Source: Burkholderiaceae bacterium (GTDB lineage Bacteria; Pseudomonadota; Gammaproteobacteria; Burkholderiales; Burkholderiaceae_C). From it: a stretch of DNA of 64,000 bases. The stretch is taken from contig CAKKRJ010000002.1 of NCBI GenBank assembly GCA_919902775.1, positions 320,245 to 384,244 of the forward strand, given 5' to 3'. A program made the position numbers and the translations under genes. The stretch's first letter is position 1, and every line of letters starts with the position of its first letter. Of this stretch, positions 1 through 64,000 are shown piece after piece. Below the pieces are notes generated by a model. That model saw nothing but the letters and a program-made list of their open reading frames with translations. It had not been told where the DNA came from and made no database searches.

Positions 1-1
1 G

Positions 2-3000
2 CTCGATGGTGGAGCGGGCCATGACTCGCTGCTGGGCGGCACAGGCAATGACACGTTGAACGGCGGCAGCGGCAACGACACGCTGGACGGCGGTACAGGT
101 GCGGACTCTCTGGACGGTGGAATTGGCAACGACACGCTGGATGGTGGTGCAGATGCAGACACCTTGTTGGGAGGCGAGGGCGATGACTCTTTGCTGGGCG
201 GCACAGGCACGGACTCGCTGGACGGTGGCGATGGCAACGACACGCTGGATGGCGGCGCGGATGCCGATGTGCTCAACGGTGGTGCGGGCCATGACTCGCT
301 GCTGGGTGGCACAGGCAATGACACGTTGAACGGTGGTGTTGGCAACGACACGCTGGACGGCGGTGCAGGTGTGGACAGTGTGGTTGCAGGTGACGGTGAT
401 GACGTCATTGTGTTTGACGCCAACGATGTGCTCATGGACGGAGGCGCAGGCAATGACCGCCTGATCATCAAGGGTGCCACCGTTGACTTGACGACGCTGA
501 CGACAGGTCAGGTGAAAAACATCGAAACGCTTGATCTGACGGGCAATGGCAACAACACGGTGCAGTTGTCGGCAGCCAATGTGGCGAACATGGTGGACAG
601 CCGCAACCAGCTGAACGTCTGGGGAAATACGGGCGACAAGCTGATCTTGCCGGACCTGGACTGGGTGGCTGGCAGCGATGTCACAGAAAACGGCATCGTC
701 TACAAGACCTACACACGCGGTGTGTACACCCTGCGTGTGGATTCCGATGTGCAGGTGGCGTTTGAGCTAACAGACACCACAGGCAATGACACCCTGACAG
801 GGGGCGGTAATGATGATTCGATCACGGCTGCGCAAGGGGCGGACACACTGGACGGTGGGGCTGGTAACGACACCCTGGCGGGTGGCGATGGCAATGATTC
901 CATTTTGGGCGGCACAGGCACGGACTCGCTAGACGGTGGCGATGGCAACGACTCGCTCGATGGTGGCGCGGATGCCGATGTGCTCGATGGTGGAGCGGGC
1001 CATGACTCGCTGCTGGGCGGCACAGGCAATGACACGCTGAACGGTGGAGTTGGCAACGACACGCTGGACGGCGGTGAAGGTGTGGACAGTGTGGTTGCAG
1101 GTGACGGTGATGACGTCATTGTGTTTGACGCCAACGATGTGCTCATGGACGGAGGCGCAGGCAATGACCGCCTGATCATCAAGGGTGCCACCGTTGACTT
1201 GACGACGCTGACGACAGGTCAGGTGAAAAACATCGAAACGCTTGATCTGACGGGCAATGGCAACAACACGGTGCAGTTGTCGGCAGCCAATGTGGTGAAC
1301 ATGGTGGACAGCCGCAAACAGCTGAACGTCTGGGGCGATGTGGGCGACAAGCTGATCATGTCGGACCTCAACTGGGTGGCCGGCACCGATGTCATCGACG
1401 GTGGCATTACCTACAAGATATTCACCCTGAATGGGTACACCCTGCGTGTGGACTCCGATGTGCAGGTGGTCTTTGAAGTCAATGGCACAGCGAATGCAGA
1501 TACCCTCAGCGGCGGCGGCAACTCTGACTTGATCGATGCGAAAGAAGGCAACGACAGTGTCAGCGCCGGAGATGGAAACGACACGGTCACTGCGGGTTCC
1601 GGAAACGATACGGTTCTTGCCGGTTCGGGCAATGACAGCGTGGACGGTGGGGGCGGTAACGACCAACTGACAGGAGATGCCGGTAACGATACCTTGCTGG
1701 GCGATGCCGGCGCAGACACCTTGTCGGGCGGGACGGGCAACGACAGTCTTTCTGGTGGTAATGACAACGACAGTCTGTCTGGCGGTGAAGGTGCCGATAC
1801 GCTGGATGGTGGAACAGGCAATGACACCCTGGATGGGGGTGTCGGCGCAGACAGCTTGATTGCAGGTGATGGCGATGACACCCTGATTTTTGATGCCAGT
1901 GATGTTTTGATTGATGGCGGTGCAGGCACCGATACCTTGGTTGTACGCACATCTGAACTGGATCTGTCCACTTTGGTCAGCCCCACACTCTCGGGCATCG
2001 AGAAGATCCAGCTGGATCCTGCATTCACCACGGCACTGACACTGGACTACACATCGGTTTTGAACCTGTCTGACACAGCCAATACGCTGTACGTCACGGG
2101 TGACGATACCGACAGCGTGACACTGATTGGAAGCTGGACACAGGGGACGGACAGCACCACCGGCGGCGTCACCTACAAAACCTATACGTCCGGCACAGCA
2201 CCCAATGTTGTCACGGTGTACGTTCAAAACACCATCACATTGCTGCAACGCATGGAGGGTGATACCAACCCAAACAACCTGAATGATTTGTTGCAAGGGA
2301 CGAGCCAGGCAGATTTGCTGGATGGCAAGCTGGGCAACGACACCTTGCTGGGCGGCGGTGGCAATGATGTTTTGCGTGGCGGTCCAGGCAATGACTCGCT
2401 CGACGGTGGCGCTCAGAGCGACACGGCCGACTACAGTCTGGACACCGGTGCGGTCACCGTGAATCTGAACACGGGCACCGCAACCGATGGGACAGGTGGC
2501 ACGGACACCTTGCTCAACATCGAAAACGCCACAGGTGGATCGGGCAACGATTCGATCACTGGCAATGCCGAATTCAACCGCCTGGATGGCGGTGCTGGCA
2601 ATGACACATTGGATGGCGGCGTCGGCAACGACACCTTGCTGGGGGGCACTGGCCTTGATTCGCTTTTGGGTGGCGATGGCAACGACACCTTGTCGGGTGG
2701 CGCGGGCAATGACACGCTGTCGGGTGGAGCTGGCACCGATACGGCCGATTATTCTGCGTCCAGCGACACAGTGACACTCGATCTGAGTGCCGGTACAGCT
2801 TCGGACGGCACCGGTGGCACAGATACGCTTTCCAGCATCGAAAATGCCAAGGGGGGTACGGGCAATGACAGCCTGACGGGTGATGCCAATGCCAACCGGT
2901 TGGAGGGAGGTTCGGGCGACGACACCTTGGTGGGTGGCGCGGGCAACGATACCCTGGACGGGGGCGTTGGCACGGCCGATCTCGTGAGTTATGCCGCCAA

Positions 3001-6000
3001 TACTGTCAATCAGCCGGTCAACGTCAATTTGAACAGCGGCACAGCCACAGATGGTCTGGGTGGCACAGACACACTGCTCAACGTTGAAAACGCCTTGGGT
3101 GGCTCGGGTAACGACACCCTCACTGGCAGCTCGGGTGACAACCTGTTGATGGGTGGTGCAGGCGCCGACAGCATCGACGGTGGCGCTGGCAGCGACACCT
3201 TGCAAGGTGGCGACGGCAATGACACCCTCAAAGGGGGAACCGGCAGCGATGTGCTGCAGGGCGGTGCTGGCACTGACCTGGCCGATTTTTCCAACGAATC
3301 CGGCGCCATGACCATCAGCCTGGTCGATGGCAACATGAAATTCGGCACCACGGTCACCGACACGATGACCGATATGGAGAACGTGTCCGCCGGAACTGGC
3401 AATGACACGGTGGTCGGCGATGCAGGGAACAACGAAATCTGGGGCAACAGTGGCAACGATTCTGTCAGCGCAGGTGACGGTAATGATTCGTTGCGTGGTG
3501 GCGTTGGCAACGACACGCTCAATGGCGAAGGCGGTTCGGACACCGTGCTGTTTGATGATGTTGCGGGGCCGGTGGTCGTCAACCTGAGTGCAGCCGACAT
3601 CACGGTCAACAGCATAGCCGTCACGGCGGGTACCAGCCGAGGATTTGGCAGCTCGACCGCTGGAACTGACACCTTGCAGGGGATTGAAAACGTGGTGGCC
3701 TCAGGGGGTGCCGACACGGTGGTTGGCAGCGCTGGCAACAACATCATTGATGGCGCAGGCGGGGCTGACAGCATTGACGCTGGCGATGGCAATGACCAAG
3801 TGTACTTTGACGAATCTGATTCCAAGGTGGACGGTGGCGCAGGCACGGATACCTTGTTGATCCGTGCATCCACTTCCGTGGTGGACTTGACACTCACACG
3901 CGACGATGTGTTCACCAACTTTGAGGTGGTGGATTTGTCGGCCACAGGCAGTCAGCTGCTCAAGCTCTCGGATGCCGACGTGCGCGCGCTCTCGGGCGAC
4001 AACAACACGCTGATCGTCAACGGCACATCGGATGACACCGTGCGGTTGGTGGGGGCCTCTTGGCCGACCAGTCCGGCTGCACAGACCGAAAACATTGGTG
4101 GCAACGTCTACAACGTCTACAGTTTCACGGTCAGCGGTGTGACGACCACCATCAAAATTCAGCAAGGCGTTTCGGTGGGTTACCTGATCCAGGGTACAGA
4201 AGGCCCTGACAGCATGCCAGGCAGTGCCGGTGGCGACCAGTTCGAAGGCAATGGTGGAAACGACACCATCAACGCCGGTGCCGGTGATGACCGTGCCGAT
4301 GGCGGTGCGGGCAATGACAGCATCGTGGGAGATGCGGGCAACGACACCCTCTTGGGCGGTGATGGCAACGACACGCTGGATGGCGGTGTCGGCCATGACA
4401 GTCTGGATGGCGGTGCCGGCCATGACAGCTTGACCGGTGGTGCAGGGACCGACACCATCGTGGCGGGTGCAGGCGATGACTTCATCGACAGTGGCGCAGA
4501 CAATGACACGGTCAACGCAGGGGATGGCAACGACACGGTACTTGCCGGCACCGGTGATGACACCGTAGATGGTGGTGCAGGTGACGACAGCATCCAGGCC
4601 GGTGAGGGCAACGACAGCATCGTTGCGGGCATTGGTAACGACACCGTCAATGGTGGGCCTGGCAATGACACGCTCGACGGTGGTTCTGGTGTCGACTTGC
4701 TTGACTACAGCACCGACACCTCGGGTGTCACCGTCAATCTGGTGAACGGGTCGACTTCATCGACCACATCCGGGACCGATGCCATTTCGAATTTCGAAAA
4801 CGTGACGGGCGGTACGGGCAATGACAGCATCACCGGCTCTGACGCGTCGAACCAAATCATCGGCGGTGGTGGTGTCGACACCATCAACGCGGGTGCTGGC
4901 GATGACTGGGTTCTGTATGACCCCAACGATGCCACGGTGGACGGTGGTGCGGGCAATGACACCTTGGCGATTCAGACATCGCCGGTGGACTTTACCGCGA
5001 TCAACGACAGCAAATACATCGGGTTTGAAGCACTTGACCTGACCAATCCAACAGGCATCAGCGGCAACCAGACGGTCACACTGGGCTTGACAGACGTCAT
5101 GGTGTTTTCCAACACCAGCGACGAACTCAAAATTCATGGCGATGCAGGCGACACCGTCATTTTGTCGGGCAACTGGACCGTGATCGGCACCCAGCCTGTG
5201 ATTTACAGCGAAAGCGTCACGCAGCAGTACGTGAAGATGCAAATGACCGATCCGTTGACAGGCAACCCGGTGACCGTTCTGGTCGATCCCGAAGTTTCGG
5301 TCAAATTGATCATCACCGGTACCGAAACCAGCAATACAACGACTTTGGGTCTGGACACGCTGGTCGGTGGCGCAGGGGATGACACGGTGTTGGGTTTGTC
5401 CGGCGCTGACTCGATCGATGGCGGTGCAGGGGCCGACAGCATCGTTGCTGGTTCTGGCAACGACACCATTGTCTTTGATGCAAAAGACACGCGCATCGAT
5501 GGTGGGGCTGACTCTGACACTTTGAAGTTTGCCAGCACGGCCGATGGTGTGATTCTGGACTTGACCACGACCAGCCAGAACATCACCGCTGTTGAAGTGA
5601 TCGACATCACCGGCAAGACCACTGCGCCTGCTGGCGACAACACGCTCGTGCTTGACGTTGGCAGCCTGGCTGCGCTTGCGCCAGCCTCCAACACCCTCAC
5701 CATTGACGGCGATGCCGGTGACGCGGTGTTCCTGGTCGGTAGCAACTGGGGCACGCCGACGCTCACCAACGGCTACAACGTTTATACGGTCACAGACCCG
5801 ATCGGGGGGGGGACGTATACCTTGAACATCAAGGCCGCCATCACCTCGGGCAATATGGTGGTGGGCTATACCAGTGGCAATGACACCACCGTGACGGGCT
5901 CTTCGGGGGATGACCTGGTTCGTGCGCTGGCAGGGGATGACCTGGTCAATGGCGGCGCAGGCAGTGACCTGATCGATGCCGGTACGGGCAACGATACGAT

Positions 6001-9000
6001 CTTGTTCGATGCCACCGATGCCATCGTCGATGGTGGTGTGGGTACAGACACGTTGAAGTCCACCGGCACTGCCATGGACATGACCGCAGTCAACGATGCC
6101 GTGTTCAAGAACATCGAAGTCATTGATCTGGTGGCCGGCAGCCCGAACACGACCTTGACCATGGCCTCGGCCGATGTGGCGGCGCTCAATGCCGACAAAA
6201 CGGTGTCGGTTTTGGGCGATGCCAGTGATGCAGTGGCCCTGCAGGGCAACTGGACGCAAGGCAGCAATTTCACCGATGCCAACAGCGTTGTCTATCAGAC
6301 GTTCACCCTCGACGGTGCCACTGTACGTGTCCAGTCGGGTGTTCCGGTCAACATCACCTACACCGGCACCAGCCAGGCTGACCAGATGGTCTCTGGTGCC
6401 GGTAACCAGTCCATCACTGGCGGTGCAGGTGCCGACTACCTCAGTGGCGGCGCGGGCAACGACACCCTCAACAGTGGGGCCGGTGATGACGCGCTGGTTT
6501 ATGACAGTGCCGACAGTTCGATCATTGGCGGCACAGGCACCGACACGCTCAAGGTGTCGGGTACAGGACAGACGCTGGACTTGACCACGGTCGCCAACTC
6601 GGTCATTGCAGGCATTGAAAAGATTGATTTAAGTGGCACGGGTGACAACGTGCTGGTGCTCAATCCGGACGATTTGCAGGCGCTTTCCACTGAAACAGAC
6701 ACCCTGATCGTGACCGGCAACGTGGGCGATTCGCTGCGCCTGGCAGGAACGACTTGGGAGTCTCGTGGCTCGGAGCTGGTGGCGGGCATCACCTACAACA
6801 AGTATGTGGGTGTGGCCACAGACGGTTCCACGGTCACTTTGCTGGCAGGCTTGCGCCTTGTCAAAGGCGATGAAATCACAGGTGTATCAGGGTCTGACAG
6901 CCTGACAGGTTCGGCAGGTGGTGACAAGATCGAAGGCCTTGCCGGTAACGACACGCTCGATGGTGCTGCCGGTGCCGATCTGCTGTATGGCGGTGACGGT
7001 GCTGATGTGTTGGTCTATGGCCGTGAAGACACGGTACAAGACGGTGGTGCCGGTACGGACACGCTGGACGTCAGAACATCGGGTGAAATCATCGACCTCC
7101 AACTGGCCGGACGCCAGGATGGCGGCAGCTTGCAGCCGACCTTGGTCAGCTTGGAAAGCATCAACCTCAACACCACGGGGGCCAATTACCTCATTTTGGA
7201 CGAAGCCACGGTGCGTGGCCTGACTGGTGCGACGGCTGCAACATCTATTGCGGTCGGCGGCAACAGTGATGACATCATTTTTGTTGATGGAATTACCACA
7301 CCGGCCGATCTGACAACGGTCACCACCACCGTGACCCTGAGTGGCGGCTCGACGATCAATCTGACCGGTGGTGTGACCGTCAAGGCAGTGATCAAGGACG
7401 ATGCCGATGCGGTCAACACCGACGACAGCATCACCGGAACTGCCGGACAAGACGCCATCAAATCTGGCGTTGGCAAAGACACGCTGGACGGGGGCGCTGG
7501 AGCGGACATCCTCTACGCTGGTGCGGGCGATGACGTGGTCTACCACGATGCGGCCGATCTTCGTGTTTTCGGTGAAAGCGGCACCGACACGCTGGTGGTG
7601 ACGGCCGTCGATGCCAATGGAGGCATTTCTGCCACGACTGGAGGCACCAACACTGCAGCGGGTGACATTGATTTCACGACCACAGCGGGAACGGTCTACA
7701 GCGGGTTCGAAGTCATCAGCGTGCGTGGCAATGGGAACCAAACCATCAAGCTTGACGCGCCATCTGTGCTGGCCATGTCGGACACCGACAAGATGACCGT
7801 CAAAGGCGATCTGGGTGATGTGCTCAAGCTCTATGGTGCCTGGACTGCTGCAGGGGTCGAATCCGATGCAGAGGGCAAGATTTACAACATCTTGCAAAAG
7901 GGCGATGCCTTTGTCAGCGTTGAGCAAACGATGACGCTGCAGATCATCAACGAACTGGGGACGACCACCAAGATCGGGTCCGACGGCAACGACGATTTGA
8001 ATGTGCCCACGAACGGTGGCGCATTGGCTGGCGATGGCGACGACATCCTTCGCATTTTCAACTCCGCCTATACCGGTGTGGACGGTGGACGTGGTTATGA
8101 CAAGGTCTATTACGAGTTGTCAGGGTCGACCAACACGACCCAGATCATCAATACCTTGTTGATTCCACAGACCGGATTGACCAACATTGAAGAAATTGAC
8201 CTGACACGTGACAACACGGCCTTGACTGCGACGCAGGATTCTTACCGCAATTACGCGCCGAACAAACTCATCATCAGCCCAGAAAAATTGCTGGAGATGA
8301 CCGATGCAGACGGCATTTTGATTGTTCGCGGCAACCCTGCCATTTATAACCATTACGATCCATTGACCAACCGCTGGGACAGCTGGGATGGGATCAGCCG
8401 CTCCCAAGATGTCATTGATTTATTGGGTGACTGGGGTGACATGGTCACCAACGTCTCCACCGTGAGTTACAACGGCGAGACCTTCACGCAAGTCATTGCA
8501 CCCAATGGCGCCAAGTTGCTCTACACCCCTGGCTTGACCTCGACGGTGGTCAATCCAACGCCTCAACTGTCTGCGTTCTCGGTTGCCTATGACGATGGGG
8601 CCTACCTGGTCGGCTCGGGCATTGACCAGTACGCGGGCTGGAAGGTGGAAAACGCAGGGGATGTGAACAAAGACGGCATTGATGACATGATCATCAACGC
8701 CCGCGATAAAGCCTTTGTGGTCTTTGGCACGGAGTCCATGGCCGGTCAGTTTGACCTGGCCAACCTGGGCGACCGAGGCTTCACCATCTCGGGCGTGGGG
8801 ACAGGAAATTTCAGCAGCGACAACCCCTATTGGAACTTCTCTGATCCAAGCCAATGGGCCTATGCCAACAAGGCGACATACCAAAATGGCTTGAGTGCGA
8901 TTGGTGATGTGAACGGTGACGGCATTGCCGATTTGGCCTCAAACGTCTATGGCAACAACGGCCTGATCAAAGTTATTTATGGCCGAACAGACTGGAGCAA

Positions 9001-12000
9001 CATCGACATTTCGTCATCTTCGTTCTTGTCTTCTGCGAGCAACGGCTACAGCATCCAGTTGAAGGGTTTTGGCGTTGATTCGTCTTATACAGACTCTACC
9101 GAAAACATCACCAGCGCAACAGTCATCAAGGCCGTTGGCGATGTGAACGGAGACGGGTATGCAGACTTTGTTGTGTCGAACCCCTATGCAACATATGACG
9201 GTTCGTCGCCTACTTCTGCGACCAGTACCAAGGGCGTCAGTTATTTGTTCTTTGGCAATGGTTCCGGCGGTAATCTGAGCTGGACTGGCACGTCAAACAG
9301 TTATATACCTACGGTCAAGCAAACCAATTATGGGTATACCAGTTGGTATTCAGGTGCCAGCTACGTTGTTTATGTGAATGGCGTAACCACCGGTGCTTAT
9401 ATTACTGGCTACACAACGAATGCCTATTCTCCTGGTGGCACGGAGACTTTGTTGCTCAGCAAAGATGTTGTGATCCCCGCTGGCGCGACCATTACTGTTC
9501 GTGATTTGTCAGGGGCAACCACTTATTTGACATTTCAATCCACAAACACAGAGTCAATTGGTTTGCCCAATGCGCAGGCAAACAAGTCGATTGCCATTTT
9601 GTCGGATGCAGCGAATCCAACACACATTGGTGCTGACGTGACGGGATTGGGCGACATCAACGGCGATGGTTATGCGGACTTCCTCGTCGGTGGCCCCGGC
9701 TTCCAGGAAACGGGCGTCAACGGGCAGACAGATTACAGCGGCAGTGGCTACATTGTGTTCGGCAAAGCCGATGGATGGGGCAATACGGTGGTGGTCCAGC
9801 GCGATTTGACAGCGCCGACCATCAGCACGTTCAGTCCAGCAGATGACAGTGCCTATGTTTCACTCACAGGCAATTTGCAAGCCAACTTCTCCGAGTCCGT
9901 CAAGGCCGGCACAGGCTTGATTCTTCTCTACAACACCAGCACAGGGCGTGTGGTGGAAAGCTTCAATGTGGCCACTGGTTTGGGCAACATGGGCGGCAAA
10001 CTCGTCATTTCTGGCACGAGTGTGGTCCTCAACCCGTTTGCCGCTTTGCAGACCTCCACGGGCTACCATGTGCAGGTGCAATCGGGCGCGATCTTGGACT
10101 TGGCAGGCAACACCTACTTGGGTATCGCCGATTCGAATTCGACCACCTGGAACTTCACAAGCACATCTTCGGCCTTGACCGATGTCACGGCTCCTGCGTT
10201 GACAACCTCCTTCGAGGTGAGGGCTTCGAATGTGGCCTATGGTGACCAGACCGCCAGTTACAGCATCAATGGTGGTGCATCGCCCACCGGTATTTTGACG
10301 CGTGCGTCCACCTACAGTTCTAATGAACCAACCTATCGCTTCGAGATCAACTTCTCGGAGGCCATCAAGCCGTATGGCACCTTCACCCTGAAAGAGGGAT
10401 CTACCGTCATTGAAACGTATGACCTCCAAACGGGCATGGGCTCGCGCGGTGGTTCCATCCAGTTGTCGAGCAATGGGGTCGATGGCACCAAGGTCTATGT
10501 CAGCCCCTTCACCAGCCTGAAGGGGGCTGCCTCGCACTCATTCCAGATTGATGCGGTGCAAGATTCGGCTGGCAATGAAATTGCAGGCGGAACCGTCAGC
10601 TTCAGCTTCACGACCGCGGCCGACAGCACGGCCGCTTTGTTGCAGAAGACGGATGGGACAACCGCCATGCGGGGTTCTGTGGTGGATGGCGCGACAGGGG
10701 TGCTGACCGAGCAGAGTTTGACATTCCAGGCCACCGAGGCATTGCTCTTGGGCTCGAGCGGGGTCATTGAAATCCGCGATTATTCCAGTTACGACACGGC
10801 ACACGCCTTCCTTTCCTTCAACCTCGCAGATGCAACAGCGCGCACGACCAGCAATGGGGTGGTCACGGTGACGGCAACCGACGGGTCGTCCGTCATGGTG
10901 CTGGATGGCAAGTCCTTGACCATCAATCCATCAGCTGCTTTGGCGTACAACACCCGTTATGCGCTGTACATTGAAGCGGGCGCATTGACGGACCTGGATG
11001 GCACCAACGTAGTTCGCGGAACTTATGGTTACACAGACAGGACTGCTGTTTCTGGTTCTGCCGCCTACACCAGCAAGGACACGCTGGACTTCACGACCAT
11101 CAATGGTTTGTCGACCGCGGCCGGTGGCAATGCGGTCGACCACTCGCTGAAAGTGGCTGTCAACGACAACATCGAAATCACCTTCACTGAAAGTGTCCAG
11201 GCGGGCACGGCGACAGCGGCCAGCAAGTTCATCAAACTCTACGATGCCACCGGGCGTCTTGTTCAGAGCTTTGACGTGACGTCTTCAGCGGGCGACATCA
11301 CGTTCACCGGCTCGAAAGTGGTGCTGAATCCGACCGATTCACTCAAACTGGCCAGTGGCTACTATGTGACGGTGGATGCCAATGCAATTGAAGCCAAAAA
11401 CCATACCGGAACTTTTTATACCGGCGTGTCGAATGCCACCACACTGACGTTCAGCACAGAGGCTGCATCCCAGATTGATCCGGGACAATCCACATGGAGT
11501 GAGTACCAGTATGTACAAAATAACTGGAACGGCGCCTCCGCTGGTGAATGGGCAGGGCAGGCCGTAGAAGCTGTTGGCGACTTTGATGGCGATGGTGTGA
11601 ACGACTTCATCGTGGGCACTTACCAAAAGGTGGCCGATGCTTCGGTGACTGGTGGTTTTGCCTACGGCAAGTTTTATGTGGTGTTTGGCAAGGCGGGCGA
11701 GTGGGCACCCATCACCACGATCGACCAACTCAAGGCCCAAGGCCGGGTGGTGGAGCTTTATGGCACGGCCAGCAACTGGATTTCGCGCATCGTCGAATTT
11801 GGCGACATGAACCAAGACGGCTATGCCGATCTGTTGTTGTCCTCGGGCGGAAAAACGCCCAACAACGACACCGACAACTCCAACGATCCTTCGATCAGCA
11901 ACGATGGTGACAAGGACGCCGGTGCCGTGTTTGTCGTGTTCGGCCAGGACCGCAGTTCGTGGGCTTCCAAAGTCAGTGTGACCAATCTGGGGGATCAGGG

Positions 12001-15000
12001 CCTGGAGATCACCGGTGGCTTGCCACAAGAGCAGCTGGGTTATTCCATCGCGGCAGGTGATTTCAACAACGACGGCACGGTGGACATCTTGACGGGCATG
12101 CCGGTCAACCACCGTGACGGTTTTGCTTCCGGAGAGGGGTTTGTCATCAATGGCGGGGACTTTACGGCGTCTCTGCTGGAAGTGGGTACGTCATTGGCGG
12201 ATGTGATGGTCGGCGATTACAACGCCGATCGGCTGTCTGGTAGTGGCGGCAATGACACCATCCACGGCTTGGGCGGGGCAGACATTTTGCGTGGTGGTGA
12301 GGGCGATGACACCATCTCTGTGTCGGATTTGGACTTTGTCTTGGTGGATGGCGGCACGGGCACGGACACCCTGCAATTCAAAGGCCACAACATCCACCTG
12401 GATTTGACAGGTTACGCCGGTGCCAGCTTGCGCAGCTTTGAAAAGATTGACATCACTGGGGATGGTGCCAACAGCCTCATTTTCAACTACCGTGAAGCGG
12501 TGTACATGATAGAGCGGCAGTTGTCTCAGGCATACGGTCAGTTCACCGCCATCACCATCGATGGTGACAGCGATGACACGCTGACCATGGAAGGCCCATG
12601 GGCGCAAGTGGCTTCTGCAAGTGGTTACACCACCTATGCTTTGGATGGCATCTATGTCAAGGTGAAGAGTGAAATCAATGAGACGGTCGCTGGATGGACG
12701 ATTCCTTTCCCGGGCGCGACCATCGACCTGATGGGGACCAACTATCCGACGTACAACAGTTCCACCAATACAGGAATGCGCGTCAGCGCATTGACGAATG
12801 GCAGCGCCAACTCGGACGCCTCTTGGGGCAGCTACCTGATCAACATCGGCGATGTGAACCAGGATGGTTATGAGGACTTTGCCTACCGGGACTGGCAGGC
12901 AAGCTCTACAACATTGCCTTATGTCAGCAGGTCTGCGGGACCTTACAGTAATGGTTGGCAGTATTCAGATTCTTCAAATACAACGGTGACTTATTACAAC
13001 GGCAATCTGAAAATCGTTTACGGCAAGGCTGAAGGGATTGGCGATGTGGATTTGGGAAATCTCACCACATCCGCAGGTTCGATTTCAGCGGGCATGAGTT
13101 TGACAGGCTCTGCCAGTGTGACCGACAGATTTGGGCAAGGCGTCGCCAATTTGGGTGACATCAACGGGGATGGCAAAGACGATCTGGTGATCGTTTCGCC
13201 TCACAGCAGTACCACGTTGACTTTCACGGAGGGAGGCAGCATCACAGGCAGCAGCAGCACCTGGCAATCAGACAGCTGGACGCCTTCGTACAACGGACGC
13301 ATTTACTTCTTCCTTGGGGGCAACAACGCCTTGGTGACAGGCACCAGTGTGAATGTGACCACCAACACCTTGAATGATGATTACGCAGGGACAAGTGGGA
13401 GCTCGGTCACGTTGCCAACGACCACGGCGGGGCTACCCAATGAGAGTTCGGGAACTGAAACGACGACGTACACCTATTCCAACGAGTCGGATGTGGCTGA
13501 CAGTACATTGATTGGATCCAACAATACATATTTAGGCAGTTCATGGCAGCCTGTGGGCGTAGGCGACGTCGATGGCGATGGTTATGACGATTTCATCACG
13601 GGCAATAGCAATGGCTATTTGGTGTTTGGCAAAGCCAGTTGGAGTGACGTTTCCAGTTTGACTGCGGATGTGAATTCTTGGTCAGCATCAGGATTTCGAT
13701 CCATCAGTCTTGGAACTTGGAACAACGGCATTCAGGCCGCAGGCGATATGAACGGTGATGGCTATGCCGACTTCATGTTAGGTAATGATGGTTACCGCTA
13801 TGTTGTTCTGGGCGGGTCAACGGGTTGGACTAACTTCACACAGTCTAATATTTTGACCACACTGAACGGCACAAATAAGCCCTTGGCGACGCGCATCGTG
13901 CCTGAAGTCGGGCTGCCATTGAATGCTTCCGGTTACGCCTCTGGCTCAGCAGTTGAGTCTCTTGATGGGGGCAACATGAAGTCTCTGGGCGATATCAACG
14001 GAGATGGCTACACCGACTTTCTGTTTGCCGCGCCCTATTCCAACGATTACAACGCCAAAGACAATGGCGGTGCTTACGTCGTGTTGGGCAAAGGGTCGGG
14101 TTGGGGCACCGACATCAATCTGGCCACCTTGGCTTCCACAGGATCCGGATTCCGAATCACAGGCTCGGTGGATGCCGCTTATGCGGGCTACAACATGGCC
14201 TCTGCCGGCGACGTCAATGGCGATGGACTGGATGATTTCCTGATCACCGAGTTTGGTGATTATGAGAGTGACAACGGGACTAGCGCAGGCGGCCGTGGAT
14301 CTTCCTATCTGCTGTTTGGCCGCCAAAGCGGGTGGAAAGACATCAATCTGCTGGAGGTGCAGGACTACGGCATACAGTTGCTCGACGGCGGTTGGTCAAC
14401 TTATGGCTGGCAAGGAATGGGAGACGTTGACGGTGATGGTTATGACGACTTGGGCTATTCCACCACGACAGGCGGCAAGATCTTCTACGGAACTTCCTAC
14501 CTGACGTATGGCACCAATGTGGGTGTTCAGCATGTCACCACGACCACTGGCGGCACCCTCACTGCGACACTGGGTGACTCGATCGCCCCCAATCCGAATG
14601 CAGGCATGGACCGTCTGATCGGTAACGCCGGCAACGACACCCTCAACGGTGACGGTGGCCGCGATGTGTTGATCGGTGGTGCGGGCAACGATGTGTTGAA
14701 GATCGCCGATGGCAACTTCTTCAAGCTGGATGGTGGAACGGGCGTCGACACGGTGCTGGTTCAGCAGACCAATGCTGCTAATCCGTTGACGCTTGATTTC
14801 AGTGCGATCATGAATTCGCGCATCGAGAACATCGAAGTGCTGCAGTTGGGTGAAGGTGCGCAATCGGTCAAGCTCAATGCCACCGATGTACTGAACATGA
14901 CGGGCGAGGCCAACAGTGCCGTGGCGAATGCGAGCTATCGCAAGGGCAATGTGTTGGTCATCGACACGGCCGCCGGATCGGGCGCTGACACGGCCGATAC

Positions 15001-15139
15001 GGTGGAGTTGACGGGTGGTGGCTGGTCGGACACCACCGTGGACACCACGGTGACAGGCTTGACAGGCACCTTCTCTGTTTACCAGAACAGCACCAAGAAC
15101 ATTTATGTTCTGGTGGATGCCACAGCGAGCCTGACTTAA
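2..15139 (+). CDS. Giant RTX / FG-GAP / Ig-like repeat protein, 5' end outside window
   Basis: The frame is open from the left edge, so the true start is upstream; 5045 residues are visible. From nt 1 to about 8560, nonapeptide RTX repeats (GGxGxDxL, Ca2+-binding beta-roll) alternate with about eleven roughly 120-residue modules of the type 'NIExIDLTGxGxNTL...DVxALS...V.GD.GDxVxLxGxW'. Next come FG-GAP/integrin-like repeats (about 8590-9800), roughly four Ig-like domains of SbsA/Big_5 type (about 9815-11460), FG-GAP repeats, an RTX module (about 12200-12690), more FG-GAP repeats and a final RTX module (14570-15130). At least fourteen D-x-(N/D)-x-DG-x-x-D loops are visible. The C-terminus is short and uncharged (ends VDATASLT), as in type I secretion substrates. 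The exporter genes follow 3 bp downstream, so this is probably their substrate: a secreted surface adhesin, matrix or S-layer-like protein. No catalytic domain is recognised in the visible part; the N-terminus could hold one. Confidence 0.9.
361..1311 (+). repeat. 711-bp tandem duplication inside the RTX gene
   Basis: The stretch around 361-600 recurs almost unchanged at about 1072-1311, an offset of 711 bp (237 codons, so in frame). Similarity extends leftward through the RTX repeats (about 200-360 against 911-1071). The first 60 bases of the window resemble the same unit again, suggesting that further copies lie upstream. The near identity at DNA level indicates recent duplication of a whole RTX-plus-linker unit, unlike the diverged modules after nt 1500. 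Confidence 0.8.
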
Positions 15140-15142
15140 GCG

Positions 15143-17068
15143 ATGACGGGTCAAGAGCAACAACAAGCCCATGCGGGTGCAGGTCCAGACATGTCTGTGC
15201 CGGCCCCCTCACGCGGGCAGCAGTTCAAAAACCGGATGGCCTCGGGCCAGGGCTTGAGCAAAGACTGGGGAAGGCGCTTGTGGCACTTCTTCACGGCCAA
15301 GGACGAAGCAGCCTATGCGTCGGCCGTGGCACCGCAGCTTGACAGCGCAGCCCCGGGGCGTGACTGGCTGCAGCATTTGCTGTTCCAGATGCGTCCGGCG
15401 TATCGGCAAACGGTGGTCATGGCCTTTGTGATCAACATTTTGGGGCTGCTCACCGCACTGTTTTCATTGCAGGTGTATGACCGTGTGGTGGCCCATGCGG
15501 GGTATTCGTCCTTGGTCGCGTTGGTGTTGGGCATGCTGTTTGTGGTGGTGGTGGACTACACCATGCGCCATGGCCGTGCCTTGCTGCTGCAGAGGGTTGG
15601 GGGGCGTCTGGAGGTGGCGATCGCCAGGAGCGTGTTTCAGCGCTTGATGCATTTGCCCGCTTTGGAGCTGGAAAAGCGCAACGCCACGTATTGGCAATCG
15701 GTTTTTCGTGACATCGAGTTGGTGCGATCCACCTGTTCGGGCGGCATGGCGTTGCTGATCATTGATGTGCCCTTCTTGCTGCTGTCTTTGGTCATGATTG
15801 GCCTCATTGCTTTGCCGGTTTTGCCTTTTGCATTCCTGACGCTGGTGGCTTTTGGTGTGTTGGCGTGGATGGCGGGCCGTGACACCGAGACCAAGAGCCA
15901 GCAGGAAAAAGAACGCGTCCTGTCCCGGGACGCCACCATTGCCGAACTGGGGCAAGCGCGCATGCATTTGAAAGCGATGGGGGCAGACCTTGCCGCGACG
16001 CAGCGGTGGGAAACCCATTACGCGCGCTGGATGGCCGACTCATTGGAGCGCAGTCGCGAAAATGACCGCTACCGCGATTTGGCGACGGAAATGACGGTCT
16101 TGAACACGGTGGTGGTGACCAGCGTGGGGGCGTTGGCCATTCTCAGCCAACTCATGACCATGGGGTCATTGATTGCCGCCAACATTCTGGGCGGCAAGAT
16201 GGTGGCGCCATTGGTTCAACTGGTGGGTCAATGGCGTGCTTGGGGGCAGTTTTTGGCCGCCAAAAAACGCTTGGGTGACTTGCTGGACACGCCCTTGGAT
16301 CGGACCGAAACCGATGTGCGCATGCCGCGCCCCGTGGGTGCTTTGGTGATGGAAAACATCAGCTTCTCCTACCCGGGTAGCAAGCACGCACAGATCCTTG
16401 AGTTGTCAGGACAGTTGGGGGCCGGAGGGCTGCATGCGATCGTTGGGCCCAACGGCAGTGGCAAGTCCACTTTGCTCAAATTGCTTCGGGGGCTGTATGT
16501 GCCCGCGCAAGGTCGGGTATTGATCGACGGCGCGGACATGGCCCAATTTGCGCACAAGGACTTGGCACGCTGGGTGGGGTATTTGCCGCAACAGGTGCAG
16601 TTGCTGTCGGGCACGGTCCGGGAGAACATCGCGATCTCCGATCAGGATGCCGACGATGCCCAGATTATTCGGGCCGCCAAACTGGCCTGCGCCCATGAAT
16701 TTTTGATCGATTTGCCGGACGGCTATGGCAGCCCCGTGGGGGACGGGGGTGGGCGTTTTTCAGGCGGGCAGCGCAAACGCATCGCCATTGCCCAGGTGTT
16801 GTTGCACGACCCGGTGGTTTTGCTGCTCGATGAGCCGACCGCTGATTTGGACCCGGCTGCAGAGCAGTCTTTTGTGGCCACTTTGAAGGAAATGGCCAAA
16901 GACCACACCATTGTGGTGGTGACGCACAGCCCATATTTGTTGCGCCAATGTCAGGGAATTTTGGTGATGGACAAAGGGAAATTGGTGATGGCTGGGCCTG
17001 CGGCCAAGGTGTTGCCCAAGTTGGGTTTGGCCGCTCCAGCTGCGCAGGAGGTGTCCCATGCCGTCTAA
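15143..17068 (+). CDS. Type I secretion ABC transporter (permease-ATPase)
   Basis: Inner-membrane ABC exporter that energises type I secretion, 641 residues, starting 3 bp after the RTX gene. A short soluble N-terminal region (about 1-85) is followed by a transmembrane domain (about 88-360) and an ATP-binding domain with Walker A GPNGSGKST (about 435-443), signature FSGGQRK (about 539) and Walker B VVLLLDEP followed by TADLD (about 559-571). The N-terminus is too short for the C39 peptidase or C39-like domain of HlyB/LapB exporters, so it resembles PrtD-type exporters for RTX proteins with an uncleaved C-terminal signal. It overlaps the adaptor gene by 11 bp. Adjacency makes the giant RTX protein the likely substrate. 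Confidence 0.93.
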   Translation: MTGQEQQQAHAGAGPDMSVPAPSRGQQFKNRMASGQGLSKDWGRRLWHFFTAKDEAAYASAVAPQLDSAAPGRDWLQHLLFQMRPAYRQTVVMAFVINILGLLTALFSLQVYDRVVAHAGYSSLVALVLGMLFVVVVDYTMRHGRALLLQRVGGRLEVAIARSVFQRLMHLPALELEKRNATYWQSVFRDIELVRSTCSGGMALLIIDVPFLLLSLVMIGLIALPVLPFAFLTLVAFGVLAWMAGRDTETKSQQEKERVLSRDATIAELGQARMHLKAMGADLAATQRWETHYARWMADSLERSRENDRYRDLATEMTVLNTVVVTSVGALAILSQLMTMGSLIAANILGGKMVAPLVQLVGQWRAWGQFLAAKKRLGDLLDTPLDRTETDVRMPRPVGALVMENISFSYPGSKHAQILELSGQLGAGGLHAIVGPNGSGKSTLLKLLRGLYVPAQGRVLIDGADMAQFAHKDLARWVGYLPQQVQLLSGTVRENIAISDQDADDAQIIRAAKLACAHEFLIDLPDGYGSPVGDGGGRFSGGQRKRIAIAQVLLHDPVVLLLDEPTADLDPAAEQSFVATLKEMAKDHTIVVVTHSPYLLRQCQGILVMDKGKLVMAGPAAKVLPKLGLAAPAAQEVSHAV

Positions 17069-18359
17069 GCGTTGGCCTCTCGACGAAGTGGTCGATCAGC
17101 ATGGTGAGCCCTATTGGCGTTTGTGGGATCGGCGGATTTTGTTCTTTATGCTGTTGCTGCTGCTGTGGACCTTTGTGGCCCACCTGGACCGCGTGATCAC
17201 GGCACAGGGCAAAGTGGTGCCTTATGACAAAGTCAAGGTGATCCAGCATTTGGAAGGCGGCATCATCAAAACGGTCTTGGTCAGGGAGAACCAGGAAGTC
17301 AAAATGGGTGAGCCGCTGGTCGAGTTGGACTTGGCCATGGGCGGTGTCAATGGGGCTGAGTTGAATGCGCGCATGGCGTCCTTTCGTTTGGCGCAAATCC
17401 GGCTGCAAGCCGAAGCCATGGGCACAGATGCGCGTTGGCCAACCGACCTGGACCGGGCCTACCAAGCTGTGGCAGATGCCGAGCGTTCGACCTTCCAGGC
17501 GCGTCGTGCGGAGCACATGAACACCTTGTCTGCCATTGACGGTCAGATCACGCAAGGTCGTCAGCGTGTGGCTGAGTTGCGCGCGCGCTTGAGTTCTTTG
17601 GAAGCCAGTTTGCGGATCGCCCAACAGGAATTGGCCATTTCCGAGGGATTGGTCAAAGACAAATTGGTTTCACAACTGGAGCATTTCCAAAGACGCAGCG
17701 CCGTGGAACGTCTTTCGGGGGACATTGAAAGCACTCGGCAGGCCATTCCTGGGGCCCAAGCGGGCATGGACGAAGCTTTGGCGCGCCGCCGCGAGGAGGA
17801 GTCCAAGTTCCGACGACGTGCGACCGATGAGCGAACCGAGCTGGAGAGAAAAATGGCCAGTCTGAGTGAGGACCTGAGCCGCGCACAGGATCAGGAGGGA
17901 CGCGCCATCATCCGGGCACCGATTGACGGTGTGGTGAAAAATGTCAAGTACCAGTCGATCGGCAACGTGGTCAAGTCGGGTGAGCCCATCATGGAAGTGG
18001 TTCCCCTGAAAGACCAAATGGTGGTGGAACTCAAACTCAGCCCAGCTGATCGTGGTTTGGTGATGTTGAACCAGGCGGCCTTGGTCAAGATATCCGCTTA
18101 TGACTTTTACCGTTATGGCGGTCTGGACGGTCATGTCACGGCCATCGGGGCAGACACCGATTCAGGTCGCAATGAAGAGCAGTTTTATCGCGTGGTGGTG
18201 AGCACCAACAAGTCCCATTTGGGTGGTTCTGCCGGGGTGATGCCAATCACACCGGGGATGACGGCCGAGGTGGATATCAAGGTCGATACCCAGTCTGTAT
18301 TTTGGTCTTTGCTGCGTCCCGTCATGAAGCTCAAACACGAAGCTTTCCGTGAAATTTAA
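17058..18359 (+). CDS. HlyD-family membrane fusion protein of the type I system
   Basis: Periplasmic adaptor linking the ABC exporter to the outer membrane channel, 433 residues. A short cytoplasmic N-terminus is followed by one hydrophobic anchor (about 28-45, FFMLLLLLWTFVAHL). Next are a lipoyl/biotinyl-like half (VIQHLEGGIIKTVLV, the classic HlyD signature), a long alpha-helical coiled-coil hairpin (about 130-285), the second lipoyl half (IIRAPIDGVVKN) and a beta-barrel/C-terminal domain ending in MTAEVDIKV. Length and order are normal for HlyD/PrtE/LapC proteins. The start overlaps the end of the ABC gene by 11 bp, implying translational coupling. Confidence 0.94.
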   Translation: MPSKRWPLDEVVDQHGEPYWRLWDRRILFFMLLLLLWTFVAHLDRVITAQGKVVPYDKVKVIQHLEGGIIKTVLVRENQEVKMGEPLVELDLAMGGVNGAELNARMASFRLAQIRLQAEAMGTDARWPTDLDRAYQAVADAERSTFQARRAEHMNTLSAIDGQITQGRQRVAELRARLSSLEASLRIAQQELAISEGLVKDKLVSQLEHFQRRSAVERLSGDIESTRQAIPGAQAGMDEALARRREEESKFRRRATDERTELERKMASLSEDLSRAQDQEGRAIIRAPIDGVVKNVKYQSIGNVVKSGEPIMEVVPLKDQMVVELKLSPADRGLVMLNQAALVKISAYDFYRYGGLDGHVTAIGADTDSGRNEEQFYRVVVSTNKSHLGGSAGVMPITPGMTAEVDIKVDTQSVFWSLLRPVMKLKHEAFREI

Positions 18360-18396
18360 CCCTTCCTTTTTACAAGACCTTAGGTCAGGAGAAACC

Positions 18397-19788
18397 ATGA
18401 GTAAAAAATCAAATCTGAATGCAGTCTCCGCACTGGTGCTCAGTCTTTTTGCGATGCAAGCCAATGCGGGCCCCTTGGAAGCTGAACTGCGCAATGTTCT
18501 GGAAACCCATCCAGCGATCAAAGCGGCACGGCTGGCCTCGCAGGCCTCACAAGACCGTGTGGCTGCGGCCAAAGGGGCTTATTACCCCAAAGTGATCTTG
18601 TCTGGTGATGCGGGCAGGGAGTACATCAGCACGACTTCTTACAGCCAGGGCGTGCCCAGCGCAACGCCTTCTGCTTCTGATCTCAACAGGAAAAAAGTGG
18701 GCTTGGTTGTGGAGCAGAGCCTTTTCAATGGCGGTCGCCGTGAGGCCTCGGTCGACTTGGCGGGCCTTGAAAATACACTCCAGAACAAAAATTACGAAAC
18801 GCAAGTGCAGGATGTGCTGATGGAGGCCATCGCGGCTTACTTGCAGGTGGCCCGTTACCAAACGCTGATTGGCTTGGCCAAGCTGAACGAAGCGACCACC
18901 CAGCAACAACTTGACCTTGAAAGCAAGCGCGTACAAGGAGGGGCGGGTATTGCGGTCGATGTTTTGCAAGCGCGCAGTCGCTTGCAAATTGTGCGTGAGC
19001 GCCGGGTGTTCTACGAACAAGGGCTGCGTGACGCTGCTGCCAATTATGAGCAGGTGTTTGGTCGTGCGCCTGTGTTGGCTGCCATCCAGGATTTTGGTGC
19101 GCTGGATGCGAAATTGCCCGGCAACATCGTGGCGGCGATTGAGCGCGGCGTGGCCAATAACCCGCGATTGAAGGCCGCAGCATTGCAGATTGAGCGCGCC
19201 AAAAAATCCATTGACATGGAGAAGTCAGCTCTTGCGCCCACTGTGGATCTGGTGGCCACTCGGGCATCGGAGCGTGATGTGAGCCAGCTGGCCAAAAAGG
19301 AAGAGGCCTCCTTGTTGCTCAAATTTAACTGGGTGCTTTTCTCAGGCAATGACACGACAAATCGCATGGCTGCGGCAGTTAAGGACCGTGATGAGCAACT
19401 GGCACGTGAGTCCATTGCATCGAACAAAATCAAGGAAATGATCCGCATCAACTGGAACCAGTTGATGAACGGTTCAGAGCGATTGGAATTGCTGGACAGT
19501 GCGGCCACCATCGCCAAGGATGTAATGGAGGACCGCAAGCGCTTGCGTGATGCGGGCAAGGAGTCCGCGATCATTGTGCTGGATGCGGAGGTCGAGTATT
19601 ACGGCGTGCTGGCCAACAAAGTCAATGCCTTGTATGACACCAAAATTGGCAGTTACCGGTTGCTGTCGAGTTTGGGTGAATTGACAACTGAGACTTTAGG
19701 TCTGGATGGTCAATTCGCGATTCCCGTCAAACCCTTGGCTGTGGATTTGGCCCAAATTGCAGCGCCCGCAAGGAAAAAAATAAAGTGA
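18397..19788 (+). CDS. TolC-family outer membrane channel of the type I system
   Basis: Outer membrane efflux protein, third part of the exporter. The ATG at 18397 is chosen because AGGTCAGGAG lies just upstream and it gives a clean signal peptide (MSKKSNLNAVSALVLSLFAM, cleavage after QANA). An upstream ATG at 18349 would overlap the adaptor gene. The 463-residue protein shows two internally related OEP repeats, with VVEQSLFNGG in the first and FNWVLFSGND in the second, as in LapE/AggA/TolC channels. It lies 37 bp after the adaptor gene and completes the RTX - ABC - MFP - OMP operon. It is followed by a convergent two-component gene pair only 21 bp away; no strong terminator was recognised there. 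Confidence 0.92.
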   Translation: MSKKSNLNAVSALVLSLFAMQANAGPLEAELRNVLETHPAIKAARLASQASQDRVAAAKGAYYPKVILSGDAGREYISTTSYSQGVPSATPSASDLNRKKVGLVVEQSLFNGGRREASVDLAGLENTLQNKNYETQVQDVLMEAIAAYLQVARYQTLIGLAKLNEATTQQQLDLESKRVQGGAGIAVDVLQARSRLQIVRERRVFYEQGLRDAAANYEQVFGRAPVLAAIQDFGALDAKLPGNIVAAIERGVANNPRLKAAALQIERAKKSIDMEKSALAPTVDLVATRASERDVSQLAKKEEASLLLKFNWVLFSGNDTTNRMAAAVKDRDEQLARESIASNKIKEMIRINWNQLMNGSERLELLDSAATIAKDVMEDRKRLRDAGKESAIIVLDAEVEYYGVLANKVNALYDTKIGSYRLLSSLGELTTETLGLDGQFAIPVKPLAVDLAQIAAPARKKIK

Positions 19789-19809
19789 ATTCAGCAGGGG
19801 CACAGGTGC

Positions 19810-20535
19810 TCAAAGCACTTGGATGGACAGACACAGTTGATAGCCGTGGCCCCTGACTGACTCGATGCAGGTGCCCGGTGCGCCTGCTTCGACCAACTTT
19901 TTGCGCAAACGCACGATGCGCACTTCCAGGCTGGCTTTGGCATAGGTCTCCAGGTCCAGACCCAGGGTTTCGGCAATTTGCCAGTAGGCAATGCGCTGAC
20001 CGGGCGCACGCGAGAAGGCCACCAAAATGGAGGTTTCCGAGGCGCTCAGGGCGACCTCGGCTTGGCCAGCTTTGCCAATGCGCATGTGCTGCTGGCGCAG
20101 GGTGAACCTTTGCGTGTTCTGGTCTTGCAGCAGGTTGTCCACCCGTTCCCGGCGCCGCCCCAGTGCGGCCACCGCAGCGCACAGTTCGGGCACCTCCAGC
20201 GGCTTGGTCAGATATAGGTCGGCACCCCGGGCATAGCCCTCCAGCTTATCCTTCAAACCAGAGCGCGCCGTCACCACAATCAGCCCGGCCAGCGGGTAGG
20301 CGGCACGCAATCGTTCGGTCAGGCTCAGGCCGTCTTCCCCGGGCAGGTTCAGGTCGATTAAAAAGACGTCAACCTGTTGGCCTCCGGCTTCGTCTTCGAG
20401 CTCTTCCGCGCAAGACAGGGCCACGACCTGGTGACCCGCTTCCTCTAAGGCTTGCTGGACCATTTGGCGCAGGATGTCGTGGTCTTCGATCAGGACAATG
20501 TTCAGGCTGGGGTTGAAGGTAGCTACAAGACAAAT
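19810..20535 (-). CDS. OmpR/PhoB-family response regulator (start codon uncertain)
   Basis: A receiver domain (LNIVLIEDHDILRQ; phospho-acceptor Asp in VFLIDLNLPGEDG; conserved Lys in LYLTKPL) is followed by a C-terminal winged-helix DNA-binding domain (LSASETSILVAF ... VRIVRLRKKL ... IESVRGHGYQL). The frame has no ATG, GTG or TTG between the receiver and a TTG at 20688, which would add 50-odd unrelated residues and overlap the kinase gene by 166 bp. The first downstream ATG (20463) would remove beta-1 and the acidic pocket. The left limit here uses an ATT at 20535 as a guess; CTG at 20505 is another option. The frame is -1 relative to the kinase, whose stop is at 20523. Probable partner of that kinase. 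Confidence 0.8.
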   Translation of the reverse strand: MCLVATFNPSLNIVLIEDHDILRQMVQQALEEAGHQVVALSCAEELEDEAGGQQVDVFLIDLNLPGEDGLSLTERLRAAYPLAGLIVVTARSGLKDKLEGYARGADLYLTKPLEVPELCAAVAALGRRRERVDNLLQDQNTQRFTLRQQHMRIGKAGQAEVALSASETSILVAFSRAPGQRIAYWQIAETLGLDLETYAKASLEVRIVRLRKKLVEAGAPGTCIESVRGHGYQLCLSIQVL

Positions 20536-22442
20536 TCCACAAAATGTTGGGTGGGCTGGTAGCGCAGTGAGCCGCCCAGGCTGTTGGCCAATTGTTGTGC
20601 CAAAAACAGGCCCAGGCCCGAGCCTGAGTCTTTTTGGGCGCCAACGGACCGGTAATACTTGGTGAAGATCATTTCCGGGTCGGGCCAACCGGCCAGCCCC
20701 GGGGTGTTGCTGATGTGCAGGGCCACGCCGTCTTCGTTGCCTTGGCGCGTGGCTTGGGCAGAAACCTGCACCCGGGTGACGGGGTCACTGTAGCGCGCGG
20801 CGTTGTCCAGCAGGTTGCTCAGAATGATTTGCAAAAGTTGCTGGTCTGTTTGCAAGGGGAGAGGCGCATCCATCTGCAGTTGGATGCGGCGCTGCAACAG
20901 GGGGATGTCGTTACCGAGCTGCGTGATGCAGGCTTTCAGGTCGATGGTGTCCTGGCGCTTGTTCAGGGCCAGATCGCCGAGCCGCTCGGTTTGCACGCAG
21001 CGTTCGATGATGGTTTTCATGTCCTGGATGGCTCGGCCGGCCAGATTGAGGTTGGCTTCGCGTTTGGTACGTGTGCCCAAAGCGATCGATACCACAGCCA
21101 GTGGGGTTTTGAGTTCGTGCATCAACATGTGCAAGAACTGCGATTGTTCTTGTCTGCGGCGCTGTTCCAGCTCGGTGTCCTGGTGGGCTTTTCGCAATTC
21201 CCAGGTCATTTGTTGGTTTCGCAGTGATTGGCGTTGGGCGCGCACAAACAGTACGGTGGTCATGATCAGGCCCGAGAGGAGGCCCTGCACAATGAGGGCG
21301 TAGATGGCCCATTCTTTGGTTGGGAGCCAGCCCATCACACCGGCAATGCCCACCAAAATGAAGCTGATGCCAAAGAGGTAGTACGCCAAGACCACTTTTC
21401 TGGACATGAGCTGTTCGACGTGTTGCGCCGGTCGCGTCATCAAGGCCGCCACCAGGAACAGCAGAACGCAGAATGTGAGCAGATGGATGTTCAGCTGAAG
21501 TGCCAGCCTTTCCTGGTCCGCCAAGAGCAGTAAAAAAACAGGCACGCTGCCCCAAGGGGCCAGTCGGATGGCCTTGAGCAACAGGCGTGGCGGTTGGTAT
21601 TGCGAGAGCAGGCGGATGTCAAAAAACAAGGAGGTTGGCATGACCAATACGGCGGCCAGGGTGAAGGCGCGGTCAAAAAACAGAGGGGGCAACCACTTCG
21701 ATAGCAGCAAGGAAGGGATGCCCAGATAAGCTGCACCGTAATAGATGTAAACCATGTGCTTGATCAGGAACAAGCCCAGCACCCGGTCGCGCTGCAGCCA
21801 ATAAACGGGCAGCAGCAGCAGCAGCACGATCAGCAGCATGGACACGTACAACACACTGCCCACGATTTGTCGCGTGGTGGTGTAGGTCGCTTCGTCCTGC
21901 GCAATGACCTCGGCAGCAAACAAGTGGATGCTGGTCGACTGTAGACGCACCCAGACGTCGCGCGCTTTCGGGGTGCCCGGCAATTCAAACGCATGGCTCA
22001 AGCCTTGCGCCGGGCCTTTGGTGCTCGGGTGCCTTTGTCCCAGGGTTCGGGGTGTGCGCGGGTTGGCTGGGTCGTAGAGCGTGATGTCATCAATCCAGAT
22101 GGGCAGGATACGCAGCAACAAGGGTTGATTGCTCGGGGCCACGGTCAGGCGAATCCAGTGCACTGAGTCGGTGTAACCCCGGCTGAGGGCTCCTTGGAAA
22201 GGGGTGTAAGTTTGGTGTCGTGCCGTGTCCCAATTCGCCCGGGTGGACGTGTCTTCCCAATAGGCGCTGCCCACAATGCGGTCATTGTGGGTAACGTTGT
22301 CGGGTTCTGGCGTTTGTGCGTGAGACCACCCGCACAGGGCCACCAGCAACAGCCCAACCCACAAGAGCGTGCGCAGCCAGGTGCTGCGGTGCTTGGAGGG
22401 CATGCGCAGGGCGGTGGGTGTCAGTGGGCTGGGCAGGTGCAT
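20523..22442 (-). CDS. Membrane sensor histidine kinase with 7TM-DISM input
   Basis: Sensor kinase of 639 residues. There is a signal-anchor-like N-terminus (ATG at 22442, or at 22403, which gives a tidier signal ending in SHAQ). A periplasmic beta-rich domain follows (about 45-190, type 7TMR-DISMED2, often linked to carbohydrate sensing), then seven hydrophobic segments (about 195-400), a coiled coil, and a HisKA/HATPase module. The H-box is HELKTPLA (about residue 443), the N-box ILSNLLDNAARYS, and the G-box DSGSGLGLFLAQQL. It overlaps the response regulator and probably signals to it. Two TAGGG direct repeats lie just upstream at 22484-22498. Neighbouring envelope-modifying genes suggest, without proof, a cell-surface stimulus. 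Confidence 0.92.
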   Translation of the reverse strand: MHLPSPLTPTALRMPSKHRSTWLRTLLWVGLLLVALCGWSHAQTPEPDNVTHNDRIVGSAYWEDTSTRANWDTARHQTYTPFQGALSRGYTDSVHWIRLTVAPSNQPLLLRILPIWIDDITLYDPANPRTPRTLGQRHPSTKGPAQGLSHAFELPGTPKARDVWVRLQSTSIHLFAAEVIAQDEATYTTTRQIVGSVLYVSMLLIVLLLLLPVYWLQRDRVLGLFLIKHMVYIYYGAAYLGIPSLLLSKWLPPLFFDRAFTLAAVLVMPTSLFFDIRLLSQYQPPRLLLKAIRLAPWGSVPVFLLLLADQERLALQLNIHLLTFCVLLFLVAALMTRPAQHVEQLMSRKVVLAYYLFGISFILVGIAGVMGWLPTKEWAIYALIVQGLLSGLIMTTVLFVRAQRQSLRNQQMTWELRKAHQDTELEQRRRQEQSQFLHMLMHELKTPLAVVSIALGTRTKREANLNLAGRAIQDMKTIIERCVQTERLGDLALNKRQDTIDLKACITQLGNDIPLLQRRIQLQMDAPLPLQTDQQLLQIILSNLLDNAARYSDPVTRVQVSAQATRQGNEDGVALHISNTPGLAGWPDPEMIFTKYYRSVGAQKDSGSGLGLFLAQQLANSLGGSLRYQPTQHFVEFVL

Positions 22443-22475
22443 GGGTTCTAACGTTGTAGCCTAAGGGGCAGGTCG

Positions 22476-22498
22476 TTTATAAGCCCTACGGTTCCCTA
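22476..22498 (-). promoter_or_regulatory. Possible response-regulator operator and promoter upstream of the kinase
   Basis: On the minus strand, two TAGGG motifs are spaced exactly 10 bp apart (complement of CCCTA at 22484-22488 and 22494-22498). They sit immediately upstream of a TATAAA-like -10 (complement of 22476-22481). Tandem half-sites one helical turn apart are typical of OmpR-family sites, and no good -35 is visible. Autoregulation is inference only. Confidence 0.3.
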
Positions 22499-22540
22499 CA
22501 TTTTTGGCGCATCCACCCAAAAACGGCTGAATCAGCAGGA

Positions 22541-23845
22541 TCAGCGCCCCTTGATGGCCACCATGCGGGCCAAACTGCGTGCGCTTTGTGCATAGCCTGC
22601 GGGCGTCAGGTGCAGCAGGTCGGCTTGCATCAGGCCTTTGGCCAGCCAGCGTACCGAAGCGCCTGGCCCGCCCATGGCTTTTTGCCAGTTCCAGTGGGTG
22701 CAGCCCTTGGCGGTGGCCAGGCGTTGCTGGCTGTCGTTGATGAGACGCAGGGTGTTGGCTGATCTTTGGGCGTCGGGCGGGCCGATCAGGATGCAGCGCG
22801 CCCGGGGATAGGCGGCTTTGAGCCGTGTGATGCTGGTGTTCAGCTGCGCTTCGTACAGGCCGACCTTGAAGTCAGGGTCCAGCGATTCGTTGGTGCCCGA
22901 TTGCAGGATCACCACGTCGTAGCCCGTGTCCAGCGGGTCTTCGCGGCGCAGATGGGCGGTGTCTGCCACACGCCAGCCCTTGGCCGTGGCACCGGGGATG
23001 CTGAACACATCCAGCAGGGTCTGGGTGGGCCCCGCGTACACCGGGGCCAGGCCGTCGATGCGGATGGAGCCGGCAATCACCCGCAGCCGCAGCGTGGCAA
23101 AGGCCTGCTCAGGCTGCACTCGCAGGCGCTGGCTGTGGTTGGGCCCGAGGTGGACGATGGCTTCTGCGCCGTCATCGACCGAGATGCCCAGCACCGGGGG
23201 GCGATCGGCAGGGTCTTGGGCGACATGGATGTCGGCCCATTGCACGCGGGTCTGGGCATGGGGGTAGCGGAAATCCAGCCACATGAAAGCGCCAGCGGTT
23301 TCGGTGCGGACATAAGCCAGCGACTTGGCATAGGCCTGTGGGTTTTCAGTGGGGCTGCGGTAGGCCAGTGCCAGCTGCCAGTCATCGCTCAGGCAGGCAC
23401 GGCGCAAGGGGTGTCGCACCCCTTTCAGTCCAAATGTTGGGGTGATGAAGCCGGGGTGGGCTTGGGCGCTTGGCCGGCGCAGCGCCTCCAACAAGCTGTC
23501 GGTAAAGGTGCCCGAAGCGGTGTGGCTGTCGCCCCACAGGCCTATTTTCAGGCCCACTTTCGGCCGGGGCGCCATGGCCTGGGTCGGCTGCGCTGGTGTC
23601 TGCGTCTGCATCTGCGTCGTGGGTGTTTGGGGCAACTGGGCGTTTTCTTCCACTGGGGCGGCCGCACGAGGGGTTGCTGCCAGTGCCTGCCCCCGGTTGA
23701 CCGGACAGTTGAATTCGACCGGGTCGCGTTGGCCGTTCACGCGCAGCAAGACGGTGTCGGCGGCGGCAGCCCAGCTGCCAACCGACAGGCCGGTGGTGAC
23801 CAGGAGGATGGCGAGTTTGAAAACGGTGGGTGTCAAAAAAAGCAT
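22541..23845 (-). CDS. Periplasmic SGNH/GDSL-type hydrolase or acyl-transfer protein
   Basis: A 434-residue protein with a signal peptide (cleavage near SWAAA), a Pro/Gln-rich linker (about 55-95) and an SGNH fold. The catalytic Ser block is IGLWGDSHTASG, block III is LQSGTNES, and the Asp/His block is DLLHLTPAGY. A beta-rich insert (about 150-280) lies between blocks I and III. It is clearly related to the product of 27038-28618: shared GDSH, (S/A)(I/Y)PGAT.(A/K)GW, C(I/V)LIGP and AMGG.G motifs. Such proteins add or remove O-acetyl groups on peptidoglycan or polysaccharide. The acyltransferase-3 gene nearby suggests a role in O-acylation, but substrate and direction are unknown. Confidence 0.8.
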   Translation of the reverse strand: MLFLTPTVFKLAILLVTTGLSVGSWAAAADTVLLRVNGQRDPVEFNCPVNRGQALAATPRAAAPVEENAQLPQTPTTQMQTQTPAQPTQAMAPRPKVGLKIGLWGDSHTASGTFTDSLLEALRRPSAQAHPGFITPTFGLKGVRHPLRRACLSDDWQLALAYRSPTENPQAYAKSLAYVRTETAGAFMWLDFRYPHAQTRVQWADIHVAQDPADRPPVLGISVDDGAEAIVHLGPNHSQRLRVQPEQAFATLRLRVIAGSIRIDGLAPVYAGPTQTLLDVFSIPGATAKGWRVADTAHLRREDPLDTGYDVVILQSGTNESLDPDFKVGLYEAQLNTSITRLKAAYPRARCILIGPPDAQRSANTLRLINDSQQRLATAKGCTHWNWQKAMGGPGASVRWLAKGLMQADLLHLTPAGYAQSARSLARMVAIKGR

Positions 23846-24009
23846 CCGTCAGAAATTTCCAGATGGATTATGACCACTTAAGTGCGAAAAAATTCCGAAT
23901 GCCAGGTGATTTGGGTTGGGCGCAAAAATTGCTTGCCAAGCCTTGACTGTGAAATACCCGTCGGTTTGTCGGCTTCCGCGCGCCCGGCAGATCGACACCC
24001 CATGATGCC

Positions 24010-25143
24010 ATGACCCTTCACGCTGTAACGACATTCGCCCCGACGGCGTCCGAATCTTCGGACCGCGCCGCAGGTGCGTCTGCGCGTTCGGCCACGCCCA
24101 ACGCCGCGTTTTCGCAAACCCTGTCCAAACTCACCCAGCCGGGTGCGGTGGTGACGGTGCGTCCGGGCGATACCCTGAGCGGTCTGATCCAGAAACGCCT
24201 GAAAGACACGAACTCGCCGCTGCAGTTGTCTGGCGATCAGCTGTACCGGGTGGCGCTGAAAGTGGCTGCAGACAACGGCATTCCCAACGCCAACCTGATT
24301 TACCCCGAGCAACGCATTGACCTGACGGTGGCCGAGCCCATGGCCATGGCCGAAGCCTTGCAGCCCGAGGCCGCCCACGCATCCGGTGGGCGCGTGGCTG
24401 CGGCGGCAGTCAACCCCACGGCCTGGCCATCCACGGTGGCGTCGGCCAGCCGCTCGGCCACCGCTGCGGGCAGCCCGGCTTCGGCAGGCCCCCAGGCATT
24501 TTTGGCCCAGCACGCCCAGGCCGCCCGCCAGGCGCAAGCCAGCAGCGGTATCCCGGCCACGTTCATGGTGGCGCAAGCCGCCCTGGAGACCGGTTGGGGC
24601 AAGCACGAAATCCGTTTTGACGATGGCCGGACATCGCACAACCTGTTCGGTATCCGCGCGAGTGCCAACTGGAAAGGGCCGGTGGCCGAGATCTGGACCA
24701 CCGAATACGTCAATGGTTCGCCCCAGCGCGTGCGCGGACAGTTTCGGGCCTATGGCAGCTACGAAGAATCGTTCAACGACTATGCCCGCCTGATCAGCCA
24801 GAACCCGCGCTATGCCAACGCCATGCGCAACCTGGGCGATCCCCAGGCGTTTGCGGCCTCGCTGCAACAAGCCGGTTATGCCACCGCGCCCAACTACGCC
24901 AATGTGCTGTCTTCGGTGATCCAGACCGCACAGCGCCTGCAGGACAGCATGCCCACGCTGGCAGCCAACCCCCAGCCCACAACGGCGCAGATGCTCGGCA
25001 TGCGCAACGTCACGCCAGGGGCAGACGCTTCATGGCGTGCATTGAACCATTTGCCAGGGGGCTCGGCCGTGTCGATGGTGGGACAGCGGCAATGGCGTCA
25101 ATCACCCTACGCTGAACTGGACGGCCCCAAAGGGTTGCCGTGA
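24010..25143 (+). CDS. LysM and FlgJ-type glucosaminidase domain protein
   Basis: A predicted cell-wall hydrolase of 377 residues. A LysM-like domain is near the N-terminus (about 46-105, VTVRPGDTLSGLIQKRL ... NLIYPEQRIDL). An Ala/Ser-rich linker (about 110-165) leads to a glucosaminidase domain of the FlgJ C-terminal family (about 170-310): FMVAQAALETGWGKHEI contains the catalytic Glu, followed by NLFGIRA and FRAYGSYEESFNDYARLI. It lacks the rod-binding N-terminal half of true FlgJ, and no flagellar genes are nearby. No N-terminal signal peptide is evident, so its export route is unclear. It is divergent from the SGNH gene at 22541-23845 (164-bp gap) and convergent with the acyltransferase. 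O-acetylation commonly blocks such enzymes, so the neighbourhood fits functionally. Confidence 0.88.
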   Translation: MTLHAVTTFAPTASESSDRAAGASARSATPNAAFSQTLSKLTQPGAVVTVRPGDTLSGLIQKRLKDTNSPLQLSGDQLYRVALKVAADNGIPNANLIYPEQRIDLTVAEPMAMAEALQPEAAHASGGRVAAAAVNPTAWPSTVASASRSATAAGSPASAGPQAFLAQHAQAARQAQASSGIPATFMVAQAALETGWGKHEIRFDDGRTSHNLFGIRASANWKGPVAEIWTTEYVNGSPQRVRGQFRAYGSYEESFNDYARLISQNPRYANAMRNLGDPQAFAASLQQAGYATAPNYANVLSSVIQTAQRLQDSMPTLAANPQPTTAQMLGMRNVTPGADASWRALNHLPGGSAVSMVGQRQWRQSPYAELDGPKGLP

Positions 25144-25157
25144 AGAGATCTCCACCC

Positions 25158-27041
25158 TTACTGGATTGAAGTCGTCGGTGCAGCAGGTGCAGGGCCGGTT
25201 GTGTCCGTGGCTGCGCTGTCGACGGGCGATGCCATGGGCGCAGCGGTGTCGGGCAATGCATCCGGCCGTGGCGACGGCTTGGGCAGTGGCGGGCGCTTGA
25301 TTTGCTGGCGTGTCGGGCCCGAGGCCACCACCTCGGGCAGACCCAAGGCCATGCGGATCTGGCTGTAATAAGCATGGATGCCAATGCCCGACAGGTGGAT
25401 GCCGTCTTGCACAAAATAGTCCGGGTTGGCTTCGCCGATGGCGTGCCAGTCCACCAGGCGCACGTTCTGAAAACGGGCACTCACCCGCGCCATCATCTCG
25501 TTGTTGGGCCGGGTCCAGCGGCGTGCCCCGTACACATTGACCACCACCACCGCCTTGCGGTCGGCCAGTTGCGCCAGCAAGGCCTGAAATTGTGCTTCTG
25601 ACAGGTAGCCATTGGTGCCCAGGTGAATCACCGCAGCATCGCCCAGTTGCGCCGTGTCGCGCAGGCTTTGCACGAGTTTCAGGCCTTCACCGCCTTGCCT
25701 GCCCACCTTGGCTTCGACCGATGCCCAGGGCAACCGGCGCAGCAGGTAAGGGCGGGCCCCCAGCAGCACCGAGTCACCCACCAGCGTGATGCTTGGGTAA
25801 GGCGTTTTGCTTGGCGATGGCTGGTGTGGCTTGTGCCAAGGCTCCGCGACGGCAGGCACCGGTGGGCGGTCTGGCACGGTGCCCGGCAAGAAAGCCAAGA
25901 CCCCGGCATCCACCAGCAGCAAGGCGGTGCAGGCCATGGCGGTGCCCCGTCGCCAGGGCATGGTTGCCAAGCCCGCAGTCCAGCGGGTTTCAACCCAGCG
26001 GTAAGACGCTTCGGCGCAGACCAGCGTGAGCGCCAGGCGCACAGCCGTCACGCCGGCCAGCTCCAGGGCTTGGGCTTGCGGGGCGGGCTGCAGCCAGACC
26101 ACCACCGGCCAGTGCCACAGGTACAGCGAATAAGACCGCGCGCCCAGCCAGCGCATGGGGCGGGTCGAGAGCATCCAATCGACCCAGGTGCCCTCACGGG
26201 TGGCGGCGGCAATCACGGCGCAGGTCAGCACGGCGACCCACAAAAAGCCGCCTTGGTAAAGCCCGCGCATGCCCTCGTGGATTTCGGCCATGCTCCAGAC
26301 CAGTCCGGCCAGGGCGGCGGTGCCGGCCAGGTTCAGCACCTCATCACCCGCGGGCGAGGCCAGGCGGATTTTCCAGGGGTTCCACCACGCGGCCAGGGCC
26401 GAGCCGGCCAACAGGCCCATCCAATGGGTGTCGGTGCCCAGGTACACGCGGCTGGGGTCGCCACCGTCGATGTGCATGGCATAAAGCCAGGCCATCCAGC
26501 CGGTGCTGGCGATGGCCAGCAGCCCCGCTGCCACGCCCAGACCGGTGCGGCTGCCGCGCTGCAAAAGCCCCAGTGCGGCCAGTGGCCACAGCAGGTAATA
26601 CTGTTCCTCTATCGCCAGCGACCACAGGTGTTGCAGCAGCCGGGGTTGGTCCATCGCCTCGAAGTACGACTGTTGCGCCACGATCTGCCACCAGTTGGAG
26701 GCATACAAGAACGCCGCAGGCAGGTCTTCGCGCAGGCGCACCAGCGCGGCGGGCAGCAGCAGTGGCGTGAGCGCCACCAGCACCAGCAACAGGGCCAGCG
26801 CGGCCGGAAACAGGCGACGCGCACGGCGCAGGTAAAACGCCTTGAAATCGATGCGTCCGGTCTGGGCATGCTCTTGCAACAAGAGCGCCGTGATGATGAA
26901 GCCCGAGACGGTGAAGAAGATGTCCACCCCCAGAAAACCCGCTGGCAAAAAGTGGCCCAGGTTCAGGTGGTAGCCGATCACGGCCAGCACGGCCACACCG
27001 CGCAGGCCGTCCAACCCCGGCAAGCGGGCGTGTGCGCTCAT
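25158..27041 (-). CDS. Acyltransferase-3 / SGNH fusion (OafA/OatA-like O-acyltransferase)
   Basis: A multi-pass membrane O-acyltransferase of 627 residues. The N-terminal acyltransferase-3 domain (about 1-370) opens with LPGLDGLRGVAVLAVIGYH and contains FFTVSGF(I), FYLRRARRLFP and LWSLAIEEQYYLLWP, with about ten to eleven membrane segments. The C-terminal periplasmic SGNH domain (about 410-570) has block I LVGDSVLLGA, block III HLGTNG and the Asp/His block DGIHLSGIG, then a Pro/Ala-rich tail. This is the architecture of OatA/OafA enzymes that move acetyl groups across the membrane onto peptidoglycan, LPS O-antigen or exopolysaccharide. Its ATG overlaps the stop of the upstream SGNH gene (ATGA), so the two are translationally coupled. 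The acceptor is not known. Confidence 0.9.
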   Translation of the reverse strand: MSAHARLPGLDGLRGVAVLAVIGYHLNLGHFLPAGFLGVDIFFTVSGFIITALLLQEHAQTGRIDFKAFYLRRARRLFPAALALLLVLVALTPLLLPAALVRLREDLPAAFLYASNWWQIVAQQSYFEAMDQPRLLQHLWSLAIEEQYYLLWPLAALGLLQRGSRTGLGVAAGLLAIASTGWMAWLYAMHIDGGDPSRVYLGTDTHWMGLLAGSALAAWWNPWKIRLASPAGDEVLNLAGTAALAGLVWSMAEIHEGMRGLYQGGFLWVAVLTCAVIAAATREGTWVDWMLSTRPMRWLGARSYSLYLWHWPVVVWLQPAPQAQALELAGVTAVRLALTLVCAEASYRWVETRWTAGLATMPWRRGTAMACTALLLVDAGVLAFLPGTVPDRPPVPAVAEPWHKPHQPSPSKTPYPSITLVGDSVLLGARPYLLRRLPWASVEAKVGRQGGEGLKLVQSLRDTAQLGDAAVIHLGTNGYLSEAQFQALLAQLADRKAVVVVNVYGARRWTRPNNEMMARVSARFQNVRLVDWHAIGEANPDYFVQDGIHLSGIGIHAYYSQIRMALGLPEVVASGPTRQQIKRPPLPKPSPRPDALPDTAAPMASPVDSAATDTTGPAPAAPTTSIQ

Positions 27042-28618
27042 GGCTGGGTCAGCCCGAAATCGGCCAGGAACGCATTGGCCAGTTCGCGGTACCCGGCTGG
27101 GGTGAGGTGGATCAGGTCAGGGGCCATGCGTGGCGGGTTTTGCCGTGCCCAGGTGTAGGCGCTGCCCAGGCCGCCCATGGCCGCCTGCATGCTCCAGTAA
27201 AGGCAGCCGTGCTGCGCGGCCACTTCGCTTTGAATCTGCCCGATTTGCGCGTGGATGCGCGCGTATTTCAGCAGCTTGGCCGCTGGCCGGGACTTGGCCG
27301 AGGGGGCCACTGCGGTGGCTTGGGGGTTGCGGGTGTTGGGGGGCGTTTTGCCTTTGGCCGCTGGTTTCTTGCGGCTTGTATTGGGTGGGGCTTTGGCGGT
27401 TTTGGCCACCCGGATGCCCCGATCGGCCGGGCCGATCAGCACGCACTGCGTTTGCGGGAAGACCTGCCGGAAGTTGCCCACCGCCCGGGTGAGCATGTCG
27501 CGGTAAGTGGCTTCATTGAAATGGGGATCGTTGCCTTCGTTGGTGCCAAAGGCCATCAAGGCCAGGTCATAAGGCTGGTCATTGAACCAGGTGGCCAGGT
27601 AGCCCAGATCGCTGCGCACCCAGCCCGCGACCGTGGCACCTGGATAAGCGAACAAGTCCAGGTGCAGCGCGGCTGGGGCAAGGGCAGGTGCAGGTGCGTC
27701 CATCAGCTTGAGGCCTTGAAAACGGAACGGCCCCTCCACCACACGGATGTGCAAGCTGGACACGGCGGCGCTGGTGTGCAGCTCCAAGGCGCTTGGCCCG
27801 GTGGACGGTTCCAGACGGACCGGTGTTTCGGCTTCGCCATCCACGCTGATCGCCAGTTGGGTGCTGCCCGTGCCATCGCCGTGGACCAGCATCCGTAAGC
27901 GGGTGTGGCGGGCGAGGCCTTGGGCATCGCGCAGGTCCAGCGCCAGACTGGCCCCAGGCCGCTTGGCCACCAGGCTGGTCATGCCCGGGCCGGGGGTCGC
28001 CGCAGCATCGGCATGCGCATAAGCCATCTCGCGCGTCCAGTCGCCCGACAGGCAGGTCTTGCGCACCAGGGCGCGCACGCCCCCATGGCCCACCCCAGCG
28101 TGGATGAAACGGCTGCTGACCTCGGCATCGCCGGACACCAGTTGGCGCACCATCTGGTCGCTGAAGAAAGCGGCGGCCATGTGGCTGTCGCCCCAGACCG
28201 CGATGCGCCAGCTGCGTGGATCGCCCTGCAGCAGTGGGCTGTGTCGTGCCGGCGAGGCCAGTGTGTAGGCGCTGGCCTCTTGTTGCGCTTGCTTCACCTC
28301 GTCGTCGCCAGGAATTTCGGTTGGTTCGGCCGGGGGCGTTGTTGGGCGCGTGGTCGCTGGGCCTTTGCGCGGACACACCAGTGCCACGTGGCTGGCGCCC
28401 GCGTTGCGGATCTGCAGGGTTTGCGTCTGAATGGTGAGGGGCGGCACGGGCTGCGTTGTCTCGGCCTGCAAGGGTTCGGCCACCAGGCCCCAGCCCCACA
28501 AGGCCAGGCAGAAAAAACGCAGGCCATAACGGCCGCGCCCGCCCTGCCCGCCCTCAGCAGGTGCGGCTGCGCCCACCCGTGTCGGCGCGTTTGTGGGCGC
28601 TGGAATGGCGGGGTTCAT
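27038..28618 (-). CDS. Second periplasmic SGNH-type protein, coupled to the acyltransferase
   Basis: The start at 28618 forms an ATGA overlap with the miaA stop; longer readings run through miaA in another frame. The 526-residue protein has a Pro/Ala-rich N-terminus, then a hydrophobic segment ([19 protein letters not shown]) that looks like a late signal peptide or anchor. The SGNH domain has block [14 protein letters not shown], block [13 protein letters not shown] and final [11 protein letters not shown] basic Lys/Pro/Ala-rich insertion (about residues 390-440) interrupts the domain before the last block. It resembles the product of 22541-23845 throughout. Coupling by ATGA to the AT3-SGNH gene implies the two work together on envelope O-acylation or de-acylation. 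Confidence 0.82.
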
Positions 28619-29595
28619 CCGGGCAACAGCGCCTTGGCCAGAGCCGTGACCTGGTCGGTGGGATTGTTCGTGCCATCGGCTTGCACCACCGTGCGCCCCG
28701 GCATGCTGCGCAGCCAGGTGATTTGCCGTTTGGCCAGTTGCCGCGTGGCAAAAATGCCGCGTTCGCGGATTTCGGCTTCGGGCCAACCTGCTTCCAATCC
28801 TTCCCACGCCTGCCGGTAACCCACGCAGCGCATGGACGGCAGATCGGGGTGCAGGTCGCCGCGTTCACGCAGGCGGCGGACCTCGTCCATGAAACCCGCG
28901 TCCATCATCTGGTCAAAGCGCTGGGCGATGCGCTGGTGCAGCCAGGCGCGGTCCGTCGGTTCCAGGCTGATGACGGGAATGTGCCAGTGGGGGGCTGCGG
29001 TTTTGGCGCTTTGGTGAAAGGACGACAGGGTTTGGCCGGTTGCCGTCCACACCTCCAGGGCGCGGCCAATGCGTTGGCTGTCGCCAGGGGCCAGCCGGGC
29101 GGCGGTGGTCGGGTCCACTTGGGCCAGCAGGGCGTGCATCGCAGGCCAGCCCAGACTTTGGGCTTGTTGCTGGATGTCGGCACGCACTTGCGTGTTGGCA
29201 GCAGGGATGTCGTTCAGGCCCTCCAGCAGCGCCTTGAGGTAGAGCATGGTGCCACCCACCAGCAGGGACGTTTTGCCGCGTGATCGGATGTCCGCGATGA
29301 GCCGCGTGGCGTCTTTCACGAATTCGGCCGCGCTGTAGCTTTGCAACGGGTCGAGGATGTCGATCAGGTGGTGTGGCACCGCCGCCAGTTCTTCGCGGTC
29401 GGGCTTGGCCGTGCCGATGTCCATGCCCCGGTACACCAGGGCCGAGTCCACGCTGATGATTTCGGCACCACCTTGCGCCTGCAGGGCTTGCGCCAGTGCC
29501 AGCGCTGCAGCGGTTTTGCCGCTGGCCGTCGGGCCGACGATGGCGATGGCATCGATGGCGTGGTGGGCGTTGTGCATGGTGTGTGCTGTGCTCAT
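28615..29595 (-). CDS. miaA: tRNA dimethylallyltransferase
   Basis: MiaA transfers a dimethylallyl group to N6 of A37 in tRNAs reading UNN codons. The 326-residue protein has P-loop [16 protein letters not shown] near the N-terminus, the substrate-binding [32 protein letters not shown], and [14 protein letters not shown] in the C-terminal half, all diagnostic. ATG 29595 overlaps the stop of the upstream transporter (ATGA); an ATG five codons later is also possible. Its own stop overlaps the next SGNH gene by ATGA. In many Burkholderiales miaA lies next to mutL, and mutL is indeed close (31213-33246), separated here by a Bcr/CflA gene and repeats. Confidence 0.96.
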
Positions 29596-30809
29596 GCCGC
29601 TTGGGCCGACACCCGCAGCGGGCGGCCATGTCGCTGCACAGCGGTCCAGGCCACGAGCGTGATGGTGCAGGCCCACAGCAAGAGGCCGTGTGCCAATGCA
29701 AAAACGGGTTGATCCATGTGTGTGCCCAGCCAACCGCCCGTGAAGAAAGCGCCTAGCATCATCAAAAAGCCGTTCAGCGCCGAGGCCGTGCCCGCCCGGT
29801 GCGGGAAGGGCGCCACCGCACCGCTTTGCCCACAAGGCTGGTGCACGCCGTGGCCCAGCATGAAGATGTACATCGGCACCATCACGGCCCAGGCGCCGTA
29901 CCAGTCCTGGCCTTGGCCTGCATAGGCCAGTGCGGCCATGCTCACGCCGCCGGTGATCGTCAGAATGGCCGCGATGCCCACGGTGCGGTGCACGCTGGTG
30001 CGCCGCAGCATCCAGCGGCACCAGAAGGTGCCCACGATGTAGGACAGCGACATGCTGAGCATGAGAAAACCATAGGCTGTTTTGCTGTAGCCCATGAAGG
30101 TGATAAAGACAAACGACGAGCTGGCCAAAAAGGTGAACAAGCCCAGGTAAGAGCTGGCCGACAGGGCGCACCAAGTCAGAAACACGGGGTTTTGCAGGAT
30201 GTCGAGGTTGGCGCGAACCAGCGGCTTGGCACGCAAGGCCTGCGCATCAGGCTGAGCCAGGGTTTCTTCAAAGCGCCAAAACAACAAGGCGAAGGTGGCG
30301 GCACCAAACACGGCGAGCATGAGCAAGGCGATGCGCCAGCCCAGCCAGTCGGTCAACAGGCCGCCCAGCGGCGCACAGAGACAGGCGATGATGCCCAGCC
30401 CGGTGAGGCCTTGCGACATGACGGTGGCCCCTTGTGCGGGGGCAAACAGGTCGCGCACCACGGCGCGTGCCGCCATGACACCCGCCCCCATGGCGATGCC
30501 TTGCACGGTGCGCCCGGCAATCAACCAGGCCATGTCGGGCGAAAACGCGCAGGCGACCGAGGCGAGCGTGTAAGCGCCCATCCCCCAGAGCAAGATGGGC
30601 CTGCGGCCAAAGCGGTCAGACAGCGGCCCCCACACGAGTTGCGACAGACCAAAGGCCAGCAGCAGGGCGGTGAGGGTGAGCTGGGCCTGGCCCATGCCGG
30701 CCCCAAAGCCTTGGGTGATGGCGGGCAGGGCCGGCAGGTACAGGTCGGTGGTGACCGGTTGCAGGCCGAGCAGCAGGGCGAGGATGAGGACGATGAGTTT
30801 TTGCGGCAT
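29592..30809 (-). CDS. Bcr/CflA-family multidrug efflux transporter (MFS)
   Basis: A twelve-helix drug:H+ antiporter of 405 residues. [16 protein letters not shown] at the N-terminus is the Bcr/CflA hallmark (D and LPALP in helix 1). The MFS motif A is [13 protein letters not shown], and [13 protein letters not shown] resembles antiporter motif B/C. Substrate is unpredictable; family members export bicyclomycin, chloramphenicol or sulfonamides. It is the first gene of a four-gene chain joined by ATGA overlaps (transporter - miaA - SGNH - acyltransferase), so a promoter for all four is expected in the repeat-rich gap above 30809. No clear promoter was recognised there. Confidence 0.92.
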
Positions 30810-30887
30810 GCTTTGTGTTGTTGGTGGGGGCTGAGGCGGTGATGCCGTTATGCGGCTTGCCTCAAATTTGGGTTGTTCATGCTCTTC

Positions 30888-31146
30888 GGTACAGGCGCGA
30901 GCGGCGAGGCCGGTACGCGGCAGTCCTCATACTCGCTGCGCTCGCAAAATCGAACAGTCCGCGCACCGACCCCGCCGCTCGCTAGGCGGTCATTCAAAGT
31001 GGTGTGGGGTGTTCCAGGTACAAGCGCGAGCGGTGAGGCCGGTACGCGGCAGTCCTCATACTCGCTGCGCTCGCAAAATCGGACAGTCCGCGCACCGACC
31101 CCGCCGCTCGCTAGGCGGTCATTCAAAGTGGTGTGGAGTGTTCCAG
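30888..31146. repeat. Two tandem copies of a 129-bp repeat between mutL and the MFS gene
   Basis: The gap 30810-31212 (403 bp) holds no credible gene. It contains two nearly identical direct copies, about 30888-31017 and 31018-31146, with a period of 129 bp and only a few substitutions. Each carries the palindromic-looking CTCGCTGCGCTCGC and CGCCGCTCGCTAGGCGGT segments. Read on either strand, open frames cross it because 129 is divisible by three, but the peptide matches no known family and is rich in Arg/Ser. It is most likely a non-coding intergenic repeat element. Confidence 0.75.
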
Positions 31147-31212
31147 GCGCGGATTCAGGTAAAAACAAACGAGACGCCCCAGACGCGGGTTCAGGCAACA
31201 ACGAGCCACCCA

Positions 31213-33246
31213 TCACCGTCCCCGCAGAAACAGCGCATCCAGATCCCGCATCGTCATCTGTCGCCAGGTGGGGCGGCCATGGTTGCACTGGTCGGAGCGC
31301 TCGGTTTCTTCCATCTGGCGCAGCAGGGCGTTCATTTCTTCCAGGGTCAGGCGGCGGTTGGCGCGCACCGCACCATGGCAGGCCATGGTGGCCAGAATCT
31401 CGTTTTGGGCGCGCTGCACCACGGTGCTGGCATCGTGCTGGGCCAACTCGGCCAGCACGCTGCGGGCCAGCTCGACCGCATCGCCCTGAGCCAGGCTGGT
31501 GGGCACGGCGCGCACGGCCAGGGTTTTGGCCGACAGGGGCGAGATTTCCAGGCCCAGCTGTGCCAGCACTTCGGCGCAGGCTTCGGCCGTGGCCACTTCG
31601 GTGGGGTTGGCGGCAAAGGTGGCAGGGATCAGCAGGGGCTGGCTGGCGATGCGTGGGCCTTCGCCATCGGGGGTGTTGAGTTGGTTTTTCAGGCGCTCGT
31701 ACACGATGCGTTCGTGTGCGGCGTGCATGTCCACCACCACCAGGCCCTGTTTGTTCTCGGCCAGGATGTACACGCCATGCAGTTGCGCAACGGCCCGACC
31801 CAGCGGCCAGTCACCTGCGGGCAGGGGCTCGCTTGCATCCCTGTAGGAGGCCGCCCCTGCGGCCGAAGCATTCGCGCGCAGGGGCGCGCTCCCACCAGAT
31901 TCGGCGCTTGTCACTGCCAGCGCATTTCTTTCGATCACCCACGGTGCGGTGCGCTCAGCGACCTGTGGGGCGATGGCCTCATCGTCGCTGCGGGGCTGCC
32001 AAAGGGCTTTCAGGTCGGCCAAGGCCTGCTCGCCGTCAACACGGGGGCGCACAAAGTCCGCCGGTTTGTAGCTGGGGGCGGAAAAAGTCGACGGGCCGGG
32101 GCGCGGTTCAAAGGCCATGCCGCCTTGTTGCCAGGCGGCCGATTCGGGCAGGATTTTGGGGGCGGGGCCGTTTTTCAGTTCAAAGTCATGGGCCGCATCG
32201 GACGGCGTGTCGGACAAGTTGTGCGCGCGCGGCGCGGCCAGGGCGTTCTCGAGCGCGTGCTTGACGGCCTGGTGCACCGCCCGGCTGTCGCGAAACCGCA
32301 CCTCGATCTTGGTGGGGTGCACGTTCACATCGACCAGTGTGGGGTCGATCTGCATGAACAGGGCATAGGCCGGCTGCTTGTGGCCGTGCAGCACGTCTTC
32401 GTAGGCGCTGCGCGCACCGTGCATGACCACCTTGTCGCGCACAAAGCGGCCATTCACATAGGCAAACTGGTGGTCCGGGCGCGAACGGGCGGCGTCGGGC
32501 AGACCGGCGCGGCCGATCACCTTGAGCGGCCCGGCGTTGTATTCGACCGCGATGGACTGCGCCACGAACTCTTCGCCCAGCACATCGGCCAAGCGCTGCT
32601 CCAGCCCGGCGGTGCCGGGGTGCACGCGCCACTGCTCGACCAATTTGCCTTCGTGCCAGATGGCAAAGCCCACATCGGGCCGGGCCAGGGCGTGGCGGCG
32701 CACGGCCTCGATGCAGTGCGCCAGCTCGGTGCTGTCGCTTTTCAAGAACTTTCGGCGGGCCGGGGTGGAGAAAAACAGTTCTTTCACTTCCACCGTGGTG
32801 CCCACGGCGCGGGCGGCGGGCCGGATTTCGCCGGTGCGGCCATCCAGCGCAAAGGCGGTGGGCTGGCCGTCCATGCGCGAGAGCAGGGTGAGTTCGGACA
32901 CCGAATTGATGGCCGCCAGCGCTTCACCCCGAAAGCCCATGGTCATCACCGATTCGAGCTCGTCGAGGTTGCCGATCTTGCTGGTGGCATGGCGCTTCAG
33001 GGCCACGGGCAACTCGTCCGGGGCGATGCCGCCGCCGTCGTCTTCCACCGAAATCAGCCGTGTGCCGCCGCCCATCAGGCGCAGCGTGATGCTTTGTGCC
33101 CCCGCGTCCATGGCGTTGTCCACCAGCTCGCGCACCACCGAGGCGGGACGTTCGACCACCTCGCCTGCAGCGATCTGGCTGATCAATTCATCGGGGAGTT
33201 CGCGGATGGGGCGGCGCGCGGAAGCCGGGCTTTGTTCAGAGGTCAC
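31213..33246 (-). CDS. mutL: DNA mismatch repair protein MutL
   Basis: Mismatch repair mediator of 677 residues. N-terminal GHKL ATPase motifs are ISQIAAGEVVERPASVVRELV, NAMDAGA, DDGGGI, RHATSKI and MGFRGEALAAI. A variable linker covers about residues 335-470. The C-terminal dimerisation domain carries VVDMHAAHERIVYERL, a D-x-HA-x2-E-x4-E variant of the metal-binding motif of nicking MutL proteins, as in betaproteobacteria without MutH. The end (TMRDLDALFLRGR) looks complete. Within the linker, nt 31842-31895 match an intergenic palindromic repeat and are read in frame as a Ser/Ala/Gly-rich stretch. Initiation is likely at ATG 33246, with start MTSEQSPASARRPIRELPDE. Confidence 0.97.
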   Translation of the reverse strand: MTSEQSPASARRPIRELPDELISQIAAGEVVERPASVVRELVDNAMDAGAQSITLRLMGGGTRLISVEDDGGGIAPDELPVALKRHATSKIGNLDELESVMTMGFRGEALAAINSVSELTLLSRMDGQPTAFALDGRTGEIRPAARAVGTTVEVKELFFSTPARRKFLKSDSTELAHCIEAVRRHALARPDVGFAIWHEGKLVEQWRVHPGTAGLEQRLADVLGEEFVAQSIAVEYNAGPLKVIGRAGLPDAARSRPDHQFAYVNGRFVRDKVVMHGARSAYEDVLHGHKQPAYALFMQIDPTLVDVNVHPTKIEVRFRDSRAVHQAVKHALENALAAPRAHNLSDTPSDAAHDFELKNGPAPKILPESAAWQQGGMAFEPRPGPSTFSAPSYKPADFVRPRVDGEQALADLKALWQPRSDDEAIAPQVAERTAPWVIERNALAVTSAESGGSAPLRANASAAGAASYRDASEPLPAGDWPLGRAVAQLHGVYILAENKQGLVVVDMHAAHERIVYERLKNQLNTPDGEGPRIASQPLLIPATFAANPTEVATAEACAEVLAQLGLEISPLSAKTLAVRAVPTSLAQGDAVELARSVLAELAQHDASTVVQRAQNEILATMACHGAVRANRRLTLEEMNALLRQMEETERSDQCNHGRPTWRQMTMRDLDALFLRGR
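31842..31895. repeat. GC-rich REP-like element inside mutL (family 2)
   Basis: This segment contains GGCCGCCCCTGCGGCC followed by GAAGCATTCGCGCGCAGGGG and a CGCTCCCAC end, which base-pair as nested hairpins. The same unit appears outside genes at 33296-33348, 33383-33410, 40615-40683 and 57738-57764. Here it is translated in frame within the MutL linker without disrupting the gene. Confidence 0.85.
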
Positions 33247-33295
33247 CTGTTGATTTTAGGGCTTGTGGCAGCTGACCTTTGACGTCTCGACTTCA

Positions 33296-33410
33296 TGGCA
33301 GGCCGCCCCTGCGGCCGAAGCATTCGCGCGCGGGGGCGTGCTCCCACATGAGGCTCAGGTCTCCCACAAGATTCAGGTGTTTTGTGGCAGGCCGCCCCTG
33401 CGGCCGAAGG
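33296..33410. repeat. Two REP-like elements (family 2) upstream of mutL
   Basis: The 273-bp gap 33247-33519 between divergent mutL and the DedA gene has a full family-2 element at 33296-33348. A second half-element follows at 33383-33410 (TGTGGCAGGCCGCCCCTGCG). Short bridging repeats of CTCCCACA and ATTCAGGT lie between. No gene is seen in this gap; the promoters for mutL and the DedA gene must lie in it. Confidence 0.8.
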
Positions 33411-33519
33411 TGTTCGTTTGCTGGAATGCAGGTGACAAGCAAAGCAGGCATGCGTGTGCAGGGGCCCGCGCCCACAGGGTGGTGTCATCGCCATGTGTGA
33501 GCCCGGGGATAATTGGGGC

Positions 33520-34158
33520 ATGGACCTTTTACTGCAACTCGTCGATTTCATCCTCCATGTGGACCGCCACCTGGCGTCCTTTGTCCACCAATATGGGGTC
33601 TGGGTGTACGCCTTGCTGTTTGTCATCATTTTTGTGGAAACCGGGCTGGTGGTCATGCCGTTTTTGCCGGGCGATTCGCTGCTGTTCATTGTGGGGGCCA
33701 TGTGCGGGGCCGAACTGATGAGCTTGCCCTTGGTGATGGGCTTGTTGCTGGCGGCGGCCATTTTGGGGGACCAGACCAATTACACGGTGGGCCGATACTT
33801 TGGCCCCAAGGTGTTCCGCTGGGAAGACTCGCGGTTTTTCAACCGGCAGGCGTTCTTGCAGGCCAACGCCTTTTATGAAAAGTACGGCGGCATCACCATC
33901 GTGCTGGCGCGTTTCATGCCTTTTATCCGCACCTTTGTGCCCTTTGTGGCCGGGGTGGCCGAGATGTCGCGCCGCAAATTCACCCTGTTCAACGTGCTGG
34001 GTGGGGCCCTCTGGGTGCTGGGTTTGACGCTGGCGGGCTACCTGTTTGGCAACGCGCCCTTTGTGCAGACGCACCTGAGCAAGATCATCTGGGCGCTGAT
34101 TCTGGTGCCGGGGCTGATCGCCATTTTCGGCGCCTGGCGGGCACGCCAATCGGCGTGA
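33520..34158 (+). CDS. DedA/SNARE-associated (VTT domain) membrane protein
   Basis: A 212-residue inner-membrane protein with four to five hydrophobic segments. DedA hallmarks are ETGLVVMPFLPGDSLLF near residue 45, GDQTNYTVGRYFG, RFMPFIRTFVPFVAGVAEM and GGALWVLGLTLAGYLFG. Family members act in undecaprenyl-phosphate or phospholipid flipping and in maintenance of the proton motive force. The ATG at 33520 is chosen because the protein then begins MDLLLQLVDFILHVD, as in relatives; upstream readings run through repeat DNA. Repeats of family 1 follow its stop directly. Confidence 0.93.
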   Translation: MDLLLQLVDFILHVDRHLASFVHQYGVWVYALLFVIIFVETGLVVMPFLPGDSLLFIVGAMCGAELMSLPLVMGLLLAAAILGDQTNYTVGRYFGPKVFRWEDSRFFNRQAFLQANAFYEKYGGITIVLARFMPFIRTFVPFVAGVAEMSRRKFTLFNVLGGALWVLGLTLAGYLFGNAPFVQTHLSKIIWALILVPGLIAIFGAWRARQSA

Positions 34159-34164
34159 AATCTC

Positions 34165-34230
34165 CATGTCGGGGCTGAAGCCACCGACCTACAAAACAAT
34201 CTGTAGGTCGGACCTTCAGGTCCGACATGG
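34165..34230. repeat. Family-1 palindromic repeat pair, large inverted repeat
   Basis: Two units in opposite orientation (34165-34193 and 34202-34230), with core GTCGGACCTTCAGGTCCGAC in the right arm and an imperfect copy in the left, form a stem of about 29 bp with an 8-nt loop. It lies just after the DedA gene and before the convergent kinase gene, so it may serve as a bidirectional transcription end. Confidence 0.75.
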
Positions 34231-34269
34231 GTTGTTGGGGTGCCGGTTCATGTCAAGGCGCCTTCTCCC

Positions 34270-34297
34270 GTAGGTCGGACCTTCAGGTCCGACATGG
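34270..34297. repeat. Family-1 palindromic repeat, single unit
   Basis: GTAGGTCGGACCTTCAGGTC followed by CGACATGG, nearly identical to the right arm at 34202-34230. It ends 5 bp from the stop of the sugar kinase gene and can form a hairpin of about 9 bp around TTCA. The gap 34159-34302 holds no gene. Confidence 0.75.
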
Positions 34298-34302
34298 CAC
34301 TT

Positions 34303-35235
34303 TCAAAACGCCTGGACTTCGGCACAGGTCGGTGGCTGGCAGCCTTGGCGGGTGCAGTTGATGGCGGCGGCTTTCATGGCCAGATCGAGTGTGGCGGCCA
34401 CGCGTTCGGCCGCGCCGTCAGCCTGCAAGGCCCAGTCGGCCAGGGTGTTGCCCCAGAAGGTGTCGCCTGCACCCACGCTGTCGGCCAGGGTGATGGCGGG
34501 CACGGGCAGGTGGTGGTGTTGGCCTTCGATGTCCAGGTGTGCACCGTCTGCGCCACAGGTCAGGGCGATGCGACTCAAAACGCCAGGGGCCACTTGGGCA
34601 CGCAGTTCGTGCACCAAACGTGGCGATTCGGACAGGACCACGTTGACAAAGCCCATGGTCTGCAGGTCTTCGTCGCTGGCCTTGAGCCAGTCGGTCAGCG
34701 CGATCACTTCGTGCAGGGCGCTCACATACTGCGCCAGATCCGGCGCCACTTTGGGCCGCAGGTTGATGTCCACGCTGATGGTCCAGCCCAAAGCGCGTGC
34801 CGCCTTCAGGATGGCCACGACTTTGTGGTGCTCTGGCGGGATCAGCAACAAGGAACCGGTGTGCAGGATGCCCGGTGTTTTTTGCTGCTGCAACTGGGCC
34901 ACGATGCCGTCCACCGTGTAGTCGCGGTCCGCAATGCCTTCGCGGTAAAAGCCGTAGCTCGGTTGTCCGTCGGTTACCTGCACCACGGCCAGCGATGTGG
35001 GCAGGCGGCTTTGGCCACCGGTCAGTTGCACACCGTCTTTTTGCAGCAACTGCGCCATGCCCTGACCGAACAGATCGGTGGACAAGGGGTTCAGGTAAGC
35101 CACAGAGGCCCCGCGCAGCGCAGCAGCGCGGGCCATGTTGAACGGGCTGCCGCCCATCAGCGGCAACAGTCGCCCGTCGGGCTGGGCGATGCAGTCCATC
35201 AGGGCTTCGCCCAGTACAAAAATCGGAGTGGTCAT
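34303..35235 (-). CDS. PfkB-family carbohydrate kinase (fructokinase-like)
   Basis: A sugar kinase of 310 residues. It starts TTPIFVLGEALMDCIA and has GGSPFNMARAAALRG, the first PfkB signature region. It ends with the second signature DSVGAGDTFWGNTLADW, in which the Asp of GAGD is the catalytic base. Length and motifs fit ribokinase/fructokinase enzymes that phosphorylate the sugar brought in by the adjacent transporter. ATG 35235 is chosen because the family N-terminus begins there; it lies 28 bp after the permease stop, in one operon with the permease and binding protein. Fructose is favoured by the FrcBCA-like transporter but ribose or another sugar cannot be excluded. Confidence 0.88.
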   Translation of the reverse strand: MTTPIFVLGEALMDCIAQPDGRLLPLMGGSPFNMARAAALRGASVAYLNPLSTDLFGQGMAQLLQKDGVQLTGGQSRLPTSLAVVQVTDGQPSYGFYREGIADRDYTVDGIVAQLQQQKTPGILHTGSLLLIPPEHHKVVAILKAARALGWTISVDINLRPKVAPDLAQYVSALHEVIALTDWLKASDEDLQTMGFVNVVLSESPRLVHELRAQVAPGVLSRIALTCGADGAHLDIEGQHHHLPVPAITLADSVGAGDTFWGNTLADWALQADGAAERVAATLDLAMKAAAINCTRQGCQPPTCAEVQAF

Positions 35236-35263
35236 GGCAATCAAGGGGGTTGTGGAGGGGGGC

Positions 35264-36208
35264 TTATTTTTTGAGCAGGTGCTTGCGGCGCACCACGTCG
35301 ATCCACACGGCAATGATCACCACCGCACCGATGGCCATCATCTGTTTGAACTGCGAGACTTCCATCAGGTTCATGCCGTTGCGGATCATGGTGATCAGCA
35401 CCGCACCCAGCAAGCTGCCCCAGATGCTGCCGCGACCACCAAACAGCGATGTGCCGCCCAGAATGACGGCCGCAATCGCGTCCAGTTCGAACATTTGCGC
35501 CATTTTTCCGCTGGACGAATCCATGCGGGCCATCAGCACGATGGCCGCCAACGCGCAGCACAGGCCCGAGATCACGTACACCCCCAGCTTGTACCAGCGG
35601 ATGTTGATGCCCACCTGGCGGGCACCCATTTCGTTGGAGCCCATGGCGTACACGTAGCGGCCGATTTTGGTGCTGGACAAAATGAAAGCCATCACGACAA
35701 AAAAGACGCCCGTGATCAGTGTGGGCATGGGCACGCCCAGCACAGAGCCGTAGCCGATGAAGGGCAGGGGATCGGGCAGGCCGGCGTTGTCAAAACCGCC
35801 CGTGAGGTCAAACGCCAGGCCACGCCACAGCGTCAGACCCCCCAGCGTGACGATGAATGCCGGAATCCCGACAAAGGCCACCAGGTAACCATTGAACAGG
35901 CCCACGGCAGCGCCAATGGCCAGCGCGACGGCCATGGCCAGAACAGGGTCAAGGCCGATTTTGATCATCAGGTGACCCGCCACCGCACCGGCCAGGGCGG
36001 TCAAAGCGCCCACGGCCAGATCGACGCCGCCGGTCAGGATCACAAAAGTTTGTCCACCCGCCAGCAAGGCGATGACCGAGGCCTGTACCAGGATGTTGGA
36101 CAGGTTGCCCGTGGTCAGAAAGTAGGGCGAGGCGAAGGTGAGCAAGACGCCCAGCACGATGACCGCCACCAGGGCGCCGTACCACTCTTGTCGGGTGATG
36201 GATTTCAT
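35264..36208 (-). CDS. Sugar ABC transporter permease (RbsC/FrcC-like)
   Basis: An inner-membrane permease of 314 residues with eight to ten hydrophobic helices. It has the RbsC-family patterns NILVQASVIALLAGGQTFVILTGG split across the first helices, DLAVGALTALAG, and GGTSLFGGRGSIWGSLLGA near the C-terminus. It forms the channel with the binding protein (36258-37223) and the ATPase encoded divergently (37391-38179). A stem-loop with a T-run lies between it and the binding-protein gene, so lower expression than the binding protein is expected. Confidence 0.93.
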   Translation of the reverse strand: MKSITRQEWYGALVAVIVLGVLLTFASPYFLTTGNLSNILVQASVIALLAGGQTFVILTGGVDLAVGALTALAGAVAGHLMIKIGLDPVLAMAVALAIGAAVGLFNGYLVAFVGIPAFIVTLGGLTLWRGLAFDLTGGFDNAGLPDPLPFIGYGSVLGVPMPTLITGVFFVVMAFILSSTKIGRYVYAMGSNEMGARQVGINIRWYKLGVYVISGLCCALAAIVLMARMDSSSGKMAQMFELDAIAAVILGGTSLFGGRGSIWGSLLGAVLITMIRNGMNLMEVSQFKQMMAIGAVVIIAVWIDVVRRKHLLKK

Positions 36209-36220
36209 AAGTTTCTCGCT

Positions 36221-36250
36221 AAAAAAGAAGCCCGGACCCGCAGGTCCGGG
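36221..36250 (-). terminator. Stem-loop with T-run between binding-protein and permease genes
   Basis: On the minus strand CCCGGAC, CTGCGG loop and GTCCGGG form a 7-bp GC stem (36231-36250), followed by CTTCTTTTTT (36221-36230). This is an intrinsic-terminator shape inside the operon. A partial terminator after the binding-protein gene would give excess receptor over permease, a common arrangement in ABC uptake operons. Confidence 0.65.
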
Positions 36251-36257
36251 CGGGCCA

Positions 36258-37223
36258 TCACTTGGCCTTGACTTTCATGAACTGGCCCACTCCGGAGTCG
36301 GCGGCGAACTTGTCCACGTTGGCCGGCAACACCAGGAAGGAGCCGGTGTCGATGCGGGCTTCGACCTTTTTGCCTTGTGCCGCAGCGATGGCGGTTTCCA
36401 CGCCCACTTGACCAATCTTGGCCAGCATTTGCGCGGCGTTGGCTTGTTGCCAGCCTTGCTTCATCATGTCCAGGCCGCCAGGGGAGCCGTCAAAGCCAGC
36501 GATCTTCACGTCGCCAGGCTTCTTGCCAGCGGCCATCAGCGCGGCCTTGGCACCCAGGGCACCGCCGTCCCATGCGCAGGCGATCACCTTGGCATTGGGG
36601 TTGGCGCGCAAAGCGGCTTCCACCCCGTTTTGGGCCATGGTCTGGTCCCAGGTGGTGGGCACTTCCACAATCTTGACGTTCTTGCGGCCTGCATTCAGTG
36701 CGTCCACAAAGCCTTTTTTGCGCTCTTGGCCGGTGGATTGGCCTTGGTCGCCAGTCACATAGATCACGGTGTCGCCGTCTTTGATCTCGCCTGCAGCCCA
36801 CTTGCCTTGCACGTTGGCGGCCTTGATGTTGTCGGTGGCGACATACGAGGTGATCTTGGCACCGGTGATGCCGGTGTCCACGGCGACCACCGCGATGCCT
36901 GCGGCCAAAGCCTTGTTGATGGCCGGGGCAATGCCGGCAGAGTCCACGGGCGCGATGGCGATCGCATTGACTTTGCGGGTGATCATGTCTTCCACGATGG
37001 CCAGCTGGCGTGACAGCTCGCCTTTGTCGGCGGCCAACTCGATGAATTTCACGCCCTTGGCCTGACCGGCTTTCTTGGCGCCGCCGTTGATCAGTGTCCA
37101 GCCTTCGTTGGTGTTGCCGTTGGTGATGTAGGCCACGGTCACGTCAGCGGCCATGGCCGAGGTGAACAAGGTGGCTGCCGCTGCAGCGATGGCCAGGCGG
37201 CCGAATGTGCGTTTCGTGATCAT
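36258..37223 (-). CDS. Periplasmic sugar-binding protein (RbsB/FrcB-like)
   Basis: A solute receptor of 321 residues with a cleavable signal peptide (MITKRTFGRLAIAAAAATLF, cut after AMA). The type I periplasmic-binding fold shows VAYITNGNTNEGW, IAIAPVDSAGIAPAINKA, VAVDTGI and KIAGFDGSPGGLDMM. It delivers sugar to the permease. Similarity in style to the rhizobial fructose receptor FrcB, together with the short single-domain ATPase, suggests fructose, possibly also ribose or mannose. ATG 37223 is preceded by a GGAG ribosome site at normal spacing. It is the first gene of the minus-strand half of the sugar locus, expressed from the shared gap at 37224-37390. Confidence 0.9.
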   Translation of the reverse strand: MITKRTFGRLAIAAAAATLFTSAMAADVTVAYITNGNTNEGWTLINGGAKKAGQAKGVKFIELAADKGELSRQLAIVEDMITRKVNAIAIAPVDSAGIAPAINKALAAGIAVVAVDTGITGAKITSYVATDNIKAANVQGKWAAGEIKDGDTVIYVTGDQGQSTGQERKKGFVDALNAGRKNVKIVEVPTTWDQTMAQNGVEAALRANPNAKVIACAWDGGALGAKAALMAAGKKPGDVKIAGFDGSPGGLDMMKQGWQQANAAQMLAKIGQVGVETAIAAAQGKKVEARIDTGSFLVLPANVDKFAADSGVGQFMKVKAK

Positions 37224-37310
37224 GGGTTTTATCTCCGTTGTTGAGGATGTCGTCGGACAGAAAACCTCTTTTCCTGACCGCCAGCGGATTAGAAACGGAA
37301 ATCTCGACTA

Positions 37311-37331
37311 AGTAAACCTAGTAGTTTTACT
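37311..37331. promoter_or_regulatory. Inverted-repeat operator candidate between the divergent sugar operons
   Basis: AGTAAA, 9 bp, TTTACT forms a perfect 6-bp dyad inside an AT-rich island (about 37305-37345), in the only gap shared by both halves of the sugar locus. It is a good candidate site for the ROK regulator encoded at 38636-39859. A weak TTGCAT / TTACTT promoter for the minus-strand operon would overlap it. Confidence 0.45.
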
Positions 37332-37390
37332 AATGCAAGAAATCTTGAAATGCGCGATGCTTGGCACCATTCCTCGTGAAAGCAACCGCC

Positions 37391-38179
37391 ATGTCATCTT
37401 CCAAACCCGTTCTTGAAATCCACCAGTTGACCAAGCACTACGGCGGCGTCAAAGCCCTGACCGATGCGCAATTTCGCCTGTTGCCGGGCGAGCATGCCGC
37501 CATCGTGGGTGACAACGGCGCGGGCAAAAGCACCTTTGTGCGCCTGATCACGGGGGCCGAGCAACCCAACACGGGCGACATCCTGCTGGACGGGCAAAAG
37601 GTCCATTTCGAGTCGCCCCTGGACGCTCGCGAGCAGGGCATCGAAACCGTGTACCAGACGCTGGCGCTGGCCGAAGACCTGGATGTGCCGGCCAACATTT
37701 TTCTGGGCCGCGAGATCACCCACCTGAACCTGGGGCCCTTGTCCATCCTGAACCACAAGGCCATGCGCGAGAAATCGGCCAGCATGCTGGCCACCACCGG
37801 GGTGAAGATCCAGGACATGTCCGAAAGCCTGCGCGGCATGTCGGGCGGCCAGCGCCAGTGCGTGGCGATTGCCCGTGCCGCCGGTTTCGCCAAAAAACTC
37901 ATCATCCTGGACGAGCCGACCGCGGCCTTGGGTGTGCAAGAGACCGCCCGCGTGGAAGAGATCATCAAGGGGCTCAAAAAACAGGGCATTCCGCTCATCA
38001 TCATCAGCCACAACCTGCGCCAGGTGTTTGACCTGGTGGACCGCATCTGGGTGTTCCGTCAGGGCCGCATCATCTGCAGCCGCCTGACGCGCGAGACCAA
38101 CCCCGAAGAAATCGTGGGCCTGATCACCGGGGCCATCAACCCGGCCAGCCTGCGTTCAGAAGAGGCGGTCGCATGCTGA
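37391..38179 (+). CDS. Sugar ABC transporter ATP-binding protein (FrcA-like, single domain)
   Basis: A 262-residue ATPase with Walker A GDNGAGKSTF, signature MSGGQRQCVAIARA and Walker B LIILDEPTAALG followed by switch His in IIISHNL. RbsA/XylG-type sugar ATPases usually have two fused ATPase domains (about 500 residues); this one has a single domain as in FrcA. It is therefore taken as full length, not truncated. The start at ATG 37391 avoids the unrelated upstream in-frame ATG at 37361. It is divergent from the binding-protein operon and overlaps the mutarotase gene by 7 bp. Confidence 0.9.
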   Translation: MSSSKPVLEIHQLTKHYGGVKALTDAQFRLLPGEHAAIVGDNGAGKSTFVRLITGAEQPNTGDILLDGQKVHFESPLDAREQGIETVYQTLALAEDLDVPANIFLGREITHLNLGPLSILNHKAMREKSASMLATTGVKIQDMSESLRGMSGGQRQCVAIARAAGFAKKLIILDEPTAALGVQETARVEEIIKGLKKQGIPLIIISHNLRQVFDLVDRIWVFRQGRIICSRLTRETNPEEIVGLITGAINPASLRSEEAVAC

Positions 38180-38613
38180 AAGGGATCGATCCGCTGCTGA
38201 CGCCCGAGTTGCTGATGCACCTGTGCGCCATGGGCCATGGGGAATGGGTGGCCGTGGTGGATGCGAACTTCACCGCCGACTTTTTGAGCCACGGCAAGCC
38301 CGTGGTGCGCATTCCCGGCCACAGCCTGGAGCGGGTGAGCCGTGCCGTGTTGTCGGTGTTGCCGCTGGCCGTCGATGTGGCGCAACCGGCCGCGTTCATG
38401 CGCGTGTGCCACAGCCCCGAAGGCCACCGCACGGCGGCCCAGCAGGCCGTGCTCGATCTGGTCGTGGCCGAGGGGTGGACCGCCGATCAGGTCGAGCCCG
38501 TCGAACGCTATGCTTTTTACGAGAAAATCAAAGGGGCCAGCCTGATCGTGCAAAGCGGTGAGGGCACGGCTTACGGCAACGTCCTGTTTTGCAAGGGCGT
38601 GATCCTCGTCTGA
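38173..38613 (+). CDS. RbsD/FucU-family sugar mutarotase
   Basis: A 146-residue protein of the RbsD/FucU family, which interconverts sugar anomers or ring forms in the cytoplasm before phosphorylation. Visible signatures are LTPELLMHLCAMGHGEWVAV, DANFTA, an internal VERYAFYEKIKGAS and the C-terminal GEGTAYGNVLFCKGV. The Arg/Tyr and His of these motifs form the sugar pocket. The FucU-like C-terminus (Y.N...KG) fits better than RbsD, but the sugar is not decided by sequence alone. It overlaps the ATPase gene by 7 bp and precedes the ROK regulator by 22 bp. Confidence 0.88.
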   Translation: MLKGIDPLLTPELLMHLCAMGHGEWVAVVDANFTADFLSHGKPVVRIPGHSLERVSRAVLSVLPLAVDVAQPAAFMRVCHSPEGHRTAAQQAVLDLVVAEGWTADQVEPVERYAFYEKIKGASLIVQSGEGTAYGNVLFCKGVILV

Positions 38614-38635
38614 TTTTGAAACGCCTGTACCTGCC

Positions 38636-39859
38636 ATGAACTCTGCGCCCACGACCCCAGCCATGCGGGGCTCCAACCATGTCGGGATGCGCCAGTTCAA
38701 TGAACGCATCGTGCTGCAGGCGATCCGCCACCACGGCGCCATCCCCAAGGCCGACCTGGCCCGCCTGACCCAGCTGTCCACCCAAACCGTGGCCATCATC
38801 GTGGGGCGCTTGCTGGACGACGGCTTGCTGCTCAAGCAAGACCGGGTGCGGGGCAAGATCGGTCAGCCTTCGGTGCCGCTGTCGCTCAACCCGCAAGGCG
38901 CGTTCAGTGTGGGCATCCAGGTGGGGCGGCGCAATCTGGAACTGCTGGTGGCCGATTTCACCGGCAAACCTGTGGAGCGGGTGGAAGTACTGTACGACTA
39001 CCCCGACCCGGATGGGCTGTTCCAGTCGATGGCGCAAGGCCTGCACACCCTGCAAGAGCGCATGGGGCCTTTGTGGTCACGCACTGTGGGCGTGGGCCTG
39101 ACGGCACCTCTGTCGCTGCACAAATGGGCCGACCTGCTGGGCGGTCAGGCCGCACAGGCGCTGGCCCGCTGGGAACACATCGATTTACCGGCCCGTGTGC
39201 AGGCCCTGACCGATTTGCCGGTGGTGTTTGCCAAAGACACCACCGCCGCTTGCGTGGCCGAGTTGCTGCAAGGCCATGGCCGCAGCGTGCGCAGTTTTCT
39301 CTATGTTTTTGTCGGCACCTTCATTGGCGGTGGTTTGGTGCTGTCCGGCCACATCATGAACGGCGAGCGCGGCAACGCCGGGGCCATTGGCTCGTTGCCG
39401 GTGGGCTTGGCGTCCAGCGTGAAAAAAGAGACGGGCATGCCGCCGCAGTTGCTGCAAAAAGCCTCGGGCTGGCAGTTGGAGCAAGCCTTGCTCGCGGCGG
39501 GTCACGACCCGTTGCTGATCCACCAGGACAGCATCATGGACGCGGCCTATGCCGGATTCACCACGCCGTGGATCGCCCAAGCCAGTCAGGCGCTGGCCAT
39601 GACGGTGGCCAGTTCTGCCGCTTTGCTCGATCTGGACGCGGTGGTGATGGACGGCTCGCTGGGCGCGCCCCTCATGACCGCGCTGATGGCCGCCACGCAA
39701 GAGGCGCTGGCCGGGTACCGCTTTGACGGCATGCACCAGCCGCAACTGCTGGCGGGCCAGGTGGGCGCACATGCCCGTGCTTTGGGGGGCGCTTTGCTGC
39801 CCCTGCACAGCCAGTTTTTCCCGGACAAAGACATCTTTCTGAAGCAGGACAACCCATGA
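38636..39859 (+). CDS. ROK-family transcriptional regulator of the sugar locus
   Basis: A 407-residue ROK repressor. An N-terminal winged helix (about 18-80, NERIVLQAIRHHGAIPKADL ... VAIIVGRLLDDGLL) precedes a sugar-kinase-like ROK domain (about 90-390, VGVGLTAPLS, VFVGTFIGGGLVLSG, GERGNAGAIG). The Cys-rich zinc motif common in ROK proteins is not evident, so zinc may be absent. It probably senses the imported sugar and binds the AGTAAA/TTTACT dyad at 37311-37331. Analogous FrcR-type ROK regulators accompany fructose transporters in rhizobia. The stop overlaps the aldolase start (ATGA). Confidence 0.88.
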   Translation: MNSAPTTPAMRGSNHVGMRQFNERIVLQAIRHHGAIPKADLARLTQLSTQTVAIIVGRLLDDGLLLKQDRVRGKIGQPSVPLSLNPQGAFSVGIQVGRRNLELLVADFTGKPVERVEVLYDYPDPDGLFQSMAQGLHTLQERMGPLWSRTVGVGLTAPLSLHKWADLLGGQAAQALARWEHIDLPARVQALTDLPVVFAKDTTAACVAELLQGHGRSVRSFLYVFVGTFIGGGLVLSGHIMNGERGNAGAIGSLPVGLASSVKKETGMPPQLLQKASGWQLEQALLAAGHDPLLIHQDSIMDAAYAGFTTPWIAQASQALAMTVASSAALLDLDAVVMDGSLGAPLMTALMAATQEALAGYRFDGMHQPQLLAGQVGAHARALGGALLPLHSQFFPDKDIFLKQDNP

Positions 39860-40527
39860 AGTTTTACCTCGATTCCGCTGACGCCCGCCAATGGGCGCTG
39901 CCCGCAGGTTGCCCACCCGTGCAAGGCGTGACCACCAACCCCACGCTGGTGATGCAAGCGGGTTTGCCGGTCAGCCTGCCGGGCTATCTGCAACTGGTGG
40001 CGCAAGCCGGTGAGGCGCGCGTGCCTGAGTTGATGCTGCAACTGCCCCGCGCCGATGTGGGCGAAGCTGCGCAATGGCTGGAAGTGTTGCTGCCCGCCGC
40101 CGTGCAGGCCCGGGTGCGCTTGACCATCAAACTGCCTTGCCACCCCGACTGGCAGCCCGTGCTGCGCGAGGTGCAGGCCTGGGGCGTGCCCACCTTGCTG
40201 ACCGGCTTGTCCAACCCGGTGCAACTGCTGTGGGCCCGGGCGCAAGGGGCCAACTTTGTGGCGCCCTATGTGGGCCGCCTGCAAGCCGACGGGCGCGATG
40301 TCTGGTCACTGATCGACGCCTGCGTGGCCGTGCAGGCCGACGGCCTGCAATTGCTGGCCGCCAGCATCAAGTCGGCCGATGTGCTGTCCCGCCTGATCGC
40401 CTGCGGAGCCCACGCCGTCACGGTGCGCCCCGAGTTCGCAGCCGGCCTGGCCACCGATCCGCTCACACTGGCGGCGATGGCGCAGTTTGACCGGGATGTG
40501 CAAGCGAGCCAGAACGCCGTCTTGTAG
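39856..40527 (+). CDS. Transaldolase-like / fructose-6-phosphate aldolase family protein
   Basis: A class I aldolase of the small transaldolase family, 223 residues. MKFYLDSADAR and GVTTNPTLV mark the N-terminus. RLTIKLPC carries the expected Schiff-base Lys, and the later LLAASIKSADVLSRLIACGAHAVTV matches the family's GA.S(I/L)R region. Members cleave fructose 6-phosphate to dihydroxyacetone and glyceraldehyde 3-phosphate or act as transaldolases. Coupled by ATGA to the ROK regulator, it would take the product of the kinase at 34303-35235 into central metabolism. Family relatives are often 212-220 residues, so it is full length. Confidence 0.82.
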   Translation: MKFYLDSADARQWALPAGCPPVQGVTTNPTLVMQAGLPVSLPGYLQLVAQAGEARVPELMLQLPRADVGEAAQWLEVLLPAAVQARVRLTIKLPCHPDWQPVLREVQAWGVPTLLTGLSNPVQLLWARAQGANFVAPYVGRLQADGRDVWSLIDACVAVQADGLQLLAASIKSADVLSRLIACGAHAVTVRPEFAAGLATDPLTLAAMAQFDRDVQASQNAVL

Positions 40528-40549
40528 GTCGGTACCTTCAGGTCCGACG
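40523..40549. repeat. Family-1 palindromic repeat after the aldolase gene
   Basis: TGTAGGTCGGTACCTTCAGG followed by TCCGACG overlaps the last bases of the aldolase gene. A degenerate half (CGGGCTCCGACGCGG) follows. It resembles the units at 34202-34230, 34270-34297 and 60240-60291. The gap 40528-40732 has no gene; it contains only this element and one of family 2. Confidence 0.7.
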
Positions 40550-40614
40550 TTTCGGGCTCCGACGCGGATCTGTCATGAACCTGTGCGACGCTCCGGATGA
40601 TGAACGGTAACGGG

Positions 40615-40683
40615 CATTCGCGCGCAGGGGCGCGCTTCCACAAGGTTTCCGGTTTTTGTGGGAGGCCGCCCCTGCGGCCGAAG
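40615..40683. repeat. Family-2 REP-like element, inverted two-part copy
   Basis: GCATTCGCGCGCAGGGGCGC and TGTGGGAGGCCGCCCCTGCG are arranged around a short spacer. They share the sequence of the mutL-internal copy but with the two halves in the opposite order. It lies 50 bp from the truncated amiC copy that marks the left edge of the aromatic cluster. Confidence 0.7.
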
Positions 40684-40732
40684 GCTGTTCTTTCACGTTA
40701 AGCCACCGACCTGGAACGCATGGCGCGGCCGC

Positions 40733-40952
40733 TCAAATGGACCGATACCGCGCCAACGGCGGGTTGCGTGAGAAGTACTGCAGGATGCCGCGCATGAGGG
40801 CGTCGGTGAGTTGCTTTTGGTAGGCCTCGCTGCCCAGTTTTTCTTCTTCTTCGGGGTTGCTGATGAAGGCGGTCTCGACCAGCACGCTGGGGATTTCGGG
40901 GGCTTTGAGTACGGCGAAACCCGCTTGTTCGACCCGGGGTTTGTGCAGGCGG
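40733..40952 (-). pseudogene. Duplicated 3' fragment of amiC (N-acetylmuramoyl-L-alanine amidase)
   Basis: 220 bp match 51671-51890 with three substitutions (at 40910, 40922 and 40931), all within 45 bp of the inner end. It encodes the last 72 residues of the amidase (from LHKPRVEQAGF to PLARYRSI) and the stop codon. No domain start or catalytic half is present, so it is a remnant. The apparent longer frame to 41236 merely continues through the opposite frame of the maleylacetate reductase gene. The fragment marks the left boundary of the inserted aromatic cluster. Confidence 0.93.
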
Positions 40953-40982
40953 CACGGCTTCAGCATGCCCATGTTCTGGCAG

Positions 40983-42089
40983 TCAATCGAGGTCATCTGT
41001 GGGCTCGGGTCGATGCCCCTCGAACGCATGCTGCAACAGCAAACGGACTTGGGCCCGCTGCGCTTTGCCAATCGGCCGGGGATTGCTGTAGGGGTTGCTG
41101 ACGGCGATGTCGGTCGCTTGGTCCAAATCATGCTCTTGCATCCCAATGTCGCGCAGGGCAACCGGGGCACCGTGGGCTTGGGCCAAATCAAAGAGCGCGC
41201 TGGGCGCAAACTTGCCGCCACTTTGGTGGGCGTCACCCTGCATGGCTCGACTTATTTCCTCCATGGCCTCGGGGACATATCGCGCATTGAATGCCAAGGC
41301 ATGCGGAAGGATAACGGTGTGTACGTCTGCGTGCGGCAGGTTGAAGCTGCCCCCCAAGGTGTGGCATAGCTTGTGGTGCAAGGCCATGCCCACATTGCCC
41401 AGCACAGTGCCGCACAGCCACGCACCATACAACGCACGTGAGCGCGCTTGCAGGTCGACGGCGTTGCGATGGAGTGCAGGAATGGCATTGGTCAGTGCCG
41501 CAATGCCTTCCCGTGCCATAAGGCTCATCACGGGGTTGCGGTCCTGGGCATACAGGCCTTCGGCGGCATGGGCGATGGCATTCATGGCGCTGGTGATGCT
41601 GATGTGCAGTGGCAGACTGGTGGTGAGTTCGGGATCGTAGATCACGGTCTTTGGCAGCACGCGCGCGTCGCGCCCGGTTTTCTTCAGACCGCCTTCCGTC
41701 AAGCCGTAGATGGGCGTCATCTCGCTGCCCGCATAGGTCGTCGGAATAGCCAGGATTGGCAAACCAGAGTCCAGCGCAATGGCTTTTCCCAATCCCGTGG
41801 TAGAGCCTCCACCTACGGCAATGGCGCAGTCTGCCCCCTGGCGCTGTGCAAAGTCCCGGGCTTCGCGTGCCGTCTCCATCGGAACATGCATCTGCGCACG
41901 GGGGAAGATGCCACCGGCTCGATTCCCCAGGATGTCGGCAATCTGTTCCGCCAGCGGCAGCTGTTCGGGTGTACAGAGCACCAGAACACGCTGGGCACCC
42001 AGCACATCGACCTCGCGCTCCAGATGCTGGATGGCGCCGCAACCAAACACGACGCGACTGGGCTGACCGTTGTAGACAAAGGAGTGCAT
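40983..42089 (-). CDS. Maleylacetate reductase
   Basis: Iron-type alcohol dehydrogenase family, 368 residues, predicted to reduce maleylacetate to 3-oxoadipate with NAD(P)H. It starts MHSFVYNGQPSRVVFGCGAI, typical of MacA/ClcE/TfdF. The dinucleotide region is CAIAVGGGSTTGLGKAIAL, followed by IPTTYAGSEMTPIYG, and His-rich GMALHHKLCHTLGGSFNLPHADVH is split over the metal site. ATG 42089 is chosen because it begins the family N-terminus; a longer frame runs into the CoA-transferase gene. It is the last gene of the operon and completes the hydroxyquinol lower pathway with the dioxygenase at 43480-44313. It ends 30 bp from the duplicated amiC fragment. Confidence 0.92.
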   Translation of the reverse strand: MHSFVYNGQPSRVVFGCGAIQHLEREVDVLGAQRVLVLCTPEQLPLAEQIADILGNRAGGIFPRAQMHVPMETAREARDFAQRQGADCAIAVGGGSTTGLGKAIALDSGLPILAIPTTYAGSEMTPIYGLTEGGLKKTGRDARVLPKTVIYDPELTTSLPLHISITSAMNAIAHAAEGLYAQDRNPVMSLMAREGIAALTNAIPALHRNAVDLQARSRALYGAWLCGTVLGNVGMALHHKLCHTLGGSFNLPHADVHTVILPHALAFNARYVPEAMEEISRAMQGDAHQSGGKFAPSALFDLAQAHGAPVALRDIGMQEHDLDQATDIAVSNPYSNPRPIGKAQRAQVRLLLQHAFEGHRPEPTDDLD

Positions 42090-42114
42090 GGCTATGTACC
42101 TGGGAAATGCAAGG

Positions 42115-42774
42115 TCAACGCGGCGCTGATGGGCGCGCAATGGGCAGGCTGATGAGTGACTGAAGGTCGCAGAGCGCAAGCCCATCGACCAGATCGATGA
42201 CTTGCAAACCGTTGGGGCCACAAGCCAGGGTGCCGAGGTCGGAATAAATGCGCTTGACGCAAGCCATGCCGGTCAAAGGATAGGTGCATGCCCGAACCAG
42301 TTTGCTTTCTCCGTTCTTGGCCAGCAGCTCCATCATCACCCAGGTCTGCTTGGCCCCCAGGGCCAGGTCCATGGCACCGCCCACGGCGGGAATTGCACCC
42401 GGTTCACCGGTATGCCAATTGGCCAGATCGCCGGTCTCGGAAACCTGGAACGCCCCCAGCACGCAAATGTCCAGATGGCCGCCACGCATCATTGCGAAGC
42501 TGTCGGCATGATGAAAGAAGGCGCCGCCAGGAAGCAGACTCACCGGTTGCTTGCCCGCATTGATCAGGTCGAAGTCTTCATGGGCAGGATCAGGACTGGG
42601 CCCCATGCCAAGAATGCCGTTTTCGCTGTGCAAAACCACGTCGATATCGGTCGCAATGTAGTTTGCCACCAGCGTCGGCATGCCGATGCCGAGGTTGACA
42701 TACGCACCATCATGGATATCGGCAGCCACACGTTGGGCAATCTCGGCCTTGCTTCGTCTTGGGCAGTCAGGCAT
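42115..42774 (-). CDS. 3-oxoacid (3-oxoadipate) CoA-transferase subunit B
   Basis: Beta subunit of a class I CoA-transferase, 219 residues. The active-site Glu is in HSENGILGMGP, preceded by VNLGIGMPTLVANYI and followed by GGAMDLALGAKQ. With subunit A it would convert 3-oxoadipate and succinyl-CoA to 3-oxoadipyl-CoA (PcaJ role), the step after maleylacetate reductase in this operon. ATG 42774 overlaps the end of subunit A by 8 bp. Acetoacetate-type (AtoA/ScoB) transferases look alike, so substrate choice rests on context. Confidence 0.92.
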   Translation of the reverse strand: MPDCPRRSKAEIAQRVAADIHDGAYVNLGIGMPTLVANYIATDIDVVLHSENGILGMGPSPDPAHEDFDLINAGKQPVSLLPGGAFFHHADSFAMMRGGHLDICVLGAFQVSETGDLANWHTGEPGAIPAVGGAMDLALGAKQTWVMMELLAKNGESKLVRACTYPLTGMACVKRIYSDLGTLACGPNGLQVIDLVDGLALCDLQSLISLPIARPSAPR

Positions 42775-43483
42775 GGCGGGCTTTCTGAGGCTGGGCAAAC
42801 CCGCCCGCTTGCGTGGCGACGCGCGGGATTCGCACAATTTTTGATACATAGATGCCCGGTGTGACAATGTGCTCGGGGTTCAGCTCGCCCAAGGCGGCAA
42901 TGTGATGGACGGTTGCCACGGTGCGTGTGGCCGCAGTGGCCATCACCGGACCAAAGTTGCGGGCGGCTTTGCGGTAGATCAGATTGCCCCAGCGGTCACC
43001 TATTTCTGCCTTGACCAAAGCCAGATCTCCGTGAATCGGATGCTCCAGCACATGCATGCGGCCGTTGATTTCTCGCGTTTCCTTTCCGAGCGCCAATGCG
43101 GTGCCGTAGCCGGTTGGGGAGAAAAAAGCGCCTATGCCGGCGCCTGCAGCCCGGATGCGCTCGGCCAAGTTGCCTTGTGGGACCAGCTCCAGCTCCAGTT
43201 TGCCGCTGCGGTACAGCGCGTCAAATACATGGGAGTCGGCTTGCCGGGGAAAGCTGCAGACGATTTTTCGGACTCTTCCGGTCTTGAGAAGCGCCGCCAA
43301 TCCTCGGTCGCCGTTGCCCGCGTTGTTGTTCACCACGGTCAGGTCTTTGGCACCTTGCTCCATCAAGCCAGCAATCAATTCGTCAGGGACACCCGCGGTG
43401 CCAAATCCACCGATCAATACGGTCGCACCATCTGGGGTACCGACCAAGGCGTCTGCAAGGGACTGGGCGACTTTATTGATCAT
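42767..43483 (-). CDS. 3-oxoacid (3-oxoadipate) CoA-transferase subunit A
   Basis: Alpha subunit of the class I CoA-transferase, 238 residues. It has the CoA-binding VLIGGFGTAGVPDELI near the N-terminus, then LTVVNNNAGNGDRGLAALL and GAGIGAFFSPTGYGT, as in PcaI. ATG 43483 overlaps the dioxygenase stop (ATGA), and its stop overlaps subunit B, so the three are translationally coupled. No 3-oxoadipyl-CoA thiolase lies in the cluster; the last step to succinyl-CoA and acetyl-CoA would need a thiolase elsewhere in the genome. Confidence 0.92.
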   Translation of the reverse strand: MINKVAQSLADALVGTPDGATVLIGGFGTAGVPDELIAGLMEQGAKDLTVVNNNAGNGDRGLAALLKTGRVRKIVCSFPRQADSHVFDALYRSGKLELELVPQGNLAERIRAAGAGIGAFFSPTGYGTALALGKETREINGRMHVLEHPIHGDLALVKAEIGDRWGNLIYRKAARNFGPVMATAATRTVATVHHIAALGELNPEHIVTPGIYVSKIVRIPRVATQAGGFAQPQKARHA

Positions 43484-44313
43484 GTCCGCTTGTCGGCAAG
43501 AACAAAATCGCAATCCAGGCAATAACTGCCGTCGGCCTGAGGCGTCCAATCCTTGATCAAGGTCTCGCGCACGCCAAAGACCGCGTCTGAATCGAGGTAG
43601 GGGTCGCCATCGCGAAAGATGTGGGTGATCAGGGTTTCAAAGCCAGGGGCTTTGATCATGAAGTGCAAGTGCGCGGGGCGCCAGGGGTGGCGACCGGTGG
43701 CGCTCAACATCGCACCGACTGGTCCGTCGTGGGGAATCGGGTAAGGCGCCGCCAAAATGGACTGGAAGTGAAATGCCCCATTGGTATCGGCATTCAAGAT
43801 GCCGCGACCCTGGGCATGGGTCAGGTCGCCGCGCTGCACGTCGTACAGCCCCTCATCGTCTGACTGCCACACTTCGATATGGGCGCCTGCAATCCCTGTG
43901 CCGTCCAGGTTCTTGACCGTGCCTGTGACTTTGCAGGGAATCCCTTTGGCGCCATTGGCCACATCGCCGCCCAGCGCATAGTGGGGAGCATTGTCGGTGT
44001 GGAACGGACCGAACACGGTGGCCTCAGTACAGCCCTTAGGTTTGTCGTTGTTCATGGCAACCGTCAGCATTGACAGGCCCAGCACATCGGAAAAGAGAAT
44101 GAACTCTTGGCGCACGTCATTGGTGATGTGGCCCACGCCGGTCAAAAACGCGATGCCTTGACTCCATTCGATCTCGGTCAGCTTGACGTCCCGTGCAAAG
44201 GCATGCAAGTGCCGCACGAGCGCGTCCATGATCTCCTTGAGCCGAGCATCTGGCGTGCCCGCAAAACTCTGCCGCACGGCATCGGTGATGTTGTCTTGGT
44301 TGAGGTTTCTCAT
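43480..44313 (-). CDS. Hydroxyquinol 1,2-dioxygenase (intradiol ring cleavage)
   Basis: Non-haem Fe(III) intradiol dioxygenase of 277 residues. An N-terminal helical dimerisation region (about 1-95) precedes the catalytic beta-sandwich. Expected iron ligands are Tyr in DEGLYDVQ, Tyr in AAPYPIPHDGPVG, and two His in HPWRPAHLHFMI. Sequence style (TEATVFGPFHTDNAP, HIFRDGDPYLDSDAVFGVR) fits hydroxyquinol rather than catechol or protocatechuate enzymes. The maleylacetate reductase in the same operon supports this, because that enzyme is needed only when the product is maleylacetate (hydroxyquinol) or a chlorinated analogue. Start ATG 44313; a longer frame reaches 44370. Chlorocatechol cleavage is the main alternative. 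Confidence 0.88.
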   Translation of the reverse strand: MRNLNQDNITDAVRQSFAGTPDARLKEIMDALVRHLHAFARDVKLTEIEWSQGIAFLTGVGHITNDVRQEFILFSDVLGLSMLTVAMNNDKPKGCTEATVFGPFHTDNAPHYALGGDVANGAKGIPCKVTGTVKNLDGTGIAGAHIEVWQSDDEGLYDVQRGDLTHAQGRGILNADTNGAFHFQSILAAPYPIPHDGPVGAMLSATGRHPWRPAHLHFMIKAPGFETLITHIFRDGDPYLDSDAVFGVRETLIKDWTPQADGSYCLDCDFVLADKRT

Positions 44314-44344
44314 ACGGTTCTTCGGCTCCTCGTCAAGGCACGGT

Positions 44345-45910
44345 CTACCACTCGCCAATGATGACGCCACCGGCTGCAGCTGGATTGGCGCGACGCATGA
44401 TGTCTTCGTCAGAAATCGTCACCCGGTTGCGGCGGCTGCGCATCCAGTCAAAGATCCAGCCCAGATGCTCATCGCGGACCGTGCTGTAGCCCGGATCTCG
44501 CCCCAGGTCGTGCAGCTCCTGCGGGTCTTGCTGCATGTCAAACAGCTGCGCAGGGAAGCCGTCGTAATGGATGTATTTGAAGCGCTCGCTGCGGGCCATC
44601 ACCATGCGCGCCTTGTTGGGTTGGAGCTTCAGGTTTCGGGCGGCGCCATAGATGGCATAGTCCAGCTCCGAGATGGCCACTTCCCGCACGCTGGTTTTCT
44701 CGCCTTTCAGCAGGGGCTGCAGTGACTTGCCCTCCAGCCAATGCCATGGCACGGGCAGGCCCTGGCTTTCCAGAAAGGTGGGAAGCAGGTCAATGGCCTC
44801 CACCAGCGCCTGGCTGGTGGTGCCATGGGTCTGCGGTGCGCTCGGGTCGGCAATGATCATGGGAATGCGCACGCCCTGCTCGAACATGAACTCCTTCTCG
44901 CCCAGCCAATGGTCGCCCAGGTAGTCGCTGTGGTCGGCGGTGAAGACAATCAGGGTGTTGTCCATCAAGCCCCTTGCCTGCATGAACGCAAAGAGTTGGC
45001 CCAAGTAGTCGTCCACCTGTTTGACCAGCCCCATGTAGGCAGGAATCACGTTGAGTCGGTCCGCATCGCGCGAGAAAGCTCGGCCTTCGGGATGCTGGCG
45101 AAACCCGGCATACACCGGGTGGTCATTGTCACGTTCGTGCGCGGCGCGGATGGGGGCCTGCACATCGTCCGCACCGTAGAGCTTGTGGTACGGCGCCTGC
45201 GCGATGTACGGCCAGTGTGGCTTGATGTAGGACAGATGCAGCATCCAGGGCTTGTCACCCTGCTCAGTCATGAAATCCATGGCGCGGTGCGTCATGTAGG
45301 CCGTTTCGCTGTGCTCATCGGGCACACGGGTGGGCAAATGGGCGTTGCGGTAGTACCAACCGCTGGCTATCTGGCCTTGCGCATCGACGCCCGCATTGGC
45401 CCAGGTGTGCCAGGGGTTGTCCCCGGTCATACCGTGGCTGCGCAGGTACTCGTTGTAAGCCAACTTGGGGTCCACCTTGCTGTCGGGGTGTATGCCATCG
45501 TCCCGCTCGTACGGCTCAAACCCCGCTTCGGCAACGTATTTGCCTTGTGCACTGTCGGTAGGCAAGAGCATGCGCGTGAGTCCATCGCGGTCGGCGTACA
45601 TGTGGGTCTTGCCCACCACCGCCACCCGCATGCCAGACGCGCGCAGGTGGTCGCCCATGGTTTGCTCGCCGAGCGGCAGGGGGATGAAGTTCCAGGTGGC
45701 GCCGTGCGAAAACACATAGCGGCCGGAATAAAACGAGGCGCGCGACGGTCCGCAGTTGGGCGACTGGCAGTACGCGCGGTCAAACTTCACCCCACGCTTG
45801 GCAATGCCGTCAATGTGGGGCGTTGCCAGCGTTTTGTGCCCATAGCATGACAAGTAATCTGCGCGAAGCTGGTCGCACATGATGAAGAGGATGTTTTTGG
45901 GCTTGGCCAT
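44345..45910 (-). CDS. Sulfatase / phosphonate monoester hydrolase family enzyme
   Basis: Alkaline-phosphatase-superfamily ester hydrolase of 521 residues. The formylglycine site is Cys53 in SPNCGPSRASFYSGR (C-x-P-S-R), metal ligands begin with IMCDQLRAD, and TADHSDYLGDHWLGEKEF carries the later Asp/His/Lys set. The Cys form of the site means an aerobic formylglycine-generating enzyme must exist elsewhere. There is no signal peptide, so it acts in the cytoplasm, like PMH-type arylsulfatases and choline sulfatases. It lies 4 bp after the solute-receptor gene and 31 bp before the ring-cleavage gene. Its place in the operon suggests removal of a sulfate ester from the aromatic substrate or intermediate; phosphonate or phosphodiester substrates remain possible. 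Confidence 0.88.
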   Translation of the reverse strand: MAKPKNILFIMCDQLRADYLSCYGHKTLATPHIDGIAKRGVKFDRAYCQSPNCGPSRASFYSGRYVFSHGATWNFIPLPLGEQTMGDHLRASGMRVAVVGKTHMYADRDGLTRMLLPTDSAQGKYVAEAGFEPYERDDGIHPDSKVDPKLAYNEYLRSHGMTGDNPWHTWANAGVDAQGQIASGWYYRNAHLPTRVPDEHSETAYMTHRAMDFMTEQGDKPWMLHLSYIKPHWPYIAQAPYHKLYGADDVQAPIRAAHERDNDHPVYAGFRQHPEGRAFSRDADRLNVIPAYMGLVKQVDDYLGQLFAFMQARGLMDNTLIVFTADHSDYLGDHWLGEKEFMFEQGVRIPMIIADPSAPQTHGTTSQALVEAIDLLPTFLESQGLPVPWHWLEGKSLQPLLKGEKTSVREVAISELDYAIYGAARNLKLQPNKARMVMARSERFKYIHYDGFPAQLFDMQQDPQELHDLGRDPGYSTVRDEHLGWIFDWMRSRRNRVTISDEDIMRRANPAAAGGVIIGEW

Positions 45911-45914
45911 GGCA

Positions 45915-46880
45915 TCACTCGAGTTTGAGACCGAGTTTGCGAACCACGGGCGTCCAGCGCTCGGTTTCATCGCGAACCCGTTTGGCGGCTTCTTCAGGGC
46001 CCATCCCCACAGGGGTGGCATCAATGACCGCGAGTTTTTCGCGGATCTCTGGCACGGCCAGGGCGTTGTTGACTTCGCTGTAAATGCGCTGCATCACTTC
46101 GGGCGGCGTGCCCTTGGGAACGTACAGCATTTCGGAAAAGGTGGCATCAAAGTTGGGCACGCCTGCCTCCTGCATGGTGGGCACTTGCGGTACAAGGTTG
46201 GAGCGCTTGCGGCCCGACATGGCCAGACCGGTCAAACGCCCCGCCTTGACATGGGGCGCCACCGCATTGGTCACCAAAAAAGCACAGGCCACCTGGCCGG
46301 CCAACAAATCCTGCGCGGCAGGCGCTGGGCCCTTGTAGGGCACATGAACCATTTGCGTGCCGCTGGCCGCCAGGTACATCTCCATCACCAAATGGCCTGG
46401 CACACCCACACCGCCGGATGCATAGTTCAGCGATTTGGTCTTGGCCAGCGCCGTCAACTCTGCCACCGACTTGACGCCAACCGAGGGGTGGCACACCAGC
46501 ATCTGGCTGAAGGTCACCAAGGTGGTCAGGGGCACCAGGCTATCGGGCTTGAAATTGAGTTTTCCATAGACCAAGGGGTTGATCGAAAAGATGGTGTCCG
46601 GGCCTTCGAGCACCGTGTAGCCATCGGGAGCCGCATTGGCCACGGTCTCAGCGCCGACGTTGCCACCGGCACCTGGCTTGTTCTCGACCACCATGACTTG
46701 GCCCAAGCCATTGCCGACACGCTCACCAATGGTGCGCAGCGTCACATCGCCTGGGGTTCCTGGCGGAAAGGCGACCATCATTCTCACGGGTCGGGTGGGC
46801 CAGGTCTGCGCGTGCGTTTGGCTGGAAAATGTCAATGCAGCGGCGATGGCAATGCCACTCAAAAGGATTGGACGTTTCAT
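45915..46880 (-). CDS. Bug/TctC-family periplasmic solute receptor (operon)
   Basis: A 321-residue extracytoplasmic receptor with a signal peptide (MKRPILLSGIAIAAALTF, cut after THA). It has the Bug-family motifs WPTRPVRMMVAFPPGTPGDV, VVENKPGAGGNVGAETV and HVPYKGPAPAAQDLL. Family members bind small carboxylates, often aromatic acids (for example TphC for terephthalate). No TctA/TctB membrane genes are present, as usual for these orphan receptors, so it must use a shared tripartite permease or act as a sensor. It points to an aromatic carboxylate as the pathway substrate. The usual GG in the first loop is PG-T-PG here. Confidence 0.92.
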   Translation of the reverse strand: MKRPILLSGIAIAAALTFSSQTHAQTWPTRPVRMMVAFPPGTPGDVTLRTIGERVGNGLGQVMVVENKPGAGGNVGAETVANAAPDGYTVLEGPDTIFSINPLVYGKLNFKPDSLVPLTTLVTFSQMLVCHPSVGVKSVAELTALAKTKSLNYASGGVGVPGHLVMEMYLAASGTQMVHVPYKGPAPAAQDLLAGQVACAFLVTNAVAPHVKAGRLTGLAMSGRKRSNLVPQVPTMQEAGVPNFDATFSEMLYVPKGTPPEVMQRIYSEVNNALAVPEIREKLAVIDATPVGMGPEEAAKRVRDETERWTPVVRKLGLKLE

Positions 46881-46909
46881 GGTGATTCCCCGGTTGGTGG
46901 TGGTTGGGT

Positions 46910-47746
46910 TCAGATCGTCACGCCACCGTCGACATTTATCACCTGACCGGTGATGTTGGTCGCTGCAGCGGAACTCAAAAAGACAACGATGTCTGCAACG
47001 TCGTCAAGGGTTTGGGGACGCAACATGGGCACATGCTGCGCAATGCGCGCATCAAACACAGCGCGGGCTTCGTCCATCCTGATGGGCGCATCGGTGTCGT
47101 TTTGGGCATGTGCACGCATCTTTTTGCCAAGCGACTCCCACATGGGTGTCCAGATGAAACCCGGACACACCGCATTCACACAGACGTGCTGAGGCGCCAG
47201 ATCGCGCGCCAATACCTTGGACAGTGAAATCAAGGCCGCCTTGGAAACACTGTAGGGGGGCATGTAGGCTGCGGATATCACGCCGGTGATGGACGATATA
47301 TTGACGATGCGCCCCTGGTCCGAATTGAGTAATGCCAGCCGACTTGCATTGCAGACATGCACAGCGCCCATGAGGTTGATCGCCAGCGTGCGCTCCCAGT
47401 CCTGCTCGCTGTTGTTCGTAAATGGCATGCCCGGGGCCGATGCAACCCCTGCGCCGTTCACCACAATGTCCAGACGCCCAAAGCGCTCGAGAACAGCCGC
47501 AACAGTTGCTTTGACTGTCTGGGCATGAGCGATGTCACAAGAAAAGCCCGCAGCGCTCGCGCCAGCGGCACGCATCGCTTGCGCGGTGTCTTCGGCCGCT
47601 TCGCCATTCACGTCCAGCACGGCCACGCCAGCGCCTTGTACGGCCAACGCCAAGGCGCTGGCGCGGCCGATGCCGGCACCGCCTCCGGTCACCAGCGCAA
47701 TGCGGCCATCCAGACGCAGACGCTGTGCCAGACCAGAGGCGTTCAA
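46910..47746 (-). CDS. Short-chain dehydrogenase, probable cis-dihydrodiol dehydrogenase
   Basis: NAD(P)-binding SDR of 278 residues. The cofactor motif is ALVTGGGAGIGRASAL, followed by NGAG, catalytic Ser in VNISSITG, YSVSK (Tyr and Lys), PGF and C-terminal GQVINVDGG. TTG 47746 is chosen because it overlaps the beta-subunit stop as TTGA and gives a normal N-terminus (LNASGLAQRLRLDGRIALVT); the frame upstream lies inside the beta gene. Directly after a Rieske dioxygenase, it would oxidise the cis-dihydrodiol to a catechol-type product, in a BenD-like role with decarboxylation if the substrate is a benzoate. Biochemistry is inferred from position. Confidence 0.87.
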   Translation of the reverse strand: MNASGLAQRLRLDGRIALVTGGGAGIGRASALALAVQGAGVAVLDVNGEAAEDTAQAMRAAGASAAGFSCDIAHAQTVKATVAAVLERFGRLDIVVNGAGVASAPGMPFTNNSEQDWERTLAINLMGAVHVCNASRLALLNSDQGRIVNISSITGVISAAYMPPYSVSKAALISLSKVLARDLAPQHVCVNAVCPGFIWTPMWESLGKKMRAHAQNDTDAPIRMDEARAVFDARIAQHVPMLRPQTLDDVADIVVFLSSAAATNITGQVINVDGGVTI

Positions 47747-48270
47747 AAGAAGATCCCCAGGTTCTTCTGTGTCACGACTGATTGATCCAGAATGATGTCG
47801 CGTCGGCAAATCAGCCAGCTGTCACCCTGGGGGCGCAGGTAGTCCTCGCGGTAGCCCCCGAAAATTTCCAGGTCATATTCCAGATGTGAGCGATAAATGA
47901 GGAAGTTGGATCGGATGCGGACCACGCCTTCATCCATCAACTCCATGACTTCAACATTGGTCACAAGATGGCGTGTGCGCGATGGCGGGGTTTCAGACCA
48001 AGCCATGCCCGTATCCAGGCGCCTGACCCGGTTGCTGAGGCTGGTCTTGTTCTCGTCAAAGTGTGCCACTTGGCCATAGGTGCTGATTTCTTTGCCTTGG
48101 TCACGGCCAGTGCGGTTGGTGACCAGCGGCATCCAGTAACGCACGTCATCGCTGAACAGTGCCACCCATTCTTCCAGGTGCTGGTCATCCATCAAACGCG
48201 CTTCATGCGTGAGGAAGGCCTGCACCCTGAACCAAAGCCCCATGTCCATATTTGCTGCTGCTTTGCTCAT
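47743..48270 (-). CDS. Ring-hydroxylating dioxygenase beta subunit
   Basis: Small structural subunit of a Rieske dioxygenase, 175 residues, NTF2-like fold. Typical features are ARLMDDQHLEEWVALFSDDV, YWMPL, SRTRHLVTNVEV and a C-terminal GDSWLICRRDIILDQS. ATG 48270 follows a GAAAGAAGA ribosome site and lies 10 bp after the alpha-subunit stop. Beta subunits accompany alpha3-beta3 oxygenases such as benzoate, toluate, anthranilate and terephthalate dioxygenases. Its stop overlaps the SDR start (TTGA). Confidence 0.93.
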   Translation of the reverse strand: MSKAAANMDMGLWFRVQAFLTHEARLMDDQHLEEWVALFSDDVRYWMPLVTNRTGRDQGKEISTYGQVAHFDENKTSLSNRVRRLDTGMAWSETPPSRTRHLVTNVEVMELMDEGVVRIRSNFLIYRSHLEYDLEIFGGYREDYLRPQGDSWLICRRDIILDQSVVTQKNLGIFF

Positions 48271-48280
48271 GATTCTTCTT

Positions 48281-49603
48281 TCAGCTACAAGCTTTACGCG
48301 ACATATCGGGCACCGACGGTGCCGTGGCATCGTCCATCATCTTGGCCCAGTGTCGATAAAACCCGCGTTGGTTGATCTCGGACTGAAAACGGCCCAACTT
48401 GCCACGGATATCGGGGTGAATGCTGCTGGGGTCGGTGATTTCATCGCCCAACCCCATCTCCAGGTTTTGTGGATAACGGCGTGCCACGTAACCCTCGCTT
48501 GACGAATGACACTGCACCCAGTTGTCCACATCGTCCGCTTCCCAGGTGCCACTCGTGCCGTGGCGCTGCAGCATGTGCAGACCCTTCTCGCGCTTGTAGT
48601 CATCTGGTGCCGCCTTGTCGACAAAAACCCAACCCCAGGCTTCGGTCAATTTGGGGCCTTTGGGGTGCCAGACACGAATCGCACCGCCCTGCCAGAGCAA
48701 GGACACATTCGGGAATATGGAGGCGTGCATGGGCGAAAAATGCAGACCACGCAATTCACCCAAGCGTTGAATCGATTCATCCAAGCGCATCTTTTCGTAG
48801 TCCCTGAATTCCGGCAGAGACATCTCAAAAACTTCTTCTTTGTTGGCCGCCCAACGCGTGCCAAAACCATGGCCGCCGCCCGGGTTGACCTGAAAACCCT
48901 CGTAGCCGTAACCGCTCTTGCGCAGGGGCATGCCTTCAAAGCCAGACACCCAGGCCGATTTGTGACTGACAGGGCCGTGGTAGCTGTCGCCAATGAAGTT
49001 GTCGACGGGGAATTTCCAGTTCGTGTGGACCAGCCACTTGTGCGTACCGGGCAAAAATTCAATTCCCCCTTCACGCCGATCCAAGATCATGTCAAGGTAC
49101 CAGGCCATGTCACCCAGGTAGTCCTCCAAAGTGGGGGCGTTGTTGTCAAAGGTGGCAAACAGCAAACCCTTGTAGCTGGCGATTTTGGCAACCGGAACCA
49201 GACCATGGGCCTCAATATCAAGCTTTTCCAGGTAGATTTCCTTGAATCCGGGGACGTTGCTCAAGCGCCCATCATTGGAAAAAGTCCAGCCGTGAAACGG
49301 GCAAGAGAACGCTCTCGCATTGCCTGAGTCAGCTCGGCACACGCGGTTGCCCCGGTGCCTGCACATATTGAGGTAACACCCAATCGTGCCATCCGCTTTG
49401 CGGGTCACGATCACGGGATCGCGCCCCATGTAGGTGGTGAAAAAGTCATTGACCTTGGGCAGCATCGACTCGTGCCCCAGCAAGAGCCAACACTTCGCAA
49501 AAATCCGCTCCAACTCCAGCTCAAAGGTTTCAGGATCAGAAAAGATGTTGCGATTGATGTCGCCCTTGGTCAAATCAATCAGGTGTTCAAAATGTGATTT
49601 CAT
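48281..49603 (-). CDS. Ring-hydroxylating dioxygenase alpha subunit (Rieske, mononuclear iron)
   Basis: Catalytic subunit of 440 residues. The Rieske [2Fe-2S] ligands are Cys81 and His83 (MCRHRGNRVC) and Cys101 and His104 (SCPFHGW). The mononuclear iron site is DNFIGDSYHGPVSH, giving bridging Asp206 and ligands His209 and His214, with a final acidic ligand around 356-359 (EADDVDNWVQ). It would insert both atoms of O2 into an aromatic ring, using electrons from the reductase encoded immediately upstream. The motif set and the presence of a beta subunit place it with benzoate/terephthalate-like enzymes; the exact substrate cannot be read. It starts 30 bp after the reductase. Confidence 0.94.
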   Translation of the reverse strand: MKSHFEHLIDLTKGDINRNIFSDPETFELELERIFAKCWLLLGHESMLPKVNDFFTTYMGRDPVIVTRKADGTIGCYLNMCRHRGNRVCRADSGNARAFSCPFHGWTFSNDGRLSNVPGFKEIYLEKLDIEAHGLVPVAKIASYKGLLFATFDNNAPTLEDYLGDMAWYLDMILDRREGGIEFLPGTHKWLVHTNWKFPVDNFIGDSYHGPVSHKSAWVSGFEGMPLRKSGYGYEGFQVNPGGGHGFGTRWAANKEEVFEMSLPEFRDYEKMRLDESIQRLGELRGLHFSPMHASIFPNVSLLWQGGAIRVWHPKGPKLTEAWGWVFVDKAAPDDYKREKGLHMLQRHGTSGTWEADDVDNWVQCHSSSEGYVARRYPQNLEMGLGDEITDPSSIHPDIRGKLGRFQSEINQRGFYRHWAKMMDDATAPSVPDMSRKACS

Positions 49604-49632
49604 CCCGCCTTACCTCAACGTTTGTTAATCAA

Positions 49633-50589
49633 TCAGATGTCCAGCACCAGCCGTTCACCCCGGGCCCGAGAAACGCAAGCCATCAACACTTGGTGGCTTG
49701 CTTTGTCTTCGGGACTGAGGATTTGGTCGCGGTGGTCCACTTCACCCTCCAGGACGGCGCACTCACAGGATCCGCACACGCCTTCGCGACAGACCGACGG
49801 GAGGACAACGCCACAGGTTTCAAGCGCCTCAAGAATGGATTGGTGTGCAGCGACGTCAACCGTCTTGCGTTTGCGGGCAAGTTCGACCACAAACGGGCGG
49901 TTATCTTGTGTTGGGCCCCGAGGGTTTCCGCCAAACGACTCAAAGTGAAGGTGGTCGGACGGATGGCCTGCAGCCAGTTCACGCACTTTTTCCATCAGAC
50001 CGAGCGGACCGCAGCAGTAAATGTGCGTTTGCGGGGAAATGTCGACCAGCACCCCGTGCAGGTCCAGCGCCCGACCATGGTTTTCGTCGTCGAAGTGGAA
50101 TCGGACATGGTCGGCAAATGCCGCAAGTTCCGTGGCATACGCCGCACCGGCACGGCTGCGGGCCGCGTACACCATGTCCCAGGGCAATTCTTGGCGCAAG
50201 CGCTGCATGGCCATCGCCAGCAGCGGCGTAATGCCGATGCCACCGGCAATCAGCACCGCCGGAGCCGGGTCATCCACCAGCGCGAACAGATTTCGCGGGG
50301 TGCCCACCGTCAAGACCTGGCCCAGTGCCAAGTTGTGGTGAACATAGCTTGAGCCCCCCCTGCTGCAGGCGGCCAGACCGACTGCCACGACATACCGCGA
50401 CTGCGACTCCAAGGAACCCGCCTGCGTGAGTGAATAGGCGCGTGTTTGCCCGTTGGGAAGATGCAGGTCGATGTGGGCGCCAGGAGTGCTTTTTGGTAAT
50501 AACCCTTGGTTTTCAGCAACCAGAGTGACTTCCACCACGCCACTGGCAACGGACCTGAGTTGATGAACAATGACCTGGACGGTTTGCAA
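49633..50589 (-). CDS. Phthalate-dioxygenase-reductase (VanB) type oxidoreductase
   Basis: Electron-transfer partner of the Rieske oxygenase, 318 residues. The order is an FMN-binding barrel (TRAYSLTQAGS), an NAD-binding domain (IAGGIGITPLLAM, IYCCGPLGLMEKV) and a C-terminal plant-type [2Fe-2S] domain (CREGVCGSCECAV, then HQVLMAC). The start is placed at TTG 50589 with AGAGGA 8 nt upstream. It gives the usual family length, whereas an ATG at 50667 would lie within the -35 of the operon promoter. First gene of the operon, divergent from the LysR gene. This reductase class usually serves alpha-only oxygenases, so its pairing with an alpha/beta oxygenase is less common. Confidence 0.9.
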   Translation of the reverse strand: MQTVQVIVHQLRSVASGVVEVTLVAENQGLLPKSTPGAHIDLHLPNGQTRAYSLTQAGSLESQSRYVVAVGLAACSRGGSSYVHHNLALGQVLTVGTPRNLFALVDDPAPAVLIAGGIGITPLLAMAMQRLRQELPWDMVYAARSRAGAAYATELAAFADHVRFHFDDENHGRALDLHGVLVDISPQTHIYCCGPLGLMEKVRELAAGHPSDHLHFESFGGNPRGPTQDNRPFVVELARKRKTVDVAAHQSILEALETCGVVLPSVCREGVCGSCECAVLEGEVDHRDQILSPEDKASHQVLMACVSRARGERLVLDI

Positions 50590-50638
50590 CTGATTTTCCT
50601 CTGAGGTCCAAAGAATTGACGGTGTTTGAATGGAGTGA

Positions 50639-50694
50639 AGATTAGAATTTGCAATGACCGAGGTCAAGAAAACCTTTGATTCGAGAGATAACTA
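50639..50694 (-). promoter_or_regulatory. Promoter of the aromatic operon with LysR-type sites
   Basis: On the minus strand TTGACC (50667-50662), a 17-bp spacer and TAATCT (50644-50639) form a good sigma70 promoter. Its expected start near 50632 leaves about 43 nt of leader before the TTG start at 50589. ATT-N9-AAT at 50641-50655 fits the T-N11-A pattern of LysR proteins and overlaps the -10. A second imperfect dyad (TTCGAGAGATAA, about 50680-50692) lies near -50 to -60, where LysR activators usually bind. Confidence 0.55.
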
Positions 50695-50704
50695 AAAGTT
50701 TTCA

Positions 50705-51610
50705 ATGAAACTGAACCAGATCAAGGCGCTGATTGCCATTGCGGAGACGGGAAGCATCCGCGCTGCTGCGCGAAAAATTGGATTGACGCAGCCGGCATTG
50801 AGCAAGAACTTGCAGGCGCTGGAGGAAGAGTTGAGTGTTCGACTCGTGCACAGAACAGCGCGGGGAGTGAACCTCACCACCTATGGCCAGGCCATCCTCG
50901 CGAGGGGGCGCGGTATTGCTATCGAGTTTGAGCGTCTGCGGGAAGAGATTGAGCACATGCGGGGCGCGCAGAACGGCACCCTGTCCATTGCCGTATCACC
51001 TAGCCCTGCCATGCTGTTGTTGCCGCCGGCCATGAGGCGTTTTCGGCAAGCGTTTCCGTCGATTCAGGTGTGTGTGCGCGATGGCGTGTACCCCAATACC
51101 TTGCAACTCTTGCGAGAGGGCCTGGTGGACATGTCGGTGGGGGCGCATCCTCCGCTTGCAAAGAGCACGCTGGCGGAGTTTCAAGTGGAAACGCTGTACG
51201 AGAACAAATTGGTCGTGACGTGCCGCAAAGGCCATCCCCGTGCCAACGCCAAGTCTTTGACAGAATTGCTTGACTGTGAATGGTTGATACACGGCCCAAC
51301 TGAAGGGCCTGGTTCTTTGCATACCCCGGCATTTCGTGCCAATGGCATCCCCTTGCCGAGTCCGCTTGTTGTGTCCGAATCGTTTATTTCATCACTGAGT
51401 CTGCTGGAAAACTCCGATGCGCTGTGCCTTCTGCCGGCGCGCCTGATTGAGCACTTGAGTTTGGCGGGGCGGTTGATGGCGCTCAAGCTCAAAGAGCCCA
51501 TGCCGGACTGGGATGTGTCGCTGATCACCCGTGTTCAAAGCCCGTTGACACCCGTCGCGCAAAAAATGGTAGAAATTTTCAGGCGAACTCGACCCATGAA
51601 CTTTGCCTAA
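50705..51610 (+). CDS. LysR-family transcriptional regulator of the aromatic cluster
   Basis: A 301-residue LysR protein. The N-terminal winged helix (MKLNQIKALIAIAETGSIRA, then AARKIGLTQPALSKNLQALE) is followed by a linker helix and a two-lobed effector domain from about residue 90 (GTLSIAVSPSPAMLLLPPAM). It is divergent from the reductase gene with a 115-bp shared control region, the standard layout for an activator of an aromatic operon that responds to the substrate or an intermediate. It is the last island gene; 60 bp without a recognisable feature separate it from the amiC stop. Confidence 0.93.
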   Translation: MKLNQIKALIAIAETGSIRAAARKIGLTQPALSKNLQALEEELSVRLVHRTARGVNLTTYGQAILARGRGIAIEFERLREEIEHMRGAQNGTLSIAVSPSPAMLLLPPAMRRFRQAFPSIQVCVRDGVYPNTLQLLREGLVDMSVGAHPPLAKSTLAEFQVETLYENKLVVTCRKGHPRANAKSLTELLDCEWLIHGPTEGPGSLHTPAFRANGIPLPSPLVVSESFISSLSLLENSDALCLLPARLIEHLSLAGRLMALKLKEPMPDWDVSLITRVQSPLTPVAQKMVEIFRRTRPMNFA

Positions 51611-51670
51611 GAGCCTCTTTTGTAGAAACCCGCTCACTTTCAAGCCCGATTTGAATGTTCTTTTTTCGCT

Positions 51671-51890
51671 TCAAATGGACCGATACCGCGCCAACGGCGG
51701 GTTGCGTGAGAAGTACTGCAGGATGCCGCGCATGAGGGCGTCGGTGAGTTGCTTTTGGTAGGCCTCGCTGCCCAGTTTTTCTTCTTCTTCGGGGTTGCTG
51801 ATGAAGGCGGTCTCGACCAGCACGCTGGGGATTTCGGGGGCTTTGAGCACGGCGAAACCGGCTTGTTCAACCCGGGGTTTGTGCAGGCGG
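51671..51890. repeat. Right 220-bp direct repeat (native amiC 3' end)
   Basis: This is the copy inside the complete amidase gene, matching 40733-40952 at 217 of 220 positions. One edge coincides exactly with the amiC stop codon. Confidence 0.93.
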
Positions 51891-53074
51891 CCCACGCTGC
51901 CGATTTCGCGCAACAAACTGCCGCCCAGTTGCAGGCTGTCCTTGATTTGTGCGGCGGTGCTCATGTCCAGCAGGGCGCGTTGGACCTGTGCGTCCTGGCT
52001 GCCCAGGTTGATGCCTCCGATCAGGTCGGCCTTGTTTTCTTTTTGTGCCATCCAGCGGGCAGCACTGCTGGAGGCCGCGCCCTGGCTGAGCGCAAACACG
52101 CTGGCGCCGCTGGCCTGGGGCGTGAAAAACGCATCGGCATGGATGCTGACGAACAGATCGGCCTGCACGCGGCGGGCTTTTTGCACCCGCACTTGCAGCG
52201 GCACAAAAAAATCGGCGTCGCGCGTCATGTAGGCCCGCATGGGGCTGCCGTTGACGCTGCTGGCGTTGATGCGGTCGCGCAGCATTTTGGCGATTTTCAG
52301 CACCACGTCTTTTTCGCGCGTGCCACCGGGGCCCACGGCGCCGGGGTCTTCGCCGCCGTGGCCGGGGTCCAGCGCGATCACGATCAGGCGGTCGGTTGCG
52401 CTGGGGGTGTCGGTTCTGGGGGGATGGTCCGGACGGTCCATGGATGCCCCCGTAGACGGCAGGTGGGGCAGGTGGTCCTGGCGGCGGGTGGATTGCGCCG
52501 GCACCGGCAAGGCCGCGGTACTGTGCCTGGTTTGCCGGGCGATCAGCTCGCCCAAGGGATCGTTCACCGCCGCAGTGGGGGGCGGCAGGCCGGCGGTGGG
52601 GGTGGGTGCCTTGGCCGTGGCCCGCTCCTGGATCAGTTGCTCCAACGGATCAATGGCTTCGCTGGGGTAAAGGTCGAGCACCAGCCGGTGGGCATAAGGG
52701 GCCACTGGTTGCAGGGTGAAGACTTGCGGTGCGATGGGCCGTTTCAGGTCGATCACCAGGCGCACCACGTTGGCATTGAACTGGCCGACGCGGATCCCTG
52801 CGATGTTGGGGTCCGAGGCTTGCACTTTGCCGACCAACTCGCGCAACGCCGCGTTCAGCTGCAACCCCTCAATGTCCACAGCCAGTCGGGGGGGCGAGGC
52901 GATGAAGGTCTGGGTGGTTTTCAGCGGAGCGTCCGATTCCAGCGTGACCCGGCTGTAGTCGGGCGCAGGCCAGATGCGCACCGCCAGCATGCTGGCGCCG
53001 CGCACCAGATGCGAGGCCCCCAGGCCCAGTGCCAACAGACCCGCCTGAACCACACGGCGGCGATCAACCCGCAT
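51671..53074 (-). CDS. amiC: N-acetylmuramoyl-L-alanine amidase with AMIN domain
   Basis: Periplasmic zinc amidase for septal peptidoglycan splitting, 467 residues. ATG 53074 gives MRVDRRRVVQAGLLALGLGA, a twin-arginine-like signal as in E. coli AmiC, and overlaps tsaE by 11 bp. The AMIN domain (about 30-150) targets the septum. A Pro/Thr-rich linker leads to the Amidase_3 catalytic domain: IALDPGHGGEDPGA (His ligand), a Glu in GGTREKDVVLKIA, SIHADAF (His) and the catalytic Glu in VLVETAFISNPEEE. Its 3' end is duplicated at 40733-40952, the far side of the aromatic island. It forms an operon with tsaE, as in many betaproteobacteria. Confidence 0.95.
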   Translation of the reverse strand: MRVDRRRVVQAGLLALGLGASHLVRGASMLAVRIWPAPDYSRVTLESDAPLKTTQTFIASPPRLAVDIEGLQLNAALRELVGKVQASDPNIAGIRVGQFNANVVRLVIDLKRPIAPQVFTLQPVAPYAHRLVLDLYPSEAIDPLEQLIQERATAKAPTPTAGLPPPTAAVNDPLGELIARQTRHSTAALPVPAQSTRRQDHLPHLPSTGASMDRPDHPPRTDTPSATDRLIVIALDPGHGGEDPGAVGPGGTREKDVVLKIAKMLRDRINASSVNGSPMRAYMTRDADFFVPLQVRVQKARRVQADLFVSIHADAFFTPQASGASVFALSQGAASSSAARWMAQKENKADLIGGINLGSQDAQVQRALLDMSTAAQIKDSLQLGGSLLREIGSVGRLHKPRVEQAGFAVLKAPEIPSVLVETAFISNPEEEEKLGSEAYQKQLTDALMRGILQYFSRNPPLARYRSI

Positions 53075-53621
53075 GGGGTGCACCCTCCCGCCACGACCGC
53101 AGCCAGCCTTGGCCGCGTGCGGTGCCCGCGCTGATGCGCACTCGGCGCTGGTCTTCATCAACGGCGTCCAGCGCGATCACCCAGTCGGGCGGTGGCAGTT
53201 GCCCGGCCACCTTGTCGGGCCACTCCATGAGCTTGAGGCCGGGCCCGGCAAAGATGTCCCGGAAACCGGCGTCTTCCCATTCCTGGGGGTCATTGAAGCG
53301 GTAAAAATCAAAATGCCAGATGGGCCAGGCGCTGTCGCCTGTGCCCGCCTGGTGTGGCTCGACCACGGCATAAGTCGGGCTTTTGATGCGGCCTAAGACC
53401 CCGGCTGCACGCAGCAAATGGCGCACCAGGGTGGTTTTGCCCGCGCCCAGGTTGCCGCGCAATTCGATGCAGGCATCGCGTCCGCCCGGCCAGGTGGTCA
53501 GGGCGTGTGCCAGCTGTTGGGCAAAGGCTTGCGTGGCGGCCTCATCGGGCCACAAGCCCTGCCAAACGGCGGCGGCGGCGGGGGTTTCTACAATCGGCGG
53601 GTGACTGCTGAACGTACTCAA
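53064..53621 (-). CDS. tsaE: tRNA threonylcarbamoyladenosine biosynthesis ATPase TsaE
   Basis: P-loop ATPase needed for t6A formation at tRNA A37 with TsaB/D/C. Visible motifs are Walker A GNLGAGKTTLVRHLLRA, SPTYAVVEPH, the FDFYRF box and LMEWPDKV. The start is uncertain: TTG 53621 gives 185 residues with AAGAAG upstream, while a longer frame to 53684 lies inside the oppositely oriented queG gene. Even the short form overlaps queG's 5' end by 21 bp. It overlaps amiC at its 3' end. Confidence 0.92.
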   Translation of the reverse strand: MSTFSSHPPIVETPAAAAVWQGLWPDEAATQAFAQQLAHALTTWPGGRDACIELRGNLGAGKTTLVRHLLRAAGVLGRIKSPTYAVVEPHQAGTGDSAWPIWHFDFYRFNDPQEWEDAGFRDIFAGPGLKLMEWPDKVAGQLPPPDWVIALDAVDEDQRRVRISAGTARGQGWLRSWREGAPHAG

Positions 53622-54701
53622 ATTGATCTTCTTGAACTGTGGCCCCAGATCCAGATCTGGGCGCATGAATTGGGATTGTCCCAAATTGGCGTGACGGGCA
53701 TCGATTTGACCTCGGCCGAGCCCGGATTACAGGCCTGGCTGGCCGCTGGTTTTCACGGCAGCATGGGCTATATGGCCTCGCACGGGCTCAAACGGGCCCG
53801 CCCGGCCGAGCTGGTGCCGGGCACGGTGAGCGTGATCACCGCCCGCATGGATTACCTGCCCCAAGGCACCGCGCCCGATTGGGTCGCCCGCGAAACCGCC
53901 CGCAGTTTGCTGCCCGGCGAGGCGGTGGTGTCGGTGTATGCCCGGGGGCGCGATTACCACAAGGTCTTGCGCAGCCGCTTGCAAAAACTGCAAGAGCGCA
54001 TCGTGCAGGTCATTGGCCCATTTGGGCACCGCGTGTTCACCGACTCGGCCCCGGTGATGGAGGCCGAACTGGCCACCCGAAGTGGTTTGGGCTGGCGTGG
54101 CAAGCACACCTTGGTGCTGAGCCGCGAGGCGGGTTCGGTGTTTTTTCTGGGTGAACTGTTTGTTGATCTGGCTTTGCCCGAAACACCCCCGGTGTCTGCG
54201 CATTGCGGCCAGTGCACCGCCTGCATGGACCTGTGCCCCACCCAGGCCATCGTGGGGGCCCACCAGCTGGACGCGCGGCGCTGCATTTCTTATTTGACGA
54301 TCGAGCATGCCGGACCGATTGACGAGGCGCTGCGCCCACTGATCGGCAACCGCATTTACGGCTGCGACGATTGCCAGTTGGCCTGTCCCTGGAACAAGTT
54401 CGCGCAAGTCAGTCCCTTGCCCGACTGGCAGCCGCGTGAAGCGCTGGGTGCGTCCAGCATCGTCCAGTTGCTGGCCTGGAGCGAGGCCGAATTTTTGCGT
54501 CGCACAGAAGGCAGCGCGATCCGCCGCATTGGCCACGCCCGTTGGTTGCGCAACCTGGCATTGGCAGCGGGCAATGCGCTGGCGTCGGATGTACTGGCAC
54601 CTTCAGAGCGAGAAAAACTTCAGCAGGCTTTGAAACCCCTCGCTGCGCATGCTGATCCGGTGGTGCAAGAACAAGCGGCCTGGTCGTTGGCCAAGTTCTG
54701 A
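53601..54701 (+). CDS. queG: Epoxyqueuosine reductase
   Basis: Cobalamin- and iron-sulfur-dependent enzyme for the last step of queuosine synthesis on tRNA, 366 residues. The N-terminal cobalamin-binding domain has SQIGVTGIDL, GFHGSMGYMASH and YARGRDYHKVLRSRL. Then GWRGKHTLVLSREAGS and two [4Fe-4S] motifs follow, CGQCTACMDLCPTQAI and CDDCQLACPWN. A HEAT-like C-terminal repeat (ALKPLAAHADPVVQEQAAWS) is typical of QueG. The start is GTG 53601. It is head-to-head with tsaE, the two 5' ends overlapping, so their promoters must lie inside each other's coding sequence. Confidence 0.95.
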   Translation: MTAERTQIDLLELWPQIQIWAHELGLSQIGVTGIDLTSAEPGLQAWLAAGFHGSMGYMASHGLKRARPAELVPGTVSVITARMDYLPQGTAPDWVARETARSLLPGEAVVSVYARGRDYHKVLRSRLQKLQERIVQVIGPFGHRVFTDSAPVMEAELATRSGLGWRGKHTLVLSREAGSVFFLGELFVDLALPETPPVSAHCGQCTACMDLCPTQAIVGAHQLDARRCISYLTIEHAGPIDEALRPLIGNRIYGCDDCQLACPWNKFAQVSPLPDWQPREALGASSIVQLLAWSEAEFLRRTEGSAIRRIGHARWLRNLALAAGNALASDVLAPSEREKLQQALKPLAAHADPVVQEQAAWSLAKF

Positions 54702-54741
54702 GCCGCCGACCTACAAATCGACCTACAAGTCATCCTGTAAT

Positions 54742-55647
54742 TCAGCGCAGCACGCCCAGTGCAAACGGCAGGCTCCACATGCCGGACAAGGTGGACAGCG
54801 TGACCAGCCCCGCGACATAAGGTCCGTTGTAGCCCATGCGGGCGGCCAGCACGTAGCAAGAAGAAGCCGTGGGCAAGGCCGAAAACGCCAGCAGCGCCGT
54901 GGTTTGCACGGGACTGAGCTGGAACAGCCGGGACATGCCCAGTGCGATCAAGGGCAGCAACAGGTGCTTGACCATCAGCACGCTCAGGCCCAGCAGCTTG
55001 CCGTGGCGCAAGGTGCTCAGCTGCATGCCGGCGCCTGCCGCCATCAGGCCCAGGGCCAAAGAGGCTGCACCGATGCGGCTGACGCTGGGGTCCAGCCAAA
55101 CCGGAATGCGAAAACCCAGCAAGTTGCCGATCAGGCCCGAGCCGGTGGCGATGATCAGCGGGTTGCGCACGAGTTCGCGCAAAAAACCGGTCTTGGCATG
55201 CCGCGCCATGGGCCACACCGCGCCGATGTTGAACAGCGGCACGCACACGCCAATCAGCACCGAAATCATCAGCAAGCCCTCCGGTCCGGCCAGACGGTCA
55301 GCCAAGGCCAGGGCGATGAAGGAGTTGAAGCGAAAACCCACCTGGGCGCTGGCGGCGTGGTCGCGCCGGTTCAGCCGTGGCCCCAGAATGGGCCAGTAGG
55401 GCAGGCTGTACGACAAGGCGATGGCACACAGGCCCAGGCTCAGGCCCGCGCCAATCAGGCTGGAGGCCGCATGCAGGTCCAGTGGGCTTTTCACAATCGA
55501 GTGGAAAAGCAGTACCGGAAAGAGAAAAAAGTACACTAAATTTTCGACCTGTTGCCACACGGGGCGGTTCAGGGCCGTGAAGCGGCAAATCAGATAGCCG
55601 CACAAAATCAGGGAGAAATCGGGGAAAAGAAGTTGGGCAAAGTTCAC
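54742..55647 (-). CDS. AEC-family (auxin efflux carrier-like) transporter
   Basis: A 301-residue membrane protein with about ten hydrophobic helices in two five-helix halves. Characteristic are [11 protein letters not shown] at the N-terminus, [33 protein letters not shown] in the central cytoplasmic part, and [17 protein letters not shown] near the end. Bacterial AEC proteins carry malate, malonate or other small acids; the substrate here is unknown. The start is GTG 55647. The 40-bp gap from queG contains degenerate pieces of the family-1 repeat (CCGACCTACA). Confidence 0.9.
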
Positions 55648-55794
55648 CCGGCTAGGATAACTGAGGGTCAGGGCGGTCCGCGTGCTGGCCTGTCACCGAG
55701 ATGCAGGTTGGGCATTTCAGTGTTTGTGGGTTTGCCCCCTCACGAAGCCCTGTATTTTTTGCATATCATGGCTGCACTTTTAAGGAGTTCTCGC

Positions 55795-56769
55795 ATGAAG
55801 CGTCGCAATTTTGTTTCTGTGGCCAGTTTGGCTGCTACGGTTTTGGCCAGTGGTTCGGTGTGGGCGCAGGCCTATCCCAACAAGGTGGTCAAGTTGCAAG
55901 TGCCTTTTGCGCCGGGCGGCACCACGGACATCGTCGCGCGCGTCATCTCGGACCCTCTGGGCAAGGTTTTGGGCCAAAGCGTGATTGTCGAGAACAAGGC
56001 TGGCGGCGGCGGCGTGGTCGGTGCCACAGAAACCGTGCGTGCCGTCCCCGATGGCTACAACCTGGGCATGGCCACGGTGTCCACCACGGCGGCCAATCCG
56101 GCCATCAACCCCAAAATTCCCTACAACCCGACCACCGATTTCACCCCCATCATCAACATTGCGGCCACCCCCAATGTGATCGCGGTGCACCCCAGTTTTC
56201 CGGCCAAGGACTACAAAAGTTTTCTGGCTGAATTGAAGAAAAATCCCGGCAAATACTCGTATGCCTCATCGGGCACAGGCGGCATTGGTCACCTGCAAAC
56301 CGAGTTGTGGAAGAGCTTGGCGGGCGTGTTCATCACCCACATTCCTTACCGCGGTGCGGGCCCGGCCCTGAACGACACAGTGGCCGGTCAGGTGCCGATC
56401 ATTTTTGACAATATGCCATCTGCCTTGCCTTTCATCCAGACGGGCAAGTTGGTTCCGATTGTGGTGGCCGCGCCCCAGCGTCTGCCGCAGTTGCCCAACG
56501 TGCCGACCTTCAAGGAAGTGGGTTTGGAGCCCGTCAACCGCATGGCCTATTACGGCATTCTGGGTCCCAAGAACCTGCCCAAGGAGGTGGTTGACAAAAT
56601 CAGTGCAGGTGTGAAAAAAGCCTTGCAAGATCCGGCTGTCGCCAAGCGCATCCAGGACACTGGCTCTTTGGTGGTGGCCAACACGCCGGAAGAATTTGCG
56701 GCCCAGATCAAGGCTGAATTCGAGGTCTACAAGAAGGTCGTTGACCAGCAAAAACTCAAGTTGGACTGA
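55795..56769 (+). CDS. Bug/TctC-family periplasmic solute receptor
   Basis: A 324-residue receptor with a signal peptide ([20 protein letters not shown], cut after VWAQA). It has the family motifs [57 protein letters not shown] and a C-terminal region ending [13 protein letters not shown] 55795 is preceded by TAAGGAG. No permease partners are adjacent, and the ligand is unknown. It differs clearly from the island receptor at 45915-46880. It is followed 9 bp later by xerD, so the two may be cotranscribed. Confidence 0.93.
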
Positions 56770-56778
56770 TCCCGGTTC

Positions 56779-57687
56779 ATGCACGAGGCCAGCCAGAACG
56801 CCATCGACTGTTTTGCCGAGGCCCTCTGGCTGGAAGACGGACTGACCGCCAACACCTTGGCGGCTTACCGTCAGGATTTGTCGCTCTATGCCACCTGGCT
56901 TTTTTTAACGCACAGGCTGGCGCTGGCGTCGACGCAAGAACACCACCTGCAGTCTTACTTTGCCGAGCGCCATGGCCAAACTCGGGCCACGTCTGCCAAC
57001 CGCAGGTTGACGGTGTTCAAACGGTTTTTTCGTTGGGCCTTGCGTGAACGACTTGTTCAAGTCGACCCGACTTTGCGCATGCTGGCCGCCAAACAGGCTT
57101 TGCGCGTGCCCAAGACCTTGGGCGAGGCGCAGGTGGACGCACTGTTGTCTGCGCCCGATGTGTCCACCGACCTGGGGTTGCGCGACCGTGCCATGTTGGA
57201 GCTGATGTATGCCAGTGGTTTGCGCGTCAGCGAACTGGTGCAGCTCAAAACCCTGCATGTGTCGCTCAATGAAGGCGTGCTGCGCATCATGGGCAAAGGC
57301 AGCAAAGAGCGCTTGGTGCCCTTTGGTGAAGAAGCCCGTGAATGGCTGCAGCGCTATCTGGGCCGGGTCCGCCCTGCCTTGCTGGGGCGGCGCCAGACGG
57401 AAGATCTGTTTGTGACCACCAGCGGACCGAAGCCCGGCACCGGCATGTCGCGTGTCATGTTCTGGAACCTGGTCAAGCGCTACGCCCTGGATGCTGGCAT
57501 CACCGCGCCGCTGTCACCGCACACCTTGCGCCATGCGTTTGCCACGCACTTGCTCAACCATGGCGCCGATTTGCGCGCGGTGCAAATGCTGCTGGGCCAT
57601 GCCGACATTTCCACCACCACCATCTACACGCATGTGGCGCGCGAACGGCTCAAGACCGTGCACGCCCAACACCATCCCAGGGGCTGA
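56779..57687 (+). CDS. xerD: Tyrosine recombinase XerD
   Basis: Site-specific recombinase for chromosome dimer resolution, 302 residues. An N-terminal SAM-like core-binding domain (LTANTLAAYRQDLSLYATWL) precedes the catalytic domain. The tetrad is Arg in YASGLRVSELVQL, Lys in the beta-hairpin (RIMGKGSKERLVPF), His and Arg in LSPHTLRHAFATHLLNHGAD, His in MLLGHADISTTTIYTHV, and the Tyr nucleophile in the same stretch. Length and motifs fit chromosomal XerD, not a phage or island integrase. Confidence 0.95.
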   Translation: MHEASQNAIDCFAEALWLEDGLTANTLAAYRQDLSLYATWLFLTHRLALASTQEHHLQSYFAERHGQTRATSANRRLTVFKRFFRWALRERLVQVDPTLRMLAAKQALRVPKTLGEAQVDALLSAPDVSTDLGLRDRAMLELMYASGLRVSELVQLKTLHVSLNEGVLRIMGKGSKERLVPFGEEAREWLQRYLGRVRPALLGRRQTEDLFVTTSGPKPGTGMSRVMFWNLVKRYALDAGITAPLSPHTLRHAFATHLLNHGADLRAVQMLLGHADISTTTIYTHVARERLKTVHAQHHPRG

Positions 57688-57737
57688 GGGCTGCGGGTGA
57701 AGTGTGAAGGTGGGGTTGCGCGCAGAGGGCCTTCCTT

Positions 57738-57764
57738 ATGTGGGAGTCCGCCCCTGCGGCCGAA
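57738..57764. repeat. Family-2 REP-like half-element
   Basis: TATGTGGGAGTCCGCCCCTG followed by CGGCCGA, a shortened copy of the family-2 unit, lies in the 93-bp gap between the convergent xerD and DUF455 genes. No other feature is visible there. Confidence 0.65.
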
Positions 57765-57780
57765 TGCCTGCTTGAGCGTG

Positions 57781-58563
57781 TCAGCTCAGCGCGGCCAGTT
57801 CGGCTTCTTCAAACCCGGCCAGCCTGCGCGCGGCCATGTTGTAGGGCGGTCGCAATTTGGGGGCGTCGTATTGCGCGATCAATTCGGCATAGTTGCGCAC
57901 CGGGTCCAGCCCACGCTGGGCGCACAGGTAGCGGTACCAGCGGTTGCCTGCGGCCACGTGGCCGATTTCTTCTTGCAAAATGATGTCGAGAATTTCGCCC
58001 GCTCGGTGGTCGCCCACGCTGACCAGCTTGTTTTTGACGCCGGGCGAGGCGTCCAGGCCCCGCGCTTCCATGGTGCGCGGCACGATGCCGATGCGCGCCA
58101 GCAAATCGCCTTGGGTGCGCTCGGCCATGTCCCACAGCGTGTTGTGGGCAGGAAAGTCGCCGTAGTCAAAGCCCATGCCCACCAAATGGTTGCGCAGCAG
58201 GGTGAAATGCCGGGCTTCTTCCTGCGCAATGCGCATCCAGTCGGTGTAAAACGCATTGGGCATGCCCGCAAAGCGCCAGACCACGTCCAGCGCCAGGTCA
58301 ATGGCATTGAGTTCGATGTGGGCAATGGCGTGCACCAGCATTGCCCGGCCTTCGGGCGTGGCCATCGATTTGGCTTTGAGCTGGGTGTGGGGCACGAGCA
58401 CCGGCTTGGCCGCGCGGCCTGGCCCCAGGCCTGGTGCTTGCAGGATCTCGCTGGCGCCCACGGGCAGGCTCAAATCCAGCGACAACGTGGTTTGGGCTTT
58501 CAGCACAGGATCGGTTTGTGCCCAAGGGCCCAGGGCGGCGGTGCGCAAAGAGTGCATGGTCAT
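57781..58563 (-). CDS. DUF455 ferritin-like protein
   Basis: A 260-residue protein of the DUF455 family, a predicted ferritin-like di-iron four-helix bundle. Candidate metal ligands are in the repeated E..xH pattern: AIAHIELNAIDLALD, MRIAQEEARHFTLLRNHL, and later ILDIILQEEIGHVAAGNRWY. The function is not established for the family. The start could be GTG 58578, ATG 58563 or ATG 58557; 58563 is a compromise. It is divergent from the carbonic-anhydrase-like gene, with about 75 bp between. Confidence 0.88.
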   Translation of the reverse strand: MTMHSLRTAALGPWAQTDPVLKAQTTLSLDLSLPVGASEILQAPGLGPGRAAKPVLVPHTQLKAKSMATPEGRAMLVHAIAHIELNAIDLALDVVWRFAGMPNAFYTDWMRIAQEEARHFTLLRNHLVGMGFDYGDFPAHNTLWDMAERTQGDLLARIGIVPRTMEARGLDASPGVKNKLVSVGDHRAGEILDIILQEEIGHVAAGNRWYRYLCAQRGLDPVRNYAELIAQYDAPKLRPPYNMAARRLAGFEEAELAALS

Positions 58564-58639
58564 CTCGATTGGGGCCACGGCCTTCCGTGAGCATCCCTAC
58601 AATTGTAGGTTTACAGACCCAGGCTGACAGGAGATCCCC

Positions 58640-59164
58640 ATGGCCATTTACCAACTCGACGCCCAGACCCCAGAAGTGGCCGACTCCGCGTGGGTTGCCG
58701 ACAACGCGCAGGTGATGGGGGCGGTGCAAATTGCGGCCGATGCCAGCGTCTGGTTTGGCGTCACCGTTAGGGGCGACAACGAGCCCATCGTGATCGGTGA
58801 AGGCAGCAACATCCAGGACGGCAGCGTGCTGCACAGCGACCATGGCAAGCCCCTGTTGATCGGTAAGCACGTCACCGTGGGCCACATGGTCATTCTGCAC
58901 GGCTGCACCATTGGCGATGAGTCCTTGGTGGGCATGGGGGCCGTGGTGCTCAATGGGGCCAAGATTGGCAAAAATTGCCTGGTGGGCGCGGGCGCGCTGG
59001 TGACCGAGGGCAAGGAATTCCCGGACGGCTCGATGATCGTGGGTTCGCCTGCCAAGGTGGTGCGCGAATTGACGCCAGAGCAGATCGAAGGGCTGCGGCA
59101 AAGTGCCCGCAGTTACTTGCAAAATGCCCGCCGTTTCAAGACGGGGCTCAAGAAGATCGCTTGA
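58640..59164 (+). CDS. Gamma-carbonic-anhydrase family protein (YrdA/PaaY type)
   Basis: A left-handed beta-helix hexapeptide-repeat protein of 174 residues. Visible are [32 protein letters not shown] and [15 protein letters not shown], whose His residues form the trimer zinc site, then [14 protein letters not shown] and [12 protein letters not shown]. It lacks the long acidic loop of true archaeal gamma-carbonic anhydrase, so catalytic activity is uncertain. ATG 58640 follows an AGGAGA ribosome site. It is separated by about 68 bp from hslO on the same strand. Confidence 0.93.
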
Positions 59165-59232
59165 TGTGCGCGGCCCTGCATTGACATCCATTTAACTTGC
59201 GAGGATCAGCCCGAGGGGCTGTTGACTGAACT

Positions 59233-60219
59233 TTGTCCGAACTCCATAAATTCATTTTTGAAGGCTTGCCCGTTCGCGGCATGCTGGTGCGCTTGACCGA
59301 TGCCTGGCAAGACATTCTGGCGCGACGTGCCGCCAATTCCGAAACAGGGGCCTACCCGGCACCGGTGCGCCAACTGTTGGGCGAGATGGCCGCTGCGGGC
59401 GTGCTGATGCAGGGCAACATCAAGTTCAACGGGGCGCTGGTGTTGCAGATTTTTGGTGATGGTCCGGTCCGGCTGGGCGTGGTCGAGGTGCAACCCGACC
59501 TGAGCCTGCGGGCCACCTGCACCCAGGTGGGCGAGGTGGCGGGCAACGCCACCCTGAGTCAGTTGGTGAATGTGAACAACGCAGGCCGTTGCGCGATCAC
59601 GCTCGACCCGCAGGACCGCTTGCCCGGCCAACAGCCTTACCAGGGCGTGGTGCCCTTGTTTGGGGACCGGGGCGAAAAGCTTGAAAACATCAGCGAGGTG
59701 CTGGAGCACTACATGCTGCAGTCCGAGCAGCTGGACACGGTGCTGGTGCTGGCGGCCAACGACCAGGTGGCCGCAGGCTTGCTGATCCAGCGCCTGCCGA
59801 TGGAAGGCGAGGGTAATCTGGCTGGGCAGATGGATTCGGTGGCGCGTGAAGCTCAGTTGGGCCGCAGCGAAGACTACAACCGCATCGCCATCTTGGCCAA
59901 GAGTTTGAAGCGCGAAGAACTCCTCACGCTGGACGCAGAAACCATTTTGCACCGCCTGTTTTGGGAGGAGCCACTGGCCCGCTTCGAGCCCTTGATCGGC
60001 GAGACCGGTCCCCGCTTTGCCTGCCGCTGCAACCGCGAACGCGTGGGCCACATGATCCGCAGCCTGGGCACCGAAGAGGTCGAAGGCATCATCGCCGAAC
60101 AAGGGCAGGTGGAGGTGGGCTGCGACTTTTGTGGTGCGCAATACCGTTTTGACCCGGTGGACGCGGCCGGCTTGTTCACCGGTTTGAGTGCTGACTTGTC
60201 AGGCGGCGCTGTCCATTGA
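59233..60219 (+). CDS. hslO: Redox-regulated chaperone Hsp33
   Basis: A cytoplasmic holdase activated by oxidation and heat, 328 residues. The N-terminal substrate-binding domain (FIFEGLPVRGMLVRLTDAWQ) leads to a linker and a C-terminal zinc redox switch. The four Cys are in FACRCNRERV (CxC) and GCDFCGAQYRF (CxxC), with GTEEVEGIIAEQG between, all diagnostic. The start is TTG 59233; no ATG is suitably placed. The protein is slightly longer than E. coli Hsp33 through its C-terminal tail. A family-1 repeat follows 20 bp after the stop. Confidence 0.95.
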   Translation: MSELHKFIFEGLPVRGMLVRLTDAWQDILARRAANSETGAYPAPVRQLLGEMAAAGVLMQGNIKFNGALVLQIFGDGPVRLGVVEVQPDLSLRATCTQVGEVAGNATLSQLVNVNNAGRCAITLDPQDRLPGQQPYQGVVPLFGDRGEKLENISEVLEHYMLQSEQLDTVLVLAANDQVAAGLLIQRLPMEGEGNLAGQMDSVAREAQLGRSEDYNRIAILAKSLKREELLTLDAETILHRLFWEEPLARFEPLIGETGPRFACRCNRERVGHMIRSLGTEEVEGIIAEQGQVEVGCDFCGAQYRFDPVDAAGLFTGLSADLSGGAVH

Positions 60220-60239
60220 TGGTGCTGGATGCATCCGCG

Positions 60240-60291
60240 CAGGTCGGTCCCTTCAGGTCCGACGTTTCAGGCTGAAGCCGCCAACCTACGG
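60240..60291. repeat. Family-1 palindromic repeat pair overlapping the kinase stop
   Basis: CAGGTCGGTCCCTTCAGGTC followed by CGACG, and then the degenerate inverted arm GGCTGAAGCCGCCAACCTAC, form a stem. The element fills the gap between the convergent hslO and NadR-like kinase genes. Its right arm supplies the last codons and TAG stop (60286-60288) of the kinase gene. Confidence 0.7.
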
Positions 60292-60969
60292 GATGGCGTC
60301 GTTTGTCGGCCGTTGCGTCAGTAGTCCGGTGAACAGCCTGTGTTCACAATCGGGGTCGCTGCAGTCGTTGCATTGCCACACGGTGCGCCCCTGGTTGATC
60401 GCGAACTGAGCCTGTTCCCGGGTCTGGCGGGCGGCATCGTCTTCGCCGGGCATGTCCAGCGCCAGCAGCGCATTGTTCAGGCGCATGTGCCCTTGTCCAT
60501 ACACCACGCGGTAGGCAAGGCCTGCCCGGTCCAGCGCCTGCCGCACCAGGGTGTCCACCGGTCCGCGCACATGCGGGCCATCGCGCTGCAAGCCGTCGGC
60601 GACCCAAGCCAGGTCCAGGCCCGTGAGCAAGGTGGTGTCGTACAGACTTTGGTGCGCCAAAGCCATGGGATACAGGCTTTGGTCGTCAAACAGCAGGTGG
60701 CTGTAGACCGCCGTCATGAGGGGGGTGGTGTCCGCGATGACCCAGCCTTGTGAGACTTGCACCACGGCTTGTGCTTGTGTTTGCGCAATGCCCATTTGTT
60801 CATGGGCTTGGGGGGTGCGGCCTTCGCGGTCACACCAGCTGCGCAGTGCTTCGTCGACGGTGCAAACTGCCTGCCCGCGCTGCTGCAGCACATGGGCCAG
60901 GGCGTGTACCAGCCAGGACTTGCCGGTGCTTTCTGCACCCAGGACCGCGATGCGTTGCAGGCGCCTCAT
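60286..60969 (-). CDS. NadR-type nicotinamide riboside kinase (P-loop ATPase)
   Basis: A 227-residue P-loop protein related to the C-terminal kinase domain of NadR. It starts MRRLQRIAVLGAESTGKSWL (Walker A GAESTGKS), then DEALRSWCDREGRTPQ, VIADTTPLMTAVYSHLLF and LAWVADGLQRDGPHVR. The N-terminal helix-turn-helix and NMN adenylyltransferase domains of NadR are absent. ATG 60969 overlaps the pnuC stop (ATGA), so import and phosphorylation of nicotinamide riboside are coupled. A Cys-rich C-terminal stretch (QCNDCSDPDCEH) is present. Confidence 0.87.
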   Translation of the reverse strand: MRRLQRIAVLGAESTGKSWLVHALAHVLQQRGQAVCTVDEALRSWCDREGRTPQAHEQMGIAQTQAQAVVQVSQGWVIADTTPLMTAVYSHLLFDDQSLYPMALAHQSLYDTTLLTGLDLAWVADGLQRDGPHVRGPVDTLVRQALDRAGLAYRVVYGQGHMRLNNALLALDMPGEDDAARQTREQAQFAINQGRTVWQCNDCSDPDCEHRLFTGLLTQRPTNDAIP

Positions 60970-61538
60970 ACCGCCTGCTGGCGCAGACTTTTTTGCCAGG
61001 CGCGCCAGCCCCAGACGCTCATGGCCGTGAACAGGGCGTACAGCACGACCGTCAGCCACAGGCCTTTGTAGGCAAACAGGGCCACGCTGAGGGTGTTGAC
61101 CACCAGCCAGACCAGCCAGTTTTCGATGTATTTGCGCCCCAGCAAAGCCTGCCCGACCAGGCTGAGCGCGGTGGGCAAGGCATCCCACCATGCCACATCG
61201 CTGTCGGTGAAGTGCTGCAGCGCCAGGGCCAGAGCGGGCCAAAGAGCGGCACTGGCCAGCAGCACCCCTATCCAGCCACGCGCAGACAAGCGTTGGATCA
61301 CCAACGCAGGTTGCGCGTCATCGCCCTTGCGCAGCCATTGCCGCCAGCCCCAAAAAGCCAGGGCGGCAAAGACCAGTTGCAAACCGGCCTCGCCATACAA
61401 CAGGCTGTCCTTGAACACAAAAAAGTAAAGGAGGGAGCTGATGATGGCCAGCGGCCAACTCCAGTGCAGCTCCCGGATGCTGCAGACCACCATGGCCAGG
61501 GACAGCACGAACCCGGCGACTTCGATGGGGGACATCAT
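60966..61538 (-). CDS. pnuC: Nicotinamide riboside transporter PnuC
   Basis: An inner-membrane facilitator of 190 residues with about seven helices. Signature stretches are LAMVVCSIRELHWSWPLAII with the Trp-rich substrate site, FKDSLLYGEAGLQLVFAAL and KYIENWLVWLVVNTLSVALF. Uptake is trapped by phosphorylation through the kinase encoded next. ATG 61538 overlaps the ftsB stop (ATGA), and its stop overlaps the kinase start. In other genera pnuC may be under NAD or thiamin control; no riboswitch is seen here, and expression probably comes from the eno/ftsB promoter. Confidence 0.92.
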   Translation of the reverse strand: MMSPIEVAGFVLSLAMVVCSIRELHWSWPLAIISSLLYFFVFKDSLLYGEAGLQLVFAALAFWGWRQWLRKGDDAQPALVIQRLSARGWIGVLLASAALWPALALALQHFTDSDVAWWDALPTALSLVGQALLGRKYIENWLVWLVVNTLSVALFAYKGLWLTVVLYALFTAMSVWGWRAWQKSLRQQAV

Positions 61539-61810
61539 TTGGCGATCTGGACGTAGATCTCGTTGGGCTTGACCATGCCCAGCTCGTGCCGGGCACGCTC
61601 TTCGACCATGTTCAGGCCTTCCTTGAGGTCGTTGACTTCGGCGTTGAGTTGCTCAATCTGGTGGCGCGCCACTTCATTGGCCACTTTTTGTTGCTGCAAC
61701 GCTTCCTCGAGTTCGGCCACATTGGGCGCACCGCCTCGGCCCAACCACAGTTGGGCCTGCAAGAGCCCCAGCAAGGCGATCAGCACCATTGGAACGAGGC
61801 GGCTTCCCAT
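61535..61810 (-). CDS. ftsB: Cell division protein FtsB
   Basis: Single-pass divisome protein of 91 residues. A short N-terminus, one hydrophobic segment (VPMVLIALLGLLQAQLWLG), then a coiled coil (about 30-75, ELEEALQQQKVANEVARHQI), and the family C-terminus EERARHELGMVKPNEIYVQI. It partners FtsL and FtsQ. It lies 11 bp after enolase, the usual eno-ftsB order of proteobacteria. It is joined to pnuC by an ATGA overlap. Confidence 0.94.
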   Translation of the reverse strand: MGSRLVPMVLIALLGLLQAQLWLGRGGAPNVAELEEALQQQKVANEVARHQIEQLNAEVNDLKEGLNMVEERARHELGMVKPNEIYVQIAK

Positions 61811-61821
61811 CGCGCGGGGGA

Positions 61822-63120
<1,299 letters not shown>

Positions 63121-63141
63121 TCAATTTAAAAACAAAACGGA

Positions 63142-63429
63142 TCAAAGACCTTCAACGACAACCATGCGCATGGTGGCGGCACCCGCACGGGCTTGGCGGG
63201 CTTTCTGGTATTCGGGCAGTTCGTAAAACGCCTTGGCGGCATCGAACGTCGGAAACTTCAAAATCACGATTCGCTCAGGTGCCCAGTCGCCCTCGAGCAC
63301 TTGCACTTGGCCACCGCGCACGCAGACTTCGGCGCCTGCGGTTTGCATGGCGGCGGTGGACCATTTTTTGTACTCTTCGTACTGGGTCGGGTTGGTGACC
63401 TGAACGTTGGCGATGATATAGCCGCTCAT
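63142..63429 (-). CDS. DUF1330 family small protein
   Basis: A 95-residue protein of the DUF1330 (dimeric alpha-beta barrel) family: [37 protein letters not shown] and [18 protein letters not shown] are the usual motifs. The biochemical function is unknown. ATG 63429 overlaps the kdsA stop (ATGA), so it is translated with kdsA; eno follows 33 bp later. The gene is often found beside kdsA in betaproteobacteria, but no role in Kdo synthesis has been read from sequence. Confidence 0.92.
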
Positions 63430-64000
63430 GCGAAGTTGTCCTCGAGGAAGGGGTTCTTTTTGGTGACGGAATCGAGTTGCACCAGAGTTTCGAGCAGGGC
63501 TTGCATCTTGCCCAGGGGCACAGCGTTGGGGCCGTCTGACCAAGCCTCGGCTGGCTTGGGGTGGGTTTCCATGAAGAGGCCCGCCACACCGGCGGCCACG
63601 CCTGCGCGGGCCAGCACGGGCACCATCTCGCGGGCGCCGCCACTGCTGGTGCCCTGGCCACCTGGTTTTTGCACCGAGTGCGTCACGTCGAACACCACGG
63701 GTGCGCCGGTTTTGCGCATCTCGGCCAGGCTGGTCATGTCGGCCACCAAGTTGTTGTAGCCAAAACTCACGCCGCGCTCGCAGGCCAAAAAGTTGTCTTC
63801 GGGCAAGCCAGCGTCGCGTGCGGCAGCGCGGGCTTTGTCGATGACGTTTTTCATGTCCCAAGGGGCCAGAAACTGGCCTTTCTTGATGTTCGCCGGTTTG
63901 CCCGATTGCGCCACGGCACGGATGAAGTCGGTTTGGCGGCACAAAAAGGCCGGGGTCTGCAACACGTCCACCACGCTGGCCACGTCTTTGACCTGAGACT
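63426..64000 (-). CDS. kdsA: 3-deoxy-8-phosphooctulonate (Kdo-8-P) synthase, 5' end outside window
   Basis: The C-terminal 190 or so residues of Kdo-8-P synthase, which condenses arabinose 5-phosphate and phosphoenolpyruvate for LPS core. The frame is open at the right edge; the full family length is about 280. Visible landmarks are [58 protein letters not shown] and [20 protein letters not shown]. The stop overlaps the DUF1330 gene start (ATGA). Confidence 0.96.

Follow-up and report, generated by a model that had tools for sequence, protein, structure and literature searches.

A candidate operon for the degradation of an aromatic sulfate ester through hydroxyquinol in a Burkholderiaceae bacterium

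Sulfate esters of aromatic compounds occur widely, both among excretion products and among natural products. In the open-licence literature (titles and abstract openings), no paper was found that sets out the genes by which an aryl sulfate is carried all the way into central metabolism, and searches of that literature for a sulfatase joined with hydroxyquinol, maleylacetate, hydroquinone dioxygenase or Rieske returned no matching pathway paper. The described systems closest to the operon discussed here each resemble a part of it. The BenABCD and XylXYZL systems have the same outline, namely an oxygenase, a reductase, and an SDR followed by intradiol cleavage, although the alpha subunit, SDR, and reductase of the operon all fall outside that group. 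The 3-phenylpropionate dioxygenase HcaEF and the biphenyl dioxygenase BphA belong to the same Rieske supergroup as the operon alpha subunit, which nevertheless forms a clade of its own and is accompanied by a reductase of another type and by an SDR that is not of the HcaB type. Terephthalate tph operons also have a Bug receptor beside a Rieske system. The hydroquinone clusters (HqdAB/PnpCD, semialdehyde dehydrogenase, maleylacetate reductase) share homologues of maleylacetate reductase and hydroxyquinol dioxygenase with the operon, which has a Rieske dioxygenase and an SDR where these clusters have HqdAB. Finally, the SpAS1-type arylsulfatases (4upi and 4upl; SpAS1 of Silicibacter pomeroyi) have the same CxPxR motif, K101, and H103 as the operon sulfatase, which, unlike them, sits in an aromatic-catabolic operon.

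The window, a stretch of 64,000 nucleotides from contig CAKKRJ010000002.1, contains ten tightly packed ORFs on the minus strand, running from 50667 to 40983. The ORF list and profile searches found all the expected domains, in agreement with the earlier note, which had described ten same-strand genes for an oxygenase system, an SDR, a receptor, a sulfatase, and a ring-cleavage pathway. With start codons picked by comparison with homologues, the gaps at the successive junctions, in 5' to 3' gene order, are 29, 10, -67, 29, 4, 31, -4, -8, and 25 nt. Thus, the close packing described earlier is real, but overlaps, which were said to be many, occur at just three of the nine junctions. The beta subunit gene overlaps the SDR gene by 67 nt, a figure that shrinks to about 4 nt with TTG 47746 as the SDR start; apart from the SDR gene, whose start is uncertain, the inter-gene gaps range from -8 to 31 nt. 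The upper boundary had been set at 50704, which is the base before a divergent LysR-type regulator gene (50705..51610, plus strand; PF03466, PF00126), whereas the last ORF of the operon ends at 50667. The nearest outside genes, encoding a transaldolase/FSA-family protein (39856-40527) and, at the other end, an AMIN/Amidase_3 protein (51671-53161), have no evident tie to aromatic catabolism. The G+C content per kb is 0.55-0.62 in the cluster versus 0.65-0.67 in the flanks, and the same-genus genomes sampled had no strict match to the sulfatase (0/2) or the alpha subunit (0/3), which fits acquisition of the operon by transfer.

The lower pathway is well grounded by homology. The predicted hydroxyquinol 1,2-dioxygenase (43480..44313; PF00775, PF04444) scores 312 bits to the hydroxyquinol 1,2-dioxygenase 1tmx, compared with 119 bits to the best catechol and 117 bits to the best chlorocatechol dioxygenase. 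The top NCBIfam model is a chlorocatechol one, but its score of 169 bits is far short of the cut-off (359), and the NCBIfam matches include no model for hydroxyquinol dioxygenases; a chlorocatechol dioxygenase, an identity that would have told against the earlier proposal, is ruled out by the bit scores. Both subunits of a 3-oxoacid CoA-transferase exceed the cut-offs of the pcaI/pcaJ family, subunit A (42767..43483) with 357 bits against 128.5 for TIGR02429 and subunit B (42115..42774) with 272 bits against 243.6 for TIGR02428. The Fe-ADH family protein (40983..42089; PF25137, PF00465) is predicted to be a maleylacetate reductase because it is 59-68% identical to genes adjoining HqdAB/aldehyde dehydrogenase in four other loci (L049, L050, L054, and L058). 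By homology, the dioxygenase would open the ring to give maleylacetate, the reductase would convert maleylacetate into 3-oxoadipate, and the transferase would produce 3-oxoadipyl-CoA, as the hydroxyquinol-type pathway first proposed for this locus had it.

The sulfatase gene (44345..45910; PF00884) lies in the middle of the operon, separated from its neighbours by 4 and 31 nt. The closest solved relatives of its product, over nearly the full protein length, are 4upi (580 bits) and 4upl (556 bits), the latter of which we take to be SpAS2. The operon protein carries the formylglycine motif CGPSR (CxPxR/CxAxR type), and its K101 and H103 are invariant in 13/13 aligned rows. 4UPI is SpAS1, which acts mainly as a sulfate monoester hydrolase and is set apart by K101 and H103 from the phosphonate monoester hydrolases, which have Y and T/D (PMC5488252); SpAS1 and SpAS2 lacked choline sulfatase activity (PMC5870055). 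The operon sulfatase belongs by sequence with the SpAS1-type arylsulfatases, and activity on aryl sulfates is predicted, which upholds the earlier placing of a sulfatase within the same tight operon. The K/H pair makes a phosphonate hydrolase identity (NCBIfam PehA model, 313 of 900 bits) unlikely. An FGE-family protein (219 bits) is encoded in the genome, which has 13 sulfatase-family matches in all. Since no signal peptide was apparent, as judged by eye, in the sulfatase N terminus (MAKPKNILFIMCDQL), the sulfate ester probably enters the cell intact. The Bug/TctC-type solute receptor (45915..46880; PF03401) is encoded next to the sulfatase and scores 197 bits to Bug27 (2qpq) and 188 bits to the terephthalate-binding protein 8hka; three TctA genes elsewhere in the genome could serve it.

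The alpha subunit of the Rieske oxygenase (48281..49603; PF00355, PF00848) has HcaE (8k0a) as its best solved relative, at 336 bits and about 40% identity, compared with 92 bits to TphA2 (7q04). Thus, the likeness to tph operons drawn in the earlier note extends to the receptor and not to the oxygenase. Against profile models, the subunit reaches 387 of 830 bits with HcaE and 192 bits with BenA, both below the cut-off. Residues C81, H83, C101, H104, D206, H209, H214, and D358 are invariant in 8/8 aligned rows. In a 25-row tree, the subunit shares a fork with HcaE, BphA1, and NdoB, whereas XylX lies in a different one, so that by sequence it forms its own clade within the biphenyl/phenylpropionate/naphthalene supergroup and outside the benzoate group. 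By contig scan, the close relatives are at least those sharing this clade, which are L066 (91%), L067 (86%), Rhodobacteraceae HTCC2150 (L068, 68%), and, more distantly, L069 (44%). A family search found the subunit in 16/299 genomes including its own, with the other matches at 34-43%, and an order search at E 1e-95 found it in 3/300 including its own, with the other two at 45% and 41%. In a phylum search at E 1e-100, its own genome stood alone among 398, and in a plasmid search every one of 936 records was below 60% identity. The beta subunit (47743..48270; PF00866) passes the cut-off of PRK10069, an HcaF-type model, and fails the HcaF model NF042947. An AlphaFold model of the alpha subunit had a mean pLDDT of 54, too poor for use.

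The partners of this oxygenase differ from those of its supergroup. The FNR-type reductase (49633..50667, with its start at either TTG 50667 or TTG 50589; PF00111, PF00175) has its plant-type [2Fe-2S] ferredoxin domain at the C terminus, whereas this domain comes first in the BenC type, and it scores 205 bits to the phthalate dioxygenase reductase 2pia versus 35 bits to the benzoate dioxygenase reductase 1krh. It is, by sequence, of the phthalate-dioxygenase-reductase (PDR) type, which is unusual with oxygenases of the biphenyl/phenylpropionate/naphthalene supergroup. No separate ferredoxin gene is present among the ten operon genes, nor, in comparison with the E. coli hca arrangement, are an HcaC-type ferredoxin, an HcaD reductase, or an HcaB dehydrogenase. 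The SDR gene (46910..47746, start uncertain; PF13561, PF00106) follows the alpha and beta genes in the operon as well as in L066, L067, and L068, and so its product is probably a dihydrodiol dehydrogenase. The protein is only 27% identical to XylL, of the BenD type, and in a tree it falls in neither the XylL nor the HcaB/BphB/NahB clade, which rules out a BenD as well as an HcaB identity. The benzoate-type upper pathway with a BenD-type SDR, as put forward in the earlier note, is thus not supported by the oxygenase, the reductase, or the SDR.

Although close relatives of the operon are few, one of them retains much of its layout. A contig of a lake Comamonadaceae MAG (L066, genome G590) carries the LysR gene, the reductase (58%), alpha, and beta (71%), followed by SDR residues 19-219, which run to the contig end; a second contig starts with SDR residues 225-299, followed by Bug (71%) and the sulfatase (79%). 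The order SDR-Bug-sulfatase is thus kept at 57-79% identity, and the two contigs, which would then adjoin, fit one operon split by assembly. Because this MAG keeps the same runs of genes, the gene order of the operon is more than chance. Likewise, the divergent LysR gene occupies the same place in L066 (66% identical) and L067 (55% identical). In the lake MAG, the gene after the sulfatase encodes a VanA/DdmC-like Rieske oxygenase, and a third contig holds a 66% identical hydroxyquinol dioxygenase together with a 67% identical maleylacetate reductase; the ring-cleavage genes are therefore differently placed, and this relative may take a methoxylated substrate. The L067 stretch ends inside the SDR, and neither the sulfatase nor the ring-cleavage enzyme had a match in its bin. 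HTCC2150 has alpha, beta, and SDR together; the fetched stretch around them matched neither the reductase nor the sulfatase, and three SpAS-like sulfatases (47-49%) are encoded elsewhere in its genome.

The sulfatase family is encountered more widely, with a match at E 1e-60 in 19/200 family genomes, its own included. Other genomes of the family contributed 20 loci at E below 1e-150, all of which were taken with their flanks. In five (L049, L050, L052, L054, and L058), a sulfatase 49-53% identical to that of the operon has genes for both HqdB and an aldehyde dehydrogenase nearby, within the fetched stretch, accompanied by HqdA in four of the five, maleylacetate reductase in four, and hydroxyquinol dioxygenase in three; HqdB from L049 has a match to PF18191, the family for the N-terminal part of the large subunit of hydroquinone 1,2-dioxygenase. 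HqdAB was absent from the fetched stretches of the other 15 family loci and from all 11 loci of the wider class (10 genomes, several loci on short contigs), and in five more sulfatase genomes HqdAB lay away from the sulfatase locus, in fetched stretches (L185-L189) that contained no sulfatase of the SpAS-like kind. Counted by genome, HqdB was found in 10/18 genomes with the sulfatase versus 16/199 overall (P 1.3e-8, assuming independent genomes, which they are not). A sulfatase tree of 34 of the 35 relative loci (L201, which yielded no open frame, was left out), with two very long-branched outgroup rows and a few rows with long untrimmed ends, placed the five HqdB-linked sulfatases in one clade (100/100), so that the link to HqdAB may have arisen once. 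The operon sulfatase pairs with that of the lake MAG (100/99), and their joining to the HqdB-linked clade is not settled by this tree.

We favor, with a probability of about 0.55, the reading in which the operon serves to break down an aromatic sulfate ester by way of hydroxyquinol. The Bug receptor and a tripartite carrier would import the ester intact, the Rieske dioxygenase together with its PDR-type reductase would put two hydroxyls on the ring, the SDR would restore aromaticity, and the cytosolic formylglycine arylsulfatase would take off the sulfate, leaving hydroxyquinol. The substrate would be some aryl sulfate, carboxylate-bearing or phenyl-sulfate-like, and loss of the sulfate before or after dihydroxylation falls within the same reading. 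It is supported by the tight operon, the hydroxyquinol-type cleavage, the SpAS1-like K/H pair, the FGE homologue, and the three TctA genes, and it is strengthened because related sulfatases recur in hydroquinone clusters and the SDR-Bug-sulfatase order is conserved. Conversely, it is weakened because many sulfatase relatives lack HqdAB nearby and the alpha-beta-SDR genes of HTCC2150 have no adjacent sulfatase, and further by the presence of the lake MAG hydroxyquinol dioxygenase on another contig than the sulfatase, which a VanA-like gene follows there, and by the linked sulfatases being a single clade. The HTCC2150 arrangement would also suit a passenger module, in which the sulfatase-Bug pair serves sulfate scavenging or another ester and the remaining genes degrade an unsulfated aromatic via hydroxyquinol, as would the Bug-type gene found in 12/20 family sulfatase stretches, the lack of HqdAB in most of them, and the many sulfatase-family matches of the genome. 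This explanation appears rather unlikely in view of the mid-operon position and short gaps of the sulfatase gene, the second genome that keeps the SDR-Bug-sulfatase order, and the related sulfatase clade in hydroquinone clusters.

Two special cases of the favored sulfate-ester reading differ in the order of events. In one, a sulfooxybenzoate would gain two hydroxyls at C1-C2, a BenD-like SDR would decarboxylate the product to a sulfooxycatechol, and desulfation would then give hydroxyquinol; the 3- or 4-sulfooxybenzoate and the decarboxylation proposed in the earlier note are conjecture. Pathway logic and the relationship of the receptor to terephthalate-binding proteins, which take dianionic aromatics, speak for this version, which is nonetheless improbable, given that alpha lies outside the XylX group and is closer to the HcaE than to the BenA model, that the SDR is distant from XylL, and that the reductase is not BenC-like. 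In the other, somewhat less doubtful case, the sulfatase would act first and free a phenol, from which the dioxygenase and SDR would make hydroxyquinol. In the sulfatase-HqdAB clusters, desulfation before ring cleavage would suffice if the substrate were hydroquinone monosulfate, but the own genome (about 84% complete) has no HqdB match at E 1e-60, and ortho-hydroxylation of phenols is usually carried out by monooxygenases of the flavin or di-iron type, not by Rieske dioxygenases. More tentatively than the sulfate-ester reading as such, we envisage a dedicated aryl-sulfate pathway, in which a Rieske clade not described before would dihydroxylate the sulfated ring, the sulfate would act as a protecting group up to the point where hydroxyquinol, a labile triol, passes straight to the ring-cleaving enzyme, and the sulfatase family would have been built separately into hydroquinone pathways.

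The operon, with related sulfatases adjoining hydroquinone-degradation genes elsewhere, suggests that aromatic sulfates are recycled by a route of which little has been described. If this is true, the operon supplies candidate genes for a whole aryl sulfate route and suggests a possible physiological role for SpAS-type sulfatases, and the alpha clade, or a sulfatase beside HqdAB, could serve as a marker for degraders in lakes and coastal water. Another setting of these enzymes is seen in genome G070, where two such sulfatases lie close to an aldehyde dehydrogenase and a fusion of P450 and reductase.

The oxygenase alpha subunit of the window operon (48281-49603) is 91% identical to its counterpart in L066, the corresponding locus of a lake Comamonadaceae MAG, whereas the reductase, SDR and beta subunit share only 58-71% identity with theirs, a disparity in the sequences suggesting that alpha is under stronger constraint or was exchanged separately. 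In the same lake MAG, the stretch that carries the sulfatase (L158) encodes a VanA/DdmC-like Rieske oxygenase immediately downstream of it (L158:2799-3839), and this adjacency suggests that a methoxylated substrate is used there.

The contig of a further relative, L067, is assigned to 'Candidatus Fonsibacter lacus' and yet bears a betaproteobacterial-type cluster, the genes of which have a third-position G+C of about 0.67-0.76; this placement is probably a binning error.

The window's own genome has 13 sulfatase-family matches in total, and four such genes (L001, L002, L003 and L006) are grouped in a stretch of about 25 kb on its contig C10 (16336-42610). In genome G070 (L053:14509-16671 and L190), two SpAS-like sulfatases have nearby genes for an aldehyde dehydrogenase, an SDR resembling coniferyl-alcohol dehydrogenase and a fusion of P450, reductase and ferredoxin.

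At the start of the window, a plus-strand ORF of 5027 aa (56-15139), with GGxGxDxL-type repeats at its beginning, is followed on the same strand by three ORFs of 641, 433 and 479 aa (15143-19788); judged by eye, these would represent a giant repeat protein with its type I secretion system.
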